A model generated the notes under the pieces. That model made no database searches, had not been told where the DNA came from, and worked only from the letters and a program-made list of their open reading frames with translations. From positions 1-64,000 of the forward strand of contig NZ_JAQFWQ010000004.1 of the NCBI RefSeq assembly GCF_027706725.1: a stretch of 64,000 bases of DNA, in the 5' to 3' direction. Shown here in pieces: positions 1 through 64,000 of this stretch. Source of the DNA: Nocardiopsis endophytica (GTDB lineage Bacteria; Actinomycetota; Actinomycetes; Streptosporangiales; Streptosporangiaceae). The translations under genes were made by a program, and so were the position numbers. Within the stretch, counting starts at the first letter, position 1; every line of letters begins with the position of its first letter.

Positions 1-53
1 ACGAAGGTGCTGTCATTCCGGCGGTTTTGACAGCACTCCTGTCGAGATCATCG
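1..53. repeat. Possible truncated palindromic element
   Basis: A 9-bp perfect inverted repeat (GTGCTGTCA at 7-15, TGACAGCAC at 28-36) is followed by GTCGAGATCATC. Read on the minus strand it begins GATGATCTCG and has ACCGC at the centre, like the 62-bp element at 17532-17593, with different but still pairing arms. It may be a member of that family cut by the window edge. Similarity outside the tip is weak. Confidence 0.3.
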
Positions 54-119
54 CCAGAAAGGGGGCGCTGGCGCGGCGGCCGCCACGAACACGGGCGACC
101 GCGCACCCTGCCCGCCGCG

Positions 120-204
120 CCGCCCACCCGGACCGCGTAGGGCCTTGCGCCCGGCAGGCGGGGCCGGGGAACCGCCCGGCTTCTGCCGTCGCTGCCAACC
201 ACGC
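120..204 (+). repeat. 85-bp direct repeat, copy 1
   Basis: Bases 120-204 recur at 336-420 with only a few differences (over 90% identical by eye). The copies lie 216 bp apart, start to start. The rest of 1-535 holds no reading frame I can support: the long frames there are shadows of GC-rich sequence and lack start signals. Confidence 0.8.
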
Positions 205-335
205 CGACCATGCACACGCGCTGTGGCCGACAGCGCTGCCTTGAGGGCCGCGGACCTGTCCTCGTTGCCGCCCTCAACGTTGCACTCTGTTGGCCCTGCG
301 TCCGGCCGGGGCCCGTGAGCGGGGTACCTGCCCAG

Positions 336-420
336 CCGCCCACCCGGACCGCGTAGGGCCTTGCGCCCGGGAGGCGGGGCCGGGGGACCGCCCGGCTTCT
401 GCCGTCGCCGCCATCCACGC
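336..420 (+). repeat. 85-bp direct repeat, copy 2
   Basis: Second copy of the repeat at 120-204, ending about 115 bp beyond the 3' end of the LacI-type gene on the minus strand. It has no obvious stem-loop and no coding potential. It could be a dispersed genomic repeat; only other parts of the genome would show this. Confidence 0.8.
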
Positions 421-535
421 CCACTGACCACATGCCCGCCGTTAGACAGCTTCGACTGCGCTGCAGTAGGGGCGTCTGCCCTCGTCATCATCCGGCAGGG
501 GTGCCGTGACCCGAGTGCGCGAGGTGGACGTGACG

Positions 536-1720
536 CTACGACGACTCCCGGACGTGCAGCTCCGGGGTCCACAGGCGGAGGGGCTCCTTTGCTCCCTCCG
601 CGCCCGCGATGAGGGAGACCAGCCGGTCCGCCGCCTCGGCGGGCGCGTACTCGGCCCGCAGCGCCACCGACGACAGCCGGGGCCGCAGCATCCCGCACAG
701 CGGAAGGTCGTCGGCGCCCACCAGCCGCACCCGCCCGGGTACATCCACCCCGGCGTCGGTCAGGGCCGACAGCAGCAGTCCCGCGTGCTCGTCGTTGTAG
801 CCGAACACCCCGTCGGGCAGCCCGTCGCGGACCCACTCGCGTACGATTCGCCCGGCGTCCTCGGGGGTCTCTTCCATCGGCGTGAGCCGCACGGTCGCAG
901 CGCCTGTGCCCGCGCCGTTCGGCCCGTCTCCGCCGTCGTCCCGGCCCTCGCCGTCCCTCCGGGTCCCGGCGGCCTCGCGGCTCCCGTCGTCCTCGCGGTC
1001 CCTGGCGGCCTCGCGGCTCCCGCTGCCCTTCCGGCCCCCGGCGTCCCCCCGGCCCCCGCCGTCCTCCCGGCTCCCGGCCGCCTCGCGGAGGCCGTCTTCT
1101 ACGCCCTGCGCGCGTGCTTCGCCTATGTCCCTCAGGGCCGGCTCGGTCGGCACCACTGCCACCACGTCCCGGCACCCGCGCGCGCCCAGGTGGCGCCCGG
1201 CCGTCGCGCCCATGGCCCGGTGGTCCATGACCAGCGTCGGCAGGTCGGGGTCGGGCACGCCGCCGGTGGCCACCAGCACCGTCCCCGACCGCCGCATCAG
1301 GTCCTTGGCTGCGTCGGTGATCCGATGCCCCTCGGCGATCACGGCGGCCGGGCGCAGCCGTGCCCACCGCCGGGCCGCCCGCACCCCGCGCGAGGCGCCG
1401 TCGCCGTGCAGGACCAGGGTGAAGCCCCGGTTCTGCAGCTCGTCGGCGAACCCCGCCAGGAACCGCGCCGCCAGCGGGCCGAGCGTGACCGCGGGCATCG
1501 CGTACACCACCAGGTCGCTGCGGCCCGTGCGCAGCGAGCGCGCGCTGGCGTGCGGGACATAGCCCAGTTCGTCGGCGGCGTCGGTGACCTTGCGCCGCGT
1601 CGCCTCGGGGATGCGCGTCCCCGGGGTGTCGTTCAGGACATAGGACACGGTCGCCGTGGACACCCCGGCCTGCCGGGCGATGTCGGTGATGGTCGGGGGA
1701 CGGGATCGGGTCGCGCTCAT
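536..1720 (-). CDS. LacI-family transcriptional regulator
   Basis: DNA-binding repressor of the LacI/GalR family, 394 aa. The N-terminal helix-turn-helix is textbook: TITDIARQAGVSTATVSYVL at residues 10-29, then the hinge with YVPHASARSLRTGRS near 54-68. A periplasmic-binding-protein-like effector domain follows and ends in the usual GADDLPLCGMLRPRLSSV stretch. Unusual is an Arg/Gly/Asp/Glu-rich repetitive insert at about residues 211-273 inside the effector domain, encoded by roughly 190 bp of near-tandem DNA, which makes the protein longer than the usual 330-350 aa. It is divergent from the MFS transporter at 1878, with a palindromic operator between them, so it probably represses that gene. 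The effector is unknown. Confidence 0.9.
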   Translation of the reverse strand: MSATRSRPPTITDIARQAGVSTATVSYVLNDTPGTRIPEATRRKVTDAADELGYVPHASARSLRTGRSDLVVYAMPAVTLGPLAARFLAGFADELQNRGFTLVLHGDGASRGVRAARRWARLRPAAVIAEGHRITDAAKDLMRRSGTVLVATGGVPDPDLPTLVMDHRAMGATAGRHLGARGCRDVVAVVPTEPALRDIGEARAQGVEDGLREAAGSREDGGGRGDAGGRKGSGSREAARDREDDGSREAAGTRRDGEGRDDGGDGPNGAGTGAATVRLTPMEETPEDAGRIVREWVRDGLPDGVFGYNDEHAGLLLSALTDAGVDVPGRVRLVGADDLPLCGMLRPRLSSVALRAEYAPAEAADRLVSLIAGAEGAKEPLRLWTPELHVRESS

Positions 1721-1802
1721 CGCCCCTATTGTGCCGCGCCCTCCCCGCCGGCGTCGGCCGCGCTCGTTACCCCCGTTGACGCGGCGGACCCGGTCGCTTA
1801 GG

Positions 1803-1814
1803 TTAAACGTCTAA
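1803..1814. promoter_or_regulatory. Probable LacI-family operator
   Basis: TTAAACGTCTAA is palindromic at 10 of 12 positions around a central ACGT, the usual form of LacI-family operators. It lies between the divergent lacI-type gene (start 1720) and the transporter (start 1878), placed to control the transporter and possibly the regulator itself. Confidence 0.6.
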
Positions 1815-1877
1815 TCAGCGCACGACCTGGAGGAATGCACCGACCGTTCACGCCGTTGCCGCGCGAAGGAGCCCCCC

Positions 1878-3212
1878 GTGTCCGACACCTCCCCCCTGCC
1901 CCCGCCCCCACCCTCCGCCGGACCCTCCGGAATGCCCGGTTCCCCCGGCACCCCCGGCGCCGCCTCCCCGGCGGCCGACCGCTGGGGGCGCCGCGGCCTG
2001 TCCCGGTTCCTCGCCGTCTACGGCGTCGGGAACCTCGCCCTGTACGCCATGTACCTCGGCGTGGTCAGCATCCTGCTGCCCGTCCAGGTCGAGGCCTTCG
2101 ACCCGGCCTCCAAAGAGATCAACCTCGCCGTGGTCACCGGCGTCAGCGCCGTCTTCGCCACCCTGTTCAACCCCATCGGCGGCATGCTCTCCGACCGCTC
2201 CCGCACGCGGTGGGGGCGGCGCAACCCGTGGATGCTCGGCGGCGCGCTCGGCGCCGTGGTCTTCCTCGCCGTCATGGGGATGTCCCCGGCCCTGTGGCTG
2301 CTGGCGGTGGGCTGGTGCATCGCCCAGGCGATGGGCAACGTCTACCAGGCCGCCATCACCGCCACCGTGCCCGACCGCGTCCCGGCCGAGCGGCGCGGCA
2401 GCGCCTCGGCCGTCATGGGCATCGCCCAGTCGCTCGGCATGGTCGCCGGGAGCCTGGTCGCCGCCCGCTTCGTCGGCCGGCTCGAACTCGGGTACATCCT
2501 CCTCGGCGCCGCCCTCGTCGTGGTCGCCGTGCTCTTCACCGCGCTGACCCACGACCCGCGCGGGGACGAGCTCCCGCCCCGCACCACCGGCGGCCCCAAC
2601 CCGCTGGTGCAGCAGCTCAAGGGGTTCGGCTCCGCTCTGCGCAGCCCCGACTTCACCTGGGCGTTCACCAGCCGGGCCCTGATGATGATGGGCTTCTTCG
2701 CGATCCTGGGCTACCAGGTCTACATCCTGTCCGACTACATCGCCCTGCCCGAGGGCCTGTCCCCGACCGACGCGGTCCCCGTCCTCACCATCGCCAACAC
2801 CGTGCTCACCGTGGCCTGCACCGCCGTGATCGGGCCGGTGTCGGACCGGATCGGACGGCGCCGCCCGTTCGTGCTCATCGCGGGGCTGATCGCGGCCTCG
2901 GCCACCGTGGTGCCCGTCCTCGTGCCCACCTTCACCGGAATCCTCGTCTGGGCGACCATCGCGGGGGCGGCGTTCGGGGTGTTCATGGCGGCCGACCACG
3001 CCATCGTCACCCTCGTGCTGCCCGCGGGCGGGGACGCCGCCCGCGACCTGGGCGTGCTCAACATCGCCAACGCCGGTCCGCAGATCATCGCCCCGTTCGT
3101 GGCGGGCGGCATCGTCGTGCTGTTCGGGGGCTACCAGTACCTGTTCATCGTCGGCGCGGTCCTGTCCCTGCTCGGGGCGCTGGCCATCACCCGTGTCAAG
3201 GGCGTCGCCTGA
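1878..3212 (+). CDS. MFS transporter
   Basis: Integral membrane carrier of the major facilitator superfamily, 444 aa with about 12 hydrophobic segments. Between TM2 and TM3 is the signature loop GGMLSDRSRTRWGRRNP (about residues 106-122), with a second-half counterpart GPVSDRIGRRRP. The arrangement resembles the glycoside-cation symporter (GPH/MelB-like) branch. The N-terminus is a Pro/Ser-rich cytoplasmic tail of about 40 residues. The GTG start is supported by GAAGGAG at 1865-1871. A LacI-type operator lies upstream, suggesting sugar or glycoside import controlled by the divergent repressor. Substrate specificity cannot be read from the sequence. Confidence 0.85.
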   Translation: MSDTSPLPPPPPSAGPSGMPGSPGTPGAASPAADRWGRRGLSRFLAVYGVGNLALYAMYLGVVSILLPVQVEAFDPASKEINLAVVTGVSAVFATLFNPIGGMLSDRSRTRWGRRNPWMLGGALGAVVFLAVMGMSPALWLLAVGWCIAQAMGNVYQAAITATVPDRVPAERRGSASAVMGIAQSLGMVAGSLVAARFVGRLELGYILLGAALVVVAVLFTALTHDPRGDELPPRTTGGPNPLVQQLKGFGSALRSPDFTWAFTSRALMMMGFFAILGYQVYILSDYIALPEGLSPTDAVPVLTIANTVLTVACTAVIGPVSDRIGRRRPFVLIAGLIAASATVVPVLVPTFTGILVWATIAGAAFGVFMAADHAIVTLVLPAGGDAARDLGVLNIANAGPQIIAPFVAGGIVVLFGGYQYLFIVGAVLSLLGALAITRVKGVA

Positions 3213-3287
3213 CCGGCGACACCGGTCTTCGGTGCCGGCCCGGCACCGCCCCCCGGCACCGACCATCGACGGAAAGGGTCCACCACC

Positions 3288-3983
3288 ATGCGACTCAACG
3301 TGCACACCGGCGGCGACGGCGAACGGACCGCGCTGCTCGTCCACGGCGCCATGTCCGACCACCGGACCTGGCACGCGGTCGAGGCCGCGCTCATCGAACG
3401 CGGCTACCGGGTCGTCGCCCCGGACATGCGCGGCCACGGCTTGAGCCCGCGCGGCGCGTACACCCCCGAGCTGCTCGCCGACGACCTGGCCGAGAGCCTG
3501 CCCGAGGGGGCCGACCTGGCCGTCGGCCACTCCATGGGCGGGCTGGCGCTGTCCCTGGCCGTCGAGTGCCTGCGCCCGCGGCGGGCGGTCTACTACGACC
3601 CGGCGTGGCAGTTCTCCGCCGTGCGCCCGGGCGACTTGGCGGCCATGCGCGCGATGGTCGCCGCCGCCTCCCCGGCCGCCATCGCCGAGGCCAACCCGCG
3701 CTGGAGCGAGGCCGACGTGCAAGCCGAGGCGGCGGGGTTCTCCCTGTTCGACCCGGAGTTCTTCGGCATGGTCGAGGCCTGTGCCGGGAGCGAGTACATC
3801 CCCGAGCGGCCGGTGGTCCCGTCCCTTGTGCAACTGGCGGACCCGAGCTTCACCATCTCCCCTGAGGGGGTCGACCGGCTGAAGGAGCGCGGGTTCGAGG
3901 TGCGCGTGGTCGCCGGGACAGGGCACTGCAGCCACCGGGACGACTTCGCGGCCTATATGGAGAGCCTCCAAGGCTGGATCTAG
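3288..3983 (+). CDS. Alpha/beta-fold hydrolase
   Basis: Cytoplasmic serine hydrolase of the alpha/beta-hydrolase fold, 231 aa. The oxyanion strand reads LLVHGAMSDHRTW (residues 16-28), the nucleophile elbow is GHSMGG near residue 80, and the catalytic His is probably in GTGHCSHRDD near the C-terminus. It lies 75 bp downstream of the MFS gene in the same direction with its own ribosome site (GGAAAGGG), so the two are probably co-transcribed, and it may act on the imported compound or its product. An esterase, thioesterase or C-C hydrolase would look the same. Confidence 0.85.
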   Translation: MRLNVHTGGDGERTALLVHGAMSDHRTWHAVEAALIERGYRVVAPDMRGHGLSPRGAYTPELLADDLAESLPEGADLAVGHSMGGLALSLAVECLRPRRAVYYDPAWQFSAVRPGDLAAMRAMVAAASPAAIAEANPRWSEADVQAEAAGFSLFDPEFFGMVEACAGSEYIPERPVVPSLVQLADPSFTISPEGVDRLKERGFEVRVVAGTGHCSHRDDFAAYMESLQGWI

Positions 3984-4048
3984 AGAGAGTGGCCCGGGCC
4001 GTCATCGGCAGCTGTCAATCGTCATCGCCAGGCGTCAGCCGTGAGGCG

Positions 4049-4993
4049 TCATCGGCAGTCGTCGATGGCGGTCCGCCATGCCTCGGCGCTCGCCCACAGG
4101 CCTTCGGGGGCGGGCGTCGGGGAGAAGAGCCACATGCCGCCGCGCCGGGAGGCCCCTTCGGAGATCGACGGCTGCGGCGAGTACGGGGGTCTGCCGGAGA
4201 CCCGGTACCAGTGGTAGTCCAAGGGCTCCAGCAGGGCGGTGAGCCGCTGGCCGATGCCGTACCCGGGGCCCACATCGCACAGCACCCAAGGGCGGAAGCG
4301 CCGCAGCACCTCCAGGCTGCCCGAGACCACGTCCGGCTCCGAGGCGCACGTGGAGATCTTCACCACCGACGGCAGCACCCCGGCCTCCTCGCGCCAGTGC
4401 GACAGCGGCCGCACGGGCACGGTCACCCGGCCCGCCGCGGGGCCCGCGCCGGGCAGCAGGGAGTTGGAGGCGTCGTCGGGGGAGAGGCGCAGCAGGCCGC
4501 TCCCGCTGTGGTTGCTCAGCGCCAGCTCCACGACGTCCATGTTCAGCCCGTTGTCGGCCGCGATGGCCCGTGCCGCGCGCGCGGCACGCGGGGCGGGCTC
4601 GAACGCGAACACCCTGCGCCGGGTGCGTGCGGCGGCCAGGGCGGCGTACACGCCCACGTTGGCGCCCACGTCGAGGACGGCGCCGGGGCGGGCGTGCTCC
4701 AGGACCGCCAGGAAGCAGGCCAGCGCGTCGGGCCGGTAGCCGGGCAGCCCGCGTGCGTGCAGGCGGCCGGGGGTCCACAGGTCGCCCGGGGCGCGCACGC
4801 TCAGCGTGTCGGGGCCGGTGCGCGGGGCGCCGGCGCGCCGGGGGAGCGGCAGGTCGAAGCGGCGCACCCGGGGCGGGACCCGCTGGGGGTCGATGCCGCC
4901 GAGGCTGAGGGGGAGCCGGATGCGGATCCTGCGGGTGGCGTGGCGCACCGCCGGGTGGCGTTGGACGAACGCTCGGACCTGCCCGGCAACCAT
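4049..4993 (-). CDS. FkbM-type SAM-dependent methyltransferase
   Basis: Probable class I methyltransferase, 314 aa from the ATG at 4993, which follows GGGGGG. An in-frame start at 5065 lacks a ribosome site. The SAM-binding motif I is VLDVGANVGVYAALAAA (about residues 106-122) and the acidic motif II is VFAFEPAPRAA. FkbM proteins usually carry a K-I-D-V-E-G motif; here that stretch reads VVKISTCASEPDVVSG, so the acidic residues are partly lost. FkbM relatives O-methylate secondary metabolites or sugars, but nothing nearby points to a substrate. The gene converges with the hydrolase at 3288. Confidence 0.75.
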   Translation of the reverse strand: MVAGQVRAFVQRHPAVRHATRRIRIRLPLSLGGIDPQRVPPRVRRFDLPLPRRAGAPRTGPDTLSVRAPGDLWTPGRLHARGLPGYRPDALACFLAVLEHARPGAVLDVGANVGVYAALAAARTRRRVFAFEPAPRAARAARAIAADNGLNMDVVELALSNHSGSGLLRLSPDDASNSLLPGAGPAAGRVTVPVRPLSHWREEAGVLPSVVKISTCASEPDVVSGSLEVLRRFRPWVLCDVGPGYGIGQRLTALLEPLDYHWYRVSGRPPYSPQPSISEGASRRGGMWLFSPTPAPEGLWASAEAWRTAIDDCR

Positions 4994-5267
4994 GCTCGAT
5001 CCCCCCAGTCGATACGGTCGGTGCACGCGCACCCGTGACCCGGGGGCATACGTGCGGCAGGACACGAACGTACTGCGCGCTGTCCCGGCGTGCAGGGCAT
5101 TTCATCCGAAGATCGACGATCTGTAACCGAAAAGTCCACGATCGCCTCCGCAGGGCGCCGCTGGGCCGCGACGGCGCGCGCGAGGGGGCGCCCGAGTCGC
5201 ACGTTCGGAGCGGTCCGGATGTGCGGACGGCGAGGCCACGGCCCGGGCGCAACTAGACTCGGGGGCT

Positions 5268-6362
5268 GTGAGTCTGTCTATCGGGATCGTCGGGCTGCCC
5301 AACGTCGGCAAGTCCACCCTCTTCAACGCGCTGACCAAGAACGACGCTCTGGCCGCGAACTACCCGTTCGCGACCATCGAGCCCAACGTCGGTGTCGTGG
5401 GTGTGCCCGACCCACGCCTCGACAAGCTCGCCGAGATCTTCGAATCCGCGAAGACGATCCCGGCCACGGTCGACTTCGTCGACATCGCCGGCATCGTGCG
5501 CGGCGCCTCGGAGGGGGAGGGGCTGGGCAACCAGTTCCTCGCCAACATCCGCGAGAGCGACGCCATCTGCCAGGTGATCCGCGTCTTCAACGACCCGGAC
5601 GTCACCCACGTCGACGGCGGAATCGAGCCCTCGCGCGACATCGACACGATCAACACCGAGCTGATCCTGGCCGACATGCAGACGCTGGAGAAGGCGCTGC
5701 CGCGGCTGGAGAAGGACGCCAAGCGCAACGCCAAGGACAAGGGCGCCCAGGCCGCCCTGGAGTCGGCGCGCGCGGCGCTGGCGGTGCTGGAGTCCGGCAA
5801 GGGCCTGTCGGTGGGCGCCGCCGAGGGGGGCGTGGACCTGGCGGCCGTCCGCGAGCTGAACCTGCTGACGGTCAAGCCGTTCCTGTACGTGTTCAACCTG
5901 GACAGCGACGAGCTGGCCGACGAGGCCCTGCGCGCGAAGCTGTCGGAGCTGGTGGCGCCGTCCGAGGCCATCTTCCTCGACGCCAAGATCGAGGCGGAGC
6001 TGGCCGAGCTCGACGACGACGAGGCCGCCGAGCTGCTGGAGTCCATGGGCCAGTCCGAGGCGGGCCTGTCGCAGCTGGCCCGGGTCGGCTTCTCGACCCT
6101 GGGGCTGCAGACCTACCTGACCGCGGGCCCGAAGGAGTCCCGCGCCTGGACCATCAAGAAGGGCGCGACGGCCCCGGAGGCGGCGGGCGTCATCCACACC
6201 GACTTCCAGCGCGGGTTCATCAAGGCCGAGGTGGTCTCCTTCGACGACCTGGTCGAGGCCGGCACCATGCAGGCCGCAAGGTCGGCCGGCAAGGTCCGCA
6301 TGGAGGGCAAGGACTACGTAATGTCCGACGGCGACGTGGTGGAGTTCCGCTTCAACGTGTGA
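5268..6362 (+). CDS. ychF: Redox-regulated ATPase YchF (Obg-like)
   Basis: Ribosome-associated P-loop NTPase of the Obg family, universally conserved, 364 aa (usual length). G1 is GLPNVGKST (about residues 8-16), followed by NYPFATIEPN, the G3 stretch DIAGIVRGASEGEGLGNQFL and NLDSDE where GTPases have NKxD; that change fits the ATP preference of YchF. A coiled-coil insert occupies about 130-180, and the C-terminal TGS-like domain ends MSDGDVVEFRFNV. The start is GTG at 5268 with almost no space after TAGACT (a possible -10), so the mRNA may be leaderless. It is monocistronic and a good housekeeping marker. Confidence 0.97.
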   Translation: MSLSIGIVGLPNVGKSTLFNALTKNDALAANYPFATIEPNVGVVGVPDPRLDKLAEIFESAKTIPATVDFVDIAGIVRGASEGEGLGNQFLANIRESDAICQVIRVFNDPDVTHVDGGIEPSRDIDTINTELILADMQTLEKALPRLEKDAKRNAKDKGAQAALESARAALAVLESGKGLSVGAAEGGVDLAAVRELNLLTVKPFLYVFNLDSDELADEALRAKLSELVAPSEAIFLDAKIEAELAELDDDEAAELLESMGQSEAGLSQLARVGFSTLGLQTYLTAGPKESRAWTIKKGATAPEAAGVIHTDFQRGFIKAEVVSFDDLVEAGTMQAARSAGKVRMEGKDYVMSDGDVVEFRFNV

Positions 6363-6462
6363 GCAGGCGGGGCCGTGTCCCGGCGGGGCGGACGAGCGCC
6401 GGTTCTCGCCGGGCACGGGCCCGCTCCGCTCCTCGGCGGGGCGAGGGTGGGCAGACGCCCGG

Positions 6463-7068
6463 TCAGCGTCGTAGGAGCGGGAGCCAGATCTCGTCGATGA
6501 TCTCGGCGAGGGCGTGGTCGGGGACTGCTCCGCCCTTCAACAGCATGTCCTGGCGCAGCAGGTCGAGCGGGAGTTCGAGGACGCGGTCGTTCCGGGGCGC
6601 CGCTGCGATCTCCCCCCGTTCGACCGCGCGCTCGACCAGCGCGTGGAACGGGCGTTCGCGGTGCGCCGCCCCGATGATCTCCCTGAGGTCCTCCAGTGTG
6701 TTGCCGGACTCGCGGTAGTAGTCGGCGAGGTCCTGGATGAGAACGGTCATCAGCGTCCCGCGCGCGGCGGCGATGGACCGGAGCAGCTCGATCGCGTCCT
6801 CGCGGAGGCTGCCGGTGTCCGGGAGGGGCACCGGGACCCAGGCCTTCCGCAGAGCCTCCTCGACGAGCAGGTGCCGCTGCGGCCACCGGCGGTAGAGCAC
6901 CGCACGGCTGGTCTGCGCGCGTGCGGCGATCGCGTCGTAGGTGAACCCGGAGTACCCCTTCTCGACGAGAATGTCCCACGCGGCGCTCAGCAGCGCGGCG
7001 TGGAGCTCGGCGCCCCGTCGTCTCGTCGCCTTCGTGCCCAGCCGCCCGCCGTCCGGTCCCGTGGCCAT
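6463..7068 (-). CDS. TetR/AcrR-family regulator
   Basis: One-component repressor, 201 aa from the ATG at 7068, which is preceded by GAAGGGG. The TetR N domain includes AWDILVEKGYSGFTYDAIAARAQTS and RAVLYRRWPQRHLLVEEAL, the classic helix-turn-helix. The C-terminal half is the ligand-binding, dimerising domain and resembles TetR_C_33-like forms with LREIIGAAHRERPFHALVERAV. It is divergent from the oxidoreductase at 7160, with inverted repeats in between, so it probably represses that gene and itself. The ligand is unknown. Confidence 0.88.
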   Translation of the reverse strand: MATGPDGGRLGTKATRRRGAELHAALLSAAWDILVEKGYSGFTYDAIAARAQTSRAVLYRRWPQRHLLVEEALRKAWVPVPLPDTGSLREDAIELLRSIAAARGTLMTVLIQDLADYYRESGNTLEDLREIIGAAHRERPFHALVERAVERGEIAAAPRNDRVLELPLDLLRQDMLLKGGAVPDHALAEIIDEIWLPLLRR

Positions 7069-7091
7069 TCCCGCCCCTTCAAGAGTCACTT

Positions 7092-7145
7092 GTGTATCTT
7101 ACGCGAAGGGGCTAGTGTCGGCGATATTAGATACACGCTTGTATC
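7092..7145. promoter_or_regulatory. Probable TetR operator region
   Basis: GATACA-CGCT-TGTATC at 7130-7145 is a perfect 6-bp inverted repeat just before the oxidoreductase start. A third half-site, GTGTATC, lies at 7092-7098 next to the tetR start. The sites cover both divergent promoters. Confidence 0.65.
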
Positions 7146-7159
7146 TTCGGGGGGAGATC

Positions 7160-8113
7160 ATGTCCACTGTCCATGCCGCGGTCGTCGAAGCGTTCGGCGA
7201 ACCGCCCCGGTACACCACCGTCCCGGCCCCTGTCGCCGACGAGGGGAGGGAGATCGTCGACGTGCTGGCCGTAGGAATCCACCCGGCCACACGCGGGTTC
7301 GCCTCCGGCAAGCACTACACCAACACGACCAGGCCCCCGATCATCGCCGGGATCGACGCGGTCGTGCGGCGCCGTGACGGGCGCCTCGCCATGGTGATGG
7401 CGCCGGCCACGGGAACGCTCGCCGAGCGGATCGCGGTCGATCCTGCCACGCTCATCCCCGTCCCCGACGACGCCGATCCGGCGGTCGTCGCGGCCACGAT
7501 GAACCCCGCGATGTCCTCATGGACCGCGCTCCACGCACGCGTCGGTTTCCGCCCGGGTCAGTCCCTGCTGGTCATCGGTGCGACCGGCAACGCCGGGTCG
7601 ATGGCGGTGAGGATCGGCAAGGCCGTGGGCGCCGCCAGGGTCGTCGCCGCGGGGCGCAACCGCGACCGGCTGGAGCAGCTGCTCACCGAGGGGGCGGACG
7701 ACATCGTCGCCATCACCCCGGACGAGGAGGAGACGGCCGCCGCCTTCGCCGCCGCCGCTGCGGACGTGGACACCGTCCTCGACTACGTGTGGGGGCCGGG
7801 GACCGAACGCGCGATGGAGGCCATCAGCCGAGCGCGGACCGACCACGTCAGGGTCCTCGACTGGGTCCAGGTCGGCGGGATGGGCGGGCTCGAGATCACG
7901 CTCGGCGGGCACCTCTTCCGCCAGAACGCGCTGCGGATCAGCGGCAGCGGATTCGGGTCGGTCGATCTCGAACGCGCCGACTTGGCCGGTCTGGCGGCCC
8001 TCATCGCGAAGGGGGAGGTGGCCGTGAGCCCGCGCGTCGTCCCGTTGAGCGACGTCACTTCGGCGTGGGCCCACGAGGACGCCAGGGGCGAGCGGACCGT
8101 GATCGTTCCCTGA
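7160..8113 (+). CDS. Quinone oxidoreductase-like (zinc-free MDR) protein
   Basis: NAD(P)-dependent oxidoreductase of the medium-chain dehydrogenase/reductase superfamily, 317 aa. The Rossmann fingerprint is VIGATGNAGSMAVRIGKAVG (about residues 138-157), and the N-terminal GroES-like part lacks the Cys/His zinc ligands of alcohol dehydrogenases, as in QOR-type enzymes. The ATG at 7160 follows GGGGGGAGA. A longer in-frame start at 6941 would lie inside the tetR gene and is rejected. It is controlled, by position, by the divergent TetR, a common arrangement for reductases handling quinones or reactive carbonyls. The substrate is not deducible. Confidence 0.85.
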   Translation: MSTVHAAVVEAFGEPPRYTTVPAPVADEGREIVDVLAVGIHPATRGFASGKHYTNTTRPPIIAGIDAVVRRRDGRLAMVMAPATGTLAERIAVDPATLIPVPDDADPAVVAATMNPAMSSWTALHARVGFRPGQSLLVIGATGNAGSMAVRIGKAVGAARVVAAGRNRDRLEQLLTEGADDIVAITPDEEETAAAFAAAAADVDTVLDYVWGPGTERAMEAISRARTDHVRVLDWVQVGGMGGLEITLGGHLFRQNALRISGSGFGSVDLERADLAGLAALIAKGEVAVSPRVVPLSDVTSAWAHEDARGERTVIVP

Positions 8114-8124
8114 GGGGGCAGGAC

Positions 8125-8156
8125 GATCGGCCGGGGGCCGCCACCTCCGGCCGATC
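8125..8156 (+). terminator. Hairpin after the oxidoreductase gene
   Basis: GATCGGCCGG (8125-8134) pairs perfectly with CCGGCCGATC (8147-8156) across a 12-base loop, 12 bp after the stop at 8113. No U-tract follows, which is usual for actinobacterial terminators. Confidence 0.6.
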
Positions 8157-8202
8157 CACCGTACGGGCGCGGTGGTTTCTGTGGATCGGCACAATGTGCG
8201 TC

Positions 8203-8403
8203 ATGGATGAGCGCCCAGTGGTGCCGACCGATCCCGATGCGGAGGCCGCCCAGGGGCGTGTCGCGCTGTGGCTGGACCCGGATGACCTGCGGTGGCTCAG
8301 GCATCGGTGCGACTGCGACGATGACACCCCTGAAGACGAACGCGACCGGTGTGCGCGGGTGAGGTTCCGGGCGAGCGCTGCGCTGCACAAGGCGGGCCTG
8401 TGA
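8203..8403 (+). CDS. Small conserved hypothetical protein
   Basis: A 66-aa soluble acidic protein, sequence pattern ALWLDPDDLRWLRHRCDCDD followed by ERDRCARVRFRASAALHKAGL. It carries a C-x-C pair plus a later Cys. The arrangement reminds me of small conserved actinobacterial proteins of unknown role, but no function is known to me. An alternative ATG lies three codons upstream at 8194. It sits alone between a terminator and a convergent gene. Confidence 0.55.
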   Translation: MDERPVVPTDPDAEAAQGRVALWLDPDDLRWLRHRCDCDDDTPEDERDRCARVRFRASAALHKAGL

Positions 8404-8421
8404 CCCAGGAGGCCCCACCGG

Positions 8422-9087
8422 CTACGTCACCTTGAGGACGGGGCGCGGGGCATCGGGGGTGAGGCCGCCCTCAGCGGCGACGCGCAGTGCCGGGGCCGGG
8501 TCCTCCACACCGCACGCCCGCATGAAGGCCTCCAGCGCCGACGGTGCGAGCGCTCCGGCGGCTGCGGCCTCCAGGATTTCGGTCACCGACTCCAGGGAGG
8601 GGTCCCCGACGCACCCGTACCTCTGCAGGCGTTCCGGGGTGCCCATGCCGTCCACCGTGCACAGTCCGTCGTCGCGGATGCCTTCCGGATACTCCGTGCG
8701 GCCCCAGGCGCCGTCGATCCACCAGTAGAGGAAACTGGGCTCCCACTCTTCTGCCGTGGTGACGCGGAGCATGTCGCCGAGCCATCCGATCGGCAGGCGG
8801 TCAGGGGCCCCGGCCAGCTTGTCGACGAGGCCCCGGTCCTCCGTGCATTCGTAGCCCAGCGGCTCGTTTCCGGTGAGGACCGCGGTGTCTTCGGCGAACC
8901 AGGTCAGACGCCACCAGGTGCCGTCTTCATGGTCCGACAGCAGTCCTTCGTCGTCCAGTGAGTAGAGGTGCAGCGCCTCCCTCGGAGCAGCCGCGGCACT
9001 CGCCGCCCCCAGGACCCCGTGCGCCCACAGCATCGGTGCCGGAGACAGATCCTCGGGGCGGCCGGGGTGGTGGATCTCGAAGGCCAT
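8422..9087 (-). CDS. Uncharacterised protein with WxL-rich core
   Basis: A soluble acidic protein of 221 aa that I do not recognise. The ATG at 9087 is chosen because GAGGGAG lies 7 bp upstream. The middle is rich in Trp (DGTWWRLTWFAED, SFLYWWIDGAWGRTEYP) and the C-terminus carries an alanine-rich helical stretch ending GVEDPAPALRVAAEGGLTPD. The same C-terminal motif occurs once more, in frame, directly upstream at 9155-9282, the remnant of a second copy. It has no membrane segments or signal peptide. Neighbouring genes give no functional hint. Confidence 0.6.
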   Translation of the reverse strand: MAFEIHHPGRPEDLSPAPMLWAHGVLGAASAAAAPREALHLYSLDDEGLLSDHEDGTWWRLTWFAEDTAVLTGNEPLGYECTEDRGLVDKLAGAPDRLPIGWLGDMLRVTTAEEWEPSFLYWWIDGAWGRTEYPEGIRDDGLCTVDGMGTPERLQRYGCVGDPSLESVTEILEAAAAGALAPSALEAFMRACGVEDPAPALRVAAEGGLTPDAPRPVLKVT

Positions 9088-9154
9088 GCTGCGCTCCCTC
9101 GCTTCGTTGGCATGCCTTCGATGCGAGGGAGAGGGGAACGGTTGCGTCCGGCCC

Positions 9155-9282
9155 GGGATATGGAGGACCGACCGCGGGGTGTCGGGGGTGAGGCCGTGCT
9201 CGATGGCCACCCGCAGGACGGGGGCCGTGTCCTCCACGCCGTACATTCTCAGGAAGAACTCAAGCGCCGCCTCCGCTGGAGT
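9155..9282 (-). pseudogene. Remnant of a paralogue of the 8422-9087 gene (C-terminal end only)
   Basis: Translated on the minus strand, this stretch reads EAALEFFLRMYGVEDTAPV, then LRVAIEHGLTPDTPRSVL, clearly homologous to the C-terminal end of the protein at 8422-9087. The 5' part is missing: homology stops where the vapBC operator begins at 9283. The likely history is tandem duplication followed by loss of the upstream part or insertion of the toxin-antitoxin pair. Confidence 0.7.
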
Positions 9283-9300
9283 GCTATCGTTGTTGATAGC
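9283..9300. promoter_or_regulatory. Probable VapB operator
   Basis: GCTATC (9283-9288) and GATAGC (9295-9300) form a perfect inverted repeat with a 6-bp spacer, 20 bp upstream of the antitoxin start. VapBC modules are usually autorepressed through such palindromes. Confidence 0.65.
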
Positions 9301-9320
9301 AACTGAGGGGGTGGTCTCTG

Positions 9321-9554
9321 ATGGGTTCCATCATCGTTCGCGGCCTCGATGAGTCGGTCAAGCGGCAGCTCGCCGCGCAGGCGAAGGAGCACGGGCGCTC
9401 CATGGAGGCAGAGGTCCGAGACATCCTCACGAAGGCTGCACGCAGGCCGCACATCGGCTTGGCGCTCTTGCAGGCTGCGCAGGATGTGGGAGGTGTCGAG
9501 GACCTTCCGGTTCCGGAGCGGAGCGACGTTGCGCGAGCGGTGGACTTCGAGTGA
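9321..9554 (+). CDS. vapB: VapB/FitA-type RHH antitoxin
   Basis: Antitoxin of a type II toxin-antitoxin pair, 77 aa. The N-terminal ribbon-helix-helix reads GSIIVRGLDESVKRQLAAQA and continues to KEHGRSMEAEVRDILTKAA, as in the FitA/Arc-like group, and binds the operator. The C-terminal tail (about residues 45-77) should wrap the toxin and block its active site. Its stop overlaps the toxin start by 4 bp (GTGA), giving translational coupling. The module sits beside a truncated gene. Confidence 0.9.
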   Translation: MGSIIVRGLDESVKRQLAAQAKEHGRSMEAEVRDILTKAARRPHIGLALLQAAQDVGGVEDLPVPERSDVARAVDFE

Positions 9555-9976
9555 TCGTCCTCGACACCAACGTCATTTCAGAGATCTTCCGGCCGCAGCC
9601 CGACGCGGGCGTCGTCGCGTGGCTCGAGTCGCTTACTGGTGACGTCGCCATCACCGCCGTGACACTCGGGGAGCTGCTGGCCGGGGCGCGCCGCCTCCCT
9701 GATGGCAGGCGCAAGAAGGCGCTGACTACGCGAATCGAGGTCGCGCTCGAGCCTTACCGGGACAGTCGTTCCGTGCTGTCGTTCGATGACGCGGCCGCCG
9801 AGCGCTACGCGGACATCCTCGTCGCGCGGAAGGCGGCCGGATCGCCGATCAGCACACCCGATGCGCAGATCGCGGCGATCTGCCTGGTGCACAACGCCAC
9901 GTGCGCGACTCGGAATACCAAGGACTTCGCACACACCGGTGTCGAACTGCTCGATCCGTGGGAACAGCGGCTGTGA
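9551..9976 (+). CDS. vapC: VapC-type PIN-domain ribonuclease toxin
   Basis: Mg-dependent endoribonuclease toxin of the PIN fold, 141 aa with GTG start. The acidic residues of the active site are visible: Asp5 in VLDTNVISE, Glu41 in TLGELLAGARRL, Asp104 in STPDAQIAAI, and Asp125 in TKDF. Family members cleave tRNA or rRNA when the antitoxin is degraded; the target of this one is unknown. The sequence is closest in style to FitB-like VapCs. It is encoded directly after its antitoxin in a two-gene operon. Confidence 0.92.
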   Translation: MIVLDTNVISEIFRPQPDAGVVAWLESLTGDVAITAVTLGELLAGARRLPDGRRKKALTTRIEVALEPYRDSRSVLSFDDAAAERYADILVARKAAGSPISTPDAQIAAICLVHNATCATRNTKDFAHTGVELLDPWEQRL

Positions 9977-10050
9977 CCAGGCCGAAGATCGAGGGCGTCA
10001 GCGCGACGCGCTGATCCGCCGCGCGGGCCGCCCCCGGCGGCCCGGAGTGC

Positions 10051-10839
10051 TTACCTCGCCGCCTTGCTCGGTACTCGTCCCGGGGTGAAGCCGATCTCCG
10101 GGCGGCCCGTCTCGGGGTTGGTCCTGACCGTGGCGTTGACCTCGTAGACCTCCGCGATCAGCTCCGGCGTCAGGACGTCGGCCGGTGCGCCTCCGGCGAC
10201 GGCTCGGCCCTCCTTGAGGACGAGGACGGAGTCGCAGAACATCGCCGCCAGGTTCAGGTCGTGGAGGGCCACCACCGTCGTGACCGGCAGTTCGGCCACG
10301 AGCTGGAGCAGGTCCAACTGGTAGCGGATGTCCAGGTGGTTCGTCGGCTCGTCCAGAAGGAGCTCCCTGGGCTCCTGTGCCAGCGCGCGGGCGATGTGGA
10401 CGCGCTGGCGTTCTCCTCCCGACAGGCGGTGCCACAGCTCGTCGGCCTTGTCGGTGAGACCGGTCCTCGCGAGCGCGTCGGAGACGGCCCGGGCATCGGC
10501 CCGCCTGTCGCCGCCGAACGTGCCGCGGTGGGGGATGCGGCCGAGGGCCACGATGTCGCGGACCGTGATGTCCACGACGGTGTCGGCGTGCTGCGTCACG
10601 GTGGCGATCGCTCGCGCCGCGTCCTTCCGGGACAGCTCCGCCAGCGACGCGTCGTCCAGCGTGACCGCCCCGGACGTGGGCCGCACCGACCCCGACAGCA
10701 GCCTGATGAGGGAGGACTTGCCCGAACCGTTGGGGCCGAGCAGCCCGACCGTCTCCCCGGCCCGCGGCTCCAGGGTCACCCCGTCGACGACGAGCCGGCC
10801 GCCGCGGTTCCAGCCGACCTCCCGGGTCCGCAGAGTCAC
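10051..10839 (-). CDS. Iron-siderophore ABC transporter ATP-binding protein
   Basis: Cytoplasmic ATPase of a FepC/FhuC-type importer, 262 aa. Walker A GPNGSGKS (35-42), Q-loop near TQHADTVVD, ABC signature LSGGERQ (139-145), Walker B LLLDEPTNHLD (160-170) and a switch His in ALHDLNLA are all intact. The GTG start has AGGAGG just upstream. It is the third gene of the operon with the permease (31 bp upstream) and binding protein, and powers uptake of ferric siderophore or haem-type ligands. Confidence 0.92.
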   Translation of the reverse strand: MTLRTREVGWNRGGRLVVDGVTLEPRAGETVGLLGPNGSGKSSLIRLLSGSVRPTSGAVTLDDASLAELSRKDAARAIATVTQHADTVVDITVRDIVALGRIPHRGTFGGDRRADARAVSDALARTGLTDKADELWHRLSGGERQRVHIARALAQEPRELLLDEPTNHLDIRYQLDLLQLVAELPVTTVVALHDLNLAAMFCDSVLVLKEGRAVAGGAPADVLTPELIAEVYEVNATVRTNPETGRPEIGFTPGRVPSKAAR

Positions 10840-10870
10840 ACCGGCCTCCTCTTCAGTCGGAACCCAGGGG

Positions 10871-11971
10871 TCACAGCGGCCTCCTCCGGCGGAACATGAT
10901 GGCGATGAACACCGGGACGCCGACCAGCGCGGTCCCCACCCCGACGGGCAGCGGCGAGGGGGAGAAGGCGACGCGCGCCGCCGCGTCCACCCACACCATG
11001 AAGACGGCCCCGACCAGCGCCGTCACCGGGACCAGGCGGGAGTGCACCGGCCCGGTCAGGAACCGTGCGGCGTGCGGCAGCACCAGGCCGACGAACCCGA
11101 TCGCCCCGGCCACGCTCACCATCGTCGCCGTGAGCAGCGCGGTCACGGTCATCAGGCCGATCCTGGCCCGCCGCACCGACACCCCCAGCGAGGAGGCGAC
11201 CTCGTCACCGAACGCGAACGCGTCCAGCACCGGCGCCCGCAGCAGGCAGAAGACCACACCGGCGAGCACGACGGCACCGCACAGGGCCACATCGTCCCAC
11301 CGCACCCCTTCGAGGGAGCCCAGCAGCCAGAACATCACCCCGCGCGCCTCGTCCGAATCGGCGAAGGCGAAGATGACGAACGAGGTCAGCGCGGAGAACA
11401 GCTGCGTCACCGCGATCCCCGCCAGGATGACCTTGTCATTGGTGCCGCCCGCCAGGCGTGAGATCAGCAGCACCACGGCGAACGCCGCGACCGAGCCGGC
11501 GAACGCTCCGCCGGACACCCCCAGCGCGAACCCGCCGACGCCCACGATCCCCACCAGGACCGCTCCGGTCGAGGCGCCCGAGGAGATCCCGAGGACATAG
11601 GGGTCGGCGAGCGGGTTGCGCAGCAGCGACTGCAGGATCACACCGCACAGTCCCAGACCGGCCCCGCACGCCGCGGCCACCAGCGCCCGGGGCAGGCGGT
11701 CGTCCCACACGATGGCGTCCTCGGAGACCCGCACCGGGATGTCGGTGAACCCCAGGTGGTTGAGAACGATGTCGCGCACGTTGACCAGGGAGACGTCCGC
11801 CGGCCCCAGGGTGATCGCCACCCCGATCGACGCCACGAGCAGTGCCAGCGCCCCCGTGCCCACGCCGAGGAACCGCAGGGACGAGCCCCCGGTGGGTCCG
11901 GCCGACGGCGCCGGGGCGGACGCGGTCCGCGACCCGGCGGGCGACCCGTCGGGCGGAGCGTCGAGCGTCAC
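10871..11971 (-). CDS. FecCD-family iron-siderophore permease
   Basis: Polytopic membrane subunit of an ABC importer of the FecCD/BtuC family, 366 aa with about nine or ten hydrophobic helices. Diagnostic stretches are PRALVAAACGAGLGLCGVIL, QSLLRNPLADPYVLGISSGA and GFVGLVLPHAARFLTGPVHS, the last containing the ATPase-coupling region. The N-terminal 35 residues are a Pro/Ala/Ser-rich cytoplasmic extension. The GTG start overlaps the stop of the binding-protein gene by 4 bp. A single permease gene is present, so it must work as a homodimer. Confidence 0.93.
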   Translation of the reverse strand: MTLDAPPDGSPAGSRTASAPAPSAGPTGGSSLRFLGVGTGALALLVASIGVAITLGPADVSLVNVRDIVLNHLGFTDIPVRVSEDAIVWDDRLPRALVAAACGAGLGLCGVILQSLLRNPLADPYVLGISSGASTGAVLVGIVGVGGFALGVSGGAFAGSVAAFAVVLLISRLAGGTNDKVILAGIAVTQLFSALTSFVIFAFADSDEARGVMFWLLGSLEGVRWDDVALCGAVVLAGVVFCLLRAPVLDAFAFGDEVASSLGVSVRRARIGLMTVTALLTATMVSVAGAIGFVGLVLPHAARFLTGPVHSRLVPVTALVGAVFMVWVDAAARVAFSPSPLPVGVGTALVGVPVFIAIMFRRRRPL

Positions 11972-13008
11972 CGCGCCTCCTCGACGGAGGCGAGTCCTTC
12001 GCTGAGGGCCTCCAGCCCGTCGACGGTCCGGATCGAGGGGTTCATCTCGGCCCCGTGCAGGGCGATGAACCGCTCCTCCTCGACCGCGTCCATGTCCTTG
12101 GTGAGGGGGTCGCTCTCCAGGAAGTCGATCTTCTCCTGGAGCTTGTCGCCCGGCGCCCGCTCACGGCTGAGGTCTCCGAGCACGATCACGTCGGGGTCCC
12201 GGTCGACGAAGGCCTCCCACGTCGTGGCCGGCCAGTCGTCCTCCTCGTCGGCGAACACGTTCTCGGCGCCGACCTCGTCGGCCAGCAGGTTCGCCGACCC
12301 CCGCCCGCCCGCGACGTAGGGCGTCTTCAGGTCCGCGAACCAGAAGGCGATGGTGACGTCGGAGGCGTCGACGCCCTCCAGGGCCGCTCGGCGCCGCTGT
12401 TCGAGCTCGTCCACCAGGTCCTCGCCCCTGCTGGGGACGTCGAAGATCTCGGCCAGCTCGCGGATCTCCTGGTACAGCGAATCGAGGGTGAGCGGGGCGG
12501 TCCGGGTGCCGCCGCCGTTGATGCTCGTGCCGCCGTCGCAGTCGGTGGGGGAGAGGTAGGTCGGGATGCCGGTCTCCTCGAAGCGGCTCCGCTCGGCCAC
12601 CCCTCCCTGGGCGAAGTGGCGCCCGAACGAGGCCGTCACCAGGTCGGGGTCGGTGTCCAGGGCCACCTCCCACGAGGGCGCCTCGTCCGCCAGCCGGGGG
12701 ACCTCCTCGTTGGCCTCGGCGAGGTTCTCCCGCACCGGGTCGGTCCACGACGCGGTGCCGACCATGCGGTCCTCCAGCCCCAGCGACAGGAGGATCTCCG
12801 TGGACCCCTGGTCGAGGGAGACGGCCCGCTGGGGCGCGTGCTCGATCGTCACCTCCCGGCCGCAGTTCTCCACGACCAGGGGGTACTCGGTCGCGCCCTC
12901 CCCGGCGGCGGCCTTTTGCTCCGGAACGGGTTCGGACTCCCCGCAGCCGGCCGTGGCCAGCAGGAGGAGGACGGACGCCCCGACGGCGAGAGATGCGCGT
13001 ACCACCAT
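11968..13008 (-). CDS. Iron-siderophore ABC transporter substrate-binding lipoprotein
   Basis: Extracytoplasmic solute-binding protein of the FecB/FepB type, 346 aa. A lipoprotein signal peptide ends in LLLATAGC with the lipidated Cys at about residue 22. The mature part has the two-lobe pattern: QRAVSLDQGSTEILLSLGLE in lobe one and a long connecting helix LDSLYQEIRELAEIFDVPSR. A GTG two codons upstream (13014) is an alternative start. It is first in a three-gene uptake operon controlled, by position, by the iron-box-like site at 13070-13090. The ligand (siderophore type) cannot be told. Confidence 0.9.
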   Translation of the reverse strand: MVVRASLAVGASVLLLLATAGCGESEPVPEQKAAAGEGATEYPLVVENCGREVTIEHAPQRAVSLDQGSTEILLSLGLEDRMVGTASWTDPVRENLAEANEEVPRLADEAPSWEVALDTDPDLVTASFGRHFAQGGVAERSRFEETGIPTYLSPTDCDGGTSINGGGTRTAPLTLDSLYQEIRELAEIFDVPSRGEDLVDELEQRRRAALEGVDASDVTIAFWFADLKTPYVAGGRGSANLLADEVGAENVFADEEDDWPATTWEAFVDRDPDVIVLGDLSRERAPGDKLQEKIDFLESDPLTKDMDAVEEERFIALHGAEMNPSIRTVDGLEALSEGLASVEEAR

Positions 13009-13069
13009 GACCACCGCTCAACAGATCCGGTTCGGGACCATGCGCCCGAAATGCCCACTACGGCGATGG

Positions 13070-13090
13070 TTACCTTAGCCTAGCCTTACC
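13070..13090 (-). promoter_or_regulatory. Iron-box-like operator (IdeR/DmdR type)
   Basis: On the minus strand the site reads GGTAAGGCTAGGCTAAGG followed by TAA. It strongly resembles the TTAGGTTAGGCT-type iron boxes bound by IdeR/DmdR repressors in actinobacteria. It is about 60 bp upstream of the binding-protein gene, the right place to shut off uptake when iron is plentiful. Confidence 0.65.
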
Positions 13091-13223
13091 GGTGTCCGCG
13101 TCACGGGGAGGCGTGACGTCGGAACCCGCCGGACGGTGGGGCGCCTCCGGCCCGACGGAACCCGTCGACGTGCACGCGGCGCCGGAGCGCGGCGGGACGA
13201 GCGGCCGCCTGAAGCGAAGCGGA

Positions 13224-13255
13224 GGGGCCCACACGCTCCCTTGGGTGTGGGCCCC
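13224..13255 (-). terminator. Terminator after the nitroimidazole-type operon
   Basis: GGGGCCCACAC (13224-13234) pairs perfectly with GTGTGGGCCCC (13245-13255), loop 10. It lies about 30 bp beyond the Rieske gene stop on the minus strand and separates the operon from the iron-uptake promoter. Confidence 0.75.
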
Positions 13256-13283
13256 GTTCTTCTCGCTGGAAGGCTCTGGAGGG

Positions 13284-13559
13284 CTACTGCTCCACGGGCT
13301 CTCCCGACAGGTCGGAGATGATCCGCAGGGCCCTGCATGATGGGCCCGCGCTCACCGAACCGTCCCTCAGGTCGAACACCGAGTGGTGCAGCGGGCACCG
13401 CACCTTCAGCACCGTGCCGTCCACGTGGCCGAACCGCAGCAGGCCGCCCCTATGCGGGCAGTGCGCCTCGGCCAGCAGCCTGCGGCCCCCTGCCTCGATC
13501 AGCACCATGTCCTCGGTGACGGGGCGTACGGACGCCTTGGACGCCTCGCCGCCGCTCAT
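13284..13559 (-). CDS. Rieske [2Fe-2S] ferredoxin-like protein
   Basis: Small soluble Rieske protein, 91 aa. Cluster ligands are complete: C34-P-H36 in EAHCPHRGG and C55-P-L-H58 in VRCPLHHSVFDL. It is the last of five overlapping genes (ATGA overlap with the diiron oxygenase gene). Probable role: electron delivery to the heme-oxygenase-like diiron enzyme encoded just before it, or to another oxygenase of the pathway. By position it may correspond to RohT of the azomycin cluster, as I remember that cluster, but I am not sure of the correspondence. Confidence 0.85.
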   Translation of the reverse strand: MSGGEASKASVRPVTEDMVLIEAGGRRLLAEAHCPHRGGLLRFGHVDGTVLKVRCPLHHSVFDLRDGSVSAGPSCRALRIISDLSGEPVEQ

Positions 13560-14512
13560 GACGGCGCTCCTGTCGCCTGCGCCGCACCCGACGGGCCCGC
13601 CGCCCGCGCGCGCTCCACGGCGGCCTCGAAGGCCGCCCCGGCGACCGCGCCGGTCAGCTCCACGCCCGCCCAGACCTTGGCCGTGTCCAGGCCACGCTCG
13701 GTGTCCAGCGACTTGAGCGCCGCCCGCATCTGCCGGCTGTGGTAGCCGTCGATGTACAGGTGCTCCGTGTAGTACGCGTGCTCCGACAGCCCCAGCCGCT
13801 CGGCCGCCCGCCGGTAGCACTGGAACGCGTACAGCACGCTCGACTCGAAGTAGGCGTACCCGCCGAGGAAGTACTCCGGCTCCGGCGCCCGCGACGCCAG
13901 CCAGTGGAACAGGTTGACGTAGGCCAGCGACTCCGGCGCCGCCCTGCGCACGTAGTACTCCAGGTCCAGCGTCATCCCGACCCCGGTCAGCAGGTCCCGG
14001 TACAGCCGCGAGTGCGCCTTCTCCTCGCTTCCGCACCCCAGCTCGTCGATGAGCACCCGGAACACCGCCAGCCCCGACGCGAACGGCAGCCGCGCCACGA
14101 CCGGCAGCAGCGTCTCGGACTCGGTCAGCCCGTCCACCGCGAACTCGGACGCGATCACCTTGAGCTGCTCCAGGCTCGCCTCCTCGGCCACGAAGCGCGC
14201 GGCCTCGTCCTCCGCCGCCTCCTCGGCCGCCAACCGTCCGCGCAGCGCGCGCAGCAGCGCCGCCCGGTCCGGCAGGTCCGGCGCCCCGGCCTCGAACCGC
14301 GCCGCCATCGGCCCGATCCACCGCTCCTCCAGCGCCAGCGTCTCCGCGTACTCCACGGCCGTGGGCACCGTCCTGTACAGGCGGTACAGCCGCAGCTGGT
14401 CGCTGTCGGCCGCCCTCGCGCGCGCCATGGCGGTGTCGGGCGCGAGCGGCATCCCCCTCGGTGCCCCGCCGGGTGTCCCGCTCGGCATCCCCGACGCCGT
14501 GCTCGTCGTCAT
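13556..14512 (-). CDS. rohS: Heme-oxygenase-like diiron N-oxygenase (RohS-like)
   Basis: Probable HDO-superfamily (iron-containing redox enzyme) protein, 318 aa from the ATG at 14512 behind GGAGGAC. Candidate metal ligands follow the HDO order: Glu157 in VLIDELGCG, His167 in EKAHSRLY, Glu223 in YFESS, then Glu250/His251 in YYTEHLY and D255-x-x-H258 in IDGYHSRQM. Relatives such as SznF and RohS oxidise amine nitrogens. With the arginine-type PLP enzyme and aldolase upstream, the expected reaction is oxidation of 2-aminoimidazole to 2-nitroimidazole. The family and neighbours are seen; the exact substrate is inferred. Ribosomal coupling by 4-bp overlaps on both sides. Confidence 0.8.
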   Translation of the reverse strand: MTTSTASGMPSGTPGGAPRGMPLAPDTAMARARAADSDQLRLYRLYRTVPTAVEYAETLALEERWIGPMAARFEAGAPDLPDRAALLRALRGRLAAEEAAEDEAARFVAEEASLEQLKVIASEFAVDGLTESETLLPVVARLPFASGLAVFRVLIDELGCGSEEKAHSRLYRDLLTGVGMTLDLEYYVRRAAPESLAYVNLFHWLASRAPEPEYFLGGYAYFESSVLYAFQCYRRAAERLGLSEHAYYTEHLYIDGYHSRQMRAALKSLDTERGLDTAKVWAGVELTGAVAGAAFEAAVERARAAGPSGAAQATGAPS

Positions 14513-15327
14513 GATCCGTCCTCCTGTCCACCTGGGGGCGCGCATTCGTCCTCGATCACGCCCCTGCGCGCGAGCTCCCGTTTCACGCGCAGGTACCAGT
14601 CGTCGCGGAACAGCCCGAACAGTTCGCACACCGCGTCCACGATCCGCTGCAGCGGCTCACCGGGGTCGGCCAGGAGCGCGTTGCACATCCCCGGTTCGAG
14701 GTTGGCCAGCGGCCCGACCAGCCCGTCCACGCCGGGCGTCGACGCCACCTTGTCCTCCCACCCCTGCAGCACCGGGACCCCCGTCCCGGCCGCCGCCAGC
14801 GCGCGCGTCAGCTCGGGGACACCGCTGGACTCCTTGACGGCGGCGATCCCGGGCAGGCCGCAGATCCGCAGCAGCGTCACCAGCGACGCCCGGTTCCGCG
14901 ACACCGGCTCCTCGTTGTAGACGACGATCGGCAGCCGGGTGCCGCCGCGCAGCGCCCGGTAGTGCGCCACCATCTCGTCCTGCCCGACGCCCGCCCCGAA
15001 CGGCGTGGTGGCGGCGACCATGTCCGCCCCCAGCGCTTCGGCCGTGCGGGCCCGGTGCAGCACGGAGGGCGTGTCGGCCGCCTGCACCCCCGCGATCACC
15101 GGGAGCCCGTGCGAGTGCGCGACGGTGAAGGCCACCATGTCGCTCCACTGCTGGTCGGTGAGGCGCCACCCCTCGCCCGAACTGAGCACCGGCATCAGCG
15201 CCGACACGTCCGCGTGCACGTACTCGATGAGGGAGGCCGTGCTCTTCTCCGAGACGCGGCCGTGCTCGTCGTAGGGGGTGATGAGCGGGACCACGGTCCC
15301 AGAGATTCCAGAGATCCCGGAGGTCAC
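14509..15327 (-). CDS. rohR: DapA-type (DHDPS family) aldolase, RohR-like
   Basis: TIM-barrel pyruvate-dependent class I aldolase, 272 aa, GTG start overlapping the upstream stop by 4 bp. The Schiff-base Lys165 is in GIAAVKESSG and the acid/base Tyr137 in VVYNEEP. The usual GTTGE pyruvate loop reads LSSGEG, a common change in the wider family. In the azomycin route the homologue RohR splits 4-hydroxy-2-ketoarginine by retro-aldol reaction into pyruvate and guanidinoacetaldehyde, which fits this operon. It is not needed for lysine synthesis in this context. Assignment beyond the family rests on gene order. Confidence 0.8.
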   Translation of the reverse strand: MTSGISGISGTVVPLITPYDEHGRVSEKSTASLIEYVHADVSALMPVLSSGEGWRLTDQQWSDMVAFTVAHSHGLPVIAGVQAADTPSVLHRARTAEALGADMVAATTPFGAGVGQDEMVAHYRALRGGTRLPIVVYNEEPVSRNRASLVTLLRICGLPGIAAVKESSGVPELTRALAAAGTGVPVLQGWEDKVASTPGVDGLVGPLANLEPGMCNALLADPGEPLQRIVDAVCELFGLFRDDWYLRVKRELARRGVIEDECAPPGGQEDGS

Positions 15328-15827
15328 AGCTCGTCCCTCCCCACGCGCAGCGCGAGCGAGATGCGGTAGAACGGCTCCAGCCCGCCCGGGAACCGGGGCT
15401 CGTCCCCGAGCGCCTCCGCGGGCTCCACCGGCAGGCCGGGCCGCGCCAGCAGCCGCGCCGACGCGGTGTGCAGGGTGCCGCCGCGCTCCATCACCTGGCC
15501 CAGCAGCAGCCGTTCGTGGTCGGGCAGCCCGTCCAGGGCCGGGTCCTCCCATGCGCGCCGGGTGTCCTTCTCCGCGTACCCGGTCCGGTCGATGCGCAGG
15601 TCGGTGTGGAGCCGGTCCATGAAGGGGTAGTAGGCGTCCTGCTCGCCCCTGGGGCGCCTCCACACCAGGGCGTCGCACAGGCCCACCTGCTCCAGACTCA
15701 TGTGCACCGGCGCCGTGGGCCGCCCCAGCGCGCGGGCGAAGAACGCCTTGCACCCGCGGCGCACGCGCTCGTCCTCGTGGTGCATCCCCATGAAGAGCGC
15801 GGCGTCCACGAACACCTCACCGCTCAT
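15324..15827 (-). CDS. PIN-like uncharacterised protein of the nitroimidazole-type operon
   Basis: A 167-aa soluble protein with no strong family match known to me. The start FVDAALFMGMHHEDERVRRG looks like a PIN-fold first strand and helix (V-D-x-x-x-x-x-x-x-H-x-x-D), and SLEQVG near residue 45 could be the second acidic site, but the full acidic set of a nuclease is not apparent. It overlaps the PLP-enzyme gene by 11 bp and the aldolase gene by 4 bp, so it is part of the pathway unit. By elimination it may be the cyclising/dehydrating enzyme forming 2-aminoimidazole (the role of RohQ); this is inference only. Confidence 0.65.
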   Translation of the reverse strand: MSGEVFVDAALFMGMHHEDERVRRGCKAFFARALGRPTAPVHMSLEQVGLCDALVWRRPRGEQDAYYPFMDRLHTDLRIDRTGYAEKDTRRAWEDPALDGLPDHERLLLGQVMERGGTLHTASARLLARPGLPVEPAEALGDEPRFPGGLEPFYRISLALRVGRDEL

Positions 15828-17043
15828 GGCGCATCAGCACCTTCCGCATGCGGTCCATGGCCAGGCGGAACATCTCCGGCTCCCGGGCCAGCGCCACCCG
15901 GACGAACCGCTCACCGCGCTCGGGGGCGCTCCAGTAGAAGTAGGTGCCGGGCAGCACGTACACCTCGTCGGCCAGCAGCTCCTCCTGCAGCCGCGACGCG
16001 GTCAGGTGCCCGGGGCGGATGCGGAACCAGGCGACGCTGGTCTCCACCATCGGCTCCTGGTACTCCAGCACCGGCCCGTGCAGGGCGTTGCGCGCCGTGG
16101 CGGCGTTCTCCCGCACGATCCGCCGCACCGACCCCATGCCGTCCTCGATGGAGTCCTCCACGTACCGTGCGACCACGTTGAGGACGAACGGCGAGACGTT
16201 CAGCAGCACGCTGGTGTGCAGGTCGTAGATCTCCCTCTGGAGGGAGCCGCCGGCGGTGAGCAGCGCGCACTTGGCGTCCTGCAGCGGCCACGTCTTGCCG
16301 GTGTCCTCGATGGCCAGGTAGTCGATGCCGGACTCCTCCAGCAGCGCGTACACGTCCGCCCGGGTGCCCTCGGCCGCCAGGGCGAACGAGGCGAAGCAGA
16401 AGTCGAGGACGAGCAGCCGCCCGTGGTCGGCGCAGAACCGCACCACCTCGCGCAGCCCCTCCATGCCGCCGGAGGCCAGGGTGAACCCGGTCGGGTTGTT
16501 CGGGTCGACCAGGTAGACGGCGTCGGCGGTGCATTCCTCGGCCAGCCGGTCGTAGGCCCGCGCCGGGTCGGCCAGCGACTCCTCGGGCAGGGCCTCAAGG
16601 GGGACCTGCATGTTGCGCAGCAGGTCGGTCAGGTTGTCGAAGCAGGGCTCCACGAGCGCCACGGACATCCCGTGCCGCCGCAGGTACATGGCGGCCACCA
16701 TGGTGGACACGCTGGCCGAGTACGACAGCAGCGCCCGGTCCATGCGCAGCGCCGTGGGCTGGCGGTGCAGCCGGAAGAAGGCCGACCGCAGCCGGTCCTC
16801 GAAGTAGGCCTGCGTGTGGTCCTCGGACTCGTGCCACAGCTCGGTGAGCCGGGCGACGATCTTCTCCTGCTCGGGCGACTGCCTCTGGTGGGTGTGCGCG
16901 TCCGCCAGGTTGTAGCGGGTCTTCAGCGCCTTGATCTCGTGCTGGGTCAGGTCGGTCGCACCCCGCCCTGCGGGGTCTCCCGCATTCTGCCGCGGGTTCA
17001 GAAAAGTGGACACGATGTCGTCGGTGATTCCGGCCTCGGTCAC
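15817..17043 (-). CDS. rohP: PLP-dependent arginine oxidase/hydroxylase (MppP/RohP type)
   Basis: Fold-type I aminotransferase-like protein, 408 aa, resembling MppP of the enduracididine pathway and RohP of the azomycin pathway, which use PLP and O2 to convert L-arginine to 4-hydroxy-2-ketoarginine. Shared features: N-terminal ALKTRYNLADAHTHQRQSP, SYSASVSTM, VEPCFDNLTDLLR, DPNNPTG (180-186) and IEDTGKTWP with the probable PLP Lys250. Ordinary transaminases differ in the N-terminal segment. It is first gene of the five-gene unit, GTG start with weak AAAGG. An N-terminal extension of about 30 residues precedes the conserved part. Confidence 0.82.
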   Translation of the reverse strand: MTEAGITDDIVSTFLNPRQNAGDPAGRGATDLTQHEIKALKTRYNLADAHTHQRQSPEQEKIVARLTELWHESEDHTQAYFEDRLRSAFFRLHRQPTALRMDRALLSYSASVSTMVAAMYLRRHGMSVALVEPCFDNLTDLLRNMQVPLEALPEESLADPARAYDRLAEECTADAVYLVDPNNPTGFTLASGGMEGLREVVRFCADHGRLLVLDFCFASFALAAEGTRADVYALLEESGIDYLAIEDTGKTWPLQDAKCALLTAGGSLQREIYDLHTSVLLNVSPFVLNVVARYVEDSIEDGMGSVRRIVRENAATARNALHGPVLEYQEPMVETSVAWFRIRPGHLTASRLQEELLADEVYVLPGTYFYWSAPERGERFVRVALAREPEMFRLAMDRMRKVLMRHER

Positions 17044-17481
17044 GTCTTCGCGCCTTTCTCGATTTCAGGGGGCGAGCACGGGTGATTCGATGCGGACATC
17101 CGTGATCACCTGCTCGAACGCCTTGAAGTCTATGAAGGCGGACGGCGCTTGAGGGGGTGTCGGCCTGACCTGAAACGGACGCCGGAGGTGCCCTGCGGAA
17201 TGGCGGCGGCGCCGGTACACTCCCCGCCTTCCCCGCCAATGCGAAGATGAATGCGACGCATTTCCGTGTCCACTTCACATATGAATGGGGAAAACGGTGC
17301 GGAGGGGTCCGGAGGGCGGTGTTTCGGCGATTGGGAAAGTGGCCCCGGTCACGTCCGGATCATGGGGGCCCGGACACCCGGTCGGCCCTGCCGGGCCCGT
17401 GGCAGGAACCGGCAACCCGGCCGATGACCCGACCGGTGACCCGATCGTCGGCCCGGCCCCAGGCGCGTGCGCCGCACACGA
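17044..17481. other. Promoter region of the nitroimidazole-type operon; no gene seen
   Basis: No frame here has a credible start and codon pattern. The part at 17230-17340 is locally less GC-rich and holds a perfect 11-bp palindrome, ATGCGACGCAT, at 17251-17261, a possible operator. The promoter of the five-gene operon must lie in this stretch. Confidence 0.5.
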
Positions 17482-17520
17482 CGAGCCCGCCGGAGCCTTC
17501 CCAGGGCTCCGGCGGGCTCG
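17482..17520. terminator. Strong stem-loop, 16-bp stem
   Basis: CGAGCCCGCCGGAGCC (17482-17497) pairs perfectly with GGCTCCGGCGGGCTCG (17505-17520) over a 7-base loop. It lies beyond the 3' end of the DsbA-like gene on the minus strand and would stop transcription entering the nitroimidazole-type operon promoter region. Confidence 0.75.
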
Positions 17521-17531
17521 CGATGCGCGTC

Positions 17532-17593
17532 GATGATCTCGGGAGAACGGACGCTACAACCGCGCCGGTAGCGTCGTTCCCCCCGAGATCAAC
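17532..17593. repeat. 62-bp palindromic element, copy 1
   Basis: Begins GATGATCTCGGG and ends CCCGAGATCAAC. Inside, GGACGCTAC and GTAGCGTCG form the inner stem around a CGCGCC core. It has the same length and tips as the elements at 17623, 28397 and 29651, so these form one family. Confidence 0.85.
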
Positions 17594-17622
17594 GGGGGGC
17601 GGTGGTGCGGGGGTGCGCTGTT

Positions 17623-17684
17623 GTTGATCTCGGGGAAGCTGGGGTTATCGTGTCCGGTTTAACCCCGAGTTACCCGAGATCAAC
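17623..17684. repeat. 62-bp palindromic element, copy 2
   Basis: GTTGATCTCGGG and CCCGAGATCAAC tips with a different inner stem (GGGGTTA / TAACCCC), a compensated change. The TGA stop codon of the DsbA-like gene (minus strand, 17680-17682) lies inside the right tip, so the element abuts and defines the 3' end of that gene. Confidence 0.88.
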
Positions 17685-18372
17685 GAGGGTCGGCGGCGGC
17701 GCGGCGGACGATGGCGTCGTACACCGACGGGTCGTCGGAGGAGACCACGGGCCAGCCGACGCCGTAGTCCCCGGCCCATCCCACCTCGATGCCGGGATTG
17801 GCCACGTCCCCGCCGTCGGCGAAGAACAGGTGCGGGCTGCAGTCCACCCTGTCGGTGGCGGCCGTCTCCGCCTGGTCCGACAAGGTGCGCCGGGCCCGCC
17901 CGTCGTCCAGCGCCTCGGCGATGTGCGCCGCGTCCACGCCCGCCGCCTTGGCGCACTCCAGGATCACCGTGCGGTCGCCCACGCACCGCGACTCCGCCCA
18001 GAAGGCCTTGCGCAGCGCCAGGTCCAACCGCTCAGAGGCGTCGAGCCCCTGCGCCTTGGCGGCCTGCACCGCCTCCAGGGCGGGCAGCGTGGTCGTCGGG
18101 TACAGCCAGTCGGGCGACTGCCAGAGCTGCCACCCGGCGCCGGGCTCCATCGAGGCCATGCGCCCCACCTCGCTGTCGGTCCCCGAACGCGGGCTGGGGC
18201 CCTTGTTCAGCAGCTCCAGAGGGAAGGCGCGGTGGTCGAACCGCACCTGATCATCGAGCCGCGCGCGCGTGCGCGCCTCGTGCAGCCGGTGCACGGCGAT
18301 GTGGGCGAAGGAGCACCAGATGTCGCTGTAGACGACGATCGTCCCCGGCGCCACGTCGATCGGGTCCTGCAT
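17680..18372 (-). CDS. DsbA-like thioredoxin-fold protein (FrnE/HCCA-isomerase type)
   Basis: Cytoplasmic thioredoxin-fold protein of the DsbA/FrnE family, 230 aa from the ATG at 18372 (AAGGGA upstream; a start 12 codons earlier is less well supported). The first strand and active-site region read IVVYSDIWCSFAHIAVHRL: one Cys where DsbA has CxxC, which argues against disulfide exchange and for an isomerase, glutathione/mycothiol-dependent or structural role. The cis-Pro loop is near DCSPHLFFADG. The helical insert spans about 60-190. It is probably co-transcribed with nothing; the terminator and palindromes follow it. Confidence 0.8.
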   Translation of the reverse strand: MQDPIDVAPGTIVVYSDIWCSFAHIAVHRLHEARTRARLDDQVRFDHRAFPLELLNKGPSPRSGTDSEVGRMASMEPGAGWQLWQSPDWLYPTTTLPALEAVQAAKAQGLDASERLDLALRKAFWAESRCVGDRTVILECAKAAGVDAAHIAEALDDGRARRTLSDQAETAATDRVDCSPHLFFADGGDVANPGIEVGWAGDYGVGWPVVSSDDPSVYDAIVRRAAADPR

Positions 18373-18486
18373 GGGTCCATGTCCCTTCGGTCGTTCACAT
18401 ACGGTCACTCGGGTGGTGGCCGGTGACTCGGGTGGCCGCTCGGACGGCCTCTCAGGCGGCTCCTCAGACGGCCACTCAGGCGTCGC

Positions 18487-19269
18487 TCAGGGCGTTCCGG
18501 CGTCGAGCGCGCCCTCCAGGTCGGCTTCGGGCAGCCAGGGCGGCAGCAGGGGCAGTTCGGCCATGGCCGCGAACAACCGGTCCAGCTCCCCCTCCATCGG
18601 CGGGGCGTGGGCGCTCAGCATCCGTCGCGGGCGCAGCCCCCGCAGCCCCGCGACGGCGGTCTCGAACCGCTTCTGGTCGACCATCGCCGTCCACGGGGCG
18701 ATGGCCCGGTTGAGGACCGAGAAGCCGGAGAAGAAGCACTCCTCGCCGTGGTCGAACGGGTGCTCGGCGGGCCCCGGCAGCACGCTGCCGAAGCTGTCCG
18801 AGGCGAACAGCGACCCCGTGGCCGAGTCGAGCACCGCGAGCGTCCCCGGGGAGTCGAACACCGGAGGCCGGTGGAACGACAGCACCCGGTCGGCGGTCTC
18901 CAGCCGTCCGCCCGGGTTGGCGGTGACGACCCGCCCCTCGGGCAGGGCGAACTCCTCGGTCAGCCGCACCGCCGACACCGGGCTGGTCACCAGCCGGGCC
19001 CGTGGCGCGGCCCGCAGGATGCGCATCAGCGCCCCGGTGTGGTCGCGGTCGTCGTGCGTGACGACCACCCACCGCAGGTCGTCGGGGTCCACGTGGGTCC
19101 ACAGCATCGCCTCGAAGGCGACCGCGTCCACCGGCATGCCGGAGTCGACGAGCACCGGCTCGCGCCCGGCGGCCAGGTAGCCGTTGACCGGCTGCAGCCC
19201 CAGGTCGGGTATGGGCAGGTCGGAGGGCAGGGTGGTGATCCCCGGCCCGGCGCGGTAGGGCTCGCGCAT
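18487..19269 (-). CDS. Metallo-beta-lactamase-fold protein (ODP-like)
   Basis: MBL-fold metalloprotein, 260 aa. Metal motif H72-x-D74-x-D76-H77 in VVVTHDDRDHTG replaces the usual HxHxDH and resembles the HxExDH of oxygen-binding diiron (flavodiiron-type) proteins. SDSFGS and SAHAPP supply the later Asp and His. No flavodoxin domain follows, so it is a stand-alone ODP-like protein, perhaps an oxygen- or NO-handling or sensing protein. The ATG at 19269 is followed directly by REPYRAG; the gene lies 14 bp downstream of the transporter gene in the same direction, suggesting one operon. Confidence 0.8.
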   Translation of the reverse strand: MREPYRAGPGITTLPSDLPIPDLGLQPVNGYLAAGREPVLVDSGMPVDAVAFEAMLWTHVDPDDLRWVVVTHDDRDHTGALMRILRAAPRARLVTSPVSAVRLTEEFALPEGRVVTANPGGRLETADRVLSFHRPPVFDSPGTLAVLDSATGSLFASDSFGSVLPGPAEHPFDHGEECFFSGFSVLNRAIAPWTAMVDQKRFETAVAGLRGLRPRRMLSAHAPPMEGELDRLFAAMAELPLLPPWLPEADLEGALDAGTP

Positions 19270-19283
19270 GGGTCCTCATCCCC

Positions 19284-20261
19284 TCACAGCAACTGGATGG
19301 CGAGCGCACCGGCGGCGAGCAGGGCCAGGCCCCCGGCGCGCGGCGGCGTCACGGGCCGCTTCGGCAGGCGGAACAGCCCGTACTGGTCGACGGCGGCCGA
19401 GGTGAGCTGCAGCCCGGTGACGGTGAGCGCCACGGTCACGGCGGCCCCGATCTGCGGGATCAGCAGGAAGGTGCCGGTGACGTAGCCCGCCGCGCAGGCC
19501 CCGCCCAGCCACCCCCACCACGGCATGTGCCGCAGGGGAGCGAACCGCGGCCGCGGGGTGCGCCCGGTCGCCAGCAGCACCGCCAGCACCGCGGCGATGG
19601 CGAGCGTGGCCACCGTGAAGCTGACGACGGCCACCGCCAGCGGCTCGACGAGGGTGCCGCGCAGCAGCGCGTTCACCGCCCCCTGCACCGGGAGCACCGC
19701 GCCCGCCGCCAGGCCCAGGACGACCCACCCGGCGAGCGAGGGCGGCCGCCCGTCGCCGCCCGGAGGGGCCTTGACCGCCACGGCCCCGCCGCCGGAGGGG
19801 GCGGGCGCCGCCGCCCGCGTCTGGGACCGCACCACGAGGGTGATGCCGGCCAGCACCGCCACCGCTCCGGCCGCGGTCCCGACCGACAGGGGGCGCTGCT
19901 CGACCCCGAGCGCCCCCAGCAGGTCCAGCGCCACCGACGCGAGCATCTGCCCGGACACGAACAGGCCCACCGTGGTCACCGCCCCGAGGCGGGGGATCAG
20001 CAGGATCCCGCTGGTGATGTAGAAGGGGCTGGCCAACCCGCCCAGCAGGTGCCACCAGGGGGCCTCGGGCACCTGCCCGAGCGCGCCGAGCGACCCGGTG
20101 GCCAGGCCGAGGGCCAGCAGCAGCCCGGTGGCCACGCACAGCTGGACGGTCGAGGCGCCGTAGGGCGTGCCCACGGCCTTGTTGAGCTGGAGGTTCACCG
20201 ACGCCTGGACCGCGAGCAGGCACCCGATCAGCAGGGCGGCGGCGAGCAGTGCGATGTGCAT
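19284..20261 (-). CDS. DMT-family transporter, fused YdcZ (DUF606) repeats
   Basis: Inner-membrane protein, 325 aa, about ten TM helices made of two homologous halves: LLIGCLLAVQASVNLQLNKA with SGILLIPRLGA in the first, PVQGAVNALLRGTLVEPLAV with TGTFLLIPQIGA in the second. YdcZ proteins are usually about 150 aa and act in pairs; here both halves are in one chain joined by a Pro/Gly-rich linker. The ATG at 20261 follows GGGAGAGG. It is divergent from a TetR gene with twin operators, so an efflux role induced by a ligand is likely. Substrate unknown. Confidence 0.82.
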   Translation of the reverse strand: MHIALLAAALLIGCLLAVQASVNLQLNKAVGTPYGASTVQLCVATGLLLALGLATGSLGALGQVPEAPWWHLLGGLASPFYITSGILLIPRLGAVTTVGLFVSGQMLASVALDLLGALGVEQRPLSVGTAAGAVAVLAGITLVVRSQTRAAAPAPSGGGAVAVKAPPGGDGRPPSLAGWVVLGLAAGAVLPVQGAVNALLRGTLVEPLAVAVVSFTVATLAIAAVLAVLLATGRTPRPRFAPLRHMPWWGWLGGACAAGYVTGTFLLIPQIGAAVTVALTVTGLQLTSAAVDQYGLFRLPKRPVTPPRAGGLALLAAGALAIQLL

Positions 20262-20280
20262 GGTCCTCTCCCGGTCAAAT

Positions 20281-20334
20281 GGACATGCTGTCCGCTTGGA
20301 GTCTCCATCATGCATTCAAGCGGACACGGTGTCC
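20281..20334. promoter_or_regulatory. Twin TetR operators
   Basis: Two near-identical palindromes, GGACATGCTGTCC (20281-20293) and GGACACGGTGTCC (20322-20334), each GGACA-N3-TGTCC, spaced 41 bp centre to centre (about four helical turns). They lie between the divergent transporter and tetR starts and should bind the TetR encoded at 20367. Confidence 0.8.
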
Positions 20335-20366
20335 ACATATTCCGTCGAACCCGTTAGCATCGGGGC

Positions 20367-21002
20367 ATGGAGAACGGAGCCGGACACCCCGAGGGCCTGC
20401 TGCTCGACGAACCGTCCGTGGGTGCGCCCGCCGGGCGCCGCCCCCGCGCCGACGCCGCTCGCAACCGCGCGCAGATCCTGGCCGCCGCCCGCCGCCTGTT
20501 CGCCGAGAAGGACCCGCGGGCCGTCACCATGGGCGACATCGCCAGTGCTGCCGGGGTCGGCCGCGCCACCCTCTACCGGCGCTTCCCCGACACCGCCTCG
20601 GTGGCCGTCGCGCTCCTGGACGAGCACGAGCGCGAACTGCAGGGCGCGATGATGACCGGCCCCCCGCCCCTGGGCCCCGGCGCGCCCCCCGACGAGCGCC
20701 TGGCGGCCTTCTACGCCGCCATGGTCGACCTCCTCGACCGCCACCTGCCGCTGCTGCTGGGGGCCGAGACCGGCGAGCGGCGCTACACCACCGGCGCCTA
20801 CGCCTTCTGGCGCGCGCACCTGCGCGTGCTCCTGCGCGCGGCCGGGGCCCCCGACCCCGAGGCGCTCGTCGAGCCGCTGCTGGCCCCGCTCGCCCCCGAG
20901 GCCTTCGCCCACCAGCGCGACCGGGCCGGGCTGCCCCCCGAGCGCATCGCCGCCGCCCTGGCGTGGAGCGCGCGCCGGCTCCTCGGCGGACAAGTCCGCT
21001 GA
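20367..21002 (+). CDS. TetR-family regulator of the YdcZ-type transporter
   Basis: Repressor of 211 aa. Helix-turn-helix: RAQILAAARRLFAEKDPRAV followed by TMGDIASAAGVGRATLYRRF, typical TetR_N at about residues 32-75. The C-terminal ligand domain is Ala/Leu-rich. Divergent from the YdcZ-like gene and MBL gene, and flanked by two copies of GGACA-N3-TGTCC, so regulation of that operon and itself is very likely. Inducer unknown. Confidence 0.88.
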   Translation: MENGAGHPEGLLLDEPSVGAPAGRRPRADAARNRAQILAAARRLFAEKDPRAVTMGDIASAAGVGRATLYRRFPDTASVAVALLDEHERELQGAMMTGPPPLGPGAPPDERLAAFYAAMVDLLDRHLPLLLGAETGERRYTTGAYAFWRAHLRVLLRAAGAPDPEALVEPLLAPLAPEAFAHQRDRAGLPPERIAAALAWSARRLLGGQVR

Positions 21003-21306
21003 ACGTCACACTCCTGTTGCCGAACGGGCACACGGCCGTTTCCGGACGGACCGCAATTACCCCATTGACCTCGGAAATCCTCGTGGTTCGATGTGATTCG
21101 ACCAGGTACGGGGGTATTGGCGGTTCGACATGCCGGGTACATCGTGCGGTTGGTGAAGAAACACCGACGATCATTGGCGACCGAGATCCTGAACAATGCC
21201 TCACCATAGGTATGGGGTAGACAGGGCTCGGGCGACATCCGGGTGCCGCCGTGCCCCCGGATCGTCAGTGCCCGTTCCGGTGTGAGGAGAGGTTGGGGGA
21301 GGCGTG
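21003..21306. other. Intergenic region ahead of the secretion operon; no gene seen
   Basis: About 300 bp, locally AT-richer than the surroundings. It should carry the promoter of the secretion operon; TAGGTATGGGGTAGAC near 21208 is a weak -10-like candidate. No coding frame or hairpin I can defend. Confidence 0.4.
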
Positions 21307-22278
21307 ATGGCTCGCAGGTCGACCGCGCGGAGCGGCGGTACCCCCGAAGCCGCCGACGCGGCCGACGACGTGCGCGGGGGAGCGGGGCGGCTGAGGCGGC
21401 CCCGTGCCGGGTCCGGCGGCCGCTGGTGGGTCTGGGTCGGCCGCGCCGTCCTGTGGGCCTTCATCATCGTGGTCCTGTTCAACGGCGTCTGGCACCCGCT
21501 GCGGGAGGGCATCGCCACCCCGTCCGACGACGGCGGCTCCCAGGAGGAGCCCCAGGAGGCGCAGTTCCCCGAGGCGGCGGCGGGCGCGTTCGCGGGCCGC
21601 TTCGCCGAGCACTACCTGAACGCCCCCGAGGACGGCGCCGAGGCCGACCGGGCCGCGGCGCTCGCCGCGTTCGTCCCCGAAGGCGACGCCGACGAGTTCA
21701 ACGTCCCGGCCGGGTCGCTGACCGGGTCGGAGATCCAGGTCGTCACCGTCACCCCCGAGGACGACAACAACGCGGTGGTCACCCTCAGCGCGCAGGTCAA
21801 CGGCGAGCCCATGAGCCTGGACGTGCCCGTCTACGCCGAGGACGCCACCTCCCTGGTGGTGTCCGGGCCGCCGGCCCTGCTGGCCGCGCCCGACAAGGCC
21901 GAGCTGCCCGAGGCCTCCGGGGTCGAGGCCGACTCCGATGCCCGCGAGGAGCTGGAACCGGTGCTGACCTCGTTCTTCGAGGCCTACGCCGAGACGCCGG
22001 AGCACCTGACGCGCTACGTGGAGAACGGGGCGTCCGTGGCCCGCCTGCCCCAGGGGAGCCTGGAGTTCGGACAACTCGACGACGTGGTGGTACCCGCGCG
22101 GACCGACGTGGGGGAGGATGATGTACGCCAGGCCACGGCGACCGTGGAGTGGCGGATCCCCGGAGGCGGCGGCGAGGCCGCGTCCCTCACGCAGAGCTAC
22201 CGGATCACCGTCGTCCGTACCGACGGCGAGTGGTATGTGCGGGACCTCCAGGGGGCTCCGCAGTCCTTCGGCCGCTGA
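21307..22278 (+). CDS. TcpC-like conjugation/secretion channel protein
   Basis: Membrane-anchored extracytoplasmic protein, 323 aa. One N-terminal TM helix (WWVWVGRAVLWAFIIVVLF, about residues 40-59) is followed by two NTF2-like alpha+beta repeats, the second ending ITVVRTDGEWYVRDLQG. This is the layout of TcpC, the VirB8-like scaffold of Gram-positive conjugation machines. The ATG at 21307 has GGGGGAGG 4 bp upstream; GTG at 21304 is possible. It is the first gene of an operon that runs to 37478. No proof of conjugation: a relaxase is absent here. Confidence 0.75.
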   Translation: MARRSTARSGGTPEAADAADDVRGGAGRLRRPRAGSGGRWWVWVGRAVLWAFIIVVLFNGVWHPLREGIATPSDDGGSQEEPQEAQFPEAAAGAFAGRFAEHYLNAPEDGAEADRAAALAAFVPEGDADEFNVPAGSLTGSEIQVVTVTPEDDNNAVVTLSAQVNGEPMSLDVPVYAEDATSLVVSGPPALLAAPDKAELPEASGVEADSDAREELEPVLTSFFEAYAETPEHLTRYVENGASVARLPQGSLEFGQLDDVVVPARTDVGEDDVRQATATVEWRIPGGGGEAASLTQSYRITVVRTDGEWYVRDLQGAPQSFGR

Positions 22279-22318
22279 GCCGGCGCCACGGGGTCCCGAG
22301 ACAAGGAGATCGAAGGCC

Positions 22319-22357
22319 ATGCAGTTCAGACGTGAGGCACGGGAGGACGGCGACTGA
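22319..22357 (+). CDS. Possible 12-codon leader ORF
   Basis: ATG at 22319 with a strong AAGGAG at 22303-22308 opens a 12-codon frame (MQFRREAREDGD) that stops one base before the next gene start at 22359. It could be a translational leader coupling the two genes, or chance. Confidence 0.25.
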   Translation: MQFRREAREDGD

Positions 22358-22358
22358 C

Positions 22359-22676
22359 ATGCTCCCCCTGTTTTCCAGTGTCGTGCACGCGGTGTCGGAC
22401 ACGGTCGGGCCGATCGTGCTCGCCGCGGCCGACGCGCCCCCCGAGGACTCCCTGGACACCCAGGGGCTCGCGGAATGGCTCCGGGGATTCTTCGGGCCGC
22501 TGTTCCTGGTGATCGTCTCGGTGGTCGCGATCTTCTTCCTGTTCACACGAGAGATCACCCGATTTGTCCAATTTGTTCTTCTTGCGATCTTTATCGGGAT
22601 CGTCTTCTACGTGCCCCAGATCATCGAGGTGACGGCGACCGCCCTCGCGCGCGCCGTGGGCGTTCCGGTCGAGTAG
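22359..22676 (+). CDS. Small two-TM membrane protein of the secretion operon
   Basis: A 105-aa protein with a first hydrophobic segment at about 12-24, then two strong TM helices, FFGPLFLVIVSVVAIFFLF (about 44-62) and FVQFVLLAIFIGIVFYV (69-85). The start is supported by GGGAGGAC. Size, topology and place between the TcpC-like gene and the TcpE fusion suggest a VirB2/VirB3-like or TcpD-like small component, but no motif proves it. It ends 12 bp before the next gene. Confidence 0.7.
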   Translation: MLPLFSSVVHAVSDTVGPIVLAAADAPPEDSLDTQGLAEWLRGFFGPLFLVIVSVVAIFFLFTREITRFVQFVLLAIFIGIVFYVPQIIEVTATALARAVGVPVE

Positions 22677-22688
22677 GAGGCCCAGCGG

Positions 22689-25600
22689 ATGGACCTGCCC
22701 ACGTACACCAACATCTGGCGTATCGAGAAGCGGCTGTACAAGCTGTACGACTTCCGGCTGCCGCAGCCCCTCTCGGTCGTCACGCTGGGTGTGTTCCTGG
22801 GCGTCCTCGCCGTGTGGACCCTCCTGATGAGCCTGCTGAACGTCCCGCTGAGGACGCCCTGGCACGTGCTGTGGATCGTGCCGCCCCTCATCATCACCTT
22901 CCTGGCCACCCGGCCGGTGATCGAGGGGAAGCGGCTCACCGAGCTGCTGCTGTCGCAGATCCGCTTCCTGGCCGAGGCCCGGGTCTACACCCGGCTCGCC
23001 CCCGAGCACGAGCCGGCCGAGGTCCGGGTCGAGGTGCGCGTGTGGCACCGCGACCCGGACCTCCCGCTGCCGGACGTCTCCAAGTCCCGCAAGGCGAAGG
23101 GCGCCGCGAAGCGGCGCGGAGGGCTGCGCGAACCGGCCGTCGGCGCCGCCGGGCCCGAGCCGCTGAGGCTGGCACCGGCCCCTGAGGAGGCCGAGGTCAC
23201 CGGGCTCCCGGCCCAGACGGTGCAGGAGGAGGCGCCGGGCGAACGCGTGGCGGCGGTGGCCGCCCCGGAGAGGTCCCGGGGCAAACGCGCGCCCGAGCCG
23301 CTCAATCTCGACCGCGACAGGCCCGCCCCCGAGCCCCTCTCCTGGGCCGCCTCCGACGCCGTCCGTCCAACCGTTCGTCCGACCGCCCGTCCGCCGGAGC
23401 CCGAGGAGGAGCCGCAGGAGGCGCTGCACAAGGCACCGCACCAGGCGCCGCACGAGGCTCCTGTGCCGGAATCGGGCGAAGAGCCCGCCGAGGTTCCTAC
23501 CGCCCGCGTGCCGGACCGCCCCAAGGGAAGGCCCGAGCGCGAGGCCGGAGCGGCGCGCGCCGCGGAGCCCGGCGTCGTCGACGAGGCCCCCGAGCCCGAA
23601 CCGCTCCCCGAGGCGCCCGAGCCCGAGCCCCTGCCGGCCGAGCCGGTGCGCTCCCAGCCGCCGAGGCTCGCCTTCCCCGAGCCCGACCGCGTCGAGCCCG
23701 CCGCCGCCCCCGCCCGCACCCGTGACCGCGCCCGTGACCGCGCGACCGCCGCGAGCGCCGGACCGGCGCCGGCCCCCAAGCGCGGACTCGGCGTCAAGGT
23801 GCTGAACTACTTCGGGTTCGCGCTGAACAAGGCGCAGCCGCAGGAGCCCCGGGAGGCGTCCGAGGACGCCTTCGAGCAGGAGGCCGAGGGCTCGCTCACC
23901 CGGCCCACCTCCCTGGAGCGGGGGGAGGCGGCGGACCGCGCCCGCGAGCGCGACGAACTGCGCCGGGAGAACGAGGAGTGGCTCAACGCCTACCGCTCCT
24001 CGGGCGCTTCGGCGGCCGACCCGGAGGAGCAGTTCGACGAGGTCTATGACCCGGGCGGCAGGGAGAACGCCGCGGCCGCCGGGGAGGCCGGGAACAGGCC
24101 CGACAAGCAGGCCCGCCGCCGCGCCGAGGAGATGATGGCGGCACCGGCGCCTGAGGAGCCGCACGCCGCCCCGCCCGTGGACGAGGGCGTTCGCGTGATC
24201 GAGCCCGCCCCTGGGACGGCCGAAGAGGCGGTGTCGGCCGAAGGCGTGGCCGACCTCCCGGTCGAGCGCGACGAGAGCGCCCACCGGCGCCTGCGGGGCC
24301 GGATCCAGGGCAAGCAGGTGGAGCGCCGCCTCGCGCGTGAGCGTGAGCGCGTGGAGCCCCTGCTGCCCCGGCTGCAGGCGCAGGCGACCGGCGCCCCCGC
24401 GACGCCGGAGGAGGCCGCCCAGCAGGCGGTCGGCGAGACGGACGAGGAGCGCGGCCGCCGCCCGCACGCGGCGCCGTGGGAGCTGCCGGGGCACGGCGGC
24501 CAGAAGCGCGCTGAGGACCGTACCCGGGACGGCGCCGAGGCCGCCCCGCAGGCGGAATCGGCGGCGCAGGCCGAGGCGGCACCGCAGAAGGGGGAAGCGT
24601 CGCAGAAGGGGGCGGCGAGCGCCAAGAGCGCTCAGGAGGAGCGCCTGGAGGTGCTCGACCGCCACCTGGAGCGCCTGGAGGAACAGGAGCGTGCGGCGGA
24701 CCCCGTTCCGCCGCAGCCCCGCTTCGCCGAGTCCGAGGACATCGAGCGCACCAAGCGCCGTCGTGAGGGCTGGTTCACCGAGGAGCGCGCGGAGCGCCCG
24801 GTTCAGGACGAGGTCCGCAAGGCCGAGGCGCCGACCGAGCCGGTTCCCGCCGAGCCGGTCTCCGAGGCCGCCGCCGCGGAGTCGGCTGAGTCGGCCCCTG
24901 CCGAGGCGGGAGTCCCGGAGGCACCGTCACCGGAGGCGGGCCCGAAGAAGTCGCACAAGCCCGGACTTCAGCTCGACCACGGCACGGGCGAGCACGAGAG
25001 CTTCACCGCGACGGCGGAGGGGCCGCGCGACGCGGAGGAGTCGGCGAAGCCGGTCCGCGACGCCGCGTCGGAGCCGGTCCCGAACGCCACGCCGAAGCCG
25101 GCCACCGAGCTCGACCACGGGACCGGTGAGCACGAGAGCTACGCCGCCACCGCCGGGGCCGACGACGCCTCGCCTGAGGCGGCCTTCGATGCCGCCCCCG
25201 AGGCGGCTGCGGCCGGTACCCGCGCCGAGGCTCCGTCCAAGCCCGGTACCGAGCTGGACCACGGCACGGGGGAGCACGAGAGCTACGCGGCCACCGCCGG
25301 GCCGTCCGTCGACGAGCATGGCGCCAAGGGGGCCCGGTCGTCCGATCGGTCGTCCGAGCCGCCCCGGCCTTCGGCGGAGGAGCACGCGCCCACGGACGCG
25401 GCGACGGACGCGGCCACCGAGCAGGAGCCGAAGGCCGCCTCCGAGGACGACGCCGACGCCCGCCCCGAGCAGGGGGAGGAAGCGGCGCCGGAGCCGTCGA
25501 AGCCCGTGATGCAGCTCGACCACGGCACCGGCGAACACGAGAGCTACGGCTACGCGGCGGCGCCCCCTTGGCCGGGCGTCGCGGACCGGTCCGAAGCCTC

Positions 25601-28367
25601 CGCCGCGCACGCGTCGGAGCACGGGCACGACAGTGTGGTGTTTGTGGACACCGGGTCGAGCGAAGCCGAAGCGGGTGCGCCCGAGGAGCGTGCCGCCTCC
25701 ACGGCACCATCGACGCCGTCCGCATCCTCCGCGCCCTCAACACCGTCCGCGCAGTCCGAGGGACGGCCTTCCGATGAGTCCACGGCCCAGGAGGGCGTGG
25801 CCACGGCTTCCGAGGCGCCGGAGTCTTCGGACGGCCAGGCAGCGCAGGCCGCCGAAGGCGGTCGGTCCGGAGCCGGGGCCGGGGCAGCGGAGGCACCTGT
25901 CGGCGAAGCTGCGGTGTTCGAGGCGTCGGAGCGCGCCGAAAGCCCGGCTGCCCGGGCCGCGGAAAGCGGTCGGCCCGAGGCCGGGTCCGGGGCAACAGAC
26001 GACAGGGTTCGGGACCTGCCGGAGTCGGCCGGTGGGCACGCGGCGGCGAACGCCCCAGCCGATGGGGCCGCAACTTCTCAGCCGTCGGAGTCTTCGGAGG
26101 GCCAGGCCGCACAGGCCGCCGAGGACGGTCAGTCCGGAGCGGAGTCCAAGGCAGGCTCCCCGGAGGAGGACAGCAAGGCGGGGGACCTGCCGGAGTCGGC
26201 CGCCGCCCGCCCGGTGGCGGACGCCTCCGTCGGCGGGGCCGCGGCTTCCGGGGCCTTGGATTCCGCCGATGGCTCAGACGCGCACGCTGCCGGTGCTGTC
26301 GGAGCCGGTACGCCCAGTGCCGAGCCCGAGGCACCCGGCACACCCAAGGCATCCGAGGAACAGGACGGCGAGGTTCGGAGCCTCGCGGAGTCGGCGGGTG
26401 CCCGCTCGGCGCCGGACGCCCGCGAAGCGGACGTTCCCGTCGACGAAGCCAACGCCGACGAAGCCACCGCAGACGAAGCCGCCGCCGAGGATCAGGCATC
26501 GTCGGCCGCCGACGCGACCGGCGAGTCGAACTCCGACGGCGCGGATGCGGCTCCGGCCGTTTCGCACGGTGCCGTCTCCGAAACAGCGACCGCCGTCGGC
26601 TCCGACAGAGCAGAACCGGCAGAGGCGGGCAAGAACGAGGACGGCGTAGCCGAGGCTCCGGCCCCGAAGGCCGCCGAGAGCCCCGAACCCGCGAAGCCGA
26701 CCCCGGCCCCGTCCCCGGCCCCGCCCTCTCCGGCGCCCGTGAAGCCCGTCACCGAGCTGGACCACGGCACCGGCGAGCACGAGAGCTACGCCGCCACCGC
26801 CCGGCCGGACGAGGAACCGCACCGCGCCACCGACGACGACCTGACCGCCGCGGAGGAGGCCGCGCTCCGCGCGCGCCAGACGGCGTCCCGCCGCCCCGCT
26901 CAGGAGTCGGCCGCGCGCGCGGAGTCCTCCCCGTCCTCCCGGCGCTCCCCGTCCCCCGAGTCCAACGACATTCTTGAACGGTCGCGGCGGCTCTCGCGCT
27001 CCATGCGCAGCAACCCGACGGGCTCCCAGCGCGCGGTGCCCCACGAGCCCAAGCACACCTCCCGAGGCACCGACCGGGACACCGGCCGGAGCACCGACTC
27101 CCGGGCCGCCGACCCGGCGGAGAGCCCCGCCGAGCGCTCCGCTGAGCACTCCGCCGGGCGCTCCGCCGAGACCCGCCAGGCCCCTGAGTCAGGCACGGCA
27201 CAGCCCGGCGACGGCGTCTTCAGCAAGGTCGCCGAGAACGCCCGCCGCCTCAACAACCTCTTCGGCCAGGACGGCGACCGCGGCAAGGGCGCCTCCGAGC
27301 CCGGAACCGGCTCCGGCGAGGTCGTCGAACTCGCCCCCGACGGCTCCGGGACCGGCACCGCCTCCGACCCCGACTCCGACGACAAGCCCGAGCTCCAGCT
27401 CGACCACGGCACCGGCGAGCAGCGGCGTCTCAGCCCCGCCGACCGGGCCCGCGCCGCCGCCGAGGCGGCCGGGACCGACACCGGCGCCACCCGTGGCTGG
27501 CGGCGCCTGGCCCGCGTCGTCACCGGCGGCTCCAACGCGCCCAAGCACGAGCTGCCCGCCGGGGACGTCGCCCGCCTCCGCATGGACATCGGCGGCCCGC
27601 GCAGCGTGGTCGTGCTCGGCTGCACCGGCGGCGCCGGGCAGACGATCACCTCGCTCATGCTCGGCCACACCCTGGCGTCCTACCGGGACGAGCGGATCGT
27701 CGCCGTCGACGTGAACCCGGGCGTCAACGGCCTGTCGCGCAGGATCAGCAGCGAGACCCCGGAGACGCTCACCTCCCTGCTCGCCAACGCCGAATCGGTC
27801 GACGGGTACGCGGACATGCGCCGGTACACCACCCAGACCGGCACCGGCCTGGAGGTCGTCTCCACCCTCGACGACCCCTACGTCCAGACCCTCGACGACC
27901 GCGACTACGCGGGCCTGGCCGAGCTGCTCTCGGCCCACTACGAGGTGGCCCTGCTCGACCCGGCCGCCACCGGGGTGGCGCGCGCGCTGCCCACCGCCGA
28001 CGGGCTGGTCCTGGTGGCCCCGGCGAGCGCGGACGCCGCGCGCTCGGTCGCCATGACCTTCGAATGGCTGGACGGGCACGGGTACGCGGCGCTGCGGTCC
28101 CGCTCGGTCGTGGTCATCAACGGGGTCAGCAAGCGCAGCCTCGGCGACGTCGACGAGGCCGAGCAGGTGGCCCGCGGGCGCTGCCGCGCCATCGTGCGCG
28201 TCCCCTGGGACGACCACATCGCCCAGGGCAGGCTCGGGGACACCGGGAACCTGCGCTCCAGCACCCGGCGCGCCCACGCGGCGCTCGGCGGGGTGCTGAT
28301 GCACGCCGTGTCCCCGGCGGGGCAGCAGCCGCCGAACAACCGCGCCCCGTCGGAGGCCCGCCGATGA
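22689..28367 (+). CDS. TcpE / disordered linker / ParA-like fusion protein
   Basis: Very large protein, 1892 aa, with AGGAGG upstream. Residues 1-125 match the TcpE/PrgI type: YTNIWRIEKRLYKLYDFRLP, then two TM helices (about 33-70). Residues 130-1550 are Ala/Glu/Pro/Ser-rich, presumably disordered, with six copies of the motif LDHGTGEHES (starts at residues 762, 808, 856, 943, 1357; a degenerate one at 1571). The last 260 residues are a ParA/MinD-type domain: SVVVLGCTGGAGQT at about 1639-1652, IVAVDVNPG, and EVALLDPAATG. The P-loop lacks its Lys (GGAGQT for GKGGVGKT), so ATP use is doubtful. A cytoplasmic scaffold or receptor role in secretion is likely. Confidence 0.8.
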   Translation: MDLPTYTNIWRIEKRLYKLYDFRLPQPLSVVTLGVFLGVLAVWTLLMSLLNVPLRTPWHVLWIVPPLIITFLATRPVIEGKRLTELLLSQIRFLAEARVYTRLAPEHEPAEVRVEVRVWHRDPDLPLPDVSKSRKAKGAAKRRGGLREPAVGAAGPEPLRLAPAPEEAEVTGLPAQTVQEEAPGERVAAVAAPERSRGKRAPEPLNLDRDRPAPEPLSWAASDAVRPTVRPTARPPEPEEEPQEALHKAPHQAPHEAPVPESGEEPAEVPTARVPDRPKGRPEREAGAARAAEPGVVDEAPEPEPLPEAPEPEPLPAEPVRSQPPRLAFPEPDRVEPAAAPARTRDRARDRATAASAGPAPAPKRGLGVKVLNYFGFALNKAQPQEPREASEDAFEQEAEGSLTRPTSLERGEAADRARERDELRRENEEWLNAYRSSGASAADPEEQFDEVYDPGGRENAAAAGEAGNRPDKQARRRAEEMMAAPAPEEPHAAPPVDEGVRVIEPAPGTAEEAVSAEGVADLPVERDESAHRRLRGRIQGKQVERRLARERERVEPLLPRLQAQATGAPATPEEAAQQAVGETDEERGRRPHAAPWELPGHGGQKRAEDRTRDGAEAAPQAESAAQAEAAPQKGEASQKGAASAKSAQEERLEVLDRHLERLEEQERAADPVPPQPRFAESEDIERTKRRREGWFTEERAERPVQDEVRKAEAPTEPVPAEPVSEAAAAESAESAPAEAGVPEAPSPEAGPKKSHKPGLQLDHGTGEHESFTATAEGPRDAEESAKPVRDAASEPVPNATPKPATELDHGTGEHESYAATAGADDASPEAAFDAAPEAAAAGTRAEAPSKPGTELDHGTGEHESYAATAGPSVDEHGAKGARSSDRSSEPPRPSAEEHAPTDAATDAATEQEPKAASEDDADARPEQGEEAAPEPSKPVMQLDHGTGEHESYGYAAAPPWPGVADRSEASAAHASEHGHDSVVFVDTGSSEAEAGAPEERAASTAPSTPSASSAPSTPSAQSEGRPSDESTAQEGVATASEAPESSDGQAAQAAEGGRSGAGAGAAEAPVGEAAVFEASERAESPAARAAESGRPEAGSGATDDRVRDLPESAGGHAAANAPADGAATSQPSESSEGQAAQAAEDGQSGAESKAGSPEEDSKAGDLPESAAARPVADASVGGAAASGALDSADGSDAHAAGAVGAGTPSAEPEAPGTPKASEEQDGEVRSLAESAGARSAPDAREADVPVDEANADEATADEAAAEDQASSAADATGESNSDGADAAPAVSHGAVSETATAVGSDRAEPAEAGKNEDGVAEAPAPKAAESPEPAKPTPAPSPAPPSPAPVKPVTELDHGTGEHESYAATARPDEEPHRATDDDLTAAEEAALRARQTASRRPAQESAARAESSPSSRRSPSPESNDILERSRRLSRSMRSNPTGSQRAVPHEPKHTSRGTDRDTGRSTDSRAADPAESPAERSAEHSAGRSAETRQAPESGTAQPGDGVFSKVAENARRLNNLFGQDGDRGKGASEPGTGSGEVVELAPDGSGTGTASDPDSDDKPELQLDHGTGEQRRLSPADRARAAAEAAGTDTGATRGWRRLARVVTGGSNAPKHELPAGDVARLRMDIGGPRSVVVLGCTGGAGQTITSLMLGHTLASYRDERIVAVDVNPGVNGLSRRISSETPETLTSLLANAESVDGYADMRRYTTQTGTGLEVVSTLDDPYVQTLDDRDYAGLAELLSAHYEVALLDPAATGVARALPTADGLVLVAPASADAARSVAMTFEWLDGHGYAALRSRSVVVINGVSKRSLGDVDEAEQVARGRCRAIVRVPWDDHIAQGRLGDTGNLRSSTRRAHAALGGVLMHAVSPAGQQPPNNRAPSEARR

Positions 28368-28396
28368 CCCGCGCAACGACCACCACCCCCCTCCTC

Positions 28397-28458
28397 GTTG
28401 ATCTCGGGAAAAACGCCCCTAAAACCGCACTTGTAGCGTCGTTTCTCCCGAGATCAAC
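28397..28458. repeat. 62-bp palindromic element, copy 3 (left end of cassette)
   Basis: GTTGATCTCGGGAAAAACG tip, inner AACGCCCCTAAAACCGC, right tip CCCGAGATCAAC. It starts 30 bp after the stop of the fusion gene. Near-perfect inverted match to the element at 29651-29712. Confidence 0.9.
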
Positions 28459-28465
28459 ATGGGGG

Positions 28466-29584
28466 TTAGTACGTGTAGGGGAGTCGGCGCTCAGCGGCAC
28501 GGCGGGGTGGCGAGGCGCTCCCAGCCGCCTCGCGAATATGGCGCAGGCGTTCAGCGGTCTCGCGTTGGAGGCGCGCCGCGTGCCGAGGGTGATGGTCGCT
28601 GACCACGGCCCCTCGGAGGCGCAGCTGGGTCTTCACGTCGGCTATCGCCGATGGCAGCACGGTGGGACGGGTCTTCGAGGTCACGATGTAGAGCCGGACG
28701 CCTTGGTCCCGGATGAGCTGCCAGCGCTCGACGTCCTCGTGTCTGCGTTCCTTGTGCACGTCGCCGTCGTATTCGATGGCCACGAGGGTTCTCCCTTCAT
28801 CGAACGCGTAGCACAGGTCCAACCGCGCGCGTCGCGTCCCGCCCGTGCCAATGGCGATCTCGTACTGCAGCTCCGGCACGGGGAGCCCCGCTCCGACCAG
28901 GTCCATCAGCAAGCGCGACTCCTCTGGCGAGTCCACTTCCGGGTGGGCGAACTCGGCAGCGGCGGCCGCCCTCCGAACGCCGCGCCAGCGGTAGAAACGT
29001 TCACGCGCGACATAGGCACGAAATTCCTCGGGGCTGAACGGCGCTCCGCGGGTCCGTCGTCCTTCCCGGCCGACCGAGAGCATGGCGTTCAGCGCCGCCA
29101 CGTTCTCGCGCAGGTCACCGGGGCTGGGTTCCCACCGGTCGGGCGCTTTCAGTCTCGACAGATCGAAAGCGGTGCGCAGAGGTGCGGTTGCGGGGATACC
29201 GAATACCAGGGTGGTGTCCTCGCCAAGCAGCTCGGCGTGGGCGACCCTCACAGGAAGGTCGCGGATGCGGATCGGATGCACCTGGGCATCGCGGGGTGCG
29301 ATTACGGCAACGGGGTCGCCGTCGCGCCGGTAGTCGGCACCGTGAAGCGCGGCGGCGGCAGAGCCTCCGACCACGGCGCCCGGAGGCAACACCAGCGCGA
29401 GTGCGCGAAGCGCTGTGCGCAGGGATTCCGGCTGAGTGGACGCATGTGTGTAGATGCCGCTTCCCATTCGCGTCCAGCAAGGGGAACGAAGGCGACGAGC
29501 GGTGATGAGCCCCCTGTCGATCGCTTCGCGTGCGCGGAAGGGGCCGTTGAGCAAGGCGGGAGGCGCGTCAGGGTGTCTGGGCAT
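28466..29584 (-). CDS. AbiEi-like / DUF559 endonuclease-fold protein
   Basis: A 372-aa protein. The N-terminal part (EAIDRGLITARRLRSPCWTR, then GGSAAAALHGADY) has the winged-helix and nucleotidyl-transferase-antitoxin-like look of AbiEi. The C-terminal 110 residues are of the Vsr/DUF559 restriction-like fold: RARLDLCYAFDEGRTLVAIEYDGDVHK carries the D...E-x-D-G pattern (in two parts: LDLCYAF and VAIEYDG), followed by HEDVERWQLIRDQGVRLYIV. Such genes are frequent solitary cargo in actinobacteria; a role in defence or mobile-element upkeep is suspected, not shown. It opposes the host operon and lies between inverted repeats. A relative is at 59253. Confidence 0.72.
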   Translation of the reverse strand: MPRHPDAPPALLNGPFRAREAIDRGLITARRLRSPCWTRMGSGIYTHASTQPESLRTALRALALVLPPGAVVGGSAAAALHGADYRRDGDPVAVIAPRDAQVHPIRIRDLPVRVAHAELLGEDTTLVFGIPATAPLRTAFDLSRLKAPDRWEPSPGDLRENVAALNAMLSVGREGRRTRGAPFSPEEFRAYVARERFYRWRGVRRAAAAAEFAHPEVDSPEESRLLMDLVGAGLPVPELQYEIAIGTGGTRRARLDLCYAFDEGRTLVAIEYDGDVHKERRHEDVERWQLIRDQGVRLYIVTSKTRPTVLPSAIADVKTQLRLRGAVVSDHHPRHAARLQRETAERLRHIREAAGSASPPRRAAERRLPYTY

Positions 29585-29650
29585 GTGAACACCCTCCGCC
29601 CTCTACGCTCCGCATGGGCGCTATCCACAGCCCCAACCACCCTCCTGCTC

Positions 29651-29712
29651 GTTGATCTCGGGAAAAACGACGCTACAAGCGCGGTTTTAGGGGCGTTTTT
29701 CCCGAGATCAAC
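29651..29712. repeat. 62-bp palindromic element, copy 4 (right end of cassette)
   Basis: GTTGATCTCGGGAAAAACG tip and CGTTTTTCCCGAGATCAAC tip. Compared in reverse complement with copy 3 there are two mismatches in 62. It ends 45 bp before the virB4 start. Confidence 0.9.
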
Positions 29713-29757
29713 GAGGGAGGGCGTAGGCGTGACGACCAGCAACCGGGAGGGGCACCG

Positions 29758-32316
29758 ATGAACGGCAGCAGGGGCGGCAGCCGCCTCGCGGTCCGGTACT
29801 TCGACGACCGCGTCCTGCTCAGCGACGCCGAGGCGTGGGCCTACTTCCGCCTCCCGACGGTCTCCTACGAGTTCACCACGCCGGAGGAGCGCGAGGCCCT
29901 CGCCAACAACATCACCATCGCCCTCGCCGCGATCCGGATGGACGACGCGGAGGTGCACCTGCGCATCGCGCACCGCACCTACCCCGCGGCCCAGTGGGCG
30001 ACCCGCCTGGACGGCACCTCCGACTCCGGCGCCGGGTGGTACGAGTACCTCGACGAGATGTACCGCCACGTGTGGGCCAAGGACTTCTGGACCAAGGAGG
30101 TCTACCTGGGCGTGCGCCTGGGCCTGCGGGGCGGCGTCCGCGGCCAGCTCTCCCAGGGGATGTTCGCGCAGCTGGTCGGGGCCTACCAGCGCTCGGAGCA
30201 GGCGCTCGGCATCGAGGACCCGGCGATCGACGCCAAGGAGATCGCGCGCTGGACCGAGCAGTCCGAACGCCTGGGGCGCGCGCTGTCGGCCAGCTCCCTG
30301 CACGCCAAGCACGCGACCGCGAACCAGATCGCCTGGCTCTTCAGGCACGCCGTCACCGGGACCGTAGAGGAGCCCCGGCCGTCGGCGGCGGGGCGGCGCA
30401 CGTGGGGGCGCGGCGAGATCGAGCAGCTGGTGGAGGGCGTCATCCACAACGGGCGCTCCATGCTGCGCCTGGAGCAGAACATCGGGGACACCTACGTCGC
30501 CTACCTGTCGTTCTCCCGGTTCCCCGACCTCATGCCCTTCCCGGAGGGCGAACCGTGGATGCACTACGCGGACGCGCTCCCGTTCCCGGTCGAGATCAGC
30601 TCCCGGATGAAGCTGATCCCGCCCGCCAAGGCGAGCAAGGACGTCAGCCGCAAGCTCGCCCACGCGCGCGACATGGACGCCCACATCCGCGAGGCGGGGG
30701 CGGACATGCCGATCGCCCTCGCCGAGCAGATCGACGCCGCCCGGATGCTGGAGCACGGCATCACCAAGGAGCGGCTGCCGTTCGTGTACGGGTGGCACCG
30801 GCTGATGGTGTCGGCGCCGACCGAGGAGCTGCTGGTGCAGCGCATCGAGGCGGTCGTCGAGCACTACCGGGACATCGGCATCGACGTGGTGAACTCGACC
30901 GGTGACCAGCTCTCGCTGTTCAACGAGTCGCTGCCGGGGGATCGGATCCGCCTCAGCGCCTACGCCCAGCGCCAGCCCCTGCGGACCATCGCCGGGGGCA
31001 TGCCGACCGCCACCGTCGACCTGGGCGACCGCCGCGACCCCAGCCAGGGGGGCGGGGGATGGACCGGCCCCTACATCGGCGAGACGCTGGGGCGGGCCCG
31101 GTCCATCGTGCACTTCGACCCGATGGTGGCGGCGGCGCGCAACCGGCCCACCGCCATCGCCATCACCGGCGAGCCGGGCGGCGGCAAGACGACGCTCGCG
31201 CTGCTTCTCATCTACCAGCTGGCGCTGCGCGGGGTGACCGTCGCGGCGATCGACCCCAAGGGCGACGCGGAGTCGCTGGTGCGGCTGCTCCAGCGGCGGG
31301 GGCGCAAGGCGCGCATCATGTCCCTGGAGTCGGCGCAGCCCGGGCTGCTGGACCCGTTCGCGTTCGGGGACGACCTGCCGGCCAAGAAGACCATGGCGAC
31401 CGAGACGCTGAGGCTGCTGCTGCCCCGCATGAGCGAGGAGCGCGAGTCCGCCATGATCCAGGCGGTGGCCGCCGTCGCCAACCAGCCCGAGCCGAGCCTG
31501 GCGAAGGTCGTGCAGTACCTGGAGCGGTCGCACGACCCGGCGTCGCGCAACCTGGGCGCGGTGCTGCAGTCCATGTCGGAGATGCGGCTGGCGAACCTGT
31601 GCTTCTCGCCCCAGGGGGACGCGCAGGTGGACTCGGAGGGGTGGACGACGGTCTTCACCCTCGGGGGCCTGACGCTGCCCGACTCGACCATCCAGCGCGA
31701 GGACTACTCCTACGAGCAGCGGTTGAGCGTCGCGCTGCTGTACCTGGTGAGCCAGTTCGCCCGTGAGCTGATGAACGGGCTCGACCGGCACCTCCCCAAG
31801 GCGATCTTCCTGGACGAGGCGTGGGCGGTGACCTCCACCCCCGAGGGCGCCAAGCTGGTGCCCGAGGTGAGCCGCATGGGCCGCTCGCGCAACACCGCGC
31901 TGATCCTCGTCAGCCAGAACGCCGGCGACCTGCTGAACGAGCAGGTGACCAACTGTCTGTCCAGTGTGTTCGCGTTCCGTTCGAGTGAGCGGTACGAGGT
32001 GGAGAGCGTCATGTCGCTCCTCGGGGTGGAGTCCGAGGAGGAGCACATGGGGATGCTCAGGAACCTCGGCAACGGTGAATGCATCTTCCGCGACCTGGAC
32101 GGACGGGCGGGGCGCATCGCCGTGGACCTGGTGTCGGAGGAGCTGCTGCGGTGGCTGGACACCAACCCGACACGGCAGCACCCGGACGAGGAGGACACCG
32201 AGGTCTTCGAGGGTGCGGAGGCCTTGGTGGGCACGGGTGGCATGGGCGGTACCGGCGGTATGGGTGGTACCGGCGGTATGGGCGGCACCGGCAGGGGCAA
32301 CGGGCAGGAACGGTGA
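29758..32316 (+). CDS. VirB4-like secretion ATPase
   Basis: Motor ATPase of type IV secretion, 852 aa. The N-terminal half has the VirB4/TraC-like helical domain. Walker A is ITGEPGGGKTT (P-loop at 471-479) and Walker B AIFLDEAW (682-689), followed by the motor motif SRMGRSRNTALILVSQNAGD. The C-terminus is an acidic tail and three 6-residue GTGGMG repeats (825-842). The ATG at 29758 follows GGGAGGGG. Position between the TcpE fusion and the VirB6-like gene, with length typical for VirB4, makes the call firm; it should be peripheral on the cytoplasmic side. Confidence 0.9.
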   Translation: MNGSRGGSRLAVRYFDDRVLLSDAEAWAYFRLPTVSYEFTTPEEREALANNITIALAAIRMDDAEVHLRIAHRTYPAAQWATRLDGTSDSGAGWYEYLDEMYRHVWAKDFWTKEVYLGVRLGLRGGVRGQLSQGMFAQLVGAYQRSEQALGIEDPAIDAKEIARWTEQSERLGRALSASSLHAKHATANQIAWLFRHAVTGTVEEPRPSAAGRRTWGRGEIEQLVEGVIHNGRSMLRLEQNIGDTYVAYLSFSRFPDLMPFPEGEPWMHYADALPFPVEISSRMKLIPPAKASKDVSRKLAHARDMDAHIREAGADMPIALAEQIDAARMLEHGITKERLPFVYGWHRLMVSAPTEELLVQRIEAVVEHYRDIGIDVVNSTGDQLSLFNESLPGDRIRLSAYAQRQPLRTIAGGMPTATVDLGDRRDPSQGGGGWTGPYIGETLGRARSIVHFDPMVAAARNRPTAIAITGEPGGGKTTLALLLIYQLALRGVTVAAIDPKGDAESLVRLLQRRGRKARIMSLESAQPGLLDPFAFGDDLPAKKTMATETLRLLLPRMSEERESAMIQAVAAVANQPEPSLAKVVQYLERSHDPASRNLGAVLQSMSEMRLANLCFSPQGDAQVDSEGWTTVFTLGGLTLPDSTIQREDYSYEQRLSVALLYLVSQFARELMNGLDRHLPKAIFLDEAWAVTSTPEGAKLVPEVSRMGRSRNTALILVSQNAGDLLNEQVTNCLSSVFAFRSSERYEVESVMSLLGVESEEEHMGMLRNLGNGECIFRDLDGRAGRIAVDLVSEELLRWLDTNPTRQHPDEEDTEVFEGAEALVGTGGMGGTGGMGGTGGMGGTGRGNGQER
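32230..32283 (+). repeat. 18-bp tandem repeat inside virB4-like gene
   Basis: Three 18-bp units of the form GGYACSGGYGGYATGGGY (32230, 32248, 32266) plus a partial fourth encode a Gly/Thr/Met tail. Units two and three differ in one base, a likely slippage-prone length polymorphism. Confidence 0.85.
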
Positions 32317-32387
32317 ACATGCGGCTGGGGCGCGGACGACGGCATGGTCCAGGGATCGGTGAGCAGGAAGAGCGCGCGGAGGAGCCG

Positions 32388-34751
32388 ATGAGGGGGGCGA
32401 GTGGAGCGGGAGGGGCGCGCGCACGTCCCGGGCTCCGCCGGTCGCTGTCGATGGCGCTGCTGGTGATGGCGTTCCTGCTGGTGCCGCTGGGGTCGGCGCA
32501 GGCGGCGCCTGTGTGTCCCGGAGAGCCGGCGCCTCAGCCGGAGGCCGCGGGGAGCGGATCGGACGGCCTCCTCGTTCCACCCCAGTCCCAGTCGTCGATC
32601 GTCGGCTCCGAGGACGGTCTTCCGCCGGACGCGAGCATCTACGGCCAGTACGGGACGGCGGGCCAGCAGTGGCACGTCATCCGCGAGTCGTGTGTGGACA
32701 AGATGTCGTCCAGCGCGATGGCGACGCTCAGCAACACGACATGGTCCCTGTCGAAGACCATCAACCAGTCGACGATCACGGTCTACCAGGCGGCGACGTC
32801 GGACGGTCTGCTCAACGACTTCAATGCCATGGTCACGGGTGTAATCACCCAGCTCCGCGAGGGGATCTGGCGCCCGCTCCTGCCCACGGTGATCATCCTC
32901 GGGGCGGTGTGGCTCGGCTGGTACGGCCTGGTCCGCAAGCGTGTGACCCTGACCGTCGAAAGTACGATCTGGATGGTCCTCGCGACCGCTCTGGGCCTTT
33001 GGATCCTGGTGCAGCCCCAGCAGATCCTCAACATGGCGAGCGGGGTTGTGAACTCGGGGACCCAACTCGTCAACTCGGCGGTCTCCAGGGTGTCCGTGGG
33101 GGCCGGGAGCACGGCGTGCCCCGCTGGTGCGGAACCCGTGCAGCAGGCCGAGTGGGAGTCGGACAGTGATTTCGCGGTCCGCCAGAACTCGAACATGCTG
33201 TGGAGCAGTCTGGTCTGCCAGCCGTGGATCGCTGGGACCTTCGGGAACGGCACTGTGGCTGAGGACGCGGCCGAGTTTTATGCGGTCGATGTTCTTGAAT
33301 CTCAGGGAATCAGCCGAGTCGAGCAGCAGCAGATCGCCGATGGTGACGCCGACGCAGAGGAACTGATCGCCGATAAGGAGGCTCAGTACAAGGACATCGC
33401 TTCTCAGCTGCAGGAGTCCCATCCCGGCGTCTATCCGCTCTTCGCCGGTGATCAGCAGGGCGATCGACTCGGTGTGGCCGTGCTCGCCCTCTTCGCCGCG
33501 ATCTTCGCCGGTGGACTGATCCTCGCCGGGTCGGTGGCGCTGATCGTGTTGAAGATCGGGTTCCTGCTCCTACTCCTGCTGGCGCCCGTGTTCCTCTTGA
33601 TCGGTGTGCACCCGGGGTATGGGCGGACGGTCCTGCTCAGGTGGCTGGAAATGATGTTCGGCCTCCTCCTCAAGCAGATCTTCGTGGTGATGCTGATCGC
33701 GCTCCTGGTGATGTGCTACGGCATCATCATGGGCTCCGGCCTCGGCTGGGGGCTCCAGATGATCCTGCTGGCGCTCTTCACACTCGCGCTCTTCATTTAC
33801 CGCAAGCCCTTCGCGCACCTGTTCGCCTCGGTCAACGCCAACACCTTCACGTCGCGGATGGTCAGCGACGCCATGCAGAGCCGCACGCTGAGCCAGAGCG
33901 CGAACGTGCTGCCGCCGGTGGCCTACATGCGTGCGCAGAAGTGGGGCCTCAAGCGTGCACCCCAGCTCGCCGCTGCCGCCGCTGCGGTTCCGGCAGCGGG
34001 CGCCGGTGCAGGCGGCGACCAACCGGACGCCGGCGGCCGGGGGACCGCACAGGGCACACCGGAACAGGCGGAAGGGGAAGGCAGCGCTGTGCGCGGCGAG
34101 GGCCGCCGGGTCCGCGGAAGCGCAGGCTACGGCCGTGCGCACGGCAAGTCGGGGCCGCCACCGCTCAAGCTCGGCCAGACGGCGGGCAAGGAGCCTTCGG
34201 CGTCGACACCGTCCGCGCCTCCGCCCAAGAGCGCCGACCAGGCGCCGAGCCTCGGCGGGGTCGCCGCGCACAGCGGGGGAGTGGGCTCCGGATCCGGGAG
34301 CCGGGAGAGCGGCTCCGGGCCGATCCCGCCCCGTCCGGCGGGCGGTTACCGGGGCACCGGCGACACGGGCTGGGCGTCCGTCTTCGGTACGGGGAGCGGT
34401 AGCGGCCAGCGTTCGGGGGCGGGAGGCGACTCCCGCGCGGCGGAGCCTCCGCCGAGGGGCGAGCCCTCGCCGACGAGCGGTTCCGGCATCTTCAAGGGGC
34501 GGGAGGCCACCCCGCCGCAGGGCAACGTGAACAGGGGCTCCCGCTGGGGCGGCCCCCGAGCCCGGAGGGAGCGCCCCGCGCCTCCGCGTCAGGCCGCGCC
34601 GCCCGCCTCGAACGGGTCGAAGGAAGGCGGGCACTGGTTCAAGTCCGGCGACCGGGACCCGGACCGGCCGATCAGCCCCTTCTGGACAGGCACAGGGGCG
34701 CAGCGGCGTCCGGACAAGGACGTCCCGTTCTGGCTGAAGGACGGTGACTGA
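32388..34751 (+). CDS. VirB6/TcpH-like polytopic membrane protein
   Basis: A 787-aa secretion-channel protein. The ATG at 32388 has GGAGGAG upstream and begins a signal peptide ending LVPLGSAQA. A luminal part of about 80 residues precedes the helices: TVIILGAVWLGWYGLV and WMVLATALGLWILVQ, an outside loop with several Cys, then a dense block of helices (GVAVLALFAAIFAGGLILAG, VALIVLKIGFLLLLLLAPVF, IFVVMLIALLVMCYGIIM). The last 250 residues are Gly/Ser/Pro/Arg-rich, probably disordered in the cytoplasm. This is the TrbL/VirB6 layout. A frame from 32319 would add 23 residues without a good ribosome site. Confidence 0.82.
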   Translation: MRGASGAGGARARPGLRRSLSMALLVMAFLLVPLGSAQAAPVCPGEPAPQPEAAGSGSDGLLVPPQSQSSIVGSEDGLPPDASIYGQYGTAGQQWHVIRESCVDKMSSSAMATLSNTTWSLSKTINQSTITVYQAATSDGLLNDFNAMVTGVITQLREGIWRPLLPTVIILGAVWLGWYGLVRKRVTLTVESTIWMVLATALGLWILVQPQQILNMASGVVNSGTQLVNSAVSRVSVGAGSTACPAGAEPVQQAEWESDSDFAVRQNSNMLWSSLVCQPWIAGTFGNGTVAEDAAEFYAVDVLESQGISRVEQQQIADGDADAEELIADKEAQYKDIASQLQESHPGVYPLFAGDQQGDRLGVAVLALFAAIFAGGLILAGSVALIVLKIGFLLLLLLAPVFLLIGVHPGYGRTVLLRWLEMMFGLLLKQIFVVMLIALLVMCYGIIMGSGLGWGLQMILLALFTLALFIYRKPFAHLFASVNANTFTSRMVSDAMQSRTLSQSANVLPPVAYMRAQKWGLKRAPQLAAAAAAVPAAGAGAGGDQPDAGGRGTAQGTPEQAEGEGSAVRGEGRRVRGSAGYGRAHGKSGPPPLKLGQTAGKEPSASTPSAPPPKSADQAPSLGGVAAHSGGVGSGSGSRESGSGPIPPRPAGGYRGTGDTGWASVFGTGSGSGQRSGAGGDSRAAEPPPRGEPSPTSGSGIFKGREATPPQGNVNRGSRWGGPRARRERPAPPRQAAPPASNGSKEGGHWFKSGDRDPDRPISPFWTGTGAQRRPDKDVPFWLKDGD

Positions 34752-34812
34752 TGGCCGGGCGGACTCGCGCCGGAACCCCCCTCTCGAACGGTGACCAGAG
34801 GAAACCCCAGTC

Positions 34813-35472
34813 ATGCCCAGGACACTGACCGATCGGCAGCAGCGAGTCGTCTTTGGCGCCCTCGTCGTCGTTTTGGTCGCCTTCGGTATCTATCTGAGCA
34901 TCGGAGGCTTCGGCGGGGGCGACGAGCAGGACGCGGACGGCCAAGGGCCGCAGGCCGGGGGAGGCCAGGAGGACAGGGCGGATACGGGTGCACCTGCGAC
35001 GGCGGCGCCCAGCCCGATTCCGACGACGGACGTGCAGGACGTTCAGGTCCTCGATCTGCTTCCGCTCGAAGAGGATGAGCTGAAGGCGGCCGCTGCGACC
35101 GCTCAGGGGTTCGCCGAGGCCTACGGGACCATCGACTACACCGGCACTCGCGAAGCGTACTTCGCCTCCCTGGAGGAACTGGCGGCTCCGGACTACGCCG
35201 AGACGCTGGCGCAGAGCTCCGGGGCTGGCGCTCTCTGGGACGAGATGGCGGAGAAGGAGACGACGGCGGAGGGACGCGCCGAAGTCGAGTCGATCCGGAG
35301 TTTCAGCGAGAACTCGGTCGTCTTCGTGGTGACGGCGCAGTCCATCGTTCAGAACTCGGACGGAGCGGACGAGAACCTCGGCGATTACGCAGTGACGGTG
35401 CAGAAGGAAGGCGGGCAGTGGGAGGTCTACGACCTCCAGCCCGCCGATGCGGGAAACCTGGGTGGGGGATGA
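34813..35472 (+). CDS. Anchored NTF2-like (VirB8/TcpC-like) secretion protein
   Basis: A 219-aa protein with one N-terminal TM helix (VVFGALVVVLVAFGIYLSI, about 12-30), a Gly/Asp/Gln-rich linker, then an extracytoplasmic alpha+beta domain: LKAAAATAQGFAEAYGTIDY, EYFAS-type helix, and final strands VFVVTAQSIV and GGQWEVYDLQP. The fold pattern is that of NTF2-like VirB8 domains, a second such component beside the gene at 21307. It lies 61 bp after the VirB6-like gene. Function as channel scaffold is inferred from topology and neighbours. Confidence 0.72.
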   Translation: MPRTLTDRQQRVVFGALVVVLVAFGIYLSIGGFGGGDEQDADGQGPQAGGGQEDRADTGAPATAAPSPIPTTDVQDVQVLDLLPLEEDELKAAAATAQGFAEAYGTIDYTGTREAYFASLEELAAPDYAETLAQSSGAGALWDEMAEKETTAEGRAEVESIRSFSENSVVFVVTAQSIVQNSDGADENLGDYAVTVQKEGGQWEVYDLQPADAGNLGGG

Positions 35473-35526
35473 CCTCGCCCGACGTGACCTTGTCGCATGC
35501 GATGACCCCTCTCGGCAGGTGAGCGA

Positions 35527-36696
35527 ATGATCTCCCTCTTCGTCGGATGGCCGCGGGACGATTCCGGGGCCGGCGCCACACGGCTGGCCATCGCCGTCGG
35601 GTTCCTGATGGCCGGGGCGCTGGTCATGGTCCTTGTCGTGCTTCCGCTGGCCATCCTTCAACCTGCGGGGTACATGGCGGTGCAAGGGCTCCAATGCTCG
35701 TCCGATCCCAATGCCCAGCAGGCTCAGAGCAGTGGGTACGCCGAGGACTCGATTCCTGAGAACTACCTGGAGCTCTATAAGGAGTGGGGAGAGAAGAAGG
35801 GGATTCCCTGGAACATCCTCGCGGGCATCGGCCAGGTGGAGAGTAAGCACGGACGCTGGGAGGGTCCCGGCATCACCGAGGGGCACAACGACTGGGGTGC
35901 CGCCGGGCCCATGCAGTTCGGCGCTCTGGACGGATCGGCCGCCGGTAACAGCTGGGGCGGTGAGCCGATCATGGACGCCGACGACCGTCCGGAGCAGGGC
36001 TATGGTCAGGACGGCAATGAGGACGGCGTGGTCAGCGTCTACGACCCTGAGGACGCGATCCCGGCGGCAGCCGATTATCTGATCGCCAATGGGATCAAGG
36101 ACGACGTTCGGCAGGCGATCTACTCGTACAACCACGCCTGGTGGTACGTGGACGACGTCATGGGGTGGGCCGATCAGTACTCTGCTGGCGACTTCGACAC
36201 CAGCGGGTCGATCGATACCGCGGTGAACTGCACGGTCGACGACCAGGGGGCGCCGATCGGACAGGCGCCGGACGAGGCTTCGCAGGCCGTGGTGGATTGG
36301 GCGTTGGCCCAGCGAGGGAAGCCGTATCTGTATGGGGGGACGGGGCCGGACGCGTTCGATTGCTCGGGGCTGCTGATGAAGGCGTACGAGAGCATCGGGG
36401 TGTCGATCCCCAGGATCTCGCAGGACCAGTGGAAGTTCGGTCCGAAGATCGAGCAGGGCGAAGAACAGCCCGGAGACCTCGTGTTCTTCGATGTGAGCCG
36501 TTCGAATGAGCCGCCCGGACCGGGGCACGTCGGCATGGTGATCGGGGACGGGCTGATGGTGGAGGCCTGGTGCACCGACTGCGGGCCGATCGCGACGCGT
36601 GAGTATGATGACCCGAGCCGTGCGGACATCCTCGGCTTTACACGGCCGCTGGAGCACCCGGACGTGAAGGCGCAGTTGGAGCAGCAGAACCCCTAG
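35527..36696 (+). CDS. Lytic transglycosylase plus NlpC/P60 cell-wall hydrolase
   Basis: Membrane-anchored bifunctional peptidoglycan hydrolase, 389 aa. One TM helix at about 22-46, then a goose-type lytic transglycosylase domain with Glu105 in ILAGIGQVESKHG and later AIYSYNHAWWYVDDV, then an NlpC/P60 endopeptidase domain with Cys279 in AFDCSGLLMKAYESIG and His334 in GPGHVGMVIGDG. This is the domain order of TcpG-like/VirB1-like enzymes that open the wall for conjugation machines (Tn916 Orf14, TcpG). Its presence in the operon is the best sign that the apparatus spans the wall. Confidence 0.9.
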   Translation: MISLFVGWPRDDSGAGATRLAIAVGFLMAGALVMVLVVLPLAILQPAGYMAVQGLQCSSDPNAQQAQSSGYAEDSIPENYLELYKEWGEKKGIPWNILAGIGQVESKHGRWEGPGITEGHNDWGAAGPMQFGALDGSAAGNSWGGEPIMDADDRPEQGYGQDGNEDGVVSVYDPEDAIPAAADYLIANGIKDDVRQAIYSYNHAWWYVDDVMGWADQYSAGDFDTSGSIDTAVNCTVDDQGAPIGQAPDEASQAVVDWALAQRGKPYLYGGTGPDAFDCSGLLMKAYESIGVSIPRISQDQWKFGPKIEQGEEQPGDLVFFDVSRSNEPPGPGHVGMVIGDGLMVEAWCTDCGPIATREYDDPSRADILGFTRPLEHPDVKAQLEQQNP

Positions 36697-36710
36697 GCGA
36701 GGGTCAGACT

Positions 36711-37478
36711 ATGGCCGAGAAGGCAACGGCGAGCAGGGCGGCGAAGAAGGGGCTCCACGGGTGGAAGGCGTTTCTCGTCGTCTTTGTCTCGGGGACCCTG
36801 GCCGCGTTCCTCGTGATGGGCGTCATCGTCGGGACCCTGCGCCTCTTCGTCTCCACCGTCACCGGCGGAGGGGAGGAGGAACCCCCATCGGCGGGTGGCG
36901 GCGCTGTCACTCAGCAGACAGGGGAGCCCATGCCCTCGATGCCTCCGGGGAAGCTCGACATCTGCAGCCGGACCCTTCCGAGTATCTCCGCAGTCGGCTT
37001 GGAGCGCCTGGACGGGGACGAGGATTTCCATGATGATGCGTTCGATGGCGGCGGAAGTGAACGCATCGTCCGAGACGAATGTGAATGGAAGCTCACGCCG
37101 GAGTACGCGTCCACAGATCGTTGGGACCTCACTTTCTCCTACGAGGCCATCTTGGCGTCCGGAAACGGCGAGAGCAGGGAAGAACGCGCAGATGCCCTGT
37201 ACAACGACTGGCGTTCCGGCGCATCCGCAGAGGTCGGCGAAGTCCTGGAGGAGGGGGACGAAGACATCTCGGATAGTGCGTATGTCGTCTACGGGGAAGG
37301 TGAAGGGGACAGCACGGCTTTCGTTCTGGTGGGGCGCGTGCGCAGTGCCGTCTATCAGATGTCGCTGAAGGCGCCCACAGGGGGAGAGGGGGAAGTCCCC
37401 CGGGGGGCTTTCGAGAACGAGACGGAGAAGCTCGTTGAGAGGCTCGATGTTGCTTTCGGGCTAAGGATTCCCGAGTGA
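36711..37478 (+). CDS. Anchored extracytoplasmic protein, last gene of the secretion operon
   Basis: A 255-aa protein not recognised. Basic N-terminus, TM helix WKAFLVVFVSGTLAAFLVMG and following residues (about 18-45), Gly/Pro linker, then an acidic outside domain with two Cys (DICSRTLPSISAVGLERL, RDECEWKLTPEY) likely forming a disulfide. No enzyme motif. The spacing after the hydrolase gene is 14 bp, so it is part of the operon. Its 3' end overlaps the convergent DUF397 gene by 18 bp. It could be a cargo, a surface factor or an inhibitor for the wall hydrolase. Confidence 0.65.
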   Translation: MAEKATASRAAKKGLHGWKAFLVVFVSGTLAAFLVMGVIVGTLRLFVSTVTGGGEEEPPSAGGGAVTQQTGEPMPSMPPGKLDICSRTLPSISAVGLERLDGDEDFHDDAFDGGGSERIVRDECEWKLTPEYASTDRWDLTFSYEAILASGNGESREERADALYNDWRSGASAEVGEVLEEGDEDISDSAYVVYGEGEGDSTAFVLVGRVRSAVYQMSLKAPTGGEGEVPRGAFENETEKLVERLDVAFGLRIPE

Positions 37479-37679
37479 GCGGCACGCTTGTAGAAGCGCG
37501 ACCCATTCGTCGGGGCGGAGTGAAAGGGTGCATCTCTCCCTGTTCACTGAGTCCCTGAAGTGAACGATGACGGGTCTCAGGTGTGCATCATTCGTCACGG
37601 TCGCGCTGGCTTCTAGGCACTCCTGTCCTTTGTCGCTGCTGTAGCTGCTCTTCTTCCACTGAGCATCGGGGAAGATCAT
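37461..37679 (-). CDS. DUF397 protein
   Basis: A 72-aa DUF397 protein, with the diagnostic WKKSSYSSDKGQECLEAS start and a C-terminal VHFRDS...F/W-x-x-L-L part (PDEWVALLQ). DUF397 proteins are encoded next to XRE regulators with DUF5753 in actinomycetes (WhiJ-like pairs), here with a 4-bp overlap, and probably bind or counter the regulator. The ATG at 37679 is chosen because it matches the family start. It converges with and overlaps the last secretion gene. Confidence 0.88.
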   Translation of the reverse strand: MIFPDAQWKKSSYSSDKGQECLEASATVTNDAHLRPVIVHFRDSVNRERCTLSLRPDEWVALLQACRSLGNP

Positions 37680-38554
37680 TGTTCGACCTCTAGCGCCCTT
37701 TCGACATTCTTCTTTGCTGTGTTGACGAGGAACGCGTGTGCCTCGGTTCCTGTGAGGCAGCCGGACCACGTCAGCTCGAACACATCATTGTAGTCTCTGA
37801 CTTCGTCCATCTCTTCGAGGAAGATTCCGTTGTGGGCGTTGTCGATGAAGACGGCGCTGTCGTCATGCGTGCCCGGGAAGTCCAGGATGACGAACTGGCC
37901 GGTCAGCGCAGCGTGAGCGCCGTGACTATCGGGGATGATCCCGATCTCGATCGCTCCGTCCTGCTGGAGTCGAGTCAAGTGGAGTGCCTGTTCGGCCATC
38001 ATCTCTGGCGAGCCGATGCACTTGTTCAGTGCGGCTTGGTCGATGATGACCTGCACCTTTGGGCGATCACCGCGTTCAAGGAGTGCCTTCCGCGCCGATC
38101 GGGCCTCCAGGCGGCGTTGGATCTCGGCCTCGTCCTGGATACGCCCGACCCGCATGATCGCTTCCGAGTACGCGGGGGTCTGGAGGAGGCCGGGGACGAG
38201 CATCCCGCTGTAGAAGCGCAGTTGAGTGGCCTGTGCCTCCAGGCTCACATATGAGCCTGGACCGAGCACGTCCTTGTAGTGGGACCACCAGCCTCGTGCG
38301 CTGGCGACCTTGACCAAGGCGACCAGTGCGTCCACGTGGCGCCGGTCGGCGACACCGTAGTACTCGGCCAGGCTCCGGACATCCGCCTCGCGGAGGCGTT
38401 TCCATTCCCCGCGTTCGAGGCGGTGCACCTTGGTCCGGTGCCATCCCATGGCGTCCGCGGCCTCGTAGGAGGTCCTTCCGGCCTGCTCACGCATCTTCTT
38501 GAGCTCAGCCGAAACCCGGCGGTGCCGCACGGTCTGGGCAGACGGGTCACTCAT
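37676..38554 (-). CDS. XRE-family regulator with DUF5753 domain
   Basis: A 292-aa DNA-binding protein. Helix-turn-helix_31 at about 10-65: AELKKMREQAGRTSYEAADA and MGWHRTKVHRLERGEWKRL. From about 95 on it is DUF5753: WSHYKDVLGPGSYVSLEAQA, YSGMLVPGLLQTPAYSEAI and a GQFVILDFPG stretch. The ATG at 38554 follows GGAAGGAC. Together with DUF397 it forms the common WhiJ-like regulatory or toxin-antitoxin-like pair that affects development or stress in Streptomyces. The regulator gene is convergent with the secretion operon rather than divergent, so control of that operon is not implied. Confidence 0.9.
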   Translation of the reverse strand: MSDPSAQTVRHRRVSAELKKMREQAGRTSYEAADAMGWHRTKVHRLERGEWKRLREADVRSLAEYYGVADRRHVDALVALVKVASARGWWSHYKDVLGPGSYVSLEAQATQLRFYSGMLVPGLLQTPAYSEAIMRVGRIQDEAEIQRRLEARSARKALLERGDRPKVQVIIDQAALNKCIGSPEMMAEQALHLTRLQQDGAIEIGIIPDSHGAHAALTGQFVILDFPGTHDDSAVFIDNAHNGIFLEEMDEVRDYNDVFELTWSGCLTGTEAHAFLVNTAKKNVERALEVEQ

Positions 38555-38725
38555 GGTCGTCCTTCCGTGAACTGGGGCTAGGGAGATCATAGAGCCCCGG
38601 AGCGGAACAGAACTCCCTCATGACTTTGAAGAAGCGCTTGCAACTTGCTCATGAGTAAGTACTCTCTGAGTGAGAGGCCGACTACACGACGCACAGTCGG
38701 CCCCTGCACCTCAGGTGGTGACCTC

Positions 38726-39100
38726 ATGCCCGTATCCGTCTACACCGGCTCGCCCCTCCACCCGCTCTTCGCTCTCGCCAAGGAGCTCGAAGCGCGCGGT
38801 CTCGGCGCGGCCGTCGACACCTCCATCTCCGTCGTCGACGCCTACGTCCTCGACCCCGACGGCGGTGACTCCGCCCGGCTCCGCGGCTGCCCGTTCGCCT
38901 TCCGGCGAGCGGTCCTCCGCGCCGATGCCCACTCCGCTCGCCCGTGGTGGTGGCTCCTCTGGCCCGGCCAGCGCTTCGAGCGCGAGATCGCCGAGCCCGA
39001 GATGACCCGCCTCCTCCCCGTCGAGGAGTACGCCGACCTCGCCCGTCGTATCGCCTCCATCCTCGCGGCCACCCCCACCCCGCCCCCGCGGGACGACTGA
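38726..39100 (+). CDS. Conserved hypothetical protein
   Basis: A 124-aa soluble protein, not recognised. MPVSVYTGSPLHPLFALAKE begins the best-supported frame (GGTGG upstream); a start 27 codons earlier is possible. Trp-rich middle SARPWWWLLWPGQRFEREI. Codon third positions are strongly G/C, supporting a real gene. It is divergent from the XRE regulator 170 bp away and could be regulated by it, as small genes flanking XRE-DUF397 pairs often are. Confidence 0.6.
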   Translation: MPVSVYTGSPLHPLFALAKELEARGLGAAVDTSISVVDAYVLDPDGGDSARLRGCPFAFRRAVLRADAHSARPWWWLLWPGQRFEREIAEPEMTRLLPVEEYADLARRIASILAATPTPPPRDD

Positions 39101-39278
39101 CCGCCCCGGACGCGCTCCGCCCGGACGGAGGGGGCCGGGCGGAGCGCCCCACACGCCATCGCCGCCACCCCTCACGGCCCCCTCCAGGGTCCGCCCCCAG
39201 ACGGCCACATCCGCTCCCCAGCACGTCGACGGTCGCCCACGTCGGCGCTCCCCCTGATCGCTCCACTCGGAGGCCCCC

Positions 39279-39989
39279 ATGAACAACGACAACCCGGCCA
39301 CCCCCACCCCACCGCTAGCATCCCTGTCGGCGCCCACCCCACCGACGACCGCCCCACCGCCCGCCGCCAGCCGAGTCCGCCTGGTCCTCTCCCGGGGCCA
39401 CGGGCAGCGCTTCAGCCACGCCCGGTCGGCCCCATCCCCGACGCCCGAGCCACCGCCCCGGCCCCAGCCCCGAATCGATGGGCCGCCCCTGCTCCGCTCG
39501 CCCCACGCCCGTGCGAGCCACGACGTCCCAGAGGCCGAACTCCCGCCCTGGCTCCTCGAAACCGCCCGCCAGCTCAGCCCGGAGGCCCGCGCGACCGCCC
39601 CGACCCTCGGCGACGTCCGTACCACCCACGCCGACAGACGCGCCCGCAGAGCCGAATCCGGCGCCCTGGACCTGCGCCACCTCCCGGCGTCCGGAAGGCC
39701 GACCGCGCGGCCTGAACAACCCGCGCCGCCCCCACCACCCACGCCGCCCGCACCGTCCCGTCCACCCGGCACCTCGCGCCCACCCGGCCGCCCCCGCCCG
39801 GTCGGCGCACCACCGGCCCGCACCGCGAAGGCGGACCGTCGGCGTTGGCGCCGGCGCGCTCCCGCCCCCTACCCGCCCCACCGCACCAGCGGCGAATGGA
39901 TGCTGTTCTCCGCCTGGGAGGCCCTGCCCTACTCCTGCACGGTCGTCGCCGTCGTCCTCCTCGCCCGCCTCCTCGGCCTCTTCGGCTGA
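39279..39989 (+). CDS. Pro/Arg-rich protein with C-terminal membrane anchor
   Basis: A 236-aa low-complexity protein, very rich in Pro, Ala, Arg. The ATG has GGAGG 5 bp upstream. The only ordered parts are a short helix PPWLLETARQLSPEARATAP (about 89-108) and a C-terminal TM segment SCTVVAVVLLARLLGLFG preceded by a basic stretch, a tail-anchored layout. Composition makes database comparison unreliable. It may form a pair with the preceding small gene (178 bp upstream). Confidence 0.5.
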   Translation: MNNDNPATPTPPLASLSAPTPPTTAPPPAASRVRLVLSRGHGQRFSHARSAPSPTPEPPPRPQPRIDGPPLLRSPHARASHDVPEAELPPWLLETARQLSPEARATAPTLGDVRTTHADRRARRAESGALDLRHLPASGRPTARPEQPAPPPPPTPPAPSRPPGTSRPPGRPRPVGAPPARTAKADRRRWRRRAPAPYPPHRTSGEWMLFSAWEALPYSCTVVAVVLLARLLGLFG

Positions 39990-40115
39990 AGGCCCGGGGT
40001 TTTTCGTCACGTGGTTGTTGGTGACGTAAAGTTGTCAAAGGCGCTCTCGTGCAGCTCGTCTGTATGAGAACGCGCCTGACGCAGGCTCATCGGGCGTCGA
40101 AGGAGGAGGTGGGGC

Positions 40116-41435
40116 ATGCTGCTCCGATTCCGGACCGCCAACCATCGCTCGATCCGTGACGAGCAGACGCTGTCCCTCGTCGGAACCGAGTTCAACGAAG
40201 GGACGGCCAGGCCGACACCCCTTCGCTCGAAGGGCAGGCCGGTCAGCGCGCTTCCGGTCGTGGGCCTCTTCGGAGCCAACGCCTCGGGCAAGTCGAATGT
40301 GGTCAGCGCTCTGACCTTCATGCAGCAGGCCGTGACAGGCTCATTCGCGGATTGGGCCCGGCACCCTGACCGCGTCCCCCGCTGGCCGTTCAAACTCGAT
40401 CGCGAGTCCCGAGAGCAGACGTCACTCTTCGAAATCGACTTGCTGCTCGGGGAGCCTGGCACGAGGTACACATACGGCTTCGAGGTCTCCGACGAGCGCA
40501 TCGAGGCCGAGTGGCTGCACGCCTATCCCCACGGCAAGCGCAATGTGTGGTTCGACCGGGACGCTGAGCGTGGAGAAGACGGCGGCGACGAGTACGTCTT
40601 CCGTGGGGCGGGCTTCAAGGGCAAACGCGATGCGATCGTGGACATGACCCGGCCCAACGCGCTGTTCCTCTCAACTGGCGCTGCGCTGAACGATCCCCAG
40701 CTCAGCCCCCTGCTCCGCTGGTTCACGGACAGGCTTGAGCAGATGCAGTCCGGGCTGCACGAAAACATCTTGGGAGGCGGGCCCACCGTAAGGATGTTGG
40801 CTGATGGAGGTAAATCCCGGCGAGAAGAGATCGAACGCCTGCTCGCCGTCGCCGACCTCGGTATCACCGGGGTCAAGCTGGAGCCTTGGTTCCCCACCCT
40901 AGAAGGGGAAGAGGGAGGGCCGCAGCGCGTCGCCCATGGACTGGCGAGGGTCAGATTCCAGCACAAGGGAGCCGACGGGGACGTGTCACTGCACTACCGT
41001 CGCGAGGAGTCGCAGGGCACGCGCATCTGGTTCGACTTCCTCGGGCCGATGCTTCAAGCCTTGGACGAGGGGAACGTGCTCCTCGTCGATGAACTCGACT
41101 CCAGCCTCCACCCGACGCTCGCCGCCGAGGTCGTCCGCATCTTCCAGGACCCGGACTCCAACCCCCATGGTGCGCAGCTCATCTTCACCACGCACGACGT
41201 GTCGCTCCTGGGCAGTGCCGTGGTCGACCGGCCTCTCGACCGCGACCAGGTGTGGATCACTAGGAAGGGGGAGGACGGGGCCACCGAGCTCTACCCGGTC
41301 ACCGACGCGAAGCCGCGCAAGGAGGAGAGCCTTGAACGTGGCTACCTGCGGGGGCGGTACGGGGGCGTGCCCCGGCTGACACCCGGCGAGATCGCGCGGG
41401 AGATCGCGCAGTCGGGGATGAGGCCGAGCGCGTGA
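40116..41435 (+). CDS. RloA/AbiLi-like AAA15 ATPase
   Basis: ABC/OLD-like AAA_15 ATPase, 439 aa. N-terminal LLRFRTANHRSIRDEQTLSL leads into Walker A GANASGKS (53-60); Walker B is VLLVDELD (321-328) followed by SSLHP, and a His switch in FTTHDVSLLG. This is the sensor/ATPase half of RloAB/AbiL-like abortive-infection systems, with its TOPRIM partner overlapping by 4 bp (GTGA). Family members in PARIS and AbiL bind phage proteins or DNA and unleash the partner. The trigger here is unknown. Confidence 0.85.
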   Translation: MLLRFRTANHRSIRDEQTLSLVGTEFNEGTARPTPLRSKGRPVSALPVVGLFGANASGKSNVVSALTFMQQAVTGSFADWARHPDRVPRWPFKLDRESREQTSLFEIDLLLGEPGTRYTYGFEVSDERIEAEWLHAYPHGKRNVWFDRDAERGEDGGDEYVFRGAGFKGKRDAIVDMTRPNALFLSTGAALNDPQLSPLLRWFTDRLEQMQSGLHENILGGGPTVRMLADGGKSRREEIERLLAVADLGITGVKLEPWFPTLEGEEGGPQRVAHGLARVRFQHKGADGDVSLHYRREESQGTRIWFDFLGPMLQALDEGNVLLVDELDSSLHPTLAAEVVRIFQDPDSNPHGAQLIFTTHDVSLLGSAVVDRPLDRDQVWITRKGEDGATELYPVTDAKPRKEESLERGYLRGRYGGVPRLTPGEIAREIAQSGMRPSA

Positions 41436-42235
41436 GCAAGCGGGACAGGCGGCGCCGTCGGCGCAGCTCCATCGATGACGAGATCCCGCTCGGGCCTTCG
41501 GCGGCGTCCCGCGATCGCCAGGTCCGGGTGCTCTACGTCGCCGTCGAAGGGGCGGCGACCGAGCCGGACTACCTCATCCACCTCAACCACACGTTCGGCG
41601 ACGGTGGTGACCGTGGTGACGGTCGTCGCCCCTTCCAGATCCACCCCATCAGCGACAGGAACGGCCTGCTGCCGAAGCAGGCCGTGGCCAAGGCGGCCGA
41701 GAAGGCGCGTGAGGGCGAGGAGGCATGGGTCCTGTTCGACAAGGACGGTGCCGATCGGGACGGCGACATCAGGGAGGCTCTGGCCGCGGCCTCCGATGTG
41801 CAGGTCGACGTCTGCCTCTCCCATCCTTCGTTCGACCTGTGGCTGCTCCTGCACTTCCAGCCCTTCTCAGGGGCGCAGAGCGGCAGCAGCAGGCACGTCG
41901 TTGACAAGCTGCGCGCGGCCAGAGGAGCCGAGGCCTTCAAGGATTACGACAAGCGCAACGACAAGAGCATCAAGGGGCGGAGGAGAGACGCCCTCCGTGG
42001 CCGCGAAGCCGCCGCCGTGGCCAATGCACGCGCGCTCGTGAATGCCTGTGAGCACGGCGGCTGCAAGGCCGGGAAGGCGCAGACCGGCCAGGTCGACCGC
42101 CGGCCGTCCGGCGAGCCAACGGCGAAGCGGGGGCGATGGGCGGCCCGCACCGGGCACGCGCCCGAGTGCGACCCGGTCAAGCGCGACCCGTCGACGGACG
42201 TCTGGAGGCTCTTGGTCTCGCTCGGCATCGTGTGA
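41432..42235 (+). CDS. RloB/AbiLii-like TOPRIM protein
   Basis: A 267-aa protein with an N-terminal RloB-type TOPRIM-like domain: VRVLYVAVEGAATEPDYL (31-48, with the conserved Glu) and EEAWVLFDKDGADRDGD (94-110, the D-x-D motif), then SHPSFDLWLLLHF, typical of RloB. The last 70 residues are a basic, Arg/Lys/Pro-rich tail not usual in the family. It is translationally coupled to the ATPase. The pair fits an AbiL-like defence system in which the TOPRIM nuclease is the effector. Activity is inferred from the family. Confidence 0.85.
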   Translation: MSKRDRRRRRRSSIDDEIPLGPSAASRDRQVRVLYVAVEGAATEPDYLIHLNHTFGDGGDRGDGRRPFQIHPISDRNGLLPKQAVAKAAEKAREGEEAWVLFDKDGADRDGDIREALAAASDVQVDVCLSHPSFDLWLLLHFQPFSGAQSGSSRHVVDKLRAARGAEAFKDYDKRNDKSIKGRRRDALRGREAAAVANARALVNACEHGGCKAGKAQTGQVDRRPSGEPTAKRGRWAARTGHAPECDPVKRDPSTDVWRLLVSLGIV

Positions 42236-42399
42236 TCGGCGCAGGGCGCGGAAAAACCGCTTCCCGTCTGTCACATCCGTGCCGGAGGATCCGTCAGTGA
42301 AGCGGAGCCGGGCGGGTAGCCGGGGGAGCGGCATCCTGCCGTGCCCTCGGGCCCAGGGCCCGACTCGGCGACGGACGTACGACCAGAGAGAAGCAGACC

Positions 42400-42966
42400 A
42401 TGTCCTTTCCCGCTCCCGACTACCCCGGCGTCCTCCACGACAGCGACACGTGGGAGGTCAGCGCCACCTTCCGCCCGGCGGACACCCCTCCGGACCACAC
42501 GTCGCCCGGCGGCGGGGAGTTCCACTACCTCTCCACGCGGCTGAGCACCGACGGCCTGTTCGGCCTCTACCAGAACCGGATGGGGCCGGCCATCGGCGGG
42601 ACCAAGCCGCACTTCCACAAGACGATGTCGGAGGCGTTCTACATACTGTCCGGCGAGATCCACGTCTTCGACGGCGAGCGCTGGATGGATGCGGCCAAGG
42701 GCGACTACCTCTACATCCCGCCCGGCGGCATGCACTCGTTCGGCAACATCTCCGGCGAACCCACCGAGTTCCTGATGCTGTTCGCCCCCGGGGCGGGGCG
42801 GGAGGAGTACTTCGAGAAGCTCGGCGAGATCGGGAGCATGAGCGACGAGGAGCGGCGCCGCTTCCTCATCCGCCACGACAGCTGGTTCCCCGAGATGCCC
42901 GAGGGGCCCGGCAGGGATTCGTGGGAGAAGCGGGCCTCGCTGCGGAAGTCCTTCAAGACCCGCTGA
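42400..42966 (+). CDS. Cupin-domain protein
   Basis: Single-domain cupin, 188 aa. Motif 1 GGTKPHFHKTMSEAFYIL (about 67-84, with two His and Glu metal ligands) and motif 2 DYLYIPPGGMHSFGN (106-120, third His). The acidic C-terminal helix is EEYFEKLGEIGSMSDEERRR. Such small cupins act as isomerases, dioxygenases or sugar-binding sensors; the substrate is not visible. AGAGAAG lies upstream of the ATG at 42400. It stands alone after the RloAB genes and ends before a strong terminator. Confidence 0.85.
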   Translation: MSFPAPDYPGVLHDSDTWEVSATFRPADTPPDHTSPGGGEFHYLSTRLSTDGLFGLYQNRMGPAIGGTKPHFHKTMSEAFYILSGEIHVFDGERWMDAAKGDYLYIPPGGMHSFGNISGEPTEFLMLFAPGAGREEYFEKLGEIGSMSDEERRRFLIRHDSWFPEMPEGPGRDSWEKRASLRKSFKTR

Positions 42967-43046
42967 TCCGCCGGTGGACGGCGGCCGGAGGCCGCGGGAA
43001 CGCGGGAAAGCGGCGCGGGGGCGTGCCTTTCCCGCGCACCACTGAG

Positions 43047-43090
43047 ACCCGGGCGGGCTTCCCTGCGGGGACGGGGGAGCCCACCCGGGT
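43047..43090. terminator. Bidirectional terminator between convergent genes
   Basis: ACCCGGGCGGGCTTCCC (43047-43063) pairs with GGGGAGCCCACCCGGGT (43074-43090), two G-T-type mismatches, 10-base loop. It lies between the cupin gene (+) and the membrane-protein gene (-). Confidence 0.75.
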
Positions 43091-43101
43091 TCGGCTTTCG
43101 A

Positions 43102-43485
43102 TCACCGCCGTCGCCGCATCCAGAAGAAGATGCCGACGGCGGCGAGCCATACCGAGATGGCGGCGGCGGCCACGGCCGCGGCGGGCGCCTTCGTCAGGAC
43201 GAGAAGGACGCCGATCCCCGCCGGCGGAATCGCGGTGGCCACCATGGTGACGAGCGTGGCCCCGGCCGCCTCCATGGGAGAGCCGGGGCCCGCCTCCCCT
43301 GAGATCGCTCCCCGTGCCGGTCCGACGCCGGCCTCCAGGGAGAAGCGGCAGGGGGTCCTGTCGAAGACGACGTCGGCGCGCGTGTTGGGGGAGTCGTCCG
43401 CGAGGCTGCGTTCCTCGATTTCGTCGGCCGGGTCCTCCTGGGCCTCATCAATGCGCTGTGGTGACTGCCCCCGGGGTTCACCCAT
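43102..43485 (-). CDS. Small double-TM membrane protein
   Basis: A 127-aa protein with an acidic, probably disordered cytoplasmic half (RIDEAQEDPADEIEERSLAD) and two C-terminal TM helices, AAGATLVTMVATAIPPAGIG onwards and AAAVAAAAISVWLAAVGIFF, ending in a basic MRRRR tail. GGAGG lies 9 bp before the ATG at 43485; the upstream in-frame ATG at 43578 has no ribosome site. No family recognised. Confidence 0.55.
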   Translation of the reverse strand: MGEPRGQSPQRIDEAQEDPADEIEERSLADDSPNTRADVVFDRTPCRFSLEAGVGPARGAISGEAGPGSPMEAAGATLVTMVATAIPPAGIGVLLVLTKAPAAAVAAAAISVWLAAVGIFFWMRRRR

Positions 43486-43936
43486 AGGCGATGACCTCCA
43501 GAACCTGGTGGTGTGTATCGAGTTGTCAACGCGCATCCGGCGGCCGCTCGGTGCCGTTCGAGCCGCTCGGGCGCTCATGACGCATCAGCGCCGGGTATCC
43601 ACGGCCGTCACGATAGCAGAAGAGAATCGTATAACAAGCGTCTGTCGCATGCGCATCTGATGCATGGTCAGCGCGAAAGGGAATGGATGACCGAAAAGCG
43701 GAGGAATCGCCGATCTTGGGTGGAAGGCGTCGCGCGGGCGCGCGGAGCGTCCTCCTGGGGAGCGGCGCGCAGCGGGAAAGGCGCAGGTTGAAAGCTTTCG
43801 CGAGAGCGAGGGTGATGGCTCGGCCCGGACCGGTGCCGCATGCCGACCGCGCACGTCAGTGCTGGGAGCCTTGACAATCGCCCGCCGGACAGGCATCCTC
43901 AATGAGTACGATCGATGCATGGATATAGGGGGTGGG
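43486..43936. other. Intergenic region, no gene seen
   Basis: About 450 bp. Frames on both strands are short or lack ribosome sites and normal codon use. GC falls at 43600-43660 (around GTATAACAAGCG), a likely promoter area for the double-TM gene or for the following genes. No hairpin or repeat I can defend. Confidence 0.4.
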
Positions 43937-44212
43937 ATGCATCGCATGGCGATCTTCAGGTGGGACCTCGACTTACCCGTCGGCGCGCTCCAGCGCCGGT
44001 GCCCCGATCCCTTCCCGCGTGCGTCCGGTCCTGCCCGTCGACGCCGGCCGCGCCTCCAGGTCAGACCTGTCGCGTCGGCGTCACCTGTGCCGCATGCCCG
44101 GCCGAAGCCCACCCGTTCACCCGTGGCGCCTGAACGCCGTGCGCCGTCGCCGTGCCCGAACGGGCCGATGAACGGGCCGATGAACGGGCCGATCAAGATT
44201 GAGGTCGCGTGA
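43937..44212 (+). CDS. Possible small basic protein upstream of the RHH gene
   Basis: A 91-codon frame with ATG at 43937, GGGGG a few bases upstream and fairly high G/C at third positions. It encodes a basic Pro/Arg-rich protein ending in three NGPM/NGPI repeats. The stop overlaps the RHH start (ATGA), suggesting coupling. It may be spurious GC-rich sequence; no family is recognised. Confidence 0.3.
   Translation: MHRMAIFRWDLDLPVGALQRRCPDPFPRASGPARRRRPRLQVRPVASASPVPHARPKPTRSPVAPERRAPSPCPNGPMNGPMNGPIKIEVA
44159..44194 (+). repeat. 12-bp tandem repeat, three units
   Basis: AACGGGCCGATG occurs at 44159, 44171 and (last base C) 44183, just before the RHH gene. In the frame of the possible gene at 43937 each unit encodes Asn-Gly-Pro-Met/Ile. 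Confidence 0.9.
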
Positions 44213-44505
44213 TGCCGCCCAACATCTCAAGTGCCGAATCGACAGACCTGTCCGGACAGCAGCAGAGCCGCGGTGGGGGATCCCGTCGTTCGGGGTCCGG
44301 ATCCGCCCGTGTGACGGTGAACCTGACGGCCCGGTCGACCCAGGCCCTCGACACGACCGTCGCCGCGACGGGGGACACCCAGACCGACGTCATCAACCGC
44401 GCCATCCAGGTGTACGCCTACTTGGAGCAGGCGATGGCCCGCGGCGAGCTGATCTACCTGGAGGACCCCGAGAAGCAGATGCGCGAGCGACTGCGCTTCT
44501 TCTGA
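44212..44505 (+). CDS. Ribbon-helix-helix protein
   Basis: A 97-aa protein with a flexible Ser/Gly/Gln-rich N-terminus (1-32) and an RHH domain: SARVTVNLTARSTQALDTTV, ATGDTQTDVINRAIQVYAYL (about 32-71), then a helical tail with EDPEKQMRERLRFF. GAGG lies 7 bp before the ATG at 44212 (GTG at 44209 possible). It resembles stand-alone CopG/Arc-like regulators that follow no toxin gene; no toxin partner is visible downstream, where a strong terminator follows the convergent gene. Confidence 0.75.
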   Translation: MPPNISSAESTDLSGQQQSRGGGSRRSGSGSARVTVNLTARSTQALDTTVAATGDTQTDVINRAIQVYAYLEQAMARGELIYLEDPEKQMRERLRFF

Positions 44506-44720
44506 GCGTCCTTTGGGCCTTCTCTGAGCGCGGACGGATCCGCGTGGGAGGGCGATCCTCCGGTCGATTTCAGCGGTGGTGAGCGTATCGGGTATCCACA
44601 ACCTCTGATGGCCATCGAAGCGGAATCGCCATCTCCATGAAAGCGCGGCACGGCCCCCCGCCGAACAGGGGCGGGAGGGGCGCGCCGACGAATCGATCGG
44701 GAGATGGTGCGGAGGAACAC

Positions 44721-44758
44721 CGTGCGGCCTTGGGAGGGGTCACTCCCAAGGCCGCACG
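44721..44758. terminator. Bidirectional terminator, 16-bp stem
   Basis: CGTGCGGCCTTGGGAG (44721-44736) pairs perfectly with CTCCCAAGGCCGCACG (44743-44758), 6-base loop. It lies 15 bp beyond the ArsR gene stop (-) and downstream of the RHH gene (+). Confidence 0.88.
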
Positions 44759-44772
44759 CGGCTTGAACAGGG

Positions 44773-45429
44773 CTAGTGCCCCTCGGAGCCGACTTCGCCT
44801 CCGCCCTCGGGCCCGTCTCTGTCCCCGCTCCCGTCCCCGCCCCCGTCTGCCTCCGGTCGCGCCGGAGCGGGGTACCCCAGGAAGTGCGTGAGGATGACGC
44901 GGGCCTCCGCCGGGGCCTCTTCCGGGGGCCGCTGGTACCGCTTGAGCAGGTCGATGTACTCCTCGAAGAACCGGGCCAGCTCCTCCGGGGTCACTGTGAT
45001 CGCTCCCCGTGAGAAGGGGAAGGCGTCGGCCCAGGGGTCGGAGGGGTCCATGGCCCGCGACGCCTCCTGGAAGGCGGCGATGTCGCGGGAGAGCGTGTAG
45101 CCCGTCATCTCGTCCATGACGGCCCGGGTGGCGGGGTCCTGCTCGCTGCGCAGCGGGAACCGGAGGTCGTTGCGGGGGGCGCCCCACCACCGCTCCCGCC
45201 CGTGCGCCCCCTCGACGGAGACCTCCTCGACGAAGCCGTGGCGCGCGAGCTCGCGCAGGTGGTAGCTGGTCGCCCCCGTGTTCAGGTCCAGGGCGCGCGC
45301 CAGCATGGCCGAGGTCGCCGGCCCCTGCTCCGTCAGGTGCTGGATGATGTGCTGGCGCCTGGGGTGGGCGAAGGCCTTCAGGGCCGCGAGGTCGGTGATC
45401 TTGCGCGGAGCCGACGCGTCGTCATCCAT
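44773..45429 (-). CDS. ArsR-family helix-turn-helix regulator
   Basis: A 218-aa winged-helix protein. HTH: LAALKAFAHPRRQHIIQHLT (about 13-32) and TSAMLARALDLNTGATSYHLRELARHG in the HTH_20/ArsR style, followed by a wing with GRERWWGAPRNDLRFP. The C-terminal half (about 95-190) is a helical sensor region and ends in a Gly/Asp-rich acidic tail. No metal-binding Cys pair is evident, so it is likely a small-molecule or redox type. It is divergent from the secreted hydrolase gene, with TGCACA-type repeats in between. Confidence 0.85.
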   Translation of the reverse strand: MDDDASAPRKITDLAALKAFAHPRRQHIIQHLTEQGPATSAMLARALDLNTGATSYHLRELARHGFVEEVSVEGAHGRERWWGAPRNDLRFPLRSEQDPATRAVMDEMTGYTLSRDIAAFQEASRAMDPSDPWADAFPFSRGAITVTPEELARFFEEYIDLLKRYQRPPEEAPAEARVILTHFLGYPAPARPEADGGGDGSGDRDGPEGGGEVGSEGH

Positions 45430-45445
45430 GCGGCCACCGTAGTTG

Positions 45446-45530
45446 TGCACAGATGCCTGTGCAATGCGTGGCAGGCGGACGCTGCCGACCGGCCACCGTC
45501 GGCCAGTGTGCACAAATCTCCTTGCACAAG
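45446..45530. promoter_or_regulatory. TGCACA repeat cluster (probable ArsR operators)
   Basis: TGCACA (45446-45451) and TGTGCA (45458-45463) form an inverted repeat just outside the arsR start. TGTGCACAA (45507-45515) and TTGCACAAG (45522-45530) repeat the motif near the hydrolase promoter. Sites on both promoters fit an autoregulating repressor that also controls the hydrolase. Confidence 0.6.
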
Positions 45531-45586
45531 TTTCTGTGTACGAGTATCCCTGGAGGCGGAAGCCCCCCAGCCGAAGGGCCCGACCG

Positions 45587-47077
45587 ATGCCTCGTGCCGC
45601 CCGCCGCTCCGCGACCCTGACCGCGCTCGTCCTGCTCCTCCTCGCAACGCTCCCCGCCCCCGCCACCGCCGCCGTCCCCTCCGCCGCCTCCGCAGGCCGC
45701 GGCCCGGGCGCGGCCGACGGGCCGTCCCGCTCCGGGGAGCTCGTCACCGAGGACGTCGTCTTCGAAGGCGGGGACCGGACCATGGGCGGGACCGTCATCG
45801 CGCCGGCCGGGGGCGGCACGGGCCTGCCCGCGATCGTGCTCGTGGCCGGGGCGGGCGAAGGGCTGCCGCGCGAGGTCTACCGGCCGCAGGCCGAGGCGTT
45901 CGCGCGCGCCGGGATCGTGACCCTGATCTACGACAAGCGCGGCCCGGACGACGGCTACTCCATGTTCGAGGCCTCCATCGCCGACCTGGCCGACGACGCG
46001 ATCGCAGGCGTCCACCTGCTGGAAGAGCGCCCCGAGGTGGACCCGGACCGGGTCGGGGTGCACGGGCACAGCGAAGGCGGCTGGACGGTGGTCGAGGCCG
46101 CGGACCGCTCCCCGGCGGTGGACTTCGTGATCGCCGCGAACTCCAGCGCCCTGACACCGGAGCGCACCCAGGTGTGGATGAACCGGATGCAGCTCCGGCA
46201 CGCCGGGGTGTCGGAGCCCCTGCGGACGCGGCTGGGGGAGACGCTGACCCGCCACATCGTGGCCGCCGACATGTTCCGACTGCACGGCCACGACCCCCGG
46301 CCCGCGCTTGAGCGGCTAGACCGGCCGTTCCTGGGGGTGGCCGCCGCCCTCGATTGGTCGACCCCGCCGGGGGAGACCCTCCGCATCTACGCGGACGCCC
46401 TCGCGCGCGGCGGCGACCCCCGCTCCACGCTGCGCGTCATCGACGGCGTGGGGCACAGCATGGAGCCCAGCGACGACGGATACGTCGAGGCGGAGGGCGA
46501 CCCTGCCGCCTCCTTCCGCGACCTCTCACCCGAGTACGTCCGGACGGTCACCGAATGGGTGCACGGTCTGTCCGGCACCGCCGCCGCAGGAAGGGGGGAC
46601 CCGCCTCCGGAGCAGGAGGAGGAAAGCGAATCGCTCGCGCCGCTGGCCGCGTACGAGTCGTCCGGCGTCCAGATCGCCGCGTTCGCCGTGCTCATGGCCG
46701 CGTTCGGGGGGTCCCTCCTCGTCGGCGCCTACTCCCGCCTGCGCGACCGGCCCCGGCTGCGCCCCGGCCGCCGGACCGCCGCGGCGCTGGGTCTGGTGGG
46801 CCTGGCCGTTCCCCCGCTCACCATCGGCTACCTCGGAATGATCATGATCAACGCCGGGACGACGCCGGGCCCGGTCGTCGCCGGGCACCCGCTGCCGTGG
46901 CTGGCACTGCAGCTGGCGACCCTGGGGGCCGCAGCGGGGGCGCTGACCTTGGTCGTCCGATGCCACCGAGCGCGCGCGTCCCTCGACACCCCCGCGAAGG
47001 TCCGCCTGGGCGCACTGCTCGCCGGGACCGCCGTCCTACTGCCCTGGGCCGCGTACTGGGGCCTGTTCACGGTCTGA
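45587..47077 (+). CDS. Secreted/anchored alpha/beta hydrolase with C-terminal TM helices
   Basis: A 496-aa protein. Signal peptide (SATLTALVLLLLATLPAPAT) from the ATG at 45587, AAGGG upstream. The hydrolase domain starts with the strand IVLVAGAGEG, has the nucleophile elbow GHSEGG near residue 160 and a terminal His in GVGHSMEP. After about residue 375 come three TM helices (AAFAVLMAAFGGSLLVGA type, AALGLVGLAVPPLTIGYL, LGALLAGTAVLLPWAAYWGL), so the enzyme acts outside while anchored. It resembles dienelactone/acyl-peptidase-like hydrolases fused to membrane domains. Expression is probably controlled by the divergent ArsR. Confidence 0.8.
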   Translation: MPRAARRSATLTALVLLLLATLPAPATAAVPSAASAGRGPGAADGPSRSGELVTEDVVFEGGDRTMGGTVIAPAGGGTGLPAIVLVAGAGEGLPREVYRPQAEAFARAGIVTLIYDKRGPDDGYSMFEASIADLADDAIAGVHLLEERPEVDPDRVGVHGHSEGGWTVVEAADRSPAVDFVIAANSSALTPERTQVWMNRMQLRHAGVSEPLRTRLGETLTRHIVAADMFRLHGHDPRPALERLDRPFLGVAAALDWSTPPGETLRIYADALARGGDPRSTLRVIDGVGHSMEPSDDGYVEAEGDPAASFRDLSPEYVRTVTEWVHGLSGTAAAGRGDPPPEQEEESESLAPLAAYESSGVQIAAFAVLMAAFGGSLLVGAYSRLRDRPRLRPGRRTAAALGLVGLAVPPLTIGYLGMIMINAGTTPGPVVAGHPLPWLALQLATLGAAAGALTLVVRCHRARASLDTPAKVRLGALLAGTAVLLPWAAYWGLFTV

Positions 47078-47149
47078 CGCCAGTGCGAGGAAGGGACAGA
47101 CCGGGACGGCGACCAGGGGGCTGTCACACGGGGCTGGCAGGGTCGGGCC

Positions 47150-48412
47150 ATGGATCAGACAGAGATCGTGCGGATGCTCGCCGACGCGGACGCGGGGCGG
47201 GTGACGGGGCCGGTCGGGCCGAACAGGTACGCCGTGGTCGCCTATGACCTCGACGCCGAATATGACGGCGAAGACGAGGACTTCCTCGACTACGACGAGG
47301 ACCTCGAATGCCTCTCGGTCTGGGGTCTCAGGCCCACTGCGGCCGAGGCCTTCGACCTGCTCGGCGACAAGCTGGCCGACCGGCTCGACGGCGCCGTCGA
47401 CGAGTATATCGAGCACGCCCTCGGACCCGGGGTCGAGGTGGACGACTTCGACGCGTGGTTCGAGGGGGACGCGGACACCCTCGCCCTGCTGAAGGCCAAG
47501 CCCACCCCCGGCCGGAAGATGCTGGTATTCCTCCTGCAGGGCTACCACGCGCCGATGGACCACCTGGACGAGAAGGACCAGCCGTACGACGCGTACCTGG
47601 GCCCCGCCGCCAAGCTGTTCCACGGGGCCAGGGCCCTCTACGGCGCCAGCGCCGCCCCGCCCTACCACGACGAAGCCATGGCCGTCTTCGAACTCCAGCC
47701 GACCGACCGGGAGGACGGGCCGAACTCCCTGGACGACAGGGGGATGTCGCCCCTGCACCACGCCGTCGCCCGCGGCGACCTGGCGGAGGTCACCGCCCTA
47801 CTGGAGGAGGGGGCCGATCCGAACCTCCAGGCCGAGTACGGGAACTCGCCCCTGTTCGCCGCCGTCGACGTCAACGGGCAGGTCTCCTCGGTGCTGGAGA
47901 CGATCGACGGCGACCGCTGGGCGCTCATTCGGACCCTGCTCGACCACGGGGCCCAGATCAACGCCAGGAACCGCGTGGGCCGGACCCTCGTCGACCTCGC
48001 CGTCGCGACCCTGCCCTATCCGGCCGAGATCATCGGTGAACTGCGGACGGCCGGGGGCAGGAGCTTCAGGTACGGGCCCGACGCGCTCGAGAAGATGCTG
48101 GAACGGTCGCTCCCCCGTGAAGAGAAGGCGTTTCAGGTCCGTCTCGGCGAGATCCGGTACCTGCTCGAAAGCGGGGCGGATCGGCACGGCCTGCTGCACC
48201 GGGTCTTCAGGCGCACGGGGTACAGCGACGGCGAGCTGCCGGAGCATCGCCTCGTGGCGCTGGTGGAACTCCTGCTCGCCCAGAGCGTGCGCGATGAGGT
48301 GATCGACGGGACGACCGCCGCCGACCTCGCCCGAAGGTGGGTCGACCACGGCCTCGACCACTACCGGGCGGCCGTCGACCTCCTCGAAAGGCACTCGGCG
48401 CAGGCGCCGTGA
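47150..48412 (+). CDS. Ankyrin-repeat protein
   Basis: Soluble acidic protein, 420 aa. The first 190 residues are unrecognised, with an acidic patch near 38-52 (YDGEDEDFLDYDEDLE). Ankyrin repeats start at about 195: GMSPLHHAVARGDLAEVTAL, EEGADPNLQAEYGNSPLFAA, then RTLLDHGAQINARNRVGRTL; a weaker last repeat lies near 340-400. Ankyrin repeats mediate protein contacts; no partner is implied by the neighbours. It ends 3 bp before a strong bidirectional hairpin. Confidence 0.8.
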   Translation: MDQTEIVRMLADADAGRVTGPVGPNRYAVVAYDLDAEYDGEDEDFLDYDEDLECLSVWGLRPTAAEAFDLLGDKLADRLDGAVDEYIEHALGPGVEVDDFDAWFEGDADTLALLKAKPTPGRKMLVFLLQGYHAPMDHLDEKDQPYDAYLGPAAKLFHGARALYGASAAPPYHDEAMAVFELQPTDREDGPNSLDDRGMSPLHHAVARGDLAEVTALLEEGADPNLQAEYGNSPLFAAVDVNGQVSSVLETIDGDRWALIRTLLDHGAQINARNRVGRTLVDLAVATLPYPAEIIGELRTAGGRSFRYGPDALEKMLERSLPREEKAFQVRLGEIRYLLESGADRHGLLHRVFRRTGYSDGELPEHRLVALVELLLAQSVRDEVIDGTTAADLARRWVDHGLDHYRAAVDLLERHSAQAP

Positions 48413-48414
48413 CG

Positions 48415-48446
48415 GCGGCCGCCCGGTGCCCGCGCCGGGCGGCCGC
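48415..48446. terminator. Bidirectional terminator between ankyrin and FGE-like genes
   Basis: GCGGCCGCCCGG (48415-48426) pairs perfectly with CCGGGCGGCCGC (48435-48446), 8-base loop, between convergent stops at 48412 and 48488. Confidence 0.85.
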
Positions 48447-48487
48447 TCGGCGCGGGCGTTCACGAGCGGGCGTTCGCGAGTGGGCGG

Positions 48488-49153
48488 TTACGAGCGGGCC
48501 ACGCGGAAGCCCACGTCGTCGATCCGGAAGGTGGGGTGGCTGCGGCGGCGCACCGAGGCGCGGCAGCTCCAGTGCTCGTCGGACCAGCCGCCGCCGCGCA
48601 GCACCCGGTAGGAGCCGTAGACGTCGGGGTCGTAGAGGTCCCAGCACCAGTCCCAGGCGTTGCCGAGCATGTCGTACAGGCCCCAGGCGTTGGGGGCCTT
48701 GCCGCCCACGGGGTGGATGCGGTCGGAGGCGTTGCCCGAATACCAGGCGATGTCGTCGAGGCGGCCGTAGCGGGGGCCGACGGTGCGGGCGCGGCAGGCG
48801 TGCTCCCACTCGGCCTCGGTGGGCAGGCGGTAGCCGTCGGCGGAGGTGTCCCACTCGGCGGTGTGGTCGTCGGGGTTCGGAGTGTAGGCGGGGGTCAGGC
48901 CCTCGCGGCGGGACAGGGCGTTGCAGAAGCGGACGGCGTCCAGCCAGGAGACGCTGGTGACGGGGAGGTCCGCGCCGTCGGGGCCGCTCGGCTGCTCGCC
49001 GGTGACTTCGGCGTAGAGGCCCCGGGTGACCGGGACGACCGAGAGACGGAAGGCTTCGACCTGCGTCGTCCACCGGGTCTGCGTCCACCGGTCCGAGAGG
49101 GTCACCGGGCCGGGCGGGACGAGGGCCGTTTCCAACGCCGTATCCATGGTCAC
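48488..49153 (-). CDS. FGE/SUMF1-domain protein
   Basis: A 221-aa formylglycine-generating-enzyme-like protein: FRLSVVPVTRGLYAEVTG, YRLPTEAEWEHACRA (the hallmark) and GLYDMLGNAWDWCWDLYDPD, ending VLRGGGWSDEHWSCRASVRR. True FGEs have two active-site Cys in this last stretch; here only the second position is Cys, so sulfatase activation is unlikely. EgtB-like or effector-domain SUMF proteins are alternatives. No sulfatase gene is nearby. Start is ATG 49153 or 49147. Confidence 0.82.
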   Translation of the reverse strand: MTMDTALETALVPPGPVTLSDRWTQTRWTTQVEAFRLSVVPVTRGLYAEVTGEQPSGPDGADLPVTSVSWLDAVRFCNALSRREGLTPAYTPNPDDHTAEWDTSADGYRLPTEAEWEHACRARTVGPRYGRLDDIAWYSGNASDRIHPVGGKAPNAWGLYDMLGNAWDWCWDLYDPDVYGSYRVLRGGGWSDEHWSCRASVRRRSHPTFRIDDVGFRVARS

Positions 49154-49278
49154 AGAGCGACATTACCGGCGCCGGCGGGGCGCCCCCGGTCGGGCCTCCC
49201 AGCAGGCGCGGAGCAGGCCCAGACCCTTTGCATCCCGAACGTGCCCGACCGGTTGGCGTAGGGGACCACACTGGGAGA

Positions 49279-52200
49279 GTGCGCGTTTTAGAAGCCTTCT
49301 GGTCCGACCGGGCCCTGTGGGTCTGGGGGATGGACTCCGAACTCCCCGCGGTGACCAGGTCCCGGGGGGAACCACGCCCCCACCCGTACGCCATGGGGCC
49401 GAGGGAGCTGGCCGAAGAGGTGGTCCACCTCCTGTACCGGGCTCCGGAGAACCGCGAGGCGGTGATCCGGGCCCTCGCGCAGGGGTACGCCTACGCCCCC
49501 GCCCCGGGGCTCCCCGCCCCCGGGACCGCGGTACTGAGACTGCCCGGCGGCCCCACCCACCCCTTCACGCCCCCATCGCTGGGGGTGCGCCTCGACGCTC
49601 CCAAGAGCGCCGCCTCCCGCGCGGGGCTGCGCGACTGGGAGGCCCCGGCGCTCGTCCTGCACCCCGCCGACGCCGCGGCGCTCCTGCGCGCCTACCGGTC
49701 CTCGGCGGCGGGGTCGGGGAGTGCCTCCCTGCCGCACCTGGAAGTCCTGCTTCAGGCGGCCGAATCCTTCGCCGCCGCCCGCCGGGTCGTCCCGCAATGG
49801 GTCGAGGAGGCCGAAGCGGACCTCGGCACCAATGCATCCGCCCCTCGGGCGCGGTGGCGGCCCGTGCTCGACCCGCAGGTGATGTCCTGGCTGCGCTCCT
49901 ACGCCACGGCGGTCCCCCCGGTGCTGCGCGCCCACCACGGCCCGGATGCCGACAATGACCCCCGTGAGGCGGGCTCGGCCGTGGTCGTCGACGCCTTGGA
50001 GGCGCTGTGCGTGTTCACCGACCTCGCGGTGCGCGAGCGGCTGGACGGCCGGGAGTTCCGGCTGCCCGCCGGGCCGCGGCTGTACGCGTACTGGCTGCAC
50101 GGGCTGCTCGCCGACGACGGTGAGGTCCCCGGATACGCCTGGGGGCGCGATCAGAGCGTACTGGCCGAGCGGCTGTCGGAGTGGTTCGGTGCGGTGCACC
50201 GGCGGACGGCGGCGGTGCGGCTGGCATTGCGGCTCGTGGAGCCCGACCTCGAGCCCGACCTCGGTCCCGGCCCCGATGACGACCACTTCCCCGAAGTGGG
50301 GAAGGACGAGGTCGGCGAGGACGACGAGCACCACGGGACAGGCGGAGCGCGCTCGCCGGAGCCGCTCATCCTGGACGAGGGCGTCTCGTGGGGGCTGGAG
50401 GCGTGGATCCAGTCGGCGGACGAGCCCTCCCTCATGATCCCCCTGAAGGACGCGCGCGCCGACGACGCCGCCGACTGGCTTCCCCGCGACCGCGGCGCGG
50501 CCATCGAGGCCGCACTCGGGCGGGCGGCCGACATGTACCCGCTCCTGAACCGCGAGGACGTGCGCGAACACGGCACCTGCACCCTGGACACGGTCCAGGC
50601 CTGCGAATTCCTCACCCGGTTCGCACCCGCCCTGAGCGAGGCCGGTGTCGGCCTGCTGCTGCCCCCGTGGGCGGGCACGCGGGAGACCACGGTGGCACTG
50701 CGCCTGGAGGAGCAGGGGGCGCCGGCCGCGGGCGACGGCATCGCCGGGCGCCTGGTGGAGTTCGACTACCGCGCCGCGCTCGGCGACGTCGAACTCAGCG
50801 CCGAGCGGCTCCAGGAGCTGGCCCAGCTCAAGGCCCCGCTGCTGCGCATGCGCGGGGAGTGGGTCCACCTGGACCCGGAGCGCCTCAAGGCCGCGGCGGA
50901 CGCCATCGCCAAGCGCGGGACGGGAACCGTGACCGAGGCCGAAGCGCTGCGCATGGCGCTGGAGCCCACCGTCGGCGGCCTGGAGGTGTCCTCCGTCGAA
51001 GCCGGAGGGGACCTCGGGGCCCTGTTGGAGGGCCGGGCCGAGCAGGCCTTCGCGCCCATGGAGGACCCGCCTGGACTGGAGGCGCGGCTGCGCCCCTACC
51101 AACGGCGCGGCGCCGCCTGGCTGCGTTACCTCGGCCGCCTGGGCCTGGGGGCGGTGCTCGCCGACGACATGGGGCTGGGCAAGACGCTGCAGGTGCTCGC
51201 GGTGCTCGCCGAAGAGCGCGCGGACGCCGGACCGTGCGCGCCGACGCTGGTCGTCTGCCCGACGTCGGTGATCGGCAACTGGCACAAGGAGGCCGAACGC
51301 TTCCTGCCCGAGCTGCGTGTGCACGTCCAGCACGGGGCCGGGCGCCCGCGGGGAGCCGGCCTCAAGGAGGCCTGCGCCGGCGCAGACCTGGTCCTCACCA
51401 CCTATGGCACCCTGCGCCGTGACGCCGAGGAGCTGGCGGGCCTGGACTGGGCGCGGACCGTCTGCGACGAGGCACAGCACATCAAGAACCCCCGCACCGC
51501 CACATGGAAGGCCGTGCGGGCGGTACCGGCGGCGGCCAGGGTTGCGCTCACCGGGACGCCGGTGGAGAACCGGCTGGGCGAGTTCTGGTCGATCATGGAG
51601 TTCGCCAACCCCGGCCTGCTGGGGGAGCGGGAAGCATTCGAGAAGCGGACGGCCGCGGCGATCGAACGCGGCCCCTCCCAGGAGGAGGGCGCGGCGGCCG
51701 CGACCCGGCTGCGGCGCGCCACCGCCCCGTTCGTGCTGCGCCGCGTCAAGACCGACCGCGACGTCATCGCCGACCTGCCCGACAAGCAGGAGATGAAGAC
51801 GTGGTGCACGCTCACGGCGGAGCAGGCGTCGCTCTACAAGGCGGCGGTGAACGAGATGGTGGAGGCCCTTGAGGACGCCACCGGCATCCGCCGCAAGGGG
51901 CTGATCCTGGCGACCATGACCCGGCTCAAGCAGATCTGCAACCACCCCGCCCACGCGCTCGGGGACGGGTCACGCCTCCACGGGCGCTCGGGCAAGCTCG
52001 CGCGCTTGGAGGAGATGCTGGAGGAGATGGCCGCCGACGGGGACAAGGCGCTCTGCTTCACCCAGTACACCGAGTTCGGCGACATGCTCGCCCCGCACCT
52101 GGAGAAGCGCCTGGGCGTGCCGGTCCTGTGGCTGCACGGCGGGGTGCCGCGCAAGAAGCGCGACGCGATGGTGGAGCGGTTCCAGGGGGTCGATGGGCCC

Positions 52201-52530
52201 GCGGTGTTCCTGCTGTCACTCAAGGCGGGCGGGACCGGGCTGAACCTGACCGCCGCAAACCAGGTCGTGCACGTCGACCGGTGGTGGAACCCGGCCGTGG
52301 AGCAGCAGGCCACCGACCGGGCGTACCGCATCGGGCAGACCCGCACCGTGCAGGTGCGCAAGATGATCTGCATGGGCACGCTGGAGGAGCGCGTGGACGA
52401 GATGATCGAACGCAAGAAGGCGCTGGCGGACGCCGTGCTCGGCGGGTCGGGGGAGGAATGGCTGAGCGAGCTCAGCGTCGACGAGCTGCGCGAGGTCGTG
52501 CGGCTGGCGCCTGAGGCGGTGTCCGGGTGA
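49279..52530 (+). CDS. SNF2-family helicase/ATPase
   Basis: RapA/HepA-like SNF2 translocase, 1083 aa from GTG 49279 (a TTG 17 codons upstream is possible). The N-terminal ~560 residues include an SNF2-associated region (probably DUF3670-like) upstream of the motor. Motor motifs: LRPYQRRGAAWLRYL, Walker A DDMGLGKT (629-636), DEAQH (730-734), LTGTPVENRLGEFWS, and in the second lobe LSLKAGGTGLNLTAAN and QATDRAYRIGQ. It remodels nucleic-acid-protein complexes, with RNA-polymerase recycling and repair roles in relatives. The SWIM-zinc partner gene overlaps its stop by 4 bp. Confidence 0.93.
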   Translation: MRVLEAFWSDRALWVWGMDSELPAVTRSRGEPRPHPYAMGPRELAEEVVHLLYRAPENREAVIRALAQGYAYAPAPGLPAPGTAVLRLPGGPTHPFTPPSLGVRLDAPKSAASRAGLRDWEAPALVLHPADAAALLRAYRSSAAGSGSASLPHLEVLLQAAESFAAARRVVPQWVEEAEADLGTNASAPRARWRPVLDPQVMSWLRSYATAVPPVLRAHHGPDADNDPREAGSAVVVDALEALCVFTDLAVRERLDGREFRLPAGPRLYAYWLHGLLADDGEVPGYAWGRDQSVLAERLSEWFGAVHRRTAAVRLALRLVEPDLEPDLGPGPDDDHFPEVGKDEVGEDDEHHGTGGARSPEPLILDEGVSWGLEAWIQSADEPSLMIPLKDARADDAADWLPRDRGAAIEAALGRAADMYPLLNREDVREHGTCTLDTVQACEFLTRFAPALSEAGVGLLLPPWAGTRETTVALRLEEQGAPAAGDGIAGRLVEFDYRAALGDVELSAERLQELAQLKAPLLRMRGEWVHLDPERLKAAADAIAKRGTGTVTEAEALRMALEPTVGGLEVSSVEAGGDLGALLEGRAEQAFAPMEDPPGLEARLRPYQRRGAAWLRYLGRLGLGAVLADDMGLGKTLQVLAVLAEERADAGPCAPTLVVCPTSVIGNWHKEAERFLPELRVHVQHGAGRPRGAGLKEACAGADLVLTTYGTLRRDAEELAGLDWARTVCDEAQHIKNPRTATWKAVRAVPAAARVALTGTPVENRLGEFWSIMEFANPGLLGEREAFEKRTAAAIERGPSQEEGAAAATRLRRATAPFVLRRVKTDRDVIADLPDKQEMKTWCTLTAEQASLYKAAVNEMVEALEDATGIRRKGLILATMTRLKQICNHPAHALGDGSRLHGRSGKLARLEEMLEEMAADGDKALCFTQYTEFGDMLAPHLEKRLGVPVLWLHGGVPRKKRDAMVERFQGVDGPAVFLLSLKAGGTGLNLTAANQVVHVDRWWNPAVEQQATDRAYRIGQTRTVQVRKMICMGTLEERVDEMIERKKALADAVLGGSGEEWLSELSVDELREVVRLAPEAVSG

Positions 52531-53330
52531 GGGCGCGGGGACCGATCGGGGAGAACTGGTGGGCGCGGCGCTTCGTCGACGAGGTCGAGTCCGGCGGCGA
52601 CACGGGGAGGCTGTCCCGGGGACGCTCGTACGCGCGCGGCGGCGCGGTGGAGAGGATCCTGGTCGAGAGCGGGCGGGTGAGCGGCGAGGTGGCGGGGAGT
52701 GCGAGGTACGACTACCGCTCCGCCTTCCACACGGCCCCGCTGAGCGAGGCGCGTGCGGAGCAGGTCATCGACCGGCTGGCGGGGGCCGAAGCCGAGGAGA
52801 CCGGGAACGCGCTGGAGGATGGAATGATGCCCCCGGGCGCAGAGGACGCCCTCCGGGCCGTCGGGGCGGAGATGTTCCCGCCGCTGCGGAAGATGCGGCC
52901 GGTGTGCTCCTGCCCGGACAACGGGTTTCCGTGCAAGCACGTGGCGGCGCTGCTGTACGTGTTCGCCGACGCGATCGACGAGGATCCGCTCCTGCTCCTG
53001 GGGTGGCACGGGGTTTCACCGGCGCTGCTGCTGGAGCGCCTGGAGGAGGCCGGGGGTGGTGTGCGTCCGCCGAACGAGTTGGACGTGCAGGTGGAACCTT
53101 TGCCGGAGGGGGCGGAGGAGTTCTGGGCCGCGTCCGAGCCGCTGCCCTTGCCCGGACCCCAGCGGCCCTTGAACCCGCTCGCCTACTGGGATGCGCCGAT
53201 ACCCCTGGTGGCGGAAGCGCTGGAGCCGATCTACGAGGCGTTGGCCGAGGCCGATGCGGGAAGCGCTGACCGAGGAGTTGGCGTGGGCGCTGACGATGGC
53301 GGTGGCGGTCCGGGGGACGGGCACGGATAG
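52527..53330 (+). CDS. SWIM zinc-finger protein
   Basis: A 267-aa protein with a SWIM domain, CSCPDNGFPCKH (C127, C129, C136, H138), which binds zinc and probably DNA or protein. The N-terminus has GENWWARRFVDEVESGG, common to this family; the C-terminus is acidic and Gly-rich. In actinobacteria SWIM proteins are regularly paired with the SNF2 helicase, here with a GTGA overlap, so the two are expected to work together. The long Pro/Gly tail after about 220 is likely flexible. Confidence 0.9.
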   Translation: MRARGPIGENWWARRFVDEVESGGDTGRLSRGRSYARGGAVERILVESGRVSGEVAGSARYDYRSAFHTAPLSEARAEQVIDRLAGAEAEETGNALEDGMMPPGAEDALRAVGAEMFPPLRKMRPVCSCPDNGFPCKHVAALLYVFADAIDEDPLLLLGWHGVSPALLLERLEEAGGGVRPPNELDVQVEPLPEGAEEFWAASEPLPLPGPQRPLNPLAYWDAPIPLVAEALEPIYEALAEADAGSADRGVGVGADDGGGGPGDGHG

Positions 53331-53387
53331 GCGTCGCCCGCGATCAGGTCCCGCCCGCGATCAGGCCCCCCGCGATCGACGCGGGCC

Positions 53388-54758
53388 TCAACGCGGCGCG
53401 CGCTTCCCCCGGAGCGCGAACCACCCGGCCGCGAGCACGGCCAGGAGCATGACGGCGTTGTGCGTGTACTTCGGCAGCGGGGCGACGTCGCCCAGGAGCG
53501 GGAAGTAGGTGAACGCCATAAGGCCGCGCGCCAGGAGGAAGGCGAGGGCCGCGGCGGCGCTGTGGCGGATCGTCCAGTCCCGGGTCTTCGCAGCGGCCAG
53601 CAGGGCGACCGCGAAGGCGCTGATGGCGGCCAGGCTCAGCAGCACACCGCCCCACGACTGGGGGCTGAGGTCGAGGGCGAAGGCGACGAGCAGCGCGGCG
53701 GCGAAGACCGGCCACAGCGGCAGCCGTCGTGTGGGCCGCGGCGGTCGCCCCGCCTCCGCCGGCCCCGCCGTCGCCCGTCGGCCGATCAGCACGGCGGCTA
53801 CGACGAACGCGGCGACGATGCCTGCCGCGACCGTGAGCTGTAGGGGCGAACCGGAGCGCGATTCCGGGTCGGACACGATGAGCGCCGCGGCCCCTGCATA
53901 GGCGAGCGCGGCGACGACCGTCCCGACCCGCCCGAGCCACGGTTCCCGCGCGCGCTGGGGAGCCCAGGCTTCGGCGAGCGCGACCGGGGCGGCGAAGCTG
54001 TAGACGATGTGGCCGACGATGAAGCTGAAGGCGTTGTAGGCGCTGATGCCCAGCGGCGGGATGAGGGTGGCCTCCCGGATCTCCTCCCAGCCCTCGTAGC
54101 CCTGGTAGTCGGCGCTGAACAGAGATTGGTCGATCAGGCAGGCCTGCGCCGTGCCCAGGGCGGCGTACAGGAGCAGCAGGCTGGGCCAGGCCCAGCCGCG
54201 CCGGCGGACGAGTTCGCGGGCGAGGAGGGCGGGGGCGCCGTAGAGGGCGGCGAAGAAGACCACGGCGAAGGCGACGCCGCCGGGGTCGCCGGTGTTGTCG
54301 CTGTAGGCGGCGAGGAGTTCGGCGCCGATGGCGGAGAGGCAGAGCAGCGCGGTGATCTGGAGCGGCCGGGTCCAGTCGCGGCGTGGGCCGTCGGTGTCCC
54401 GTGGCGGCCTGACCACCTGCCGTATGCCCGCGTAGGCGGCGACGGCCAGCGCGGCGAACTGCAGGACGCGGATCCCGATGGCGACCGCGGTGAGGCCGTC
54501 TTCCGCCTGGGGGGCGAGGGCCGTGACCGCGGCCGCGACCGCGAGGACGACCGCCGCCAGGCCGACGCCGGCGCCGATCCGGCCGGGGAGTATGCGCGCG
54601 GCGACGGCGGCGGCGAGCAGCAGCGGCACCGTCAGAGGGAAGGAGACCGGGCCGTCGGGCGGGGGCCCGAACACGACCAGTGCGCCGCTCGCGAGCGCGG
54701 CGGTCGCCAGGGCCGCCGGGAGCGTCCATGGGCCTCGTACGCCGGTGTTGCTACTCAT
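53388..54758 (-). CDS. Polytopic membrane protein, TetR-regulated
   Basis: About 456 aa with roughly a dozen hydrophobic segments and no charged binding motifs I recognise: ALATAALASGALVVFG, PLLLAAAVAARILP, VVLAVAAAVTALAP, LLCLSAIGAELLAAY, and more, ending with a basic tail RGKRAPR. No ribosome site is clear; ATG 54758 (MSSNTG) or 54767 could be used, and the mRNA may be leaderless. Divergent from the TetR gene with an operator that covers the start region. Transport or stress-related function is a guess. Confidence 0.7.
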   Translation of the reverse strand: MSSNTGVRGPWTLPAALATAALASGALVVFGPPPDGPVSFPLTVPLLLAAAVAARILPGRIGAGVGLAAVVLAVAAAVTALAPQAEDGLTAVAIGIRVLQFAALAVAAYAGIRQVVRPPRDTDGPRRDWTRPLQITALLCLSAIGAELLAAYSDNTGDPGGVAFAVVFFAALYGAPALLARELVRRRGWAWPSLLLLYAALGTAQACLIDQSLFSADYQGYEGWEEIREATLIPPLGISAYNAFSFIVGHIVYSFAAPVALAEAWAPQRAREPWLGRVGTVVAALAYAGAAALIVSDPESRSGSPLQLTVAAGIVAAFVVAAVLIGRRATAGPAEAGRPPRPTRRLPLWPVFAAALLVAFALDLSPQSWGGVLLSLAAISAFAVALLAAAKTRDWTIRHSAAAALAFLLARGLMAFTYFPLLGDVAPLPKYTHNAVMLLAVLAAGWFALRGKRAPR

Positions 54759-54766
54759 GCGAAGCA

Positions 54767-54788
54767 TTGTGACACATGGATGTCGCAA
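54767..54788. promoter_or_regulatory. Probable TetR operator
   Basis: TTGTGACA (54767-54774) and TGTCGCAA (54781-54788) form an 8-bp inverted repeat with one mismatch and a 6-bp spacer, between the divergent membrane-protein and tetR genes and touching the start of the former. Confidence 0.7.
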
Positions 54789-54840
54789 AAAATGACCTGC
54801 GGGTCCGGCTCTGCGGCTGCGGAGGCCTAGAATCGCCCCC

Positions 54841-55416
54841 ATGCACCGCAGCACAACCGACCTGTCGCCGACCGCACGCCGGACCCGGAGGCTGATCGTC
54901 GAGGCCGCCATCGAGACGCTGGCGGGGGACACGTCGGCCACCCTCGCGGAGATCGCGAAGGCGGGCGACGTGAGTAGGTCGACGCTCCACCGGCACTTCA
55001 CCGACCGGGGGGACCTGCTGGCGGCCGTCGACGAGGAGTGCCGGGTGCGGTTCGCCCGCGCGGACGAGGCGGCGCGGTTGGACGGGGAAGGGGCGCTGAA
55101 CTCGCTGGACCGCCTGGCGCAGGAGTACCTGGGGCTGGGGTCGGTGCTGGGGTTGGTGTTCGCCGACAACGCCTTGGTGGACCCGGACGCCTGGGAGGAG
55201 GGGGAGCAGCGGGTTCAGGCGCTGCTGGCCGTGATCGTGCAGGGCCAGGAGGCCGGCGAGATCGACGCAGAGCTGACGCCGGACTGGGTGCTCACGACGT
55301 TCTGGGTGATGCTGTTCGGAGCGTGGCTGTCCTTGAAGACAGGAACGAGCCGGCGGGATGTGGGAGTGCAACTGTCCCGCACCCTACGCAGGGCGGTGGG
55401 GGCTGGGGCGTCGTGA
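54841..55416 (+). CDS. TetR-family regulator
   Basis: A 191-aa repressor. HTH: LIVEAAIETLAGDTSATLAE, then IAKAGDVSRSTLHRHFTDRG (about 18-58). The C-terminal ligand domain begins around 65; it ends with SLKTGTSRRDVGVQLSRTLR. The start ATG gives the sequence MHRSTTDLSPTARRTRRLI. By position it regulates the divergent membrane-protein gene through the palindrome at 54767-54788. Ligand unknown. Confidence 0.88.
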   Translation: MHRSTTDLSPTARRTRRLIVEAAIETLAGDTSATLAEIAKAGDVSRSTLHRHFTDRGDLLAAVDEECRVRFARADEAARLDGEGALNSLDRLAQEYLGLGSVLGLVFADNALVDPDAWEEGEQRVQALLAVIVQGQEAGEIDAELTPDWVLTTFWVMLFGAWLSLKTGTSRRDVGVQLSRTLRRAVGAGAS

Positions 55417-55514
55417 CGGTGGCCCACCCGTCGGCTGCGTCAGGCGGCGGATCATCTGGCCATGGCCATCCCGAGACCTGCTGCGCGACCTCCTGATGAG
55501 GGAGCTGGCCTGTG

Positions 55515-57434
55515 TCAGCCCACCAGTCCGTGCACGACCATCGGCTCGGTGTCCTTGACATAGGCGACCACCGCGCCCGGAACTGGGACGACCTGTGCCC
55601 GGTCTCGCCACGCATCTCGCATGCCGTCGGGTCCGGCGTCCGACTGGATCTCGGTGAGATCGATCCAATCGATCTCGTTCACGTCGGAGCCGAAAGGCAG
55701 GGTTGCAAAGGAGAGGGAGTATGAATCCGGGCCGCCGGATCGGGACATGAATGCGATCGAGTCGCCGAGTGCAGTCGACGTAAGCAGCTCTTCGTCGGAC
55801 AGCATGTCCCCTGGGATGCGTAGGGTGTCCGTGCTGCCATCGATGTGTGAAACCATTCGAAATGTCGCAGGGTTCAGTCTTTCAGAGTCGCCGCTCACTT
55901 GGACGATGCTGGTATCGGTGTCGGAGTACAACAACCGCTTGAAGTTCGACTGGTCACTGTCCTTGAGGTTCACCAGCTCCTCAGGTGAGTCATTGATGGG
56001 CGAGCCGTCGGTCGGGTCCAGTAGCAGCGGCGGGTCATCCCCCGAGGAGTCAAGGGCGATTACGGGATCGGCCTCCCTGTCAGGAGGATGATTCGGAGAG
56101 GCAATGCTGGAGAAGGTTTCCACTGGGCCCTCCCAAGTGCGCTCCCATGCCGTCTTTCCGGTGTCCGCGTTCTTGGCGACGATATTCAGGATGGGCGGAT
56201 TATCCGGGTCGTCGTTCGGCACCCAGGGGTCGGTATGCCAGGAAGGGGTGCCGGTGTTCTTGTCCACACATGCGTAAAGGAAGAGGACTCTGTTCTCGAC
56301 TACAAGGAAGTTCCTGCCGGAGGTCCAAGGGCCGTCCTGGACGCAGGCTCGGCCTTCTTCCTCCGGCACGGTGAACGACCACACCTCCTCGCCAGTGTCC
56401 GCTGAGCGAGCGCTCCAGCGGGCCGACTTGCCGTCTACGCTGCCGAAGAACAGCCGCGTGTGCGGTGTCCGACCGAAGAACTCGAATCCGGCGTCTTCGA
56501 GGGCGGCGTCAGCGATCCACGAGTCCAGCACCGATTCCCGGGCGATCTTCCCCGACCTGGTCGCGATCTCCGTGACGGTCTGGTCGCCGGACGGCTGCCC
56601 CTTCGGAAGGCTCGCTACGACGGCCGTGGCCCCGTCGTCGGTTACCGACACCTCCACGACGTCTCTGTAGGGCTCCCGGTAGTGCCACAACTCTTGCCCG
56701 GTCGTGCCGTCCAGGGCGACCACACCGTCCTCGAAAAGGAGCAGGGGACCGAACAGTCCAGGACGCACAGCCTCCAGCCGGGCGTCCGCGGGCGCCTCCC
56801 ATGACCAGCCGACCTGGTTGACTTCGGTCGGCACCGCGGGGCCCACTTCCGGGACGGGGGCCGCCGCCACGTAGTCCACAGGCTGGTGCAGAGCAGCGGT
56901 GCGGAGCGCGATCTCAGCGGCCACGGCCAGGGCCAGGCCCACCGCGAGGAGCGGCAGGAAGCGTCGTGGCGCCCGGACCTGCGGCCGGTGGGGGGACGCC
57001 GCCGCGAGGAGCTCGCCCAGCATCATCACTGTGGGCGCGGCCCAGATGGACACTCTGATGGGGACGGCGGAGTACTCCTCGCCGGAGGGCGCGGTCGCCC
57101 AGAACGCGTCCGTGGGGAACCCGCTGTAGGAGGCGTACAGCGAGAGCAGGGCCACCACGCCGAGCAGCACCGCGTGCGACCAGCGCCCGTCCGGCGGCCC
57201 CTTGGCCGCTTCCTTACTCCACCTGGGTGTCACCAGTGCAGCGATCGCCCCGAGGAGCACCGCCGCCCACCAGGAGGGGAGCCCGGCAGCGGTCGTCGGC
57301 CCGTCGCTGCCCATGGCGCCGAGCCGGAACAGTGCCACGACGGCCAGGAGGACGCCGCCTGTGAGTAGGCCCCAGCCGATGGTCCCGAGCGCATCCGGAA
57401 TCGGGCGAGTCCTGGTCGGCGACACTGTGTACAA
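55515..57434 (-). CDS. Membrane-anchored PQQ-type beta-propeller protein, copy A
   Basis: A 639-aa protein, start taken as TTG 57434 because the AGGAG there aligns with the one before the ATG of copy B. Five N-terminal TM segments (IGWGLLTGGVLLAVVALF; VLLGAIAALVT; LLGVVALLSLYASYSG; VMMLGELLAAA; LLAVGLALAVAAEIAL) are followed by an extracytoplasmic propeller of PQQ-like blades: VVALDGTTGQELWHYREP, RSADTGEEVWSFTVPEEEG and NADTGKTAWERTWEGP. No PQQ-enzyme catalytic residues are seen, so a sensor or structural role is likely. A paralogue is at 60351-62282. Confidence 0.82.
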   Translation of the reverse strand: MYTVSPTRTRPIPDALGTIGWGLLTGGVLLAVVALFRLGAMGSDGPTTAAGLPSWWAAVLLGAIAALVTPRWSKEAAKGPPDGRWSHAVLLGVVALLSLYASYSGFPTDAFWATAPSGEEYSAVPIRVSIWAAPTVMMLGELLAAASPHRPQVRAPRRFLPLLAVGLALAVAAEIALRTAALHQPVDYVAAAPVPEVGPAVPTEVNQVGWSWEAPADARLEAVRPGLFGPLLLFEDGVVALDGTTGQELWHYREPYRDVVEVSVTDDGATAVVASLPKGQPSGDQTVTEIATRSGKIARESVLDSWIADAALEDAGFEFFGRTPHTRLFFGSVDGKSARWSARSADTGEEVWSFTVPEEEGRACVQDGPWTSGRNFLVVENRVLFLYACVDKNTGTPSWHTDPWVPNDDPDNPPILNIVAKNADTGKTAWERTWEGPVETFSSIASPNHPPDREADPVIALDSSGDDPPLLLDPTDGSPINDSPEELVNLKDSDQSNFKRLLYSDTDTSIVQVSGDSERLNPATFRMVSHIDGSTDTLRIPGDMLSDEELLTSTALGDSIAFMSRSGGPDSYSLSFATLPFGSDVNEIDWIDLTEIQSDAGPDGMRDAWRDRAQVVPVPGAVVAYVKDTEPMVVHGLVG

Positions 57435-57678
57435 CCATCTCCTGAGCAAGCCCCAGTACCCGCAGGCCAGCAGCCATGCCCGGAATGGGGGGATCCGTCA
57501 TGTGCGTAGCTGAGACGGTAACAGCACGTCGGGATACCAGTGCACGCAGGTGCCCGTGCAAGCGTGGTCAGGATGAAGGAGAGGCGGATCTGGCGCCCTT
57601 GGTGAGGAAGCTCGGCCTCGGCCTGTCGTGGCAACCGTGGGCGGCAACACCTATGGAGTGGAGAGGTATTCATCCTGC
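57435..57678. repeat. Duplicated leader region, copy A
   Basis: Upstream DNA of propeller gene A that matches 62283-62529. The part 57540-57640 is almost identical to 62392-62490 while the flanks differ more. Between the copies of the duplicated unit this stretch is the best conserved non-coding piece. Open frames on either strand show no synonymous bias. Confidence 0.75.
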
Positions 57679-57690
57679 GTGGTGAACAGG

Positions 57691-58947
57691 ATGGCCCCTC
57701 CTGATCAACAAAAGTGGAACCCAGCATGGGAGTGTGAGTTGGCAATACTACGAAAAAGATATGTGCTCCCAGCACTTGCGATCCTTGTGGTTGTCGCTGT
57801 GGTGGGGGGCGGCTTGTGGTACACGCGCGAGCGTGCGCCCGTGGTGCAACCCAGCGAACGCGCATCCGTTTTTGGTGCGGCAGGCCAGTACTCTGCCGAC
57901 AATCTTAAGGATGTACTAGCTGCCGTCACGGCGGAAGAAGGCCGGGAACCCGATCGGTTCCTGGTGTCTTCGGGAAACCTGATCGCTGTGTACCCGGATC
58001 ACTTGTCTGCGTACACGTTGGCGCGTGGGCGTGAGCAATGGTCTGTCGATGTTCCTAGCGGACCATCGGGTGTAGAACTCACGGCTCCACAAGAAGGGCA
58101 ATCTGATGAAGATCACCAGCGGTTGGTGATGTCGTATACGCAGGCATCCCTGTTCAGGCAAGAACGTCGCTACATGGTAATGGATGTCGAATCCGGTGAA
58201 CTGGTGTCGGACCAGGCGTTTCCTTCTGAAGCGGTGAGGATTGTCGGAACGCTTGGGGATTCTGTTGCGTTCATAGACGGATCTGCTAGTCAGGTGACCG
58301 TATCTGCCCTGTCAGAGGAGCGTGAGGGCTGGACCTCCAGTATGCCTTCTACTTGCACATTGAAGGACATGCCATCAGATGTATGGGAGTCCGCTTCCAA
58401 CACCGAGACCATGGTGTTGCCCTACGAATGCGGCGGCAATGATGGCTTGATTGCGTTCGACGAAAATGGAGGTGTGCAATGGACGTACCAGGTCGATGAC
58501 CTGAGCGATATGAAGGTCCGCATGGTCGATCAAAACGACATCGCGCGTTCAGAGTCTGACCCGATTTCAACAGTGGTTGACGAAGCTGGAGGGGTCTTCC
58601 TTGATATAAAGCAAGGGGAGAGTTTTACTCCTTCCCCATGGGGGAGCTTGGGCATGGAGAGGTTCGATGAGGTCGTGGACTCGCCAGTGCACGAAGATGA
58701 GTCGGATGCGAGCATCATTGTTTTAGGGAGTCGTCAGGAGATCGATCTTAGAAGTACATTGGAATCCGCAAACCGGGCACTGGAGAACGGGTGCGTGGAG
58801 GCGGGTAAGTTCCAGGATGATCTGTTCGTTGAAATCGACGGAGAAGAGAGGCTCGCGCTGACTGCTGATGAGGTTCAGCGCGAAAAGCTGTCGCCTCCGA
58901 CGGCCTACATGGACGCCGTCATTAAATCATTGGAAGCATCGATATGA
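57691..58947 (+). CDS. Membrane-anchored propeller-like protein in low-GC insert
   Basis: A 418-aa protein from ATG 57691 (weak ribosome site; TTG 57738 after GGAGTG is possible). One TM helix, YVLPALAILVVVAVVGGGLW, then an outside beta-propeller-like region with LIAVYPDHLSAYTLARGREQ and WSVDVPSG, and LIAFDENGGVQWTYQVDD. Related in style to the propellers at 55515 and 60351 but without their five-TM N-terminus. Codon use is clearly lower in G/C than the neighbours, suggesting recent transfer. Two Cys (CTLKDM, YECGG) may form a disulfide. Confidence 0.7.
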   Translation: MAPPDQQKWNPAWECELAILRKRYVLPALAILVVVAVVGGGLWYTRERAPVVQPSERASVFGAAGQYSADNLKDVLAAVTAEEGREPDRFLVSSGNLIAVYPDHLSAYTLARGREQWSVDVPSGPSGVELTAPQEGQSDEDHQRLVMSYTQASLFRQERRYMVMDVESGELVSDQAFPSEAVRIVGTLGDSVAFIDGSASQVTVSALSEEREGWTSSMPSTCTLKDMPSDVWESASNTETMVLPYECGGNDGLIAFDENGGVQWTYQVDDLSDMKVRMVDQNDIARSESDPISTVVDEAGGVFLDIKQGESFTPSPWGSLGMERFDEVVDSPVHEDESDASIIVLGSRQEIDLRSTLESANRALENGCVEAGKFQDDLFVEIDGEERLALTADEVQREKLSPPTAYMDAVIKSLEASI

Positions 58948-59086
58948 TCATTCCGAGTAAGTCGACCTCAAGGCGGCTAGACGGCGAGCCGCTTCTGGTA
59001 GGCCGATGAGCGCTGGCGCTTGGCGAGGGGGGAGACCCCGGATTTCTCTCCGCCCTGTGTAAGAATCGACCCACCCGATGGAAGGA

Positions 59087-59116
59087 ACCCTCGTGGTCAT
59101 GCGCTCGACACGAGGG
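59087..59116 (+). terminator. Rho-independent terminator of the low-GC insert
   Basis: CCCTCGTG (59087-59094) pairs with CACGAGGG (59109-59116), followed by CTTTTCT. A U-rich tail is unusual in this window and supports a foreign origin of the insert. It lies about 140 bp after the propeller-like gene. Confidence 0.75.
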
Positions 59117-59252
59117 CTTTTCTACCAGGTGGGGGCTGACCTCGTCACTCTTGAGTGGTGAAATCGACACCTGATCTGCTTAAAAGCGTCGATTTCACGA
59201 CGCTGGATTGGGTACGGGGGCTGCTGGTTCGGCTGCCGGCCGTGCCGAGACC

Positions 59253-60191
59253 TCATTGCGGGTTCAGGGCGTTCGCGATGGTCGCCACGATGGTGTTCGG
59301 GGAGGAGAGGTCCTTCCAAGAGAAGCGCAGCAGCTTGAGCCCGGGATAGGCGGCGAGCAGGGCGTTCTGCCGGTGCTGGTCATGAAAGAGCCCCGAGGGC
59401 CCCGCGTGGGAGTTGGCGCCGTCTGCTTCGACAAGGACCGGGCCCGTGTCCCACCAGAGGTCACCGAAGATGTTCTGCCCGCCGGGCAGCAGCAGAGGGT
59501 GCTGGAGGTCGTCGGGCGGTAGCCCGGCGTCGACGCACACCAGCCGGATTCGGGTTTCCAATGGGCTCTGTGCACGCCCGTCGGCAAGGCGCCACCACGG
59601 TGCGGTGCGGCGCTGGCCCATCCGCCCCTTGTTGGCCGCCTCGAGAGCGGGGAGCCGGTCGGCTCGGACCAGGCCGAGGTTGATGGCCGAGTCCATCAGA
59701 GATACGGCGATGTCCCGGTCGGTGCAGAGGACGGTGTCCCGGAGAGTGCGTTCGGGAGACGTCACCCGTACGCCGTCCTTGGACATGACGTCTTCGGGAT
59801 CGAGCGTGCCTCGGAGCACCTGGACACCCGACATGTCACGCCGGCTGTGGGAGGTGGGGCGCCATACGACCAGAGTGTCTTGCTCACGGTAGGGGACGCC
59901 TTGGATCCCCCAGAGAAGCGCAGCGGTACGGCCGGCGAGGACCGTTCCAGGGCCCATGGACAGTTGCAACGCGTGCGCCCGCAGGAGGTACGACGACCGC
60001 AGGGAGACCAGCGCCGGAACGAGATAGACGCCATGGAGGCCGAAGGCCCTCGTAAGGTTGCCGCGCCTGAGATGGTGGCGGATCGCGGCCTCCTCAAGCC
60101 CGCACTCGCGGAGCTGTGCAGCCCGCACCAGCCCGTTCTGCTGAGCGGCCATGCTACGGACGCGGTCGAACCCTGTCGTGCTGTCACCCAT
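59253..60191 (-). CDS. AbiEi-like / DUF559 endonuclease-fold protein, copy A
   Basis: A 312-aa protein. N-terminal AbiEi-like winged helix: QQNGLVRAAQLRECGLEEAA and IRHHLRRGNLTRAFGLHGVY. A middle part with VLAGRTAALLWGIQGVP and SPERTLRDTV is shared by these genes. C-terminal Vsr/DUF559 fold: GDLWWDTGPVLVEADGANSH (the acidic D...E-x-D-G pattern) and HRQNALLAAYPGLKLLRFSW. It belongs to the group of the gene at 28466 but is a different subtype. Its decayed duplicate is at 62622-62885. A catalytic role in nucleic-acid cleavage is possible, not shown. Confidence 0.72.
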   Translation of the reverse strand: MGDSTTGFDRVRSMAAQQNGLVRAAQLRECGLEEAAIRHHLRRGNLTRAFGLHGVYLVPALVSLRSSYLLRAHALQLSMGPGTVLAGRTAALLWGIQGVPYREQDTLVVWRPTSHSRRDMSGVQVLRGTLDPEDVMSKDGVRVTSPERTLRDTVLCTDRDIAVSLMDSAINLGLVRADRLPALEAANKGRMGQRRTAPWWRLADGRAQSPLETRIRLVCVDAGLPPDDLQHPLLLPGGQNIFGDLWWDTGPVLVEADGANSHAGPSGLFHDQHRQNALLAAYPGLKLLRFSWKDLSSPNTIVATIANALNPQ

Positions 60192-60350
60192 GGAGCCAAT
60201 ATCGCCGGTCGCGCCTGTCGTGGGTAGGGCGTCGCAGCCGACTGTGGATGGGCTAGTAGTCAGGCGCGGCCGAGGGGTCGCACGCCGGCGGTGGGCACGG
60301 TCATCCCGGCCCCTGCTGCTCTGCCTCCCGATGCATGAGGGCCGCCTGCG

Positions 60351-62282
60351 TCAGGCCACCAGTCCGTACACGACCATCGGCTCGGTATCCGCGACGTAAG
60401 CGACCACCGCGCCCGGAACCGGGACTACCTGTGCGCGGTCCTCCCAAACGCCGGTAGCCCGTCTAGTGTCCGGGTGTACCGGGCCGAGTTCGATCCAGTC
60501 GACGTCGGTAACGTCGGAGCCGAAGGGCAAGGTGGCGAAGGAAAGCGCGCGTGAATCCCCTATCGATCCGCGGTGTCGGGACATGATTGAGATCGAATCG
60601 CCAAGAAGTGTGGCCGTTTCAAGCTCCCTGAAAAACAAGCTGTCGCTGGATGCGCGAATGGTTTCAATGGCACTCCCAGTATGTGGCTCCAGTTGGAATA
60701 CCTCCGAAAGTTCGCGATCGAATACGCTACCGGTCTGAATGATAGTGAATTCGGAGTCGGAATAAACTAGGCGCTCGAATGATCGGTCGTGGGCAGTGAA
60801 CTCTGCCAAGTCTCCAGGTAGTTCGGTGATAGGCGTGCCGTCCTTCGGATCCAGAATGATGGGAGGTGCGGTCAGGGAGCCCAAGGTGATCACAGTGTCA
60901 CCTTCCCTGCTGGGCGCCGGGTGTGAGGCGGCGAGCCGAAAAATGTTCATTGGACTTCCCTGGGAGCCTTCCCAAGTGTGCTTCCAGGTCGTCCGCCCAG
61001 TGTCCGCGTCCTTAGCGACGACCTCAAGGGTGAACTCGCCTTCCTGTCTATCGAATTGATTCCAGGGGTTGCGCCTCCAAGCGTCGGCATCAGGGTCTAC
61101 GTTCAGACATCCATAAAGGAAGACGACCCGGTTCTCTGCCACGAGATAATTCCTGTCGGCCGCCCATTGGTCATCCGGGGCGCAGGTGCGTCCGTCGCTG
61201 GACGGGAGTTTGAATCTCCACAGCTCTTCTCCCGTCTCCGCTGAGCGGGCACTCCATCGGAGCGACTTTCCATCCTCACTGCCGACGAACAGTCGCATGT
61301 CCGACGTTCTGCCCTTGAAGTCGAATCCGGCGTCTTCAGGGGCCGCATCGGCGACCCATCCTCCCAGTGTCGATTCTCGGGTGATCTCGCCAGTCGTGGT
61401 CGAGATCTCCGTGATGGTCTGGTCGCCGGACGGCTGCCCGTTCGGAAGGCTTGCGACGACGCCCGTGGCTCCGTCGTCGATCACCGAGACCTCTACAATG
61501 TCGCTGTAGGGCTTCCGGTAGTGCCACAACTCGTCACCGGTCGTGCCGTCTAGGGAGACAATTCCGTCTTCGAAAATAAGGAGCGGGCCGGATGGTCCGG
61601 GCTGCACAGACTCCAATCGGGCGCCCGTAGGCGCCTTCCATGACCAGCCGACCTTGTTTGCTTCGGTCGGTACCTCGAGCCCGTCGTCTTCAGGAGCGAC
61701 TGTGCCGATCACATAGTCTACTGGCTCGTAAAGAGCGGCTGTACGGAGCACGAATTCAGCAGCGATGACGAGGACAAGCCCTGCCGAGAAGAGTGGCAGA
61801 AAGCGCAGTGGAGCCCTGACTCGCGGCCGTCGAGTGGAGGCAGCTGTGAGGACGGCGCCCAGGAAGATCACCACAGCGGCCCCCCATACGGACACTCTGA
61901 TGGGGGCTGGGGAGTATGCCTCACTGGACGTGGCGGTCGCCCAAAAAGTATTTGCCGGGAACGCGGCGTAGCTCACATATAGCGAGGACATCCCCACCAC
62001 CGCGAATAACAGCGTGTGTGCCCACCGCTGGTGTCCCTTTGATTGAGTCCCGGCCTGCTCCTCGCCCCACCTTGGCGTGATCAAAGCTGCGAGTGTTCCG
62101 AGTGCCACCGTGACCCACCATGAAGGTAGCTCGGTGACTGTCTCTAGCGCGTCGTTGCCCATGGCGCCAAGCCGGAATACCGCAACGACGGCCAGGAGGA
62201 CGCCGCCTGTAAGTAGTCCCAGGCCGATGCTCCCGAGCGCATCCAGAATCGGGCGAGTCCTGGTCAACGGCACTCTGTACAT
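60351..62282 (-). CDS. Membrane-anchored PQQ-type beta-propeller protein, copy B
   Basis: A 643-aa paralogue of the 55515-57434 protein with the same layout: PTRTRP-like start (MYRVPLTRTRPILDALG), five TM segments, then PQQ-like blades SLDGTTGDELWHYRKP, RSAETGEELWRFKLPSSDGR and DADTGRTTWKHTWEGS. The ATG at 62282 has AGGAG upstream. Divergence from copy A is spread over the propeller, while the N-terminus and the downstream tail (AQVVPVPGAVVAYV) are close to identical. Somewhat lower GC than copy A. Lies 160 bp from the DUF559 gene of copy A. Confidence 0.82.
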   Translation of the reverse strand: MYRVPLTRTRPILDALGSIGLGLLTGGVLLAVVAVFRLGAMGNDALETVTELPSWWVTVALGTLAALITPRWGEEQAGTQSKGHQRWAHTLLFAVVGMSSLYVSYAAFPANTFWATATSSEAYSPAPIRVSVWGAAVVIFLGAVLTAASTRRPRVRAPLRFLPLFSAGLVLVIAAEFVLRTAALYEPVDYVIGTVAPEDDGLEVPTEANKVGWSWKAPTGARLESVQPGPSGPLLIFEDGIVSLDGTTGDELWHYRKPYSDIVEVSVIDDGATGVVASLPNGQPSGDQTITEISTTTGEITRESTLGGWVADAAPEDAGFDFKGRTSDMRLFVGSEDGKSLRWSARSAETGEELWRFKLPSSDGRTCAPDDQWAADRNYLVAENRVVFLYGCLNVDPDADAWRRNPWNQFDRQEGEFTLEVVAKDADTGRTTWKHTWEGSQGSPMNIFRLAASHPAPSREGDTVITLGSLTAPPIILDPKDGTPITELPGDLAEFTAHDRSFERLVYSDSEFTIIQTGSVFDRELSEVFQLEPHTGSAIETIRASSDSLFFRELETATLLGDSISIMSRHRGSIGDSRALSFATLPFGSDVTDVDWIELGPVHPDTRRATGVWEDRAQVVPVPGAVVAYVADTEPMVVYGLVA

Positions 62283-62530
62283 CCTTGCTCCTAAGCGAAC
62301 CCCGTACCTGCAGGCCAAGCAGTCATGCCCGGAATGGGGGATCCGTCATGTTCGTGGCAGAGACGGTAACAGTACGTCCGGATACCAACGCACGCAGGTG
62401 CCCGTGCAAGCGTGGTCAGGATGAAGGAGAGGCGGATCTGGCGCCCTTGGTGAGGAAGCTCGGCCTCGGCCTGTCTTGGCAGCCGTGGGCGGCAGCATCT
62501 GTGGAGTGGGGCAGCATTCCTCCTGCGTGG
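62283..62530. repeat. Duplicated leader region, copy B
   Basis: Counterpart of 57435-57678 upstream of propeller gene B. It joins directly, at GTGGTGGAA, the sequence that in copy A begins at 59160. This shows where the copy-A insert lies. Confidence 0.75.
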
Positions 62531-62621
62531 TGGAATCGACACCTGATCTGCTTAAAAGCGTCGATTCTGCGACGCCGGATGGGTTACTTGGGCCGCCGGT
62601 TCGGGTGCCGCCCGGGCTGAG

Positions 62622-62885
62622 AGCTCATTGCGGGTCTAGAGCGGTCGCGATGGTCGCCACGATGGTGTTCGGGGAGGGGAGGACCTTCCAAGAGAAGCGC
62701 AGTAGCCTGAGCCCGGGATAGGCGGCAAGCAGGGCGTTCTGCCGGTGCTGGTCATGAAGGACTCCCGAGGGCCCCGCGTGGGAGTCGGTGCCGTCGGCTT
62801 CGAACAAGGAGCAGGCATGTGTCCCACGATAGGTCGCTGAACACGGTTCGCTGGGGGAGCGCAGGGGAGAACCGGTGGGCGGACA
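62622..62885 (-). pseudogene. Decayed copy of the AbiEi/DUF559 gene (C-terminal part)
   Basis: DNA and protein match the C-terminal end of the gene at 59253. The stretch EADGTDSHAGPSGVLHDQ then HRQNALLAAYPGLRLLRFSW is kept, but one extra base near 62807 shifts the frame so that VFSDLSWDTCLLLV continues in another frame. Homology fades at about 62885; the N-terminal two thirds are gone. Confidence 0.8.
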
Positions 62886-62972
62886 CCTAAACGGACACCC
62901 AACTCGACCATGGCGGACCGCTCAGACTTGTTTCTGTAAGACGTACTCATTCCCTCATGTAGAAGTCCAACG

Positions 62973-63506
62973 TCAACAGTCATTTATAAACTGATAATAG
63001 TCGTCTCTGTACTCTTCGAGTGTGTTGTATTTTCCGAAAGATTCGTCCAAATATGACTCCATGATCTCATGGGGAGAGATCTCCGTCCCGCAATGATTCA
63101 TGGTGTAGGCATACTCGAAATCCGACAAGGCGCTCTTTGTCTCGTCGTATTTCGGGGCGTCGTTCACCCAAGAGTCTGGATCCTGAGGATTTAGAGTATC
63201 ATTCACAGTTAGTTCTCCTTTTTCTTTCTGGATGATTCCGCGACTGCTCAAGATGTCGAAATTGCGCTCCCCGAGAGATTTTAGAAATTCTTCGCTGGCG
63301 TCTTCTTTGCGCTGTTCTGATTGTATCTTCAATGACGTCAACTGGAGTTGAGTGTAAACGTCGCCTTGTTGGATGCTGTCGCCTCTGTTCTCTCCTGTTC
63401 GGTCCGGAGGGTCTTCATTACCCATCGGTCCCCCGGAGCAGCCGAATACGAGCATAGTCGAGAGCACGGGTGCGAGTACTTTCAGGCTTCGGATCACCAC
63501 GACCAT
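62973..63506 (-). CDS. Putative lipoprotein
   Basis: A 177-aa secreted lipoprotein of unknown role. Signal peptide with lipobox LVFGC (lipidated Cys near residue 23), then a highly charged, helical, Glu/Lys/Asp-rich mature part (KEDASEEFLKSLGERNFDIL; YEYAYTMNHC). Lower GC than the bulk of the window. Its start overlaps the end of the upstream gene by 13 bp, so the two are probably an operon and their products may interact. Confidence 0.65.
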   Translation of the reverse strand: MVVVIRSLKVLAPVLSTMLVFGCSGGPMGNEDPPDRTGENRGDSIQQGDVYTQLQLTSLKIQSEQRKEDASEEFLKSLGERNFDILSSRGIIQKEKGELTVNDTLNPQDPDSWVNDAPKYDETKSALSDFEYAYTMNHCGTEISPHEIMESYLDESFGKYNTLEEYRDDYYQFINDC

Positions 63507-64000
63507 CCACTCTGTGCGTCCTTCTTCTCTTTGTACTCTTCGTCGCTTACTCCGTACTTATCCTGGACGTCCTCCTTCTTCCTGTCAAAATTATCCAGGT
63601 ACTGGTCAGAATAATGCCTTCCGCTGTTTGTGAAACTTCCTGCTCCTGAGTCTGGTACCTCTACCTTGACCTGAACCAAGTTGAGAGACCGGTTGATAGC
63701 CCTGTCCACGTCTTCGCGTTCCTCGGCATCTAGTTCCTGCAACTTGTTTTCGCTGAGCTCAACGTGCAGTTCGCCATCGCTGTCAGGGACGAGAATCCCT
63801 GCATCCTTGAGAGTCTCTCGGTCTTTCTCCGACATGCGTTCAATATTTTCGCTGTCGCTTTCGATTGCAGTATCAAGGACTATCAGATCAGATTGCGTCT
63901 TCATTCCTTGTCGATCAAAAATGTTCGTTTCACGCTCTGACTGGTGAGGAGCTTCCTCAACGACAGCGTCTACGATGTCCCCTGTTGCGAAGTTAATAGC
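63494..64000 (-). CDS. C-terminal part of an unrecognised protein (cut by window end)
   Basis: An open frame from the window edge to the stop at 63494 encodes at least 168 residues. An internal ATG at 63904 exists but the frame upstream (INFATGDIVDAVVEEAPHQS) also looks coding, so the gene continues beyond the window. The visible part is acidic and helical (RMSEKDRETLKDAGILVPDS; RKKEDVQDKYGVSDEEYKEK). Its low GC and the following lipoprotein suggest a transferred module, perhaps a toxin/immunity or secreted-protein pair, but nothing in the sequence shows this. Confidence 0.5.
   Translation of the reverse strand, partial: AINFATGDIVDAVVEEAPHQSERETNIFDRQGMKTQSDLIVLDTAIESDSENIERMSEKDRETLKDAGILVPDSDGELHVELSENKLQELDAEEREDVDRAINRSLNLVQVKVEVPDSGAGSFTNSGRHYSDQYLDNFDRKKEDVQDKYGVSDEEYKEKKDAQSGWSW

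Follow-up and report, generated by a model that had tools for sequence, protein, structure and literature searches.

The nitroimidazoles in clinical use have a natural parent compound, azomycin (2-nitroimidazole). In the related systems described so far, arginine is converted into 2-aminoimidazole by RohP, RohR and RohQ, and azomycin is then formed by RohS (PMC10724926). The rohPQRST cluster is already known from Streptomyces eurocidicus ATCC 27428 and, as a five-gene operon flanked by luxRI genes, from Pseudomonas sp. DF41 and CMR5c; DF41 no longer makes azomycin when the operon is deleted (PMC12713392). Two P. syringae strains that carry the cluster give no detectable azomycin in culture (PMC12713392), so a strain that has the cluster need not produce the compound. 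In the literature on the cluster we found no demonstrated role for rohT, and a literature search for azomycin self-resistance genes returned nothing on point.

The window, a stretch of 64,000 nucleotides from Nocardiopsis endophytica, contains a further case of this cluster, with the expected catalytic residues intact. Five minus-strand ORFs at 13284-17043 overlap successively by 11, 4, 4 and 4 bp and follow the P-Q-R-S-T order described for rohPQRST (PMC12713392). From P to T, the proteins belong to the Pfam families Aminotran_1_2, DUF6190, DHDPS, Haem_oxygenas_2 and Rieske (Table 1). The initial annotation had described five mutually overlapping genes (by 4-11 bp) as an operon, named their families, and read order and families together as an azomycin pathway. 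The ORF coordinates, the Pfam assignments of all five proteins and the published gene order (PMC12713392) agree with it, as do the steps it gave for RohP, RohR, RohQ and RohS with the published ones (PMC10724926).

The genome (7.26 Mb) encodes one RohP. Its congeners Nocardiopsis chromatogenes YIM 90109 and N. suaedae LSu2-4 have all five genes in identical order, at 84-100% identity, which excludes a chance arrangement. In alignments of 51-55 homologues, V178 of RohS, usually a leucine, is the one residue that departs from a column with 95% conservation or more. Set against the two S. eurocidicus clusters (loci L044 and L068), which agree in gene content and order, the proteins of N. endophytica are 38-61% identical, protein by protein; the likeness to the two Pseudomonas operons is one of gene content. 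Taken whole, the evidence leaves us highly confident that this operon is best explained as rohPQRST, an azomycin cluster.

Table 1 Features of the N. endophytica roh locus (positions in the window) and related archaeal operons (positions in their own loci).
Feature	Position	Strand	Product or size	Remarks
rohT	13284..13559	-	91 aa	small Rieske [2Fe-2S] protein; probable RohS electron donor (inferred)
rohS	13556..14512	-	318 aa	haem-oxygenase-like diiron N-oxygenase
rohR	14509..15327	-	272 aa	DapA-family retro-aldolase
rohQ	15324..15827	-	167 aa	cyclodehydratase, DUF6190, PIN fold
rohP	15817..17043	-	408 aa, GTG start	PLP- and O2-dependent arginine oxidase
DsbA-like gene	17680..18408	-		Pfam DSBA; true start perhaps codon 13; probable accessory gene
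Metallo-beta-lactamase-fold gene	18487..19269	-		Pfam ODP and Lactamase_B; PDB FprA; probable accessory gene
YdcZ-type DMT exporter gene	19284..20315	-		Pfam DMT_YdcZ
Palindrome 1	20277..20297	.	AAATGGACATGCTGTCCGCTT	probable TetR operator; conserved in module-bearing relatives
Palindrome 2	20318..20338	.	AAGCGGACACGGTGTCCACAT	probable TetR operator; conserved in module-bearing relatives
TetR-family regulator gene	20367..21002	+		Pfam TetR_N; divergent
Archaeal operons	L056:4134-8264; L086:5938-10120; L087:5776-9879			70-89% identity to L056

The best solved relative of RohP is PDB entry 6c3a (491 bits; 58.2% identity over 383 aa), titled 'uncharacterized protein' in the PDB, which we take to be S. 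cattleya RohP. Both proteins have the conserved lysine and the N-terminal DLTQHE stretch; in N. endophytica this lysine, K250 in EDTGKTWP, is kept, as are the 133 other columns with at least 95% conservation among homologues. The PLP-dependent arginine hydroxylase MppP (PDB 5dj1) resembles RohP in enzyme superfamily, substrate and use of O2, and RohP does match the NCBIfam MppP equivalog TIGR04462 with 173.7 bits, as would be expected if the operon served an arginine pathway of the MppP/enduracididine type instead of azomycin. This match lies far below the model's cut-off of 450, however; the MppP structures score about 200 bits (202 for 5dj1, at 36.7% identity), and the partner proteins are RohQ and RohS. 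We rejected the enduracididine-type pathway on these scores and find it scarcely credible. One feature does count against azomycin: in the RohP tree, N. endophytica joins two Nocardiopsis (100/100) on a branch that differs from the one grouping 6c3a with S. eurocidicus L044.

RohQ matches Pfam PF19689 (DUF6190) with 210.8 bits. In the PDB it matches two entries named 'Cyclodehydratase RohQ', 9c5w and 9oq8 (E 4e-29), at 36-38% identity. Its AlphaFold model (pLDDT 90.8) superposes on the 9c5w crystal structure with a Z-score of 23.1 over 157 residues, and the differences are those of ordinary sequence divergence. VapC/PIN nucleases reach Z-scores up to 12.8, over 124 residues and at about 11% identity. 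The protein that had been noted as a PIN-like unknown is RohQ, and its model bears out the PIN fold. A nuclease function is not expected, since the best match is the cyclodehydratase; as modelled, RohQ is a PIN fold put to ring closure. Residues D8 and E46 are shared by at least 95% of 55 RohQ sequences. The window holds another PIN-domain gene at 9551-9976 (Pfam PIN), likely encoding a VapC-type toxin functionally unrelated to RohQ.

RohR is of the DHDPS family, yet its score falls far under the dapA cut-off. None of its best PDB matches is named RohR; it is 50% identical to the RohR of S. eurocidicus locus L044. Residues K165 and Y137, presumably the Schiff-base lysine and the tyrosine of the DHDPS-family active site, are invariant in 55 sequences. 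For RohS, the best solved relative is 9pfx, 'PbrRohS', with 175 bits against 49 for SznF. Residues E131, E157, H167, H251, D255 and H258 are kept and invariant among homologues; they align with E189, E215, H225, H311, D315 and H318 of SznF, which we take to be its diiron ligands. The Rieske ligands of RohT, namely C34, H36, C55 and H58, are all present. Altogether, among solved structures it is RohP, RohQ and RohS themselves that come closest, not MppP, SznF or plain DapA proteins.

From these sequence comparisons we infer that N. endophytica carries out the published Roh steps and that the product of the cluster is azomycin, made from arginine. RohP would convert L-arginine and O2 into 4-hydroxy-2-ketoarginine. 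Retro-aldol cleavage of this intermediate by RohR would release pyruvate and guanidinoacetaldehyde, the latter being cyclised and dehydrated by RohQ to 2-aminoimidazole. RohS would then turn the amine of 2-aminoimidazole into the nitro group of azomycin, with electrons probably handed over by RohT, as the family and position of that protein suggest.

We scanned one genome per species, 84,980 species in all, with the RohQ alignment and obtained 54 loci. At 50 of these, including S. eurocidicus ATCC 27428, P, Q, R, S and T stand in order; the exceptions are L051 (Kitasatospora), L056 (an archaeon, Q-R only), L060 (a contig end) and L066, where rohT was not found at the locus. Six of the 395 genomes sampled from the class have RohQ, each with the full cluster. 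On plasmids, represented by PLSDB, there is no RohQ. An empty-site comparison with congeners devoid of roh gave no clean boundary, orthologues of the near neighbours being absent there too. Both S. eurocidicus ATCC 27428 (L044/L068) and S. albireticuli (L048/L067) bear two complete roh clusters, located on different contigs and in two branches of the RohP tree.

The locus of Kitasatospora sp. GAS204B (L051:4137-7346) has rohP, rohQ and rohR, with rohS and rohT absent nearby; it may encode a pathway to 2-aminoimidazole only. The existence of this P-Q-R locus, and a published screen of RohS homologues in which one was inactive (no azomycin) and one gave a trace (PMC10724926), would be in line with 2-aminoimidazole as the main product in N. 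endophytica, azomycin staying minor if RohS works poorly or the product is diverted. But RohS and RohT are intact in N. endophytica, with all predicted metal ligands, and are conserved in both congeners. We hold 2-aminoimidazole to be a very improbable main product here, and keep azomycin as the preferred one.

The functional locus probably extends past 17043, up to about 21000, with a module of four genes coding for a TetR regulator, a YdcZ-type exporter, a metallo-beta-lactamase-fold (MBL) protein and a DsbA-like protein. The MBL-fold protein is nearest to flavodiiron-type (ODP) domains, and its THDDRDH motif is invariant. The DsbA-like proteins lack CxxC and have a single cysteine there, within a CSFA motif, which makes ordinary disulfide exchange unlikely. 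The exporter, MBL and DsbA-like genes lie on the same strand upstream of roh in 27 of the 54 loci, whose hosts are Streptomyces, Kitasatospora, Microbispora, Nocardia, Saccharothrix and others. A TetR homologue, mostly at the equivalent place, occurs at 30 loci, and a DsbA-like homologue is found near roh at 40, in opposite orientation in 12 of them. In this respect the closest described systems differ from N. endophytica: S. eurocidicus L044 is devoid of all four genes, L068 has only the DsbA-like one, in opposite orientation, and the Pseudomonas operons have their luxRI genes in place of the TetR module. Siderophore-type ABC genes at 10051-13014 were considered as part of the cluster and rejected: their orthologues stand beside roh in only two of the 54 loci, those of two congeners.

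With a threshold of 67% identity, seven of the 395 class genomes contain a DsbA-like homologue, and all six roh carriers are among them (Fisher p about 1e-12, uncorrected for kinship, the threshold having been set with the data in view). The remaining genome, from the Microbispora genus group, has TetR, YdcZ exporter and DsbA-like genes in a row (L099:7264-9807), without MBL, RohQ or other roh genes. That this roh-less locus keeps the three genes fits self-protection. More distant DsbA-like homologues (41-54%) in the roh-less genomes examined do not adjoin TetR or exporter genes. Judging by its gene neighbourhood, the most likely role of the module is to control export and to shield the producer. 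It could be supposed instead that the pathway ends in a modified nitroimidazole and that the MBL-fold or DsbA-like protein tailors azomycin rather than protecting the cell, considering that both genes accompany roh in the 27 loci. The module is missing from many clusters, however, and its TetR, exporter and DsbA-like genes persist in the roh-less Microbispora-group genome, as protection predicts; tailoring is thus a very remote prospect, and protection the preferred role.

The two palindromes of Table 1 are 41 bp apart. Across loci, the sequence between the TetR and exporter genes holds the 21-bp consensus AAGTGGACAnnnTGTCCRCTT, often paired at this same 41-bp distance. These palindromes recur in loci with the module and occur in none without it; a control on 657 kb of mononucleotide-shuffled sequence gave two matches. 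As a looser scan of the whole window yields many partial matches, we claim only the two palindromes, which are conserved between species. Their position makes an exporter start at 20261, below them, more likely. A sigma-70 scan returned one weak promoter-like site near 20335, and the terminator scan alongside it found none. Upstream of rohP, at 17044-17679, the sequence CATATGTGAAGTGGACACGGAAATGCG is conserved in three Nocardiopsis and holds half a TetR palindrome; a near-repeat, GTTGATCTCGGG, is present in N. endophytica and not seen in its congeners.

A different arrangement exists in archaea. RohQ occurs in four of the 371 genomes sampled from the phylum of L056, whose host is a Woesearchaeota MAG. 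Three of them share an operon of radical SAM, RohQ, RohR and ELFV/ScyB-like amino acid dehydrogenase genes, with a divergent TrmB-like gene; RohP, RohS and RohT are absent from all three operons. Since the operon recurs in three genomes with archaeal neighbours, contamination is disfavoured. The radical SAM protein is like the archaeosine enzyme RaSEA (181 bits to TIGR01210, under that model's cut-off of 212). The archaeal RohQ and RohR keep 30 of 33 and 29 of 32, respectively, of the columns that are conserved among the bacterial proteins; a literature search for archaeal RohR returned nothing on point. As a guess, the dehydrogenase and the radical SAM enzyme could replace the O2-dependent RohP on the way to 2-aminoimidazole. 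The pairing of RohQ and RohR without RohP suggests that the part of the pathway leading to 2-aminoimidazole may also run without an O2-dependent first enzyme. The fourth archaeal genome (L088:4896-7882) has RohQ, with no RohR nearby and a TrmB-like gene close; by eye, its RohQ neighbours a haem-oxygenase-like (HDO/TENA-type) protein.

NnhA is an azomycin-degrading nitrohydrolase of the arginine deiminase/DDAH-type superfamily. Five Microbispora roh loci share, as judged by eye, an arginine deiminase/DDAH-like protein (e.g. L018:11377-12243). For the TetR/YdcZ/MBL/DsbA-like module we put forward, tentatively and as somewhat less than an even prospect, that it senses azomycin or 2-aminoimidazole, exports it, disarms reactive reduction products and can travel without the biosynthesis genes. 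If this is true, the module would confer resistance by another route than the nitrohydrolase NnhA or the loss of nitroreductase. The accessory genes and the palindromes are specific candidates for the means by which producers detect azomycin and survive it.

Follow-up and report, generated by a model that had tools for sequence, protein, structure and literature searches.

A disordered, motif-bearing arm joins a TcpE (VirB3-type) domain to a lysine-less ParA fold in a putatively domesticated T4SS of the Streptosporangiaceae

In the window analysed here, a 64,000-nucleotide stretch of Nocardiopsis endophytica DNA, a single gene joins a TcpE membrane domain to a ParA-fold domain through a long disorder-like linker (Table 1). 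We lean slightly towards reading its product as the VirB3-type subunit of a domesticated, chromosomal and vertically inherited T4SS of the MPF_FA/Tcp type, in which the linker would provide a flexible motif scaffold and the ParA domain an ATP-independent hub. The parts of this reading that the sequences themselves carry are the TcpE domain, the apparently intact VirB4, VirB6, VirB8 and hydrolase partners, a fusion that seems to have arisen once, and two ParA lysines whose loss is fixed. A preliminary description of this DNA had proposed a single TcpE-disordered-ParA chain of 1892 residues, and the open reading frame, the PF12648 match, the composition of the linker and the AlphaFold2 fold all bear it out. 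No description of the TcpE-linker-ParA combination was found in the literature searched, and each of its ingredients has a known relative.

Table 1. Coordinates in the window of the fusion gene, its parts and the genes of its operon.
Feature	Position	Strand	Evidence or remark
tcpC, VirB8-type conjugation protein, first operon gene	21304..22278	+	PF12642 E 1.5e-17
Small two-TM-like membrane protein, tcpD position; pilin-like or VirB3-like candidate	22361..22676	+	ORF
Fusion gene: TcpE, disordered linker, ParA-fold putative pseudo-ATPase	22689..28367	+	1892 aa
TcpE (VirB3-type) membrane domain, residues 5-102	22701..22994	+	PF12648 E 2.5e-21; two hydrophobic segments (TM estimate)
Disorder-like linker, residues 103-1595	22995..27473	+	Composition, charge-hydropathy
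Linker island KVLNYFGFAL (Nocardiopsis clade)	23796..23825	+	LNYFGFAL common to 17/27 Nocardiopsis-clade linkers
Linker island RRPHAAPWEL (Nocardiopsis clade)	24456..24485	+	RRPHAAPW common to 14/27 Nocardiopsis-clade linkers
Motif copy 1	24957..25004	+	KPGLQLDHGTGEHESF
Motif copy 2	25095..25142	+	KPATELDHGTGEHESY
Motif copy 3	25239..25286	+	KPGTELDHGTGEHESY
Motif copy 4	25500..25547	+	KPVMQLDHGTGEHESY
Motif copy 5	26742..26789	+	KPVTELDHGTGEHESY
Motif copy 6 (LDHGTGEQxxL variant)	27384..27431	+	KPELQLDHGTGEQRRL
ParA/Soj-fold domain, about residues 1625-1880	27561..28328	+	AlphaFold2 and VIA-align, Z 24.2 to 1wcv
Degenerate Walker A LGCTGGAGQT	27615..27644	+	Both ParA lysines lost
virB4/tcpF ATPase	29758..32316	+	AAA_10 E 1.5e-67; NF052333 E 4.4e-74 (below curated cut-off)
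virB6/trbL-type membrane protein	32313..34751	+	PF04610 E 2e-6; NF046089 E 2e-26 (below curated cut-off)
219-aa membrane-anchored protein, no family	34813..35472	+	Position kept in nearly all loci
NlpC/P60 (and weak SLT) cell-wall hydrolase, VirB1-type	35527..36696	+	PF00877 E 3.2e-20, PF01464 E 0.0015
255-aa membrane protein, after hydrolase	36711..37478	+	Nocardiopsis-clade loci only

The start codon of the fusion gene lies 12 nt past the upstream stop with GGAGG in front of it, and the protein scores 76.5 bits against PF12648, over the cut-off of 29.9. The linker amounts to about 1,500 low-complexity residues (composition A20 E13 P11 R8 S8), and every 100-residue block from 101 to 1600 falls under the charge-hydropathy boundary. 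Pfam gave only a weak match to the C-terminal domain (CbiA, E 0.012). Its AlphaFold2 model (mean pLDDT 86, pTM 0.87) superposes on Soj (1wcv) over 225 residues with an rmsd of 2.5 and on MinD with a Z of about 22, and as modelled the domain is a clear, full Soj/MinD fold.

The fusion is real. The same fusion is present in more than 100 other genomes, so that a sequencing error joining two genes, raised in the preliminary description as a possible explanation, is ruled out. A scan of species genomes found 76 loci with homologues, in Nocardiopsis, Streptomonospora, Marinactinospora, Actinomadura, Thermomonospora, Actinocorallia, Actinoallomurus, Nonomuraea and other genera, and the clade names used below rest on the named records of that scan. 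At complete loci a single frame holds both the TcpE and the ParA part; the exceptions, L027 and L125, are frameshift-like, and the split reads of these two and of L021 resemble local frameshifts (at L125 the frame with the GC-rich third position shifts). Fused relatives with both ends read range from 623 to 2141 aa. TcpE is single-copy in 143 of 146 Streptosporangiaceae genomes of an order-wide sample, usually within a 600-2100 aa frame, and the three genomes without it are fragmented assemblies of 470-740 contigs; in samples of 394 and 296 class genomes all over-threshold TcpE matches fell within the Streptosporangiaceae. This TcpE-based figure is the count we use, since many of the weaker matches of the homologue search are an unfused paralogue. 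The query of that search carried a few non-native leading residues, and its matches start at or after residue 3, so that the counts are hardly affected.

The P-loop of the window protein was confirmed as VVVLGCTGGAGQT; the loss of its lysine had been recognised at the outset (CTGGAGQT), and the signature lysine proved to be lost as well, with Thr in place of the latter and Gln in place of the former. Both lysines are absent from every fused homologue whose P-loop was read: Walker A is LGCTGGAGQ[TS], or GCT[SA]GAGQT among the remotest of these proteins (overall GCT[GSA]GAGQ[TS]). All 20 unfused relatives examined keep KGGVGKT, two of them being encoded in an ESX locus on a Mycolicibacterium plasmid. 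Most Streptosporangiaceae genomes sampled also contain an unfused relative, with an identity of about 40%; the paralogue in the organism's own genome (L119:4682-8728, 1348 aa, near serS) has an intact KGGVGKT. This paralogue also contains a long disordered region with a repeated peptide of its own, PPAGAYGTGPQ. In an IQ-TREE tree of 40 domains, a 100/100 branch splits fused from unfused, and ESX-plasmid ParA proteins group within the unfused sister clade. The fused domains are a single group with full support, which ties inactivation to fusion, and a single fusion with a single lysine loss would be the simplest history. With the lysines lost from all fused proteins read and kept across the unfused sister group, the domain is likely a pseudo-ATPase, as had been suggested.

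The main rival to an ATP-independent hub is a domain that still binds ATP, hydrolyses it very slowly or not at all, and acts as a nucleotide-gated dimer switch, in the manner of the atypical ParA/MinD hubs TadZ/CpaE of pilus systems. This rival owes its place to the Walker A' and Walker B aspartates (D71 and D154 of alignment A2), which are invariant, with most loop glycines, in a 25-row alignment, and it also agrees with the full fold of the model; the fixed P-loop Gln might mark a specialised nucleotide-binding site instead of a lost one. However, such a switch has to contend with the disappearance of both lysines from every fused homologue read and their retention in the unfused sister family, and with a second loop glycine that drifts to Ser or Ala in the most distant fused homologues. 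We regard it as rather unlikely.

The linker carries six copies of a short motif, exactly where the preliminary description had placed them: LDHGTGEHES at residues 762, 808, 856, 943 and 1357, and LDHGTGEQRR at 1571. In the window protein the motif is longer than first noted, KPxx[EQ]LDHGTGExxx[FYL]. The view that it is too exact to be compositional stands, with 2.7e-6 LDHGTGE copies expected from the linker composition against six observed and, in 500 shuffles, at most two copies of any 7-mer of comparable complexity. The sixth copy had been called degenerate. Its sequence does differ, but it has not decayed: LDHGTGEQxxL is the last copy, 73-111 residues upstream of the P-loop, in most clade members, and its own form and steady distance across the clade mark it as a conserved variant.

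Across the Nocardiopsis clade and its nearest basal relatives, 98 distinct versions conform to KPxLxLDHGTGExxx[L/F/M]. Conservation is 0.85 for K, 0.89 for P and 0.70 for L, then [EQ] and an L at 0.93; within the core, D, H, G and T stand at 0.97 each, the second G at 0.92 and E at 0.91, with a hydrophobic residue four positions on. Most clade members have two or three ancestral-looking copies. One could suppose that such motifs arise neutrally, as a side effect of unstable GC-rich coding repeats, within a spacer for which length and disorder suffice, and the linker does vary widely (fused proteins run from about 620 to more than 2,100 aa) and some relatives do bear private repeats. We find this improbable. 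The K, P, LDHGTGE and hydrophobic end are kept across the 98 versions, over many species, while the surrounding linker diverges, and the last copy retains its own variant and a similar distance from the domain. In addition, the six window copies show synonymous-site differences in 35 of 105 core codon comparisons and so are not fresh DNA duplications; the copies look old and held by selection at the protein level.

The motif was found in the Nocardiopsis clade, in the fusion gene only, with a few diverged copies in basal genomes outside that clade. No other protein of the organism's own genome or of 120 Streptosporangiaceae genomes contains it, a weak match in G049:C105 aside, which is on a separate contig and may be a fusion fragment. 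In the linkers of Actinomadura, Nonomuraea and their relatives we saw no convincing DHGTG-like motif except one diverged copy at L017; a few low-scoring stretches (e.g. L061, L047 and L052) exceed the shuffled maxima without the motif core. Instead, TRPDIPQ or a close variant is present in 1-4 copies in the linkers of many Actinomadura, Thermomonospora and Actinocorallia proteins, including the Actinomadura/Thermomonospora-type loci L020, L023, L036 and L040, and the Nonomuraea and Actinoallomurus proteins read contain neither LDHGTGE nor TRPDIPQ. Since fused homologues of other clades do without LDHGTGE, and many of them have TRPDIPQ, the former is by all appearances a clade-specific short linear motif and not a defining feature of the fusion. 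The notion that it belongs to the fusion as such thus finds no support, given the motif-free fused homologues outside the Nocardiopsis clade.

Several candidate partners of the motif were considered. VirB4 is about 80-90% identical between clades with different motifs, and this conservation in the face of changing motifs does not favour it as a conserved receptor. The adjoining ParA domain was rejected, as AlphaFold2 leaves the last copy unstructured (pLDDT 36-43) and not docked on it. The 255-aa membrane protein is fast-evolving (28-56% identity) and has the same clade range as LDHGTGE; despite this co-occurrence it was set aside, as it apparently has just a short cytosolic tail. The motif could also be imagined as a phospho-threonine (FHA-type) or metal-binding peptide that renders the scaffold signal-responsive, given its invariant Thr and conserved D, H and E, but this proposal is drawn purely from residue types, with no linked partner or kinase, and we give it little credence.

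The genes around the fusion are those of a secretion machine. At all complete loci the order is tcpC - (small membrane protein) - fusion - virB4 - virB6/trbL - 219-aa - NlpC/P60. The small membrane protein, for which the window copy has no Pfam match, precedes the fusion at most loci and is below threshold at some. The fusion is adjacent to and upstream of virB4, with a 1.4-kb insertion between them in the window that most relatives lack. The insertion holds an ORF (28466-29584, minus strand) with weak matches to AbiEi antitoxin and MTES_1575 endonuclease, flanked by two REP-like palindromic units; L005 and L006 have a related insertion at this place and most other loci do not. The palindrome, GTTGATCTCGGGAAAAACG, occurs at 377 places in the genome with at most two mismatches (a reversed-pattern control gave 0), often in inverted pairs 43 nt apart, the window units lying at 28382-28476 and 29636-29730. 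Farther along, adjacent AAA_21 ATPase and RloB-like genes (40116-42235) match PADLOC AbiLi (E 6e-92) and AbiLii (E 5e-19) and are a probable AbiL-type defence pair, and an SNF2/DUF3670 helicase at 49228-52530 has strong PADLOC matches to the ZorD and DpdE helicase domains.

The window VirB4 has intact Walker motifs (Walker A GEPGGGKT, Walker B IFLDEAW), as do the other copies read, and over 47 loci its mean pairwise identity is 0.87 with a minimum of 0.78. Pairwise distances of TcpE, the ParA domain and VirB4 correlate at 0.93-0.96 over these loci, a value that partly reflects shared species history by construction, and is consistent with vertical descent of the whole unit; together with the conservation of VirB4 and its Walker motifs, it is consistent with a working, vertically inherited machine. 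The location of the operon is not universal: its neighbours in Actinomadura and relatives are ychF, ispH and xseA-type genes (recognised from translations), whereas in the window a TetR regulator and other genes lie beside it. The window ORFs scanned gave no Pfam match to a relaxase, coupling protein or integrase, and no ESX gene was seen among them. Elsewhere, T4CP (PF02534) occurs in 13 of 25 relatives and a TrwC relaxase in 9 of 25; the organism's own genome gave one T4CP match, located on a different contig, and none to TrwC relaxase. Given this patchy occurrence and the absence of both from the operon, the system is, as judged from its genes, a relaxase-less, chromosomal MPF_FA-like apparatus. 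It has the features of a domesticated T4SS, namely chromosomal, vertically inherited VirB4 and VirB6 and an absent relaxase, and this large family of soil actinobacteria appears to pass the whole machine on as a normal part of the chromosome and not as mobile-element cargo. That the operon instead serves the transfer of a mobile ICE or plasmid, and is conserved since that element is common, is very improbable: its parts are of conjugation type and FA-class conjugative systems exist in actinobacteria (PMC3158045), but the single copy in nearly every genome, the constant operon, the congruent distances, the lack of relaxase, coupling protein and integrase matches, and the patchiness of T4CP and TrwC among relatives all speak against it.

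The domesticated system proposed here shares with the TcpE/ConC/OrfE family (PF12648; pCW3, ICEBs1 and ICESt3) the domain match, two hydrophobic segments, a gene directly before virB4, and tcpC and a hydrolase in the operon. VirB3-type proteins are typically small, at 10-15 kDa (PMC12857230); the window protein is not, adding a ParA domain and a disordered stretch of about 1,500 residues, and its operon differs from TcpE-family conjugation systems in having no relaxase and no coupling protein. Atypical ParA/MinD domains are also known from TadZ/CpaE, where they serve as the localisation hub of a secretion pilus, a likeness to the fused ParA; TadZ/CpaE differs in belonging to the Tad system, in its receiver-like N-terminus and in its residual ATP binding. 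The ESX-1-associated EspI likewise ties a disordered region and a ParA-type domain to a secretion system, and its gene position and architecture lead us to infer that it belongs to one family with the unfused group. Lys425 of EspI binds ATP and is essential, and the protein turns down ESX-1 secretion at low ATP (PMC11302016), whereas the fusion has lost both lysines, has TcpE fused on and sits in a T4SS-like locus instead of an ESX one. The ParA-like conjugation helpers VirC1, which positions the DNA substrate (PMC4949242), and StbB (PMC3098194) are further instances of a ParA-like protein in service of a T4SS; both are separate proteins outside the channel, while the window ParA is lysine-less and part of a VirB3-type subunit. 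Finally, archaeal Ced/Ted are domesticated chromosomal T4SSs with VirB4 and VirB6 and no relaxase, and MinD/ParA is often found near Ted loci (PMC9905601). The window system shares the chromosomal T4SS, VirB4, VirB6 and missing relaxase, but Ced/Ted are archaeal, their ParA is unfused, and a pilin and DNA import have been demonstrated for them, whereas the evidence on the window system is sequence-based.

How might the fused protein work? TcpE is the VirB3 homologue of MPF_FA systems, and VirB3 proteins have short cytoplasmic ends (PMC12857230), which would place the linker and the ParA domain in the cytosol. The TcpE domain may thus sit in the membrane beside VirB4 with both ends cytosolic, and the disordered arm may serve as a flexible, multivalent scaffold, its repeated linear motif drawing in a partner from the cytosol; this motif is of LDHGTGE type in the Nocardiopsis clade and of TRPDIPQ type in many Actinomadura and relatives. 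The ParA-fold domain, apparently of the same ancestral stock as EspI-like actinobacterial ParA proteins, would no longer cycle ATP and could position or control the apparatus as a fixed hub for docking or dimerisation. The existence of ParA-type conjugation helpers and of MinD/ParA beside Ted loci makes such a positioning role plausible. Against this reading as a whole, the linear motifs vary by clade, and the operon is just one of the places where the fused ParA could act.

Conjugation machines are normally regarded as the property of mobile elements. Domestication as such is not a new idea, as an earlier argument holds that ICEs may frequently turn into domesticated systems for protein transport (PMC3158045); a Tcp-type system that spans a family, lacks a relaxase and carries a fused ParA without its lysines would be a clear and testable case of it. 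The dead ParA fused to a T4SS, set against the live ParA beside ESX or serS, may also offer a natural experiment on what a ParA does without ATP hydrolysis. We tentatively propose, as something just short of an even prospect, that throughout a family of filamentous actinobacteria a conjugation machine has been domesticated into core equipment, and that a ParA ATPase has been turned into an ATP-independent hub welded to the VirB3 channel subunit by way of a motif-bearing scaffold. If true, bacteria would have their own equivalent of the archaeal Ced/Ted domestication, one in which the channel itself contains the spatial organiser.

Follow-up and report, generated by a model that had tools for sequence, protein, structure and literature searches.

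An AbiEi-Vsr-type nuclease gene between lineage-specific, dispersed palindromes: a putative REPtron-like selfish unit of actinobacteria

The window, i.e. the whole stretch of 64,000 nucleotides that was analysed, comes from the 7.26-Mb genome of Nocardiopsis endophytica (G000). In it, a gene encoding an AbiEi-type DNA-binding region fused to a Vsr/DUF559-type nuclease domain is enclosed by two palindromes, and the whole lies between a TcpE-domain fusion gene and a VirB4-like gene (Table 1). Alignment of the left palindrome with the reverse complement of the right one confirms the initial annotation, in which the two had been described as inverted copies with two differences: both are 62 bp long and mismatched at positions 33 and 49 only. 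Their relative orientation in the window is inverted; however, each element is an imperfect hairpin on its own, and the pair therefore looks alike whichever orientation is compared. It had also been pointed out that the gene is opposite in strand to the operon and parts genes expected to be adjacent. Indeed, the TcpE-fusion and VirB4-like genes adjoin in relatives that lack the nuclease gene. The ATG at 28364, previously taken for the old start of the next gene, does not have that role, since in three of three relatives with an empty site it is out of frame and precedes the true start by 116, 116 and 80 nt. The GC3 of the nuclease gene is 0.77, compared to 0.97 and 0.91 for its two neighbours; by this measure, the nuclease cassette is compositionally foreign.

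Table 1. Positions of the cassette, its parts, the neighbouring genes and the solo palindromes in the window.
Feature	Position	Strand	Remarks
Left 62-bp palindrome, subtype A	28397..28458	+	Directly past the stop codon of the nuclease gene
Right 62-bp palindrome, subtype A	29651..29712	-	Upstream of the nuclease gene; inverted copy of the left palindrome, two mismatches
AbiEi-type DNA-binding region and Vsr/DUF559-type nuclease fusion gene	28466..29584	-	372 aa
Nuclease domain	28610..28936	-	Residues 217-325; invariant E222, D256, E271, D273, H277
AbiEi-like region	28943..29584	-	Residues 1-214
TcpE-domain fusion gene	22689..28367	+	Left neighbour; insertion-site context
VirB4-like AAA_10 gene	29758..32316	+	Right neighbour; insertion-site context
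Solo palindrome, subtype A	17532..17593	+	
Solo palindrome, subtype G	17623..17684	+	

The AlphaFold model of the protein has a mean pLDDT of 88 and a pTM of 0.85. The best structural match for its nuclease domain (residues 219-322) is the homing-endonuclease domain of I-Bth0305I (3r3p, Z 11.0), and the domain also matches Vsr (1cw0, Z 8.1). S219, E222, D256, E271, Y272, D273, G274 and H277 are invariant in 35 homologues. Both the fold and the invariant acidic and histidine residues are those of a Vsr/EDxHD-type PD-(D/E)XK nuclease. The N-terminal region (residues 4-214) matches the AbiEi antitoxin 6y8q (Z 9.1 over 179 residues, rmsd 5.0) and shows, in the predicted model, the two-domain AbiEi structure. 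In Pfam, AbiEi_1 falls just under the cut-off for the window protein, while MTES_1575, DUF559 and AbiEi_1 are all found among the homologues; the same search of the enclosed gene gave no transposase domain. The protein is under purifying selection: dN/dS is 0.23-0.24 overall and lowest in the nuclease domain, at 0.17-0.19. AbiEi proteins, Rv2827c among them, bind inverted repeats and autoregulate thereby (PMC7319586), and thus recognition of the palindromes by the AbiEi region is plausible.

The chromosomal site can be followed through the relatives by its VirB4-like gene, which was found in all 37 genomes of the same family that were searched (G000 included) and in one genome of the nearest other family. 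N. halophila (G005) and N. suaedae (G002) carry the nuclease gene at the same site with palindromes on its flanks; in N. suaedae, both of these palindromes belong to subtype G. The initial annotation had proposed comparing relatives for empty sites, and both empty and solo-palindrome versions were found. In G001, whose VirB4-like gene is 98% identical, the site holds one solo palindrome and no nuclease gene; in G003 and G004, it holds neither palindrome nor gene; and in G014 and G025, it holds solo palindromes of the genome's own type, with the nuclease gene elsewhere in the genome.

Far from being a terminal pair peculiar to this cassette, the two repeats belong to a family of hundreds. In G000, a 13-bp arm of the palindrome occurs 304 times and a 12-bp arm has 537 exact copies, while the reversed-pattern control gives 0 in either case, which puts the repeat far above chance. 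Intact elements have a constant length of 62 bp and two unequal halves, and they fall into two coexisting Nocardiopsis subtypes, namely: A, with an inner CGACGCTA/CGCCCCTA, and G, with an inner TCGGGGTTA. Solo copies of the two subtypes adjoin at 17532-17684 of the window, about 30 bp apart and with no gene between them, and such A/G neighbours are found again in the same genome (L163, L174). In N. suaedae, the sampled solo copies are of subtype A while the gene flanks are G, the sample having been drawn with an A-type probe. Of 36 solo copies sampled, 17 lie between convergent genes, 15 between tandem and 2 between divergent genes, 2 are at locus edges and 0 are inside an ORF. An Rfam search gave no match to a known RNA element. 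The initial annotation had named unlinked, terminator-like repeats among the findings that would count against its reading. There are indeed hundreds of copies, mostly unlinked and solo near gene 3′ ends, but the link between gene and palindrome survives.

This link is seen within the genus, where arm counts are 537, 157 and 149 in three members with the gene and 15, 6 and 5 in three without it. Among 60 relatives, 40 or more exact arms are present in 4 genomes, the same 4 that have a homologue of at least 50% identity (Fisher 2e-6, kinship uncorrected). All interspecies comparisons use one genome per species. When about 25 solo sites of G000 were set against the orthologous G001 sites, the palindrome was absent wherever alignment was possible; the short spacers at these sites are too diverged to define a target-site duplication. 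Some palindromes are split near their centre by palindromic inserts (L176:1501-1733, L178:1501-1708, L171:1444-1678), with an apparent 8-10-bp duplication by eye, e.g. GGGCCGCTCT in L178. Another palindrome family (TGATGATCTCGACAGGAGTGCTGTCA..., upstream at L005; G001, query 2650-2747) is present in G000 and at about 10 places in G001, a genome in which no gene of the nuclease family was detected.

A scan of species genomes returned 63 homologues, in Nocardiopsis, Blastococcus, Pseudonocardia, Amycolatopsis, Oerskovia, Cellulomonas, Cellulosimicrobium, Sanguibacter and others. When strict criteria are applied automatically, 27 of 82 family genes have matched palindrome pairs on their flanks, as against 1 among 207 control ORFs from these loci; the single positive control ORF is itself a family paralogue, and without it the control count is 0 of 206 (Fisher p 5e-17). 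With a looser comparison of upstream and downstream flanks, 45 of 86 family loci have a strong pair, scoring at least 45 bits. Roughly half of the loci have none; in some of these the locus lies at a contig end or the ORF is mis-extended, and in others the lack is real. The downstream palindrome usually begins no more than about 15 bp past the stop codon, and the end of the upstream one is typically at most about 100 bp from the start. The flanking copies occur in direct or inverted relative orientation, and the direct one scores higher at many homologous loci. At L050, L051, L053 and L057, which belong to other genera, family genes are flanked by inverted repeats of 70-150 bp, some of them built of several small palindromes.

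The palindrome is specific to the lineage, and in the tested hosts it is usually the one that is multicopy genome-wide. In the five genomes whose gene bears it, the Oerskovia arm GCCGAGAAGTGA has 32, 26, 13, 6 and 5 matches, compared to 0-1 in each of 13 others. An Amycolatopsis arm has 274, 175, 251 and 325 matches in four species whose gene bears that arm. It has 11 in A. decaplanina and none in A. bullii, where the genes bear other palindromes, and none in the 14 genomes outside Amycolatopsis. The third arm, TGAGTGCATGA, is less clear-cut, with top counts in C. cellulans (26) and C. funkei (13) and low counts elsewhere. Among the listed Amycolatopsis copies, the gene-flanking type is the commonest solo type. 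Palindrome similarity correlates with protein similarity (Mantel r 0.24, p 0.001), also when only different chromosomal sites are compared (r 0.15, p 0.001), and paralogues that share one genome bear different palindromes (e.g. L093/L094, L127/L130). A conserved terminal tag of the GTAG kind was sought by eye as a YYGA-like end, which fails in Amycolatopsis.

Among pairs of loci at a shared chromosomal site, the cassette has the same orientation in 70 and the opposite orientation in 24. Gene identity falls below flank identity by a mean of 1.1 points in same-orientation pairs vs. 9.9 points in inverted pairs (29 pairs, Blastococcus-type loci left out, vs. 24; p 4e-9, the pairs being non-independent). 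Same-orientation cassettes diverge about as much as their flanks and inverted ones far more, so that most inverted cassettes are alleles that were replaced rather than merely turned round. In L136/L126, L128/L126, L122/L137, L124/L138 and L137/L138, the homology between the flanks breaks off 2-4 bp outside the palindromes; in other comparisons it breaks off earlier. By these alignments, the cassette is swapped between species as a palindrome-bounded unit, in either orientation. Such swapping at fixed loci would fit a homing endonuclease, the kind of enzyme that cleaves an empty allele and is copied into it.

The palindromes are also replaced in place. Of 20 solo sites of A. azurea looked up in A. 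decaplanina, 18 could be mapped, and at 12 of these the corresponding position is occupied by a palindrome of the family, the flanks being 84-97% identical; none of the 12 is of the azurea type. Instead, 5 are of the GGCACC type, 5 of the GTCACCTACTTG type and 2 intermediate, and both arms have changed together; three A. decaplanina site assignments were made by eye from alignments. The other mapped sites hold 1 unrelated hairpin and, in 5 cases, none. The A. decaplanina gene itself (L126:4870-5925) sits between single GTCACCTACTTG-type arms, CGCAATTAGTCACCTACTTGCG upstream and CGCAAGTAGGTGACCAATTGCG downstream. It is placed as if within one palindrome and is inverted relative to four sister species. 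Syntenic regions of 220-240 kb from three Amycolatopsis species contained few mapped elements and added little. Further recurrent hairpins are seen in L259-L281: CGAAAGTGGC in 11 hairpins within 240 kb of A. azurea and CACTCACGAG in 10 hairpins within 220 kb of A. decaplanina.

The arrangement resembles the REPtron, in which a RAYT gene lies between two REP palindromes that are also dispersed, the palindrome type follows the gene lineage and the copies are mostly intergenic (PMC2817692, PMC3733652). Here, too, one single-copy gene lies between two palindromes, which flank it on both sides and are dispersed in the host as tens to hundreds of solo copies, mostly between genes and with a type matched to the gene lineage. 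The enzyme, however, does not belong to the HUH Y1 transposases; it combines a PD-(D/E)XK/Vsr-type nuclease with an AbiEi region. In addition, the hairpin element measures about 60 bp and has no GTAG or CGTC tag, the flanking copies are direct as well as inverted rather than always inverted, and the palindromes are replaced wholesale at orthologous sites. I-Bth0305I (EDxHD, Vsr-like fold) shares the nuclease fold as its closest structural match and the homing-like exchange at a fixed locus, whereas the gene described here is not intron-encoded, is tied to dispersed palindromes and has an AbiEi-type DNA-binding region. With the AbiEi antitoxins, including Rv2827c, the protein shares the N-terminal fold of a family that binds inverted repeats (PMC7319586), but it has no toxin partner, and a nuclease domain is added at its C-terminus. 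MITEs and miniature insertion sequences also place short palindromic non-coding copies beside one coding copy; here, however, there is no known transposase, and the repeats are whole hairpins either way round rather than terminal inverted repeats.

We regard it as very likely that the gene and its palindromes form one functional or selfish system, and as probable that the palindrome-gene-palindrome cassette is a selfish, REPtron-like unit with a homing-type nuclease in place of the RAYT transposase. In such a unit, the AbiEi region would recognize and bind its own palindrome, and the nuclease would break or nick the DNA there or right next to it. With another palindrome or a whole cassette as the repair template, palindromes would then be copied to new sites, existing old-type palindromes converted in place to the resident type, and the cassette swapped between strains. 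The association of gene and palindromes, its lineage specificity, the limits of the unit, the replacement in place and the selective constraint are seen directly in the sequences; the binding and the cutting are what we infer, as is the role of this protein, rather than of another enzyme, as the driver of the spread. The nuclease-driven copying step itself may or may not hold, with the balance about even; its weak point is that repair from a donor of such short homology is mechanistically unexplained. Much the same must be said of the broader proposal that an AbiEi-Vsr-type endonuclease system, widespread among actinobacteria, spreads and rewrites genome-wide palindromes in trans by homing-like conversion, independently of a tyrosine transposase: the chances of its being right are roughly equal to those of its being wrong.

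It could instead be that another enzyme, or recombination, moves the palindromes, which would then be ordinary dispersed repeats of the terminator-like or MITE kind, and that the nuclease gene is selfish in its own right, inserts at palindromes and so comes to lie between two. Such an account would suit the position of the solo palindromes near gene 3′ ends and their scarcity in divergent promoter regions, as well as G001, which holds few palindromes, one of them at this very site without the gene, and a second palindrome family for which no partner gene of the nuclease family was detected. Yet high palindrome copy number follows the presence of the gene and its cognate lineage, the flanking pair is matched and changes along with the gene, and no common transposase was found, Y1_Tnp being absent from seven hosts; we therefore consider this account unlikely. 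A RAYT was rejected as the general mobilizer on the same absence of PF01797 (Y1_Tnp) and because the enclosed gene is unrelated. G000 has a single IS200-type Y1_Tnp gene (G000:C7:85590-85952), and no listed palindrome arm is near it on that contig. A nuclease gene carried as cargo of a conventional IS/MITE family, with a DDE transposase elsewhere in the genome, would likewise give palindromic ends, solo copies and empty versions of the same site; that the same gene family bears unrelated palindromes in many lineages, with flanking copies direct or inverted, makes it very improbable.

The palindromes might also be operators, with an AbiEi-like regulator binding flanking and genome-wide terminator-like palindromes and selection, not conversion, keeping the match. 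The fairly constant place of the flanking copies near start and stop is in line with this, as is autoregulation by AbiEi and Rv2827c through inverted-repeat binding (PMC7319586). This explanation leaves unaccounted for the intact, constrained nuclease site, the hundreds of copies that are present or absent between close species, and the wholesale replacement of both arms at orthologous sites, and we hold it to be improbable. Even less can be said for a defence or AbiE toxin-antitoxin cassette, which seems the most remote of these alternatives. PADLOC AbiEi models do match 26 of 35 homologues, but the gene is not in an operon with an AbiEii nucleotidyltransferase toxin, as in AbiE type IV systems; its neighbours are the TcpE-fusion and VirB4-like genes rather than defence genes, and it has the extra nuclease domain. 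A search for plasmid carriage gave one weak match and a search for phage carriage none. Of the transposase-less selfish or defence cassette that the initial annotation had suggested, it is thus the selfish half that is well supported, by the empty and solo sites, the palindrome-bounded exchange and the foreign GC3, while the lack of an AbiEii partner, a defence neighbour or a phage homologue speaks against the other.

A selfish unit of this architecture has a known analogue. What is new is the enzyme, which is unrelated to RAYTs; in the open-access literature, we found no paper linking DUF559 or AbiEi genes to palindromic repeats. REPs of the CGTC type apparently have no dedicated transposase (PMC3733652). 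The origin of REP-like palindromes without a RAYT has been an open question, and an unrelated nuclease family is now tied to such palindromes in many actinobacterial genera, with cognate gene/palindrome pairs that are open to bench experiments. The change of palindrome type in place between Amycolatopsis species would be a striking case of concerted evolution. If the proposal is true, it would give a role to part of the abundant and poorly understood actinobacterial DUF559/AbiEi proteins, which are now annotated as antitoxin or defence proteins.
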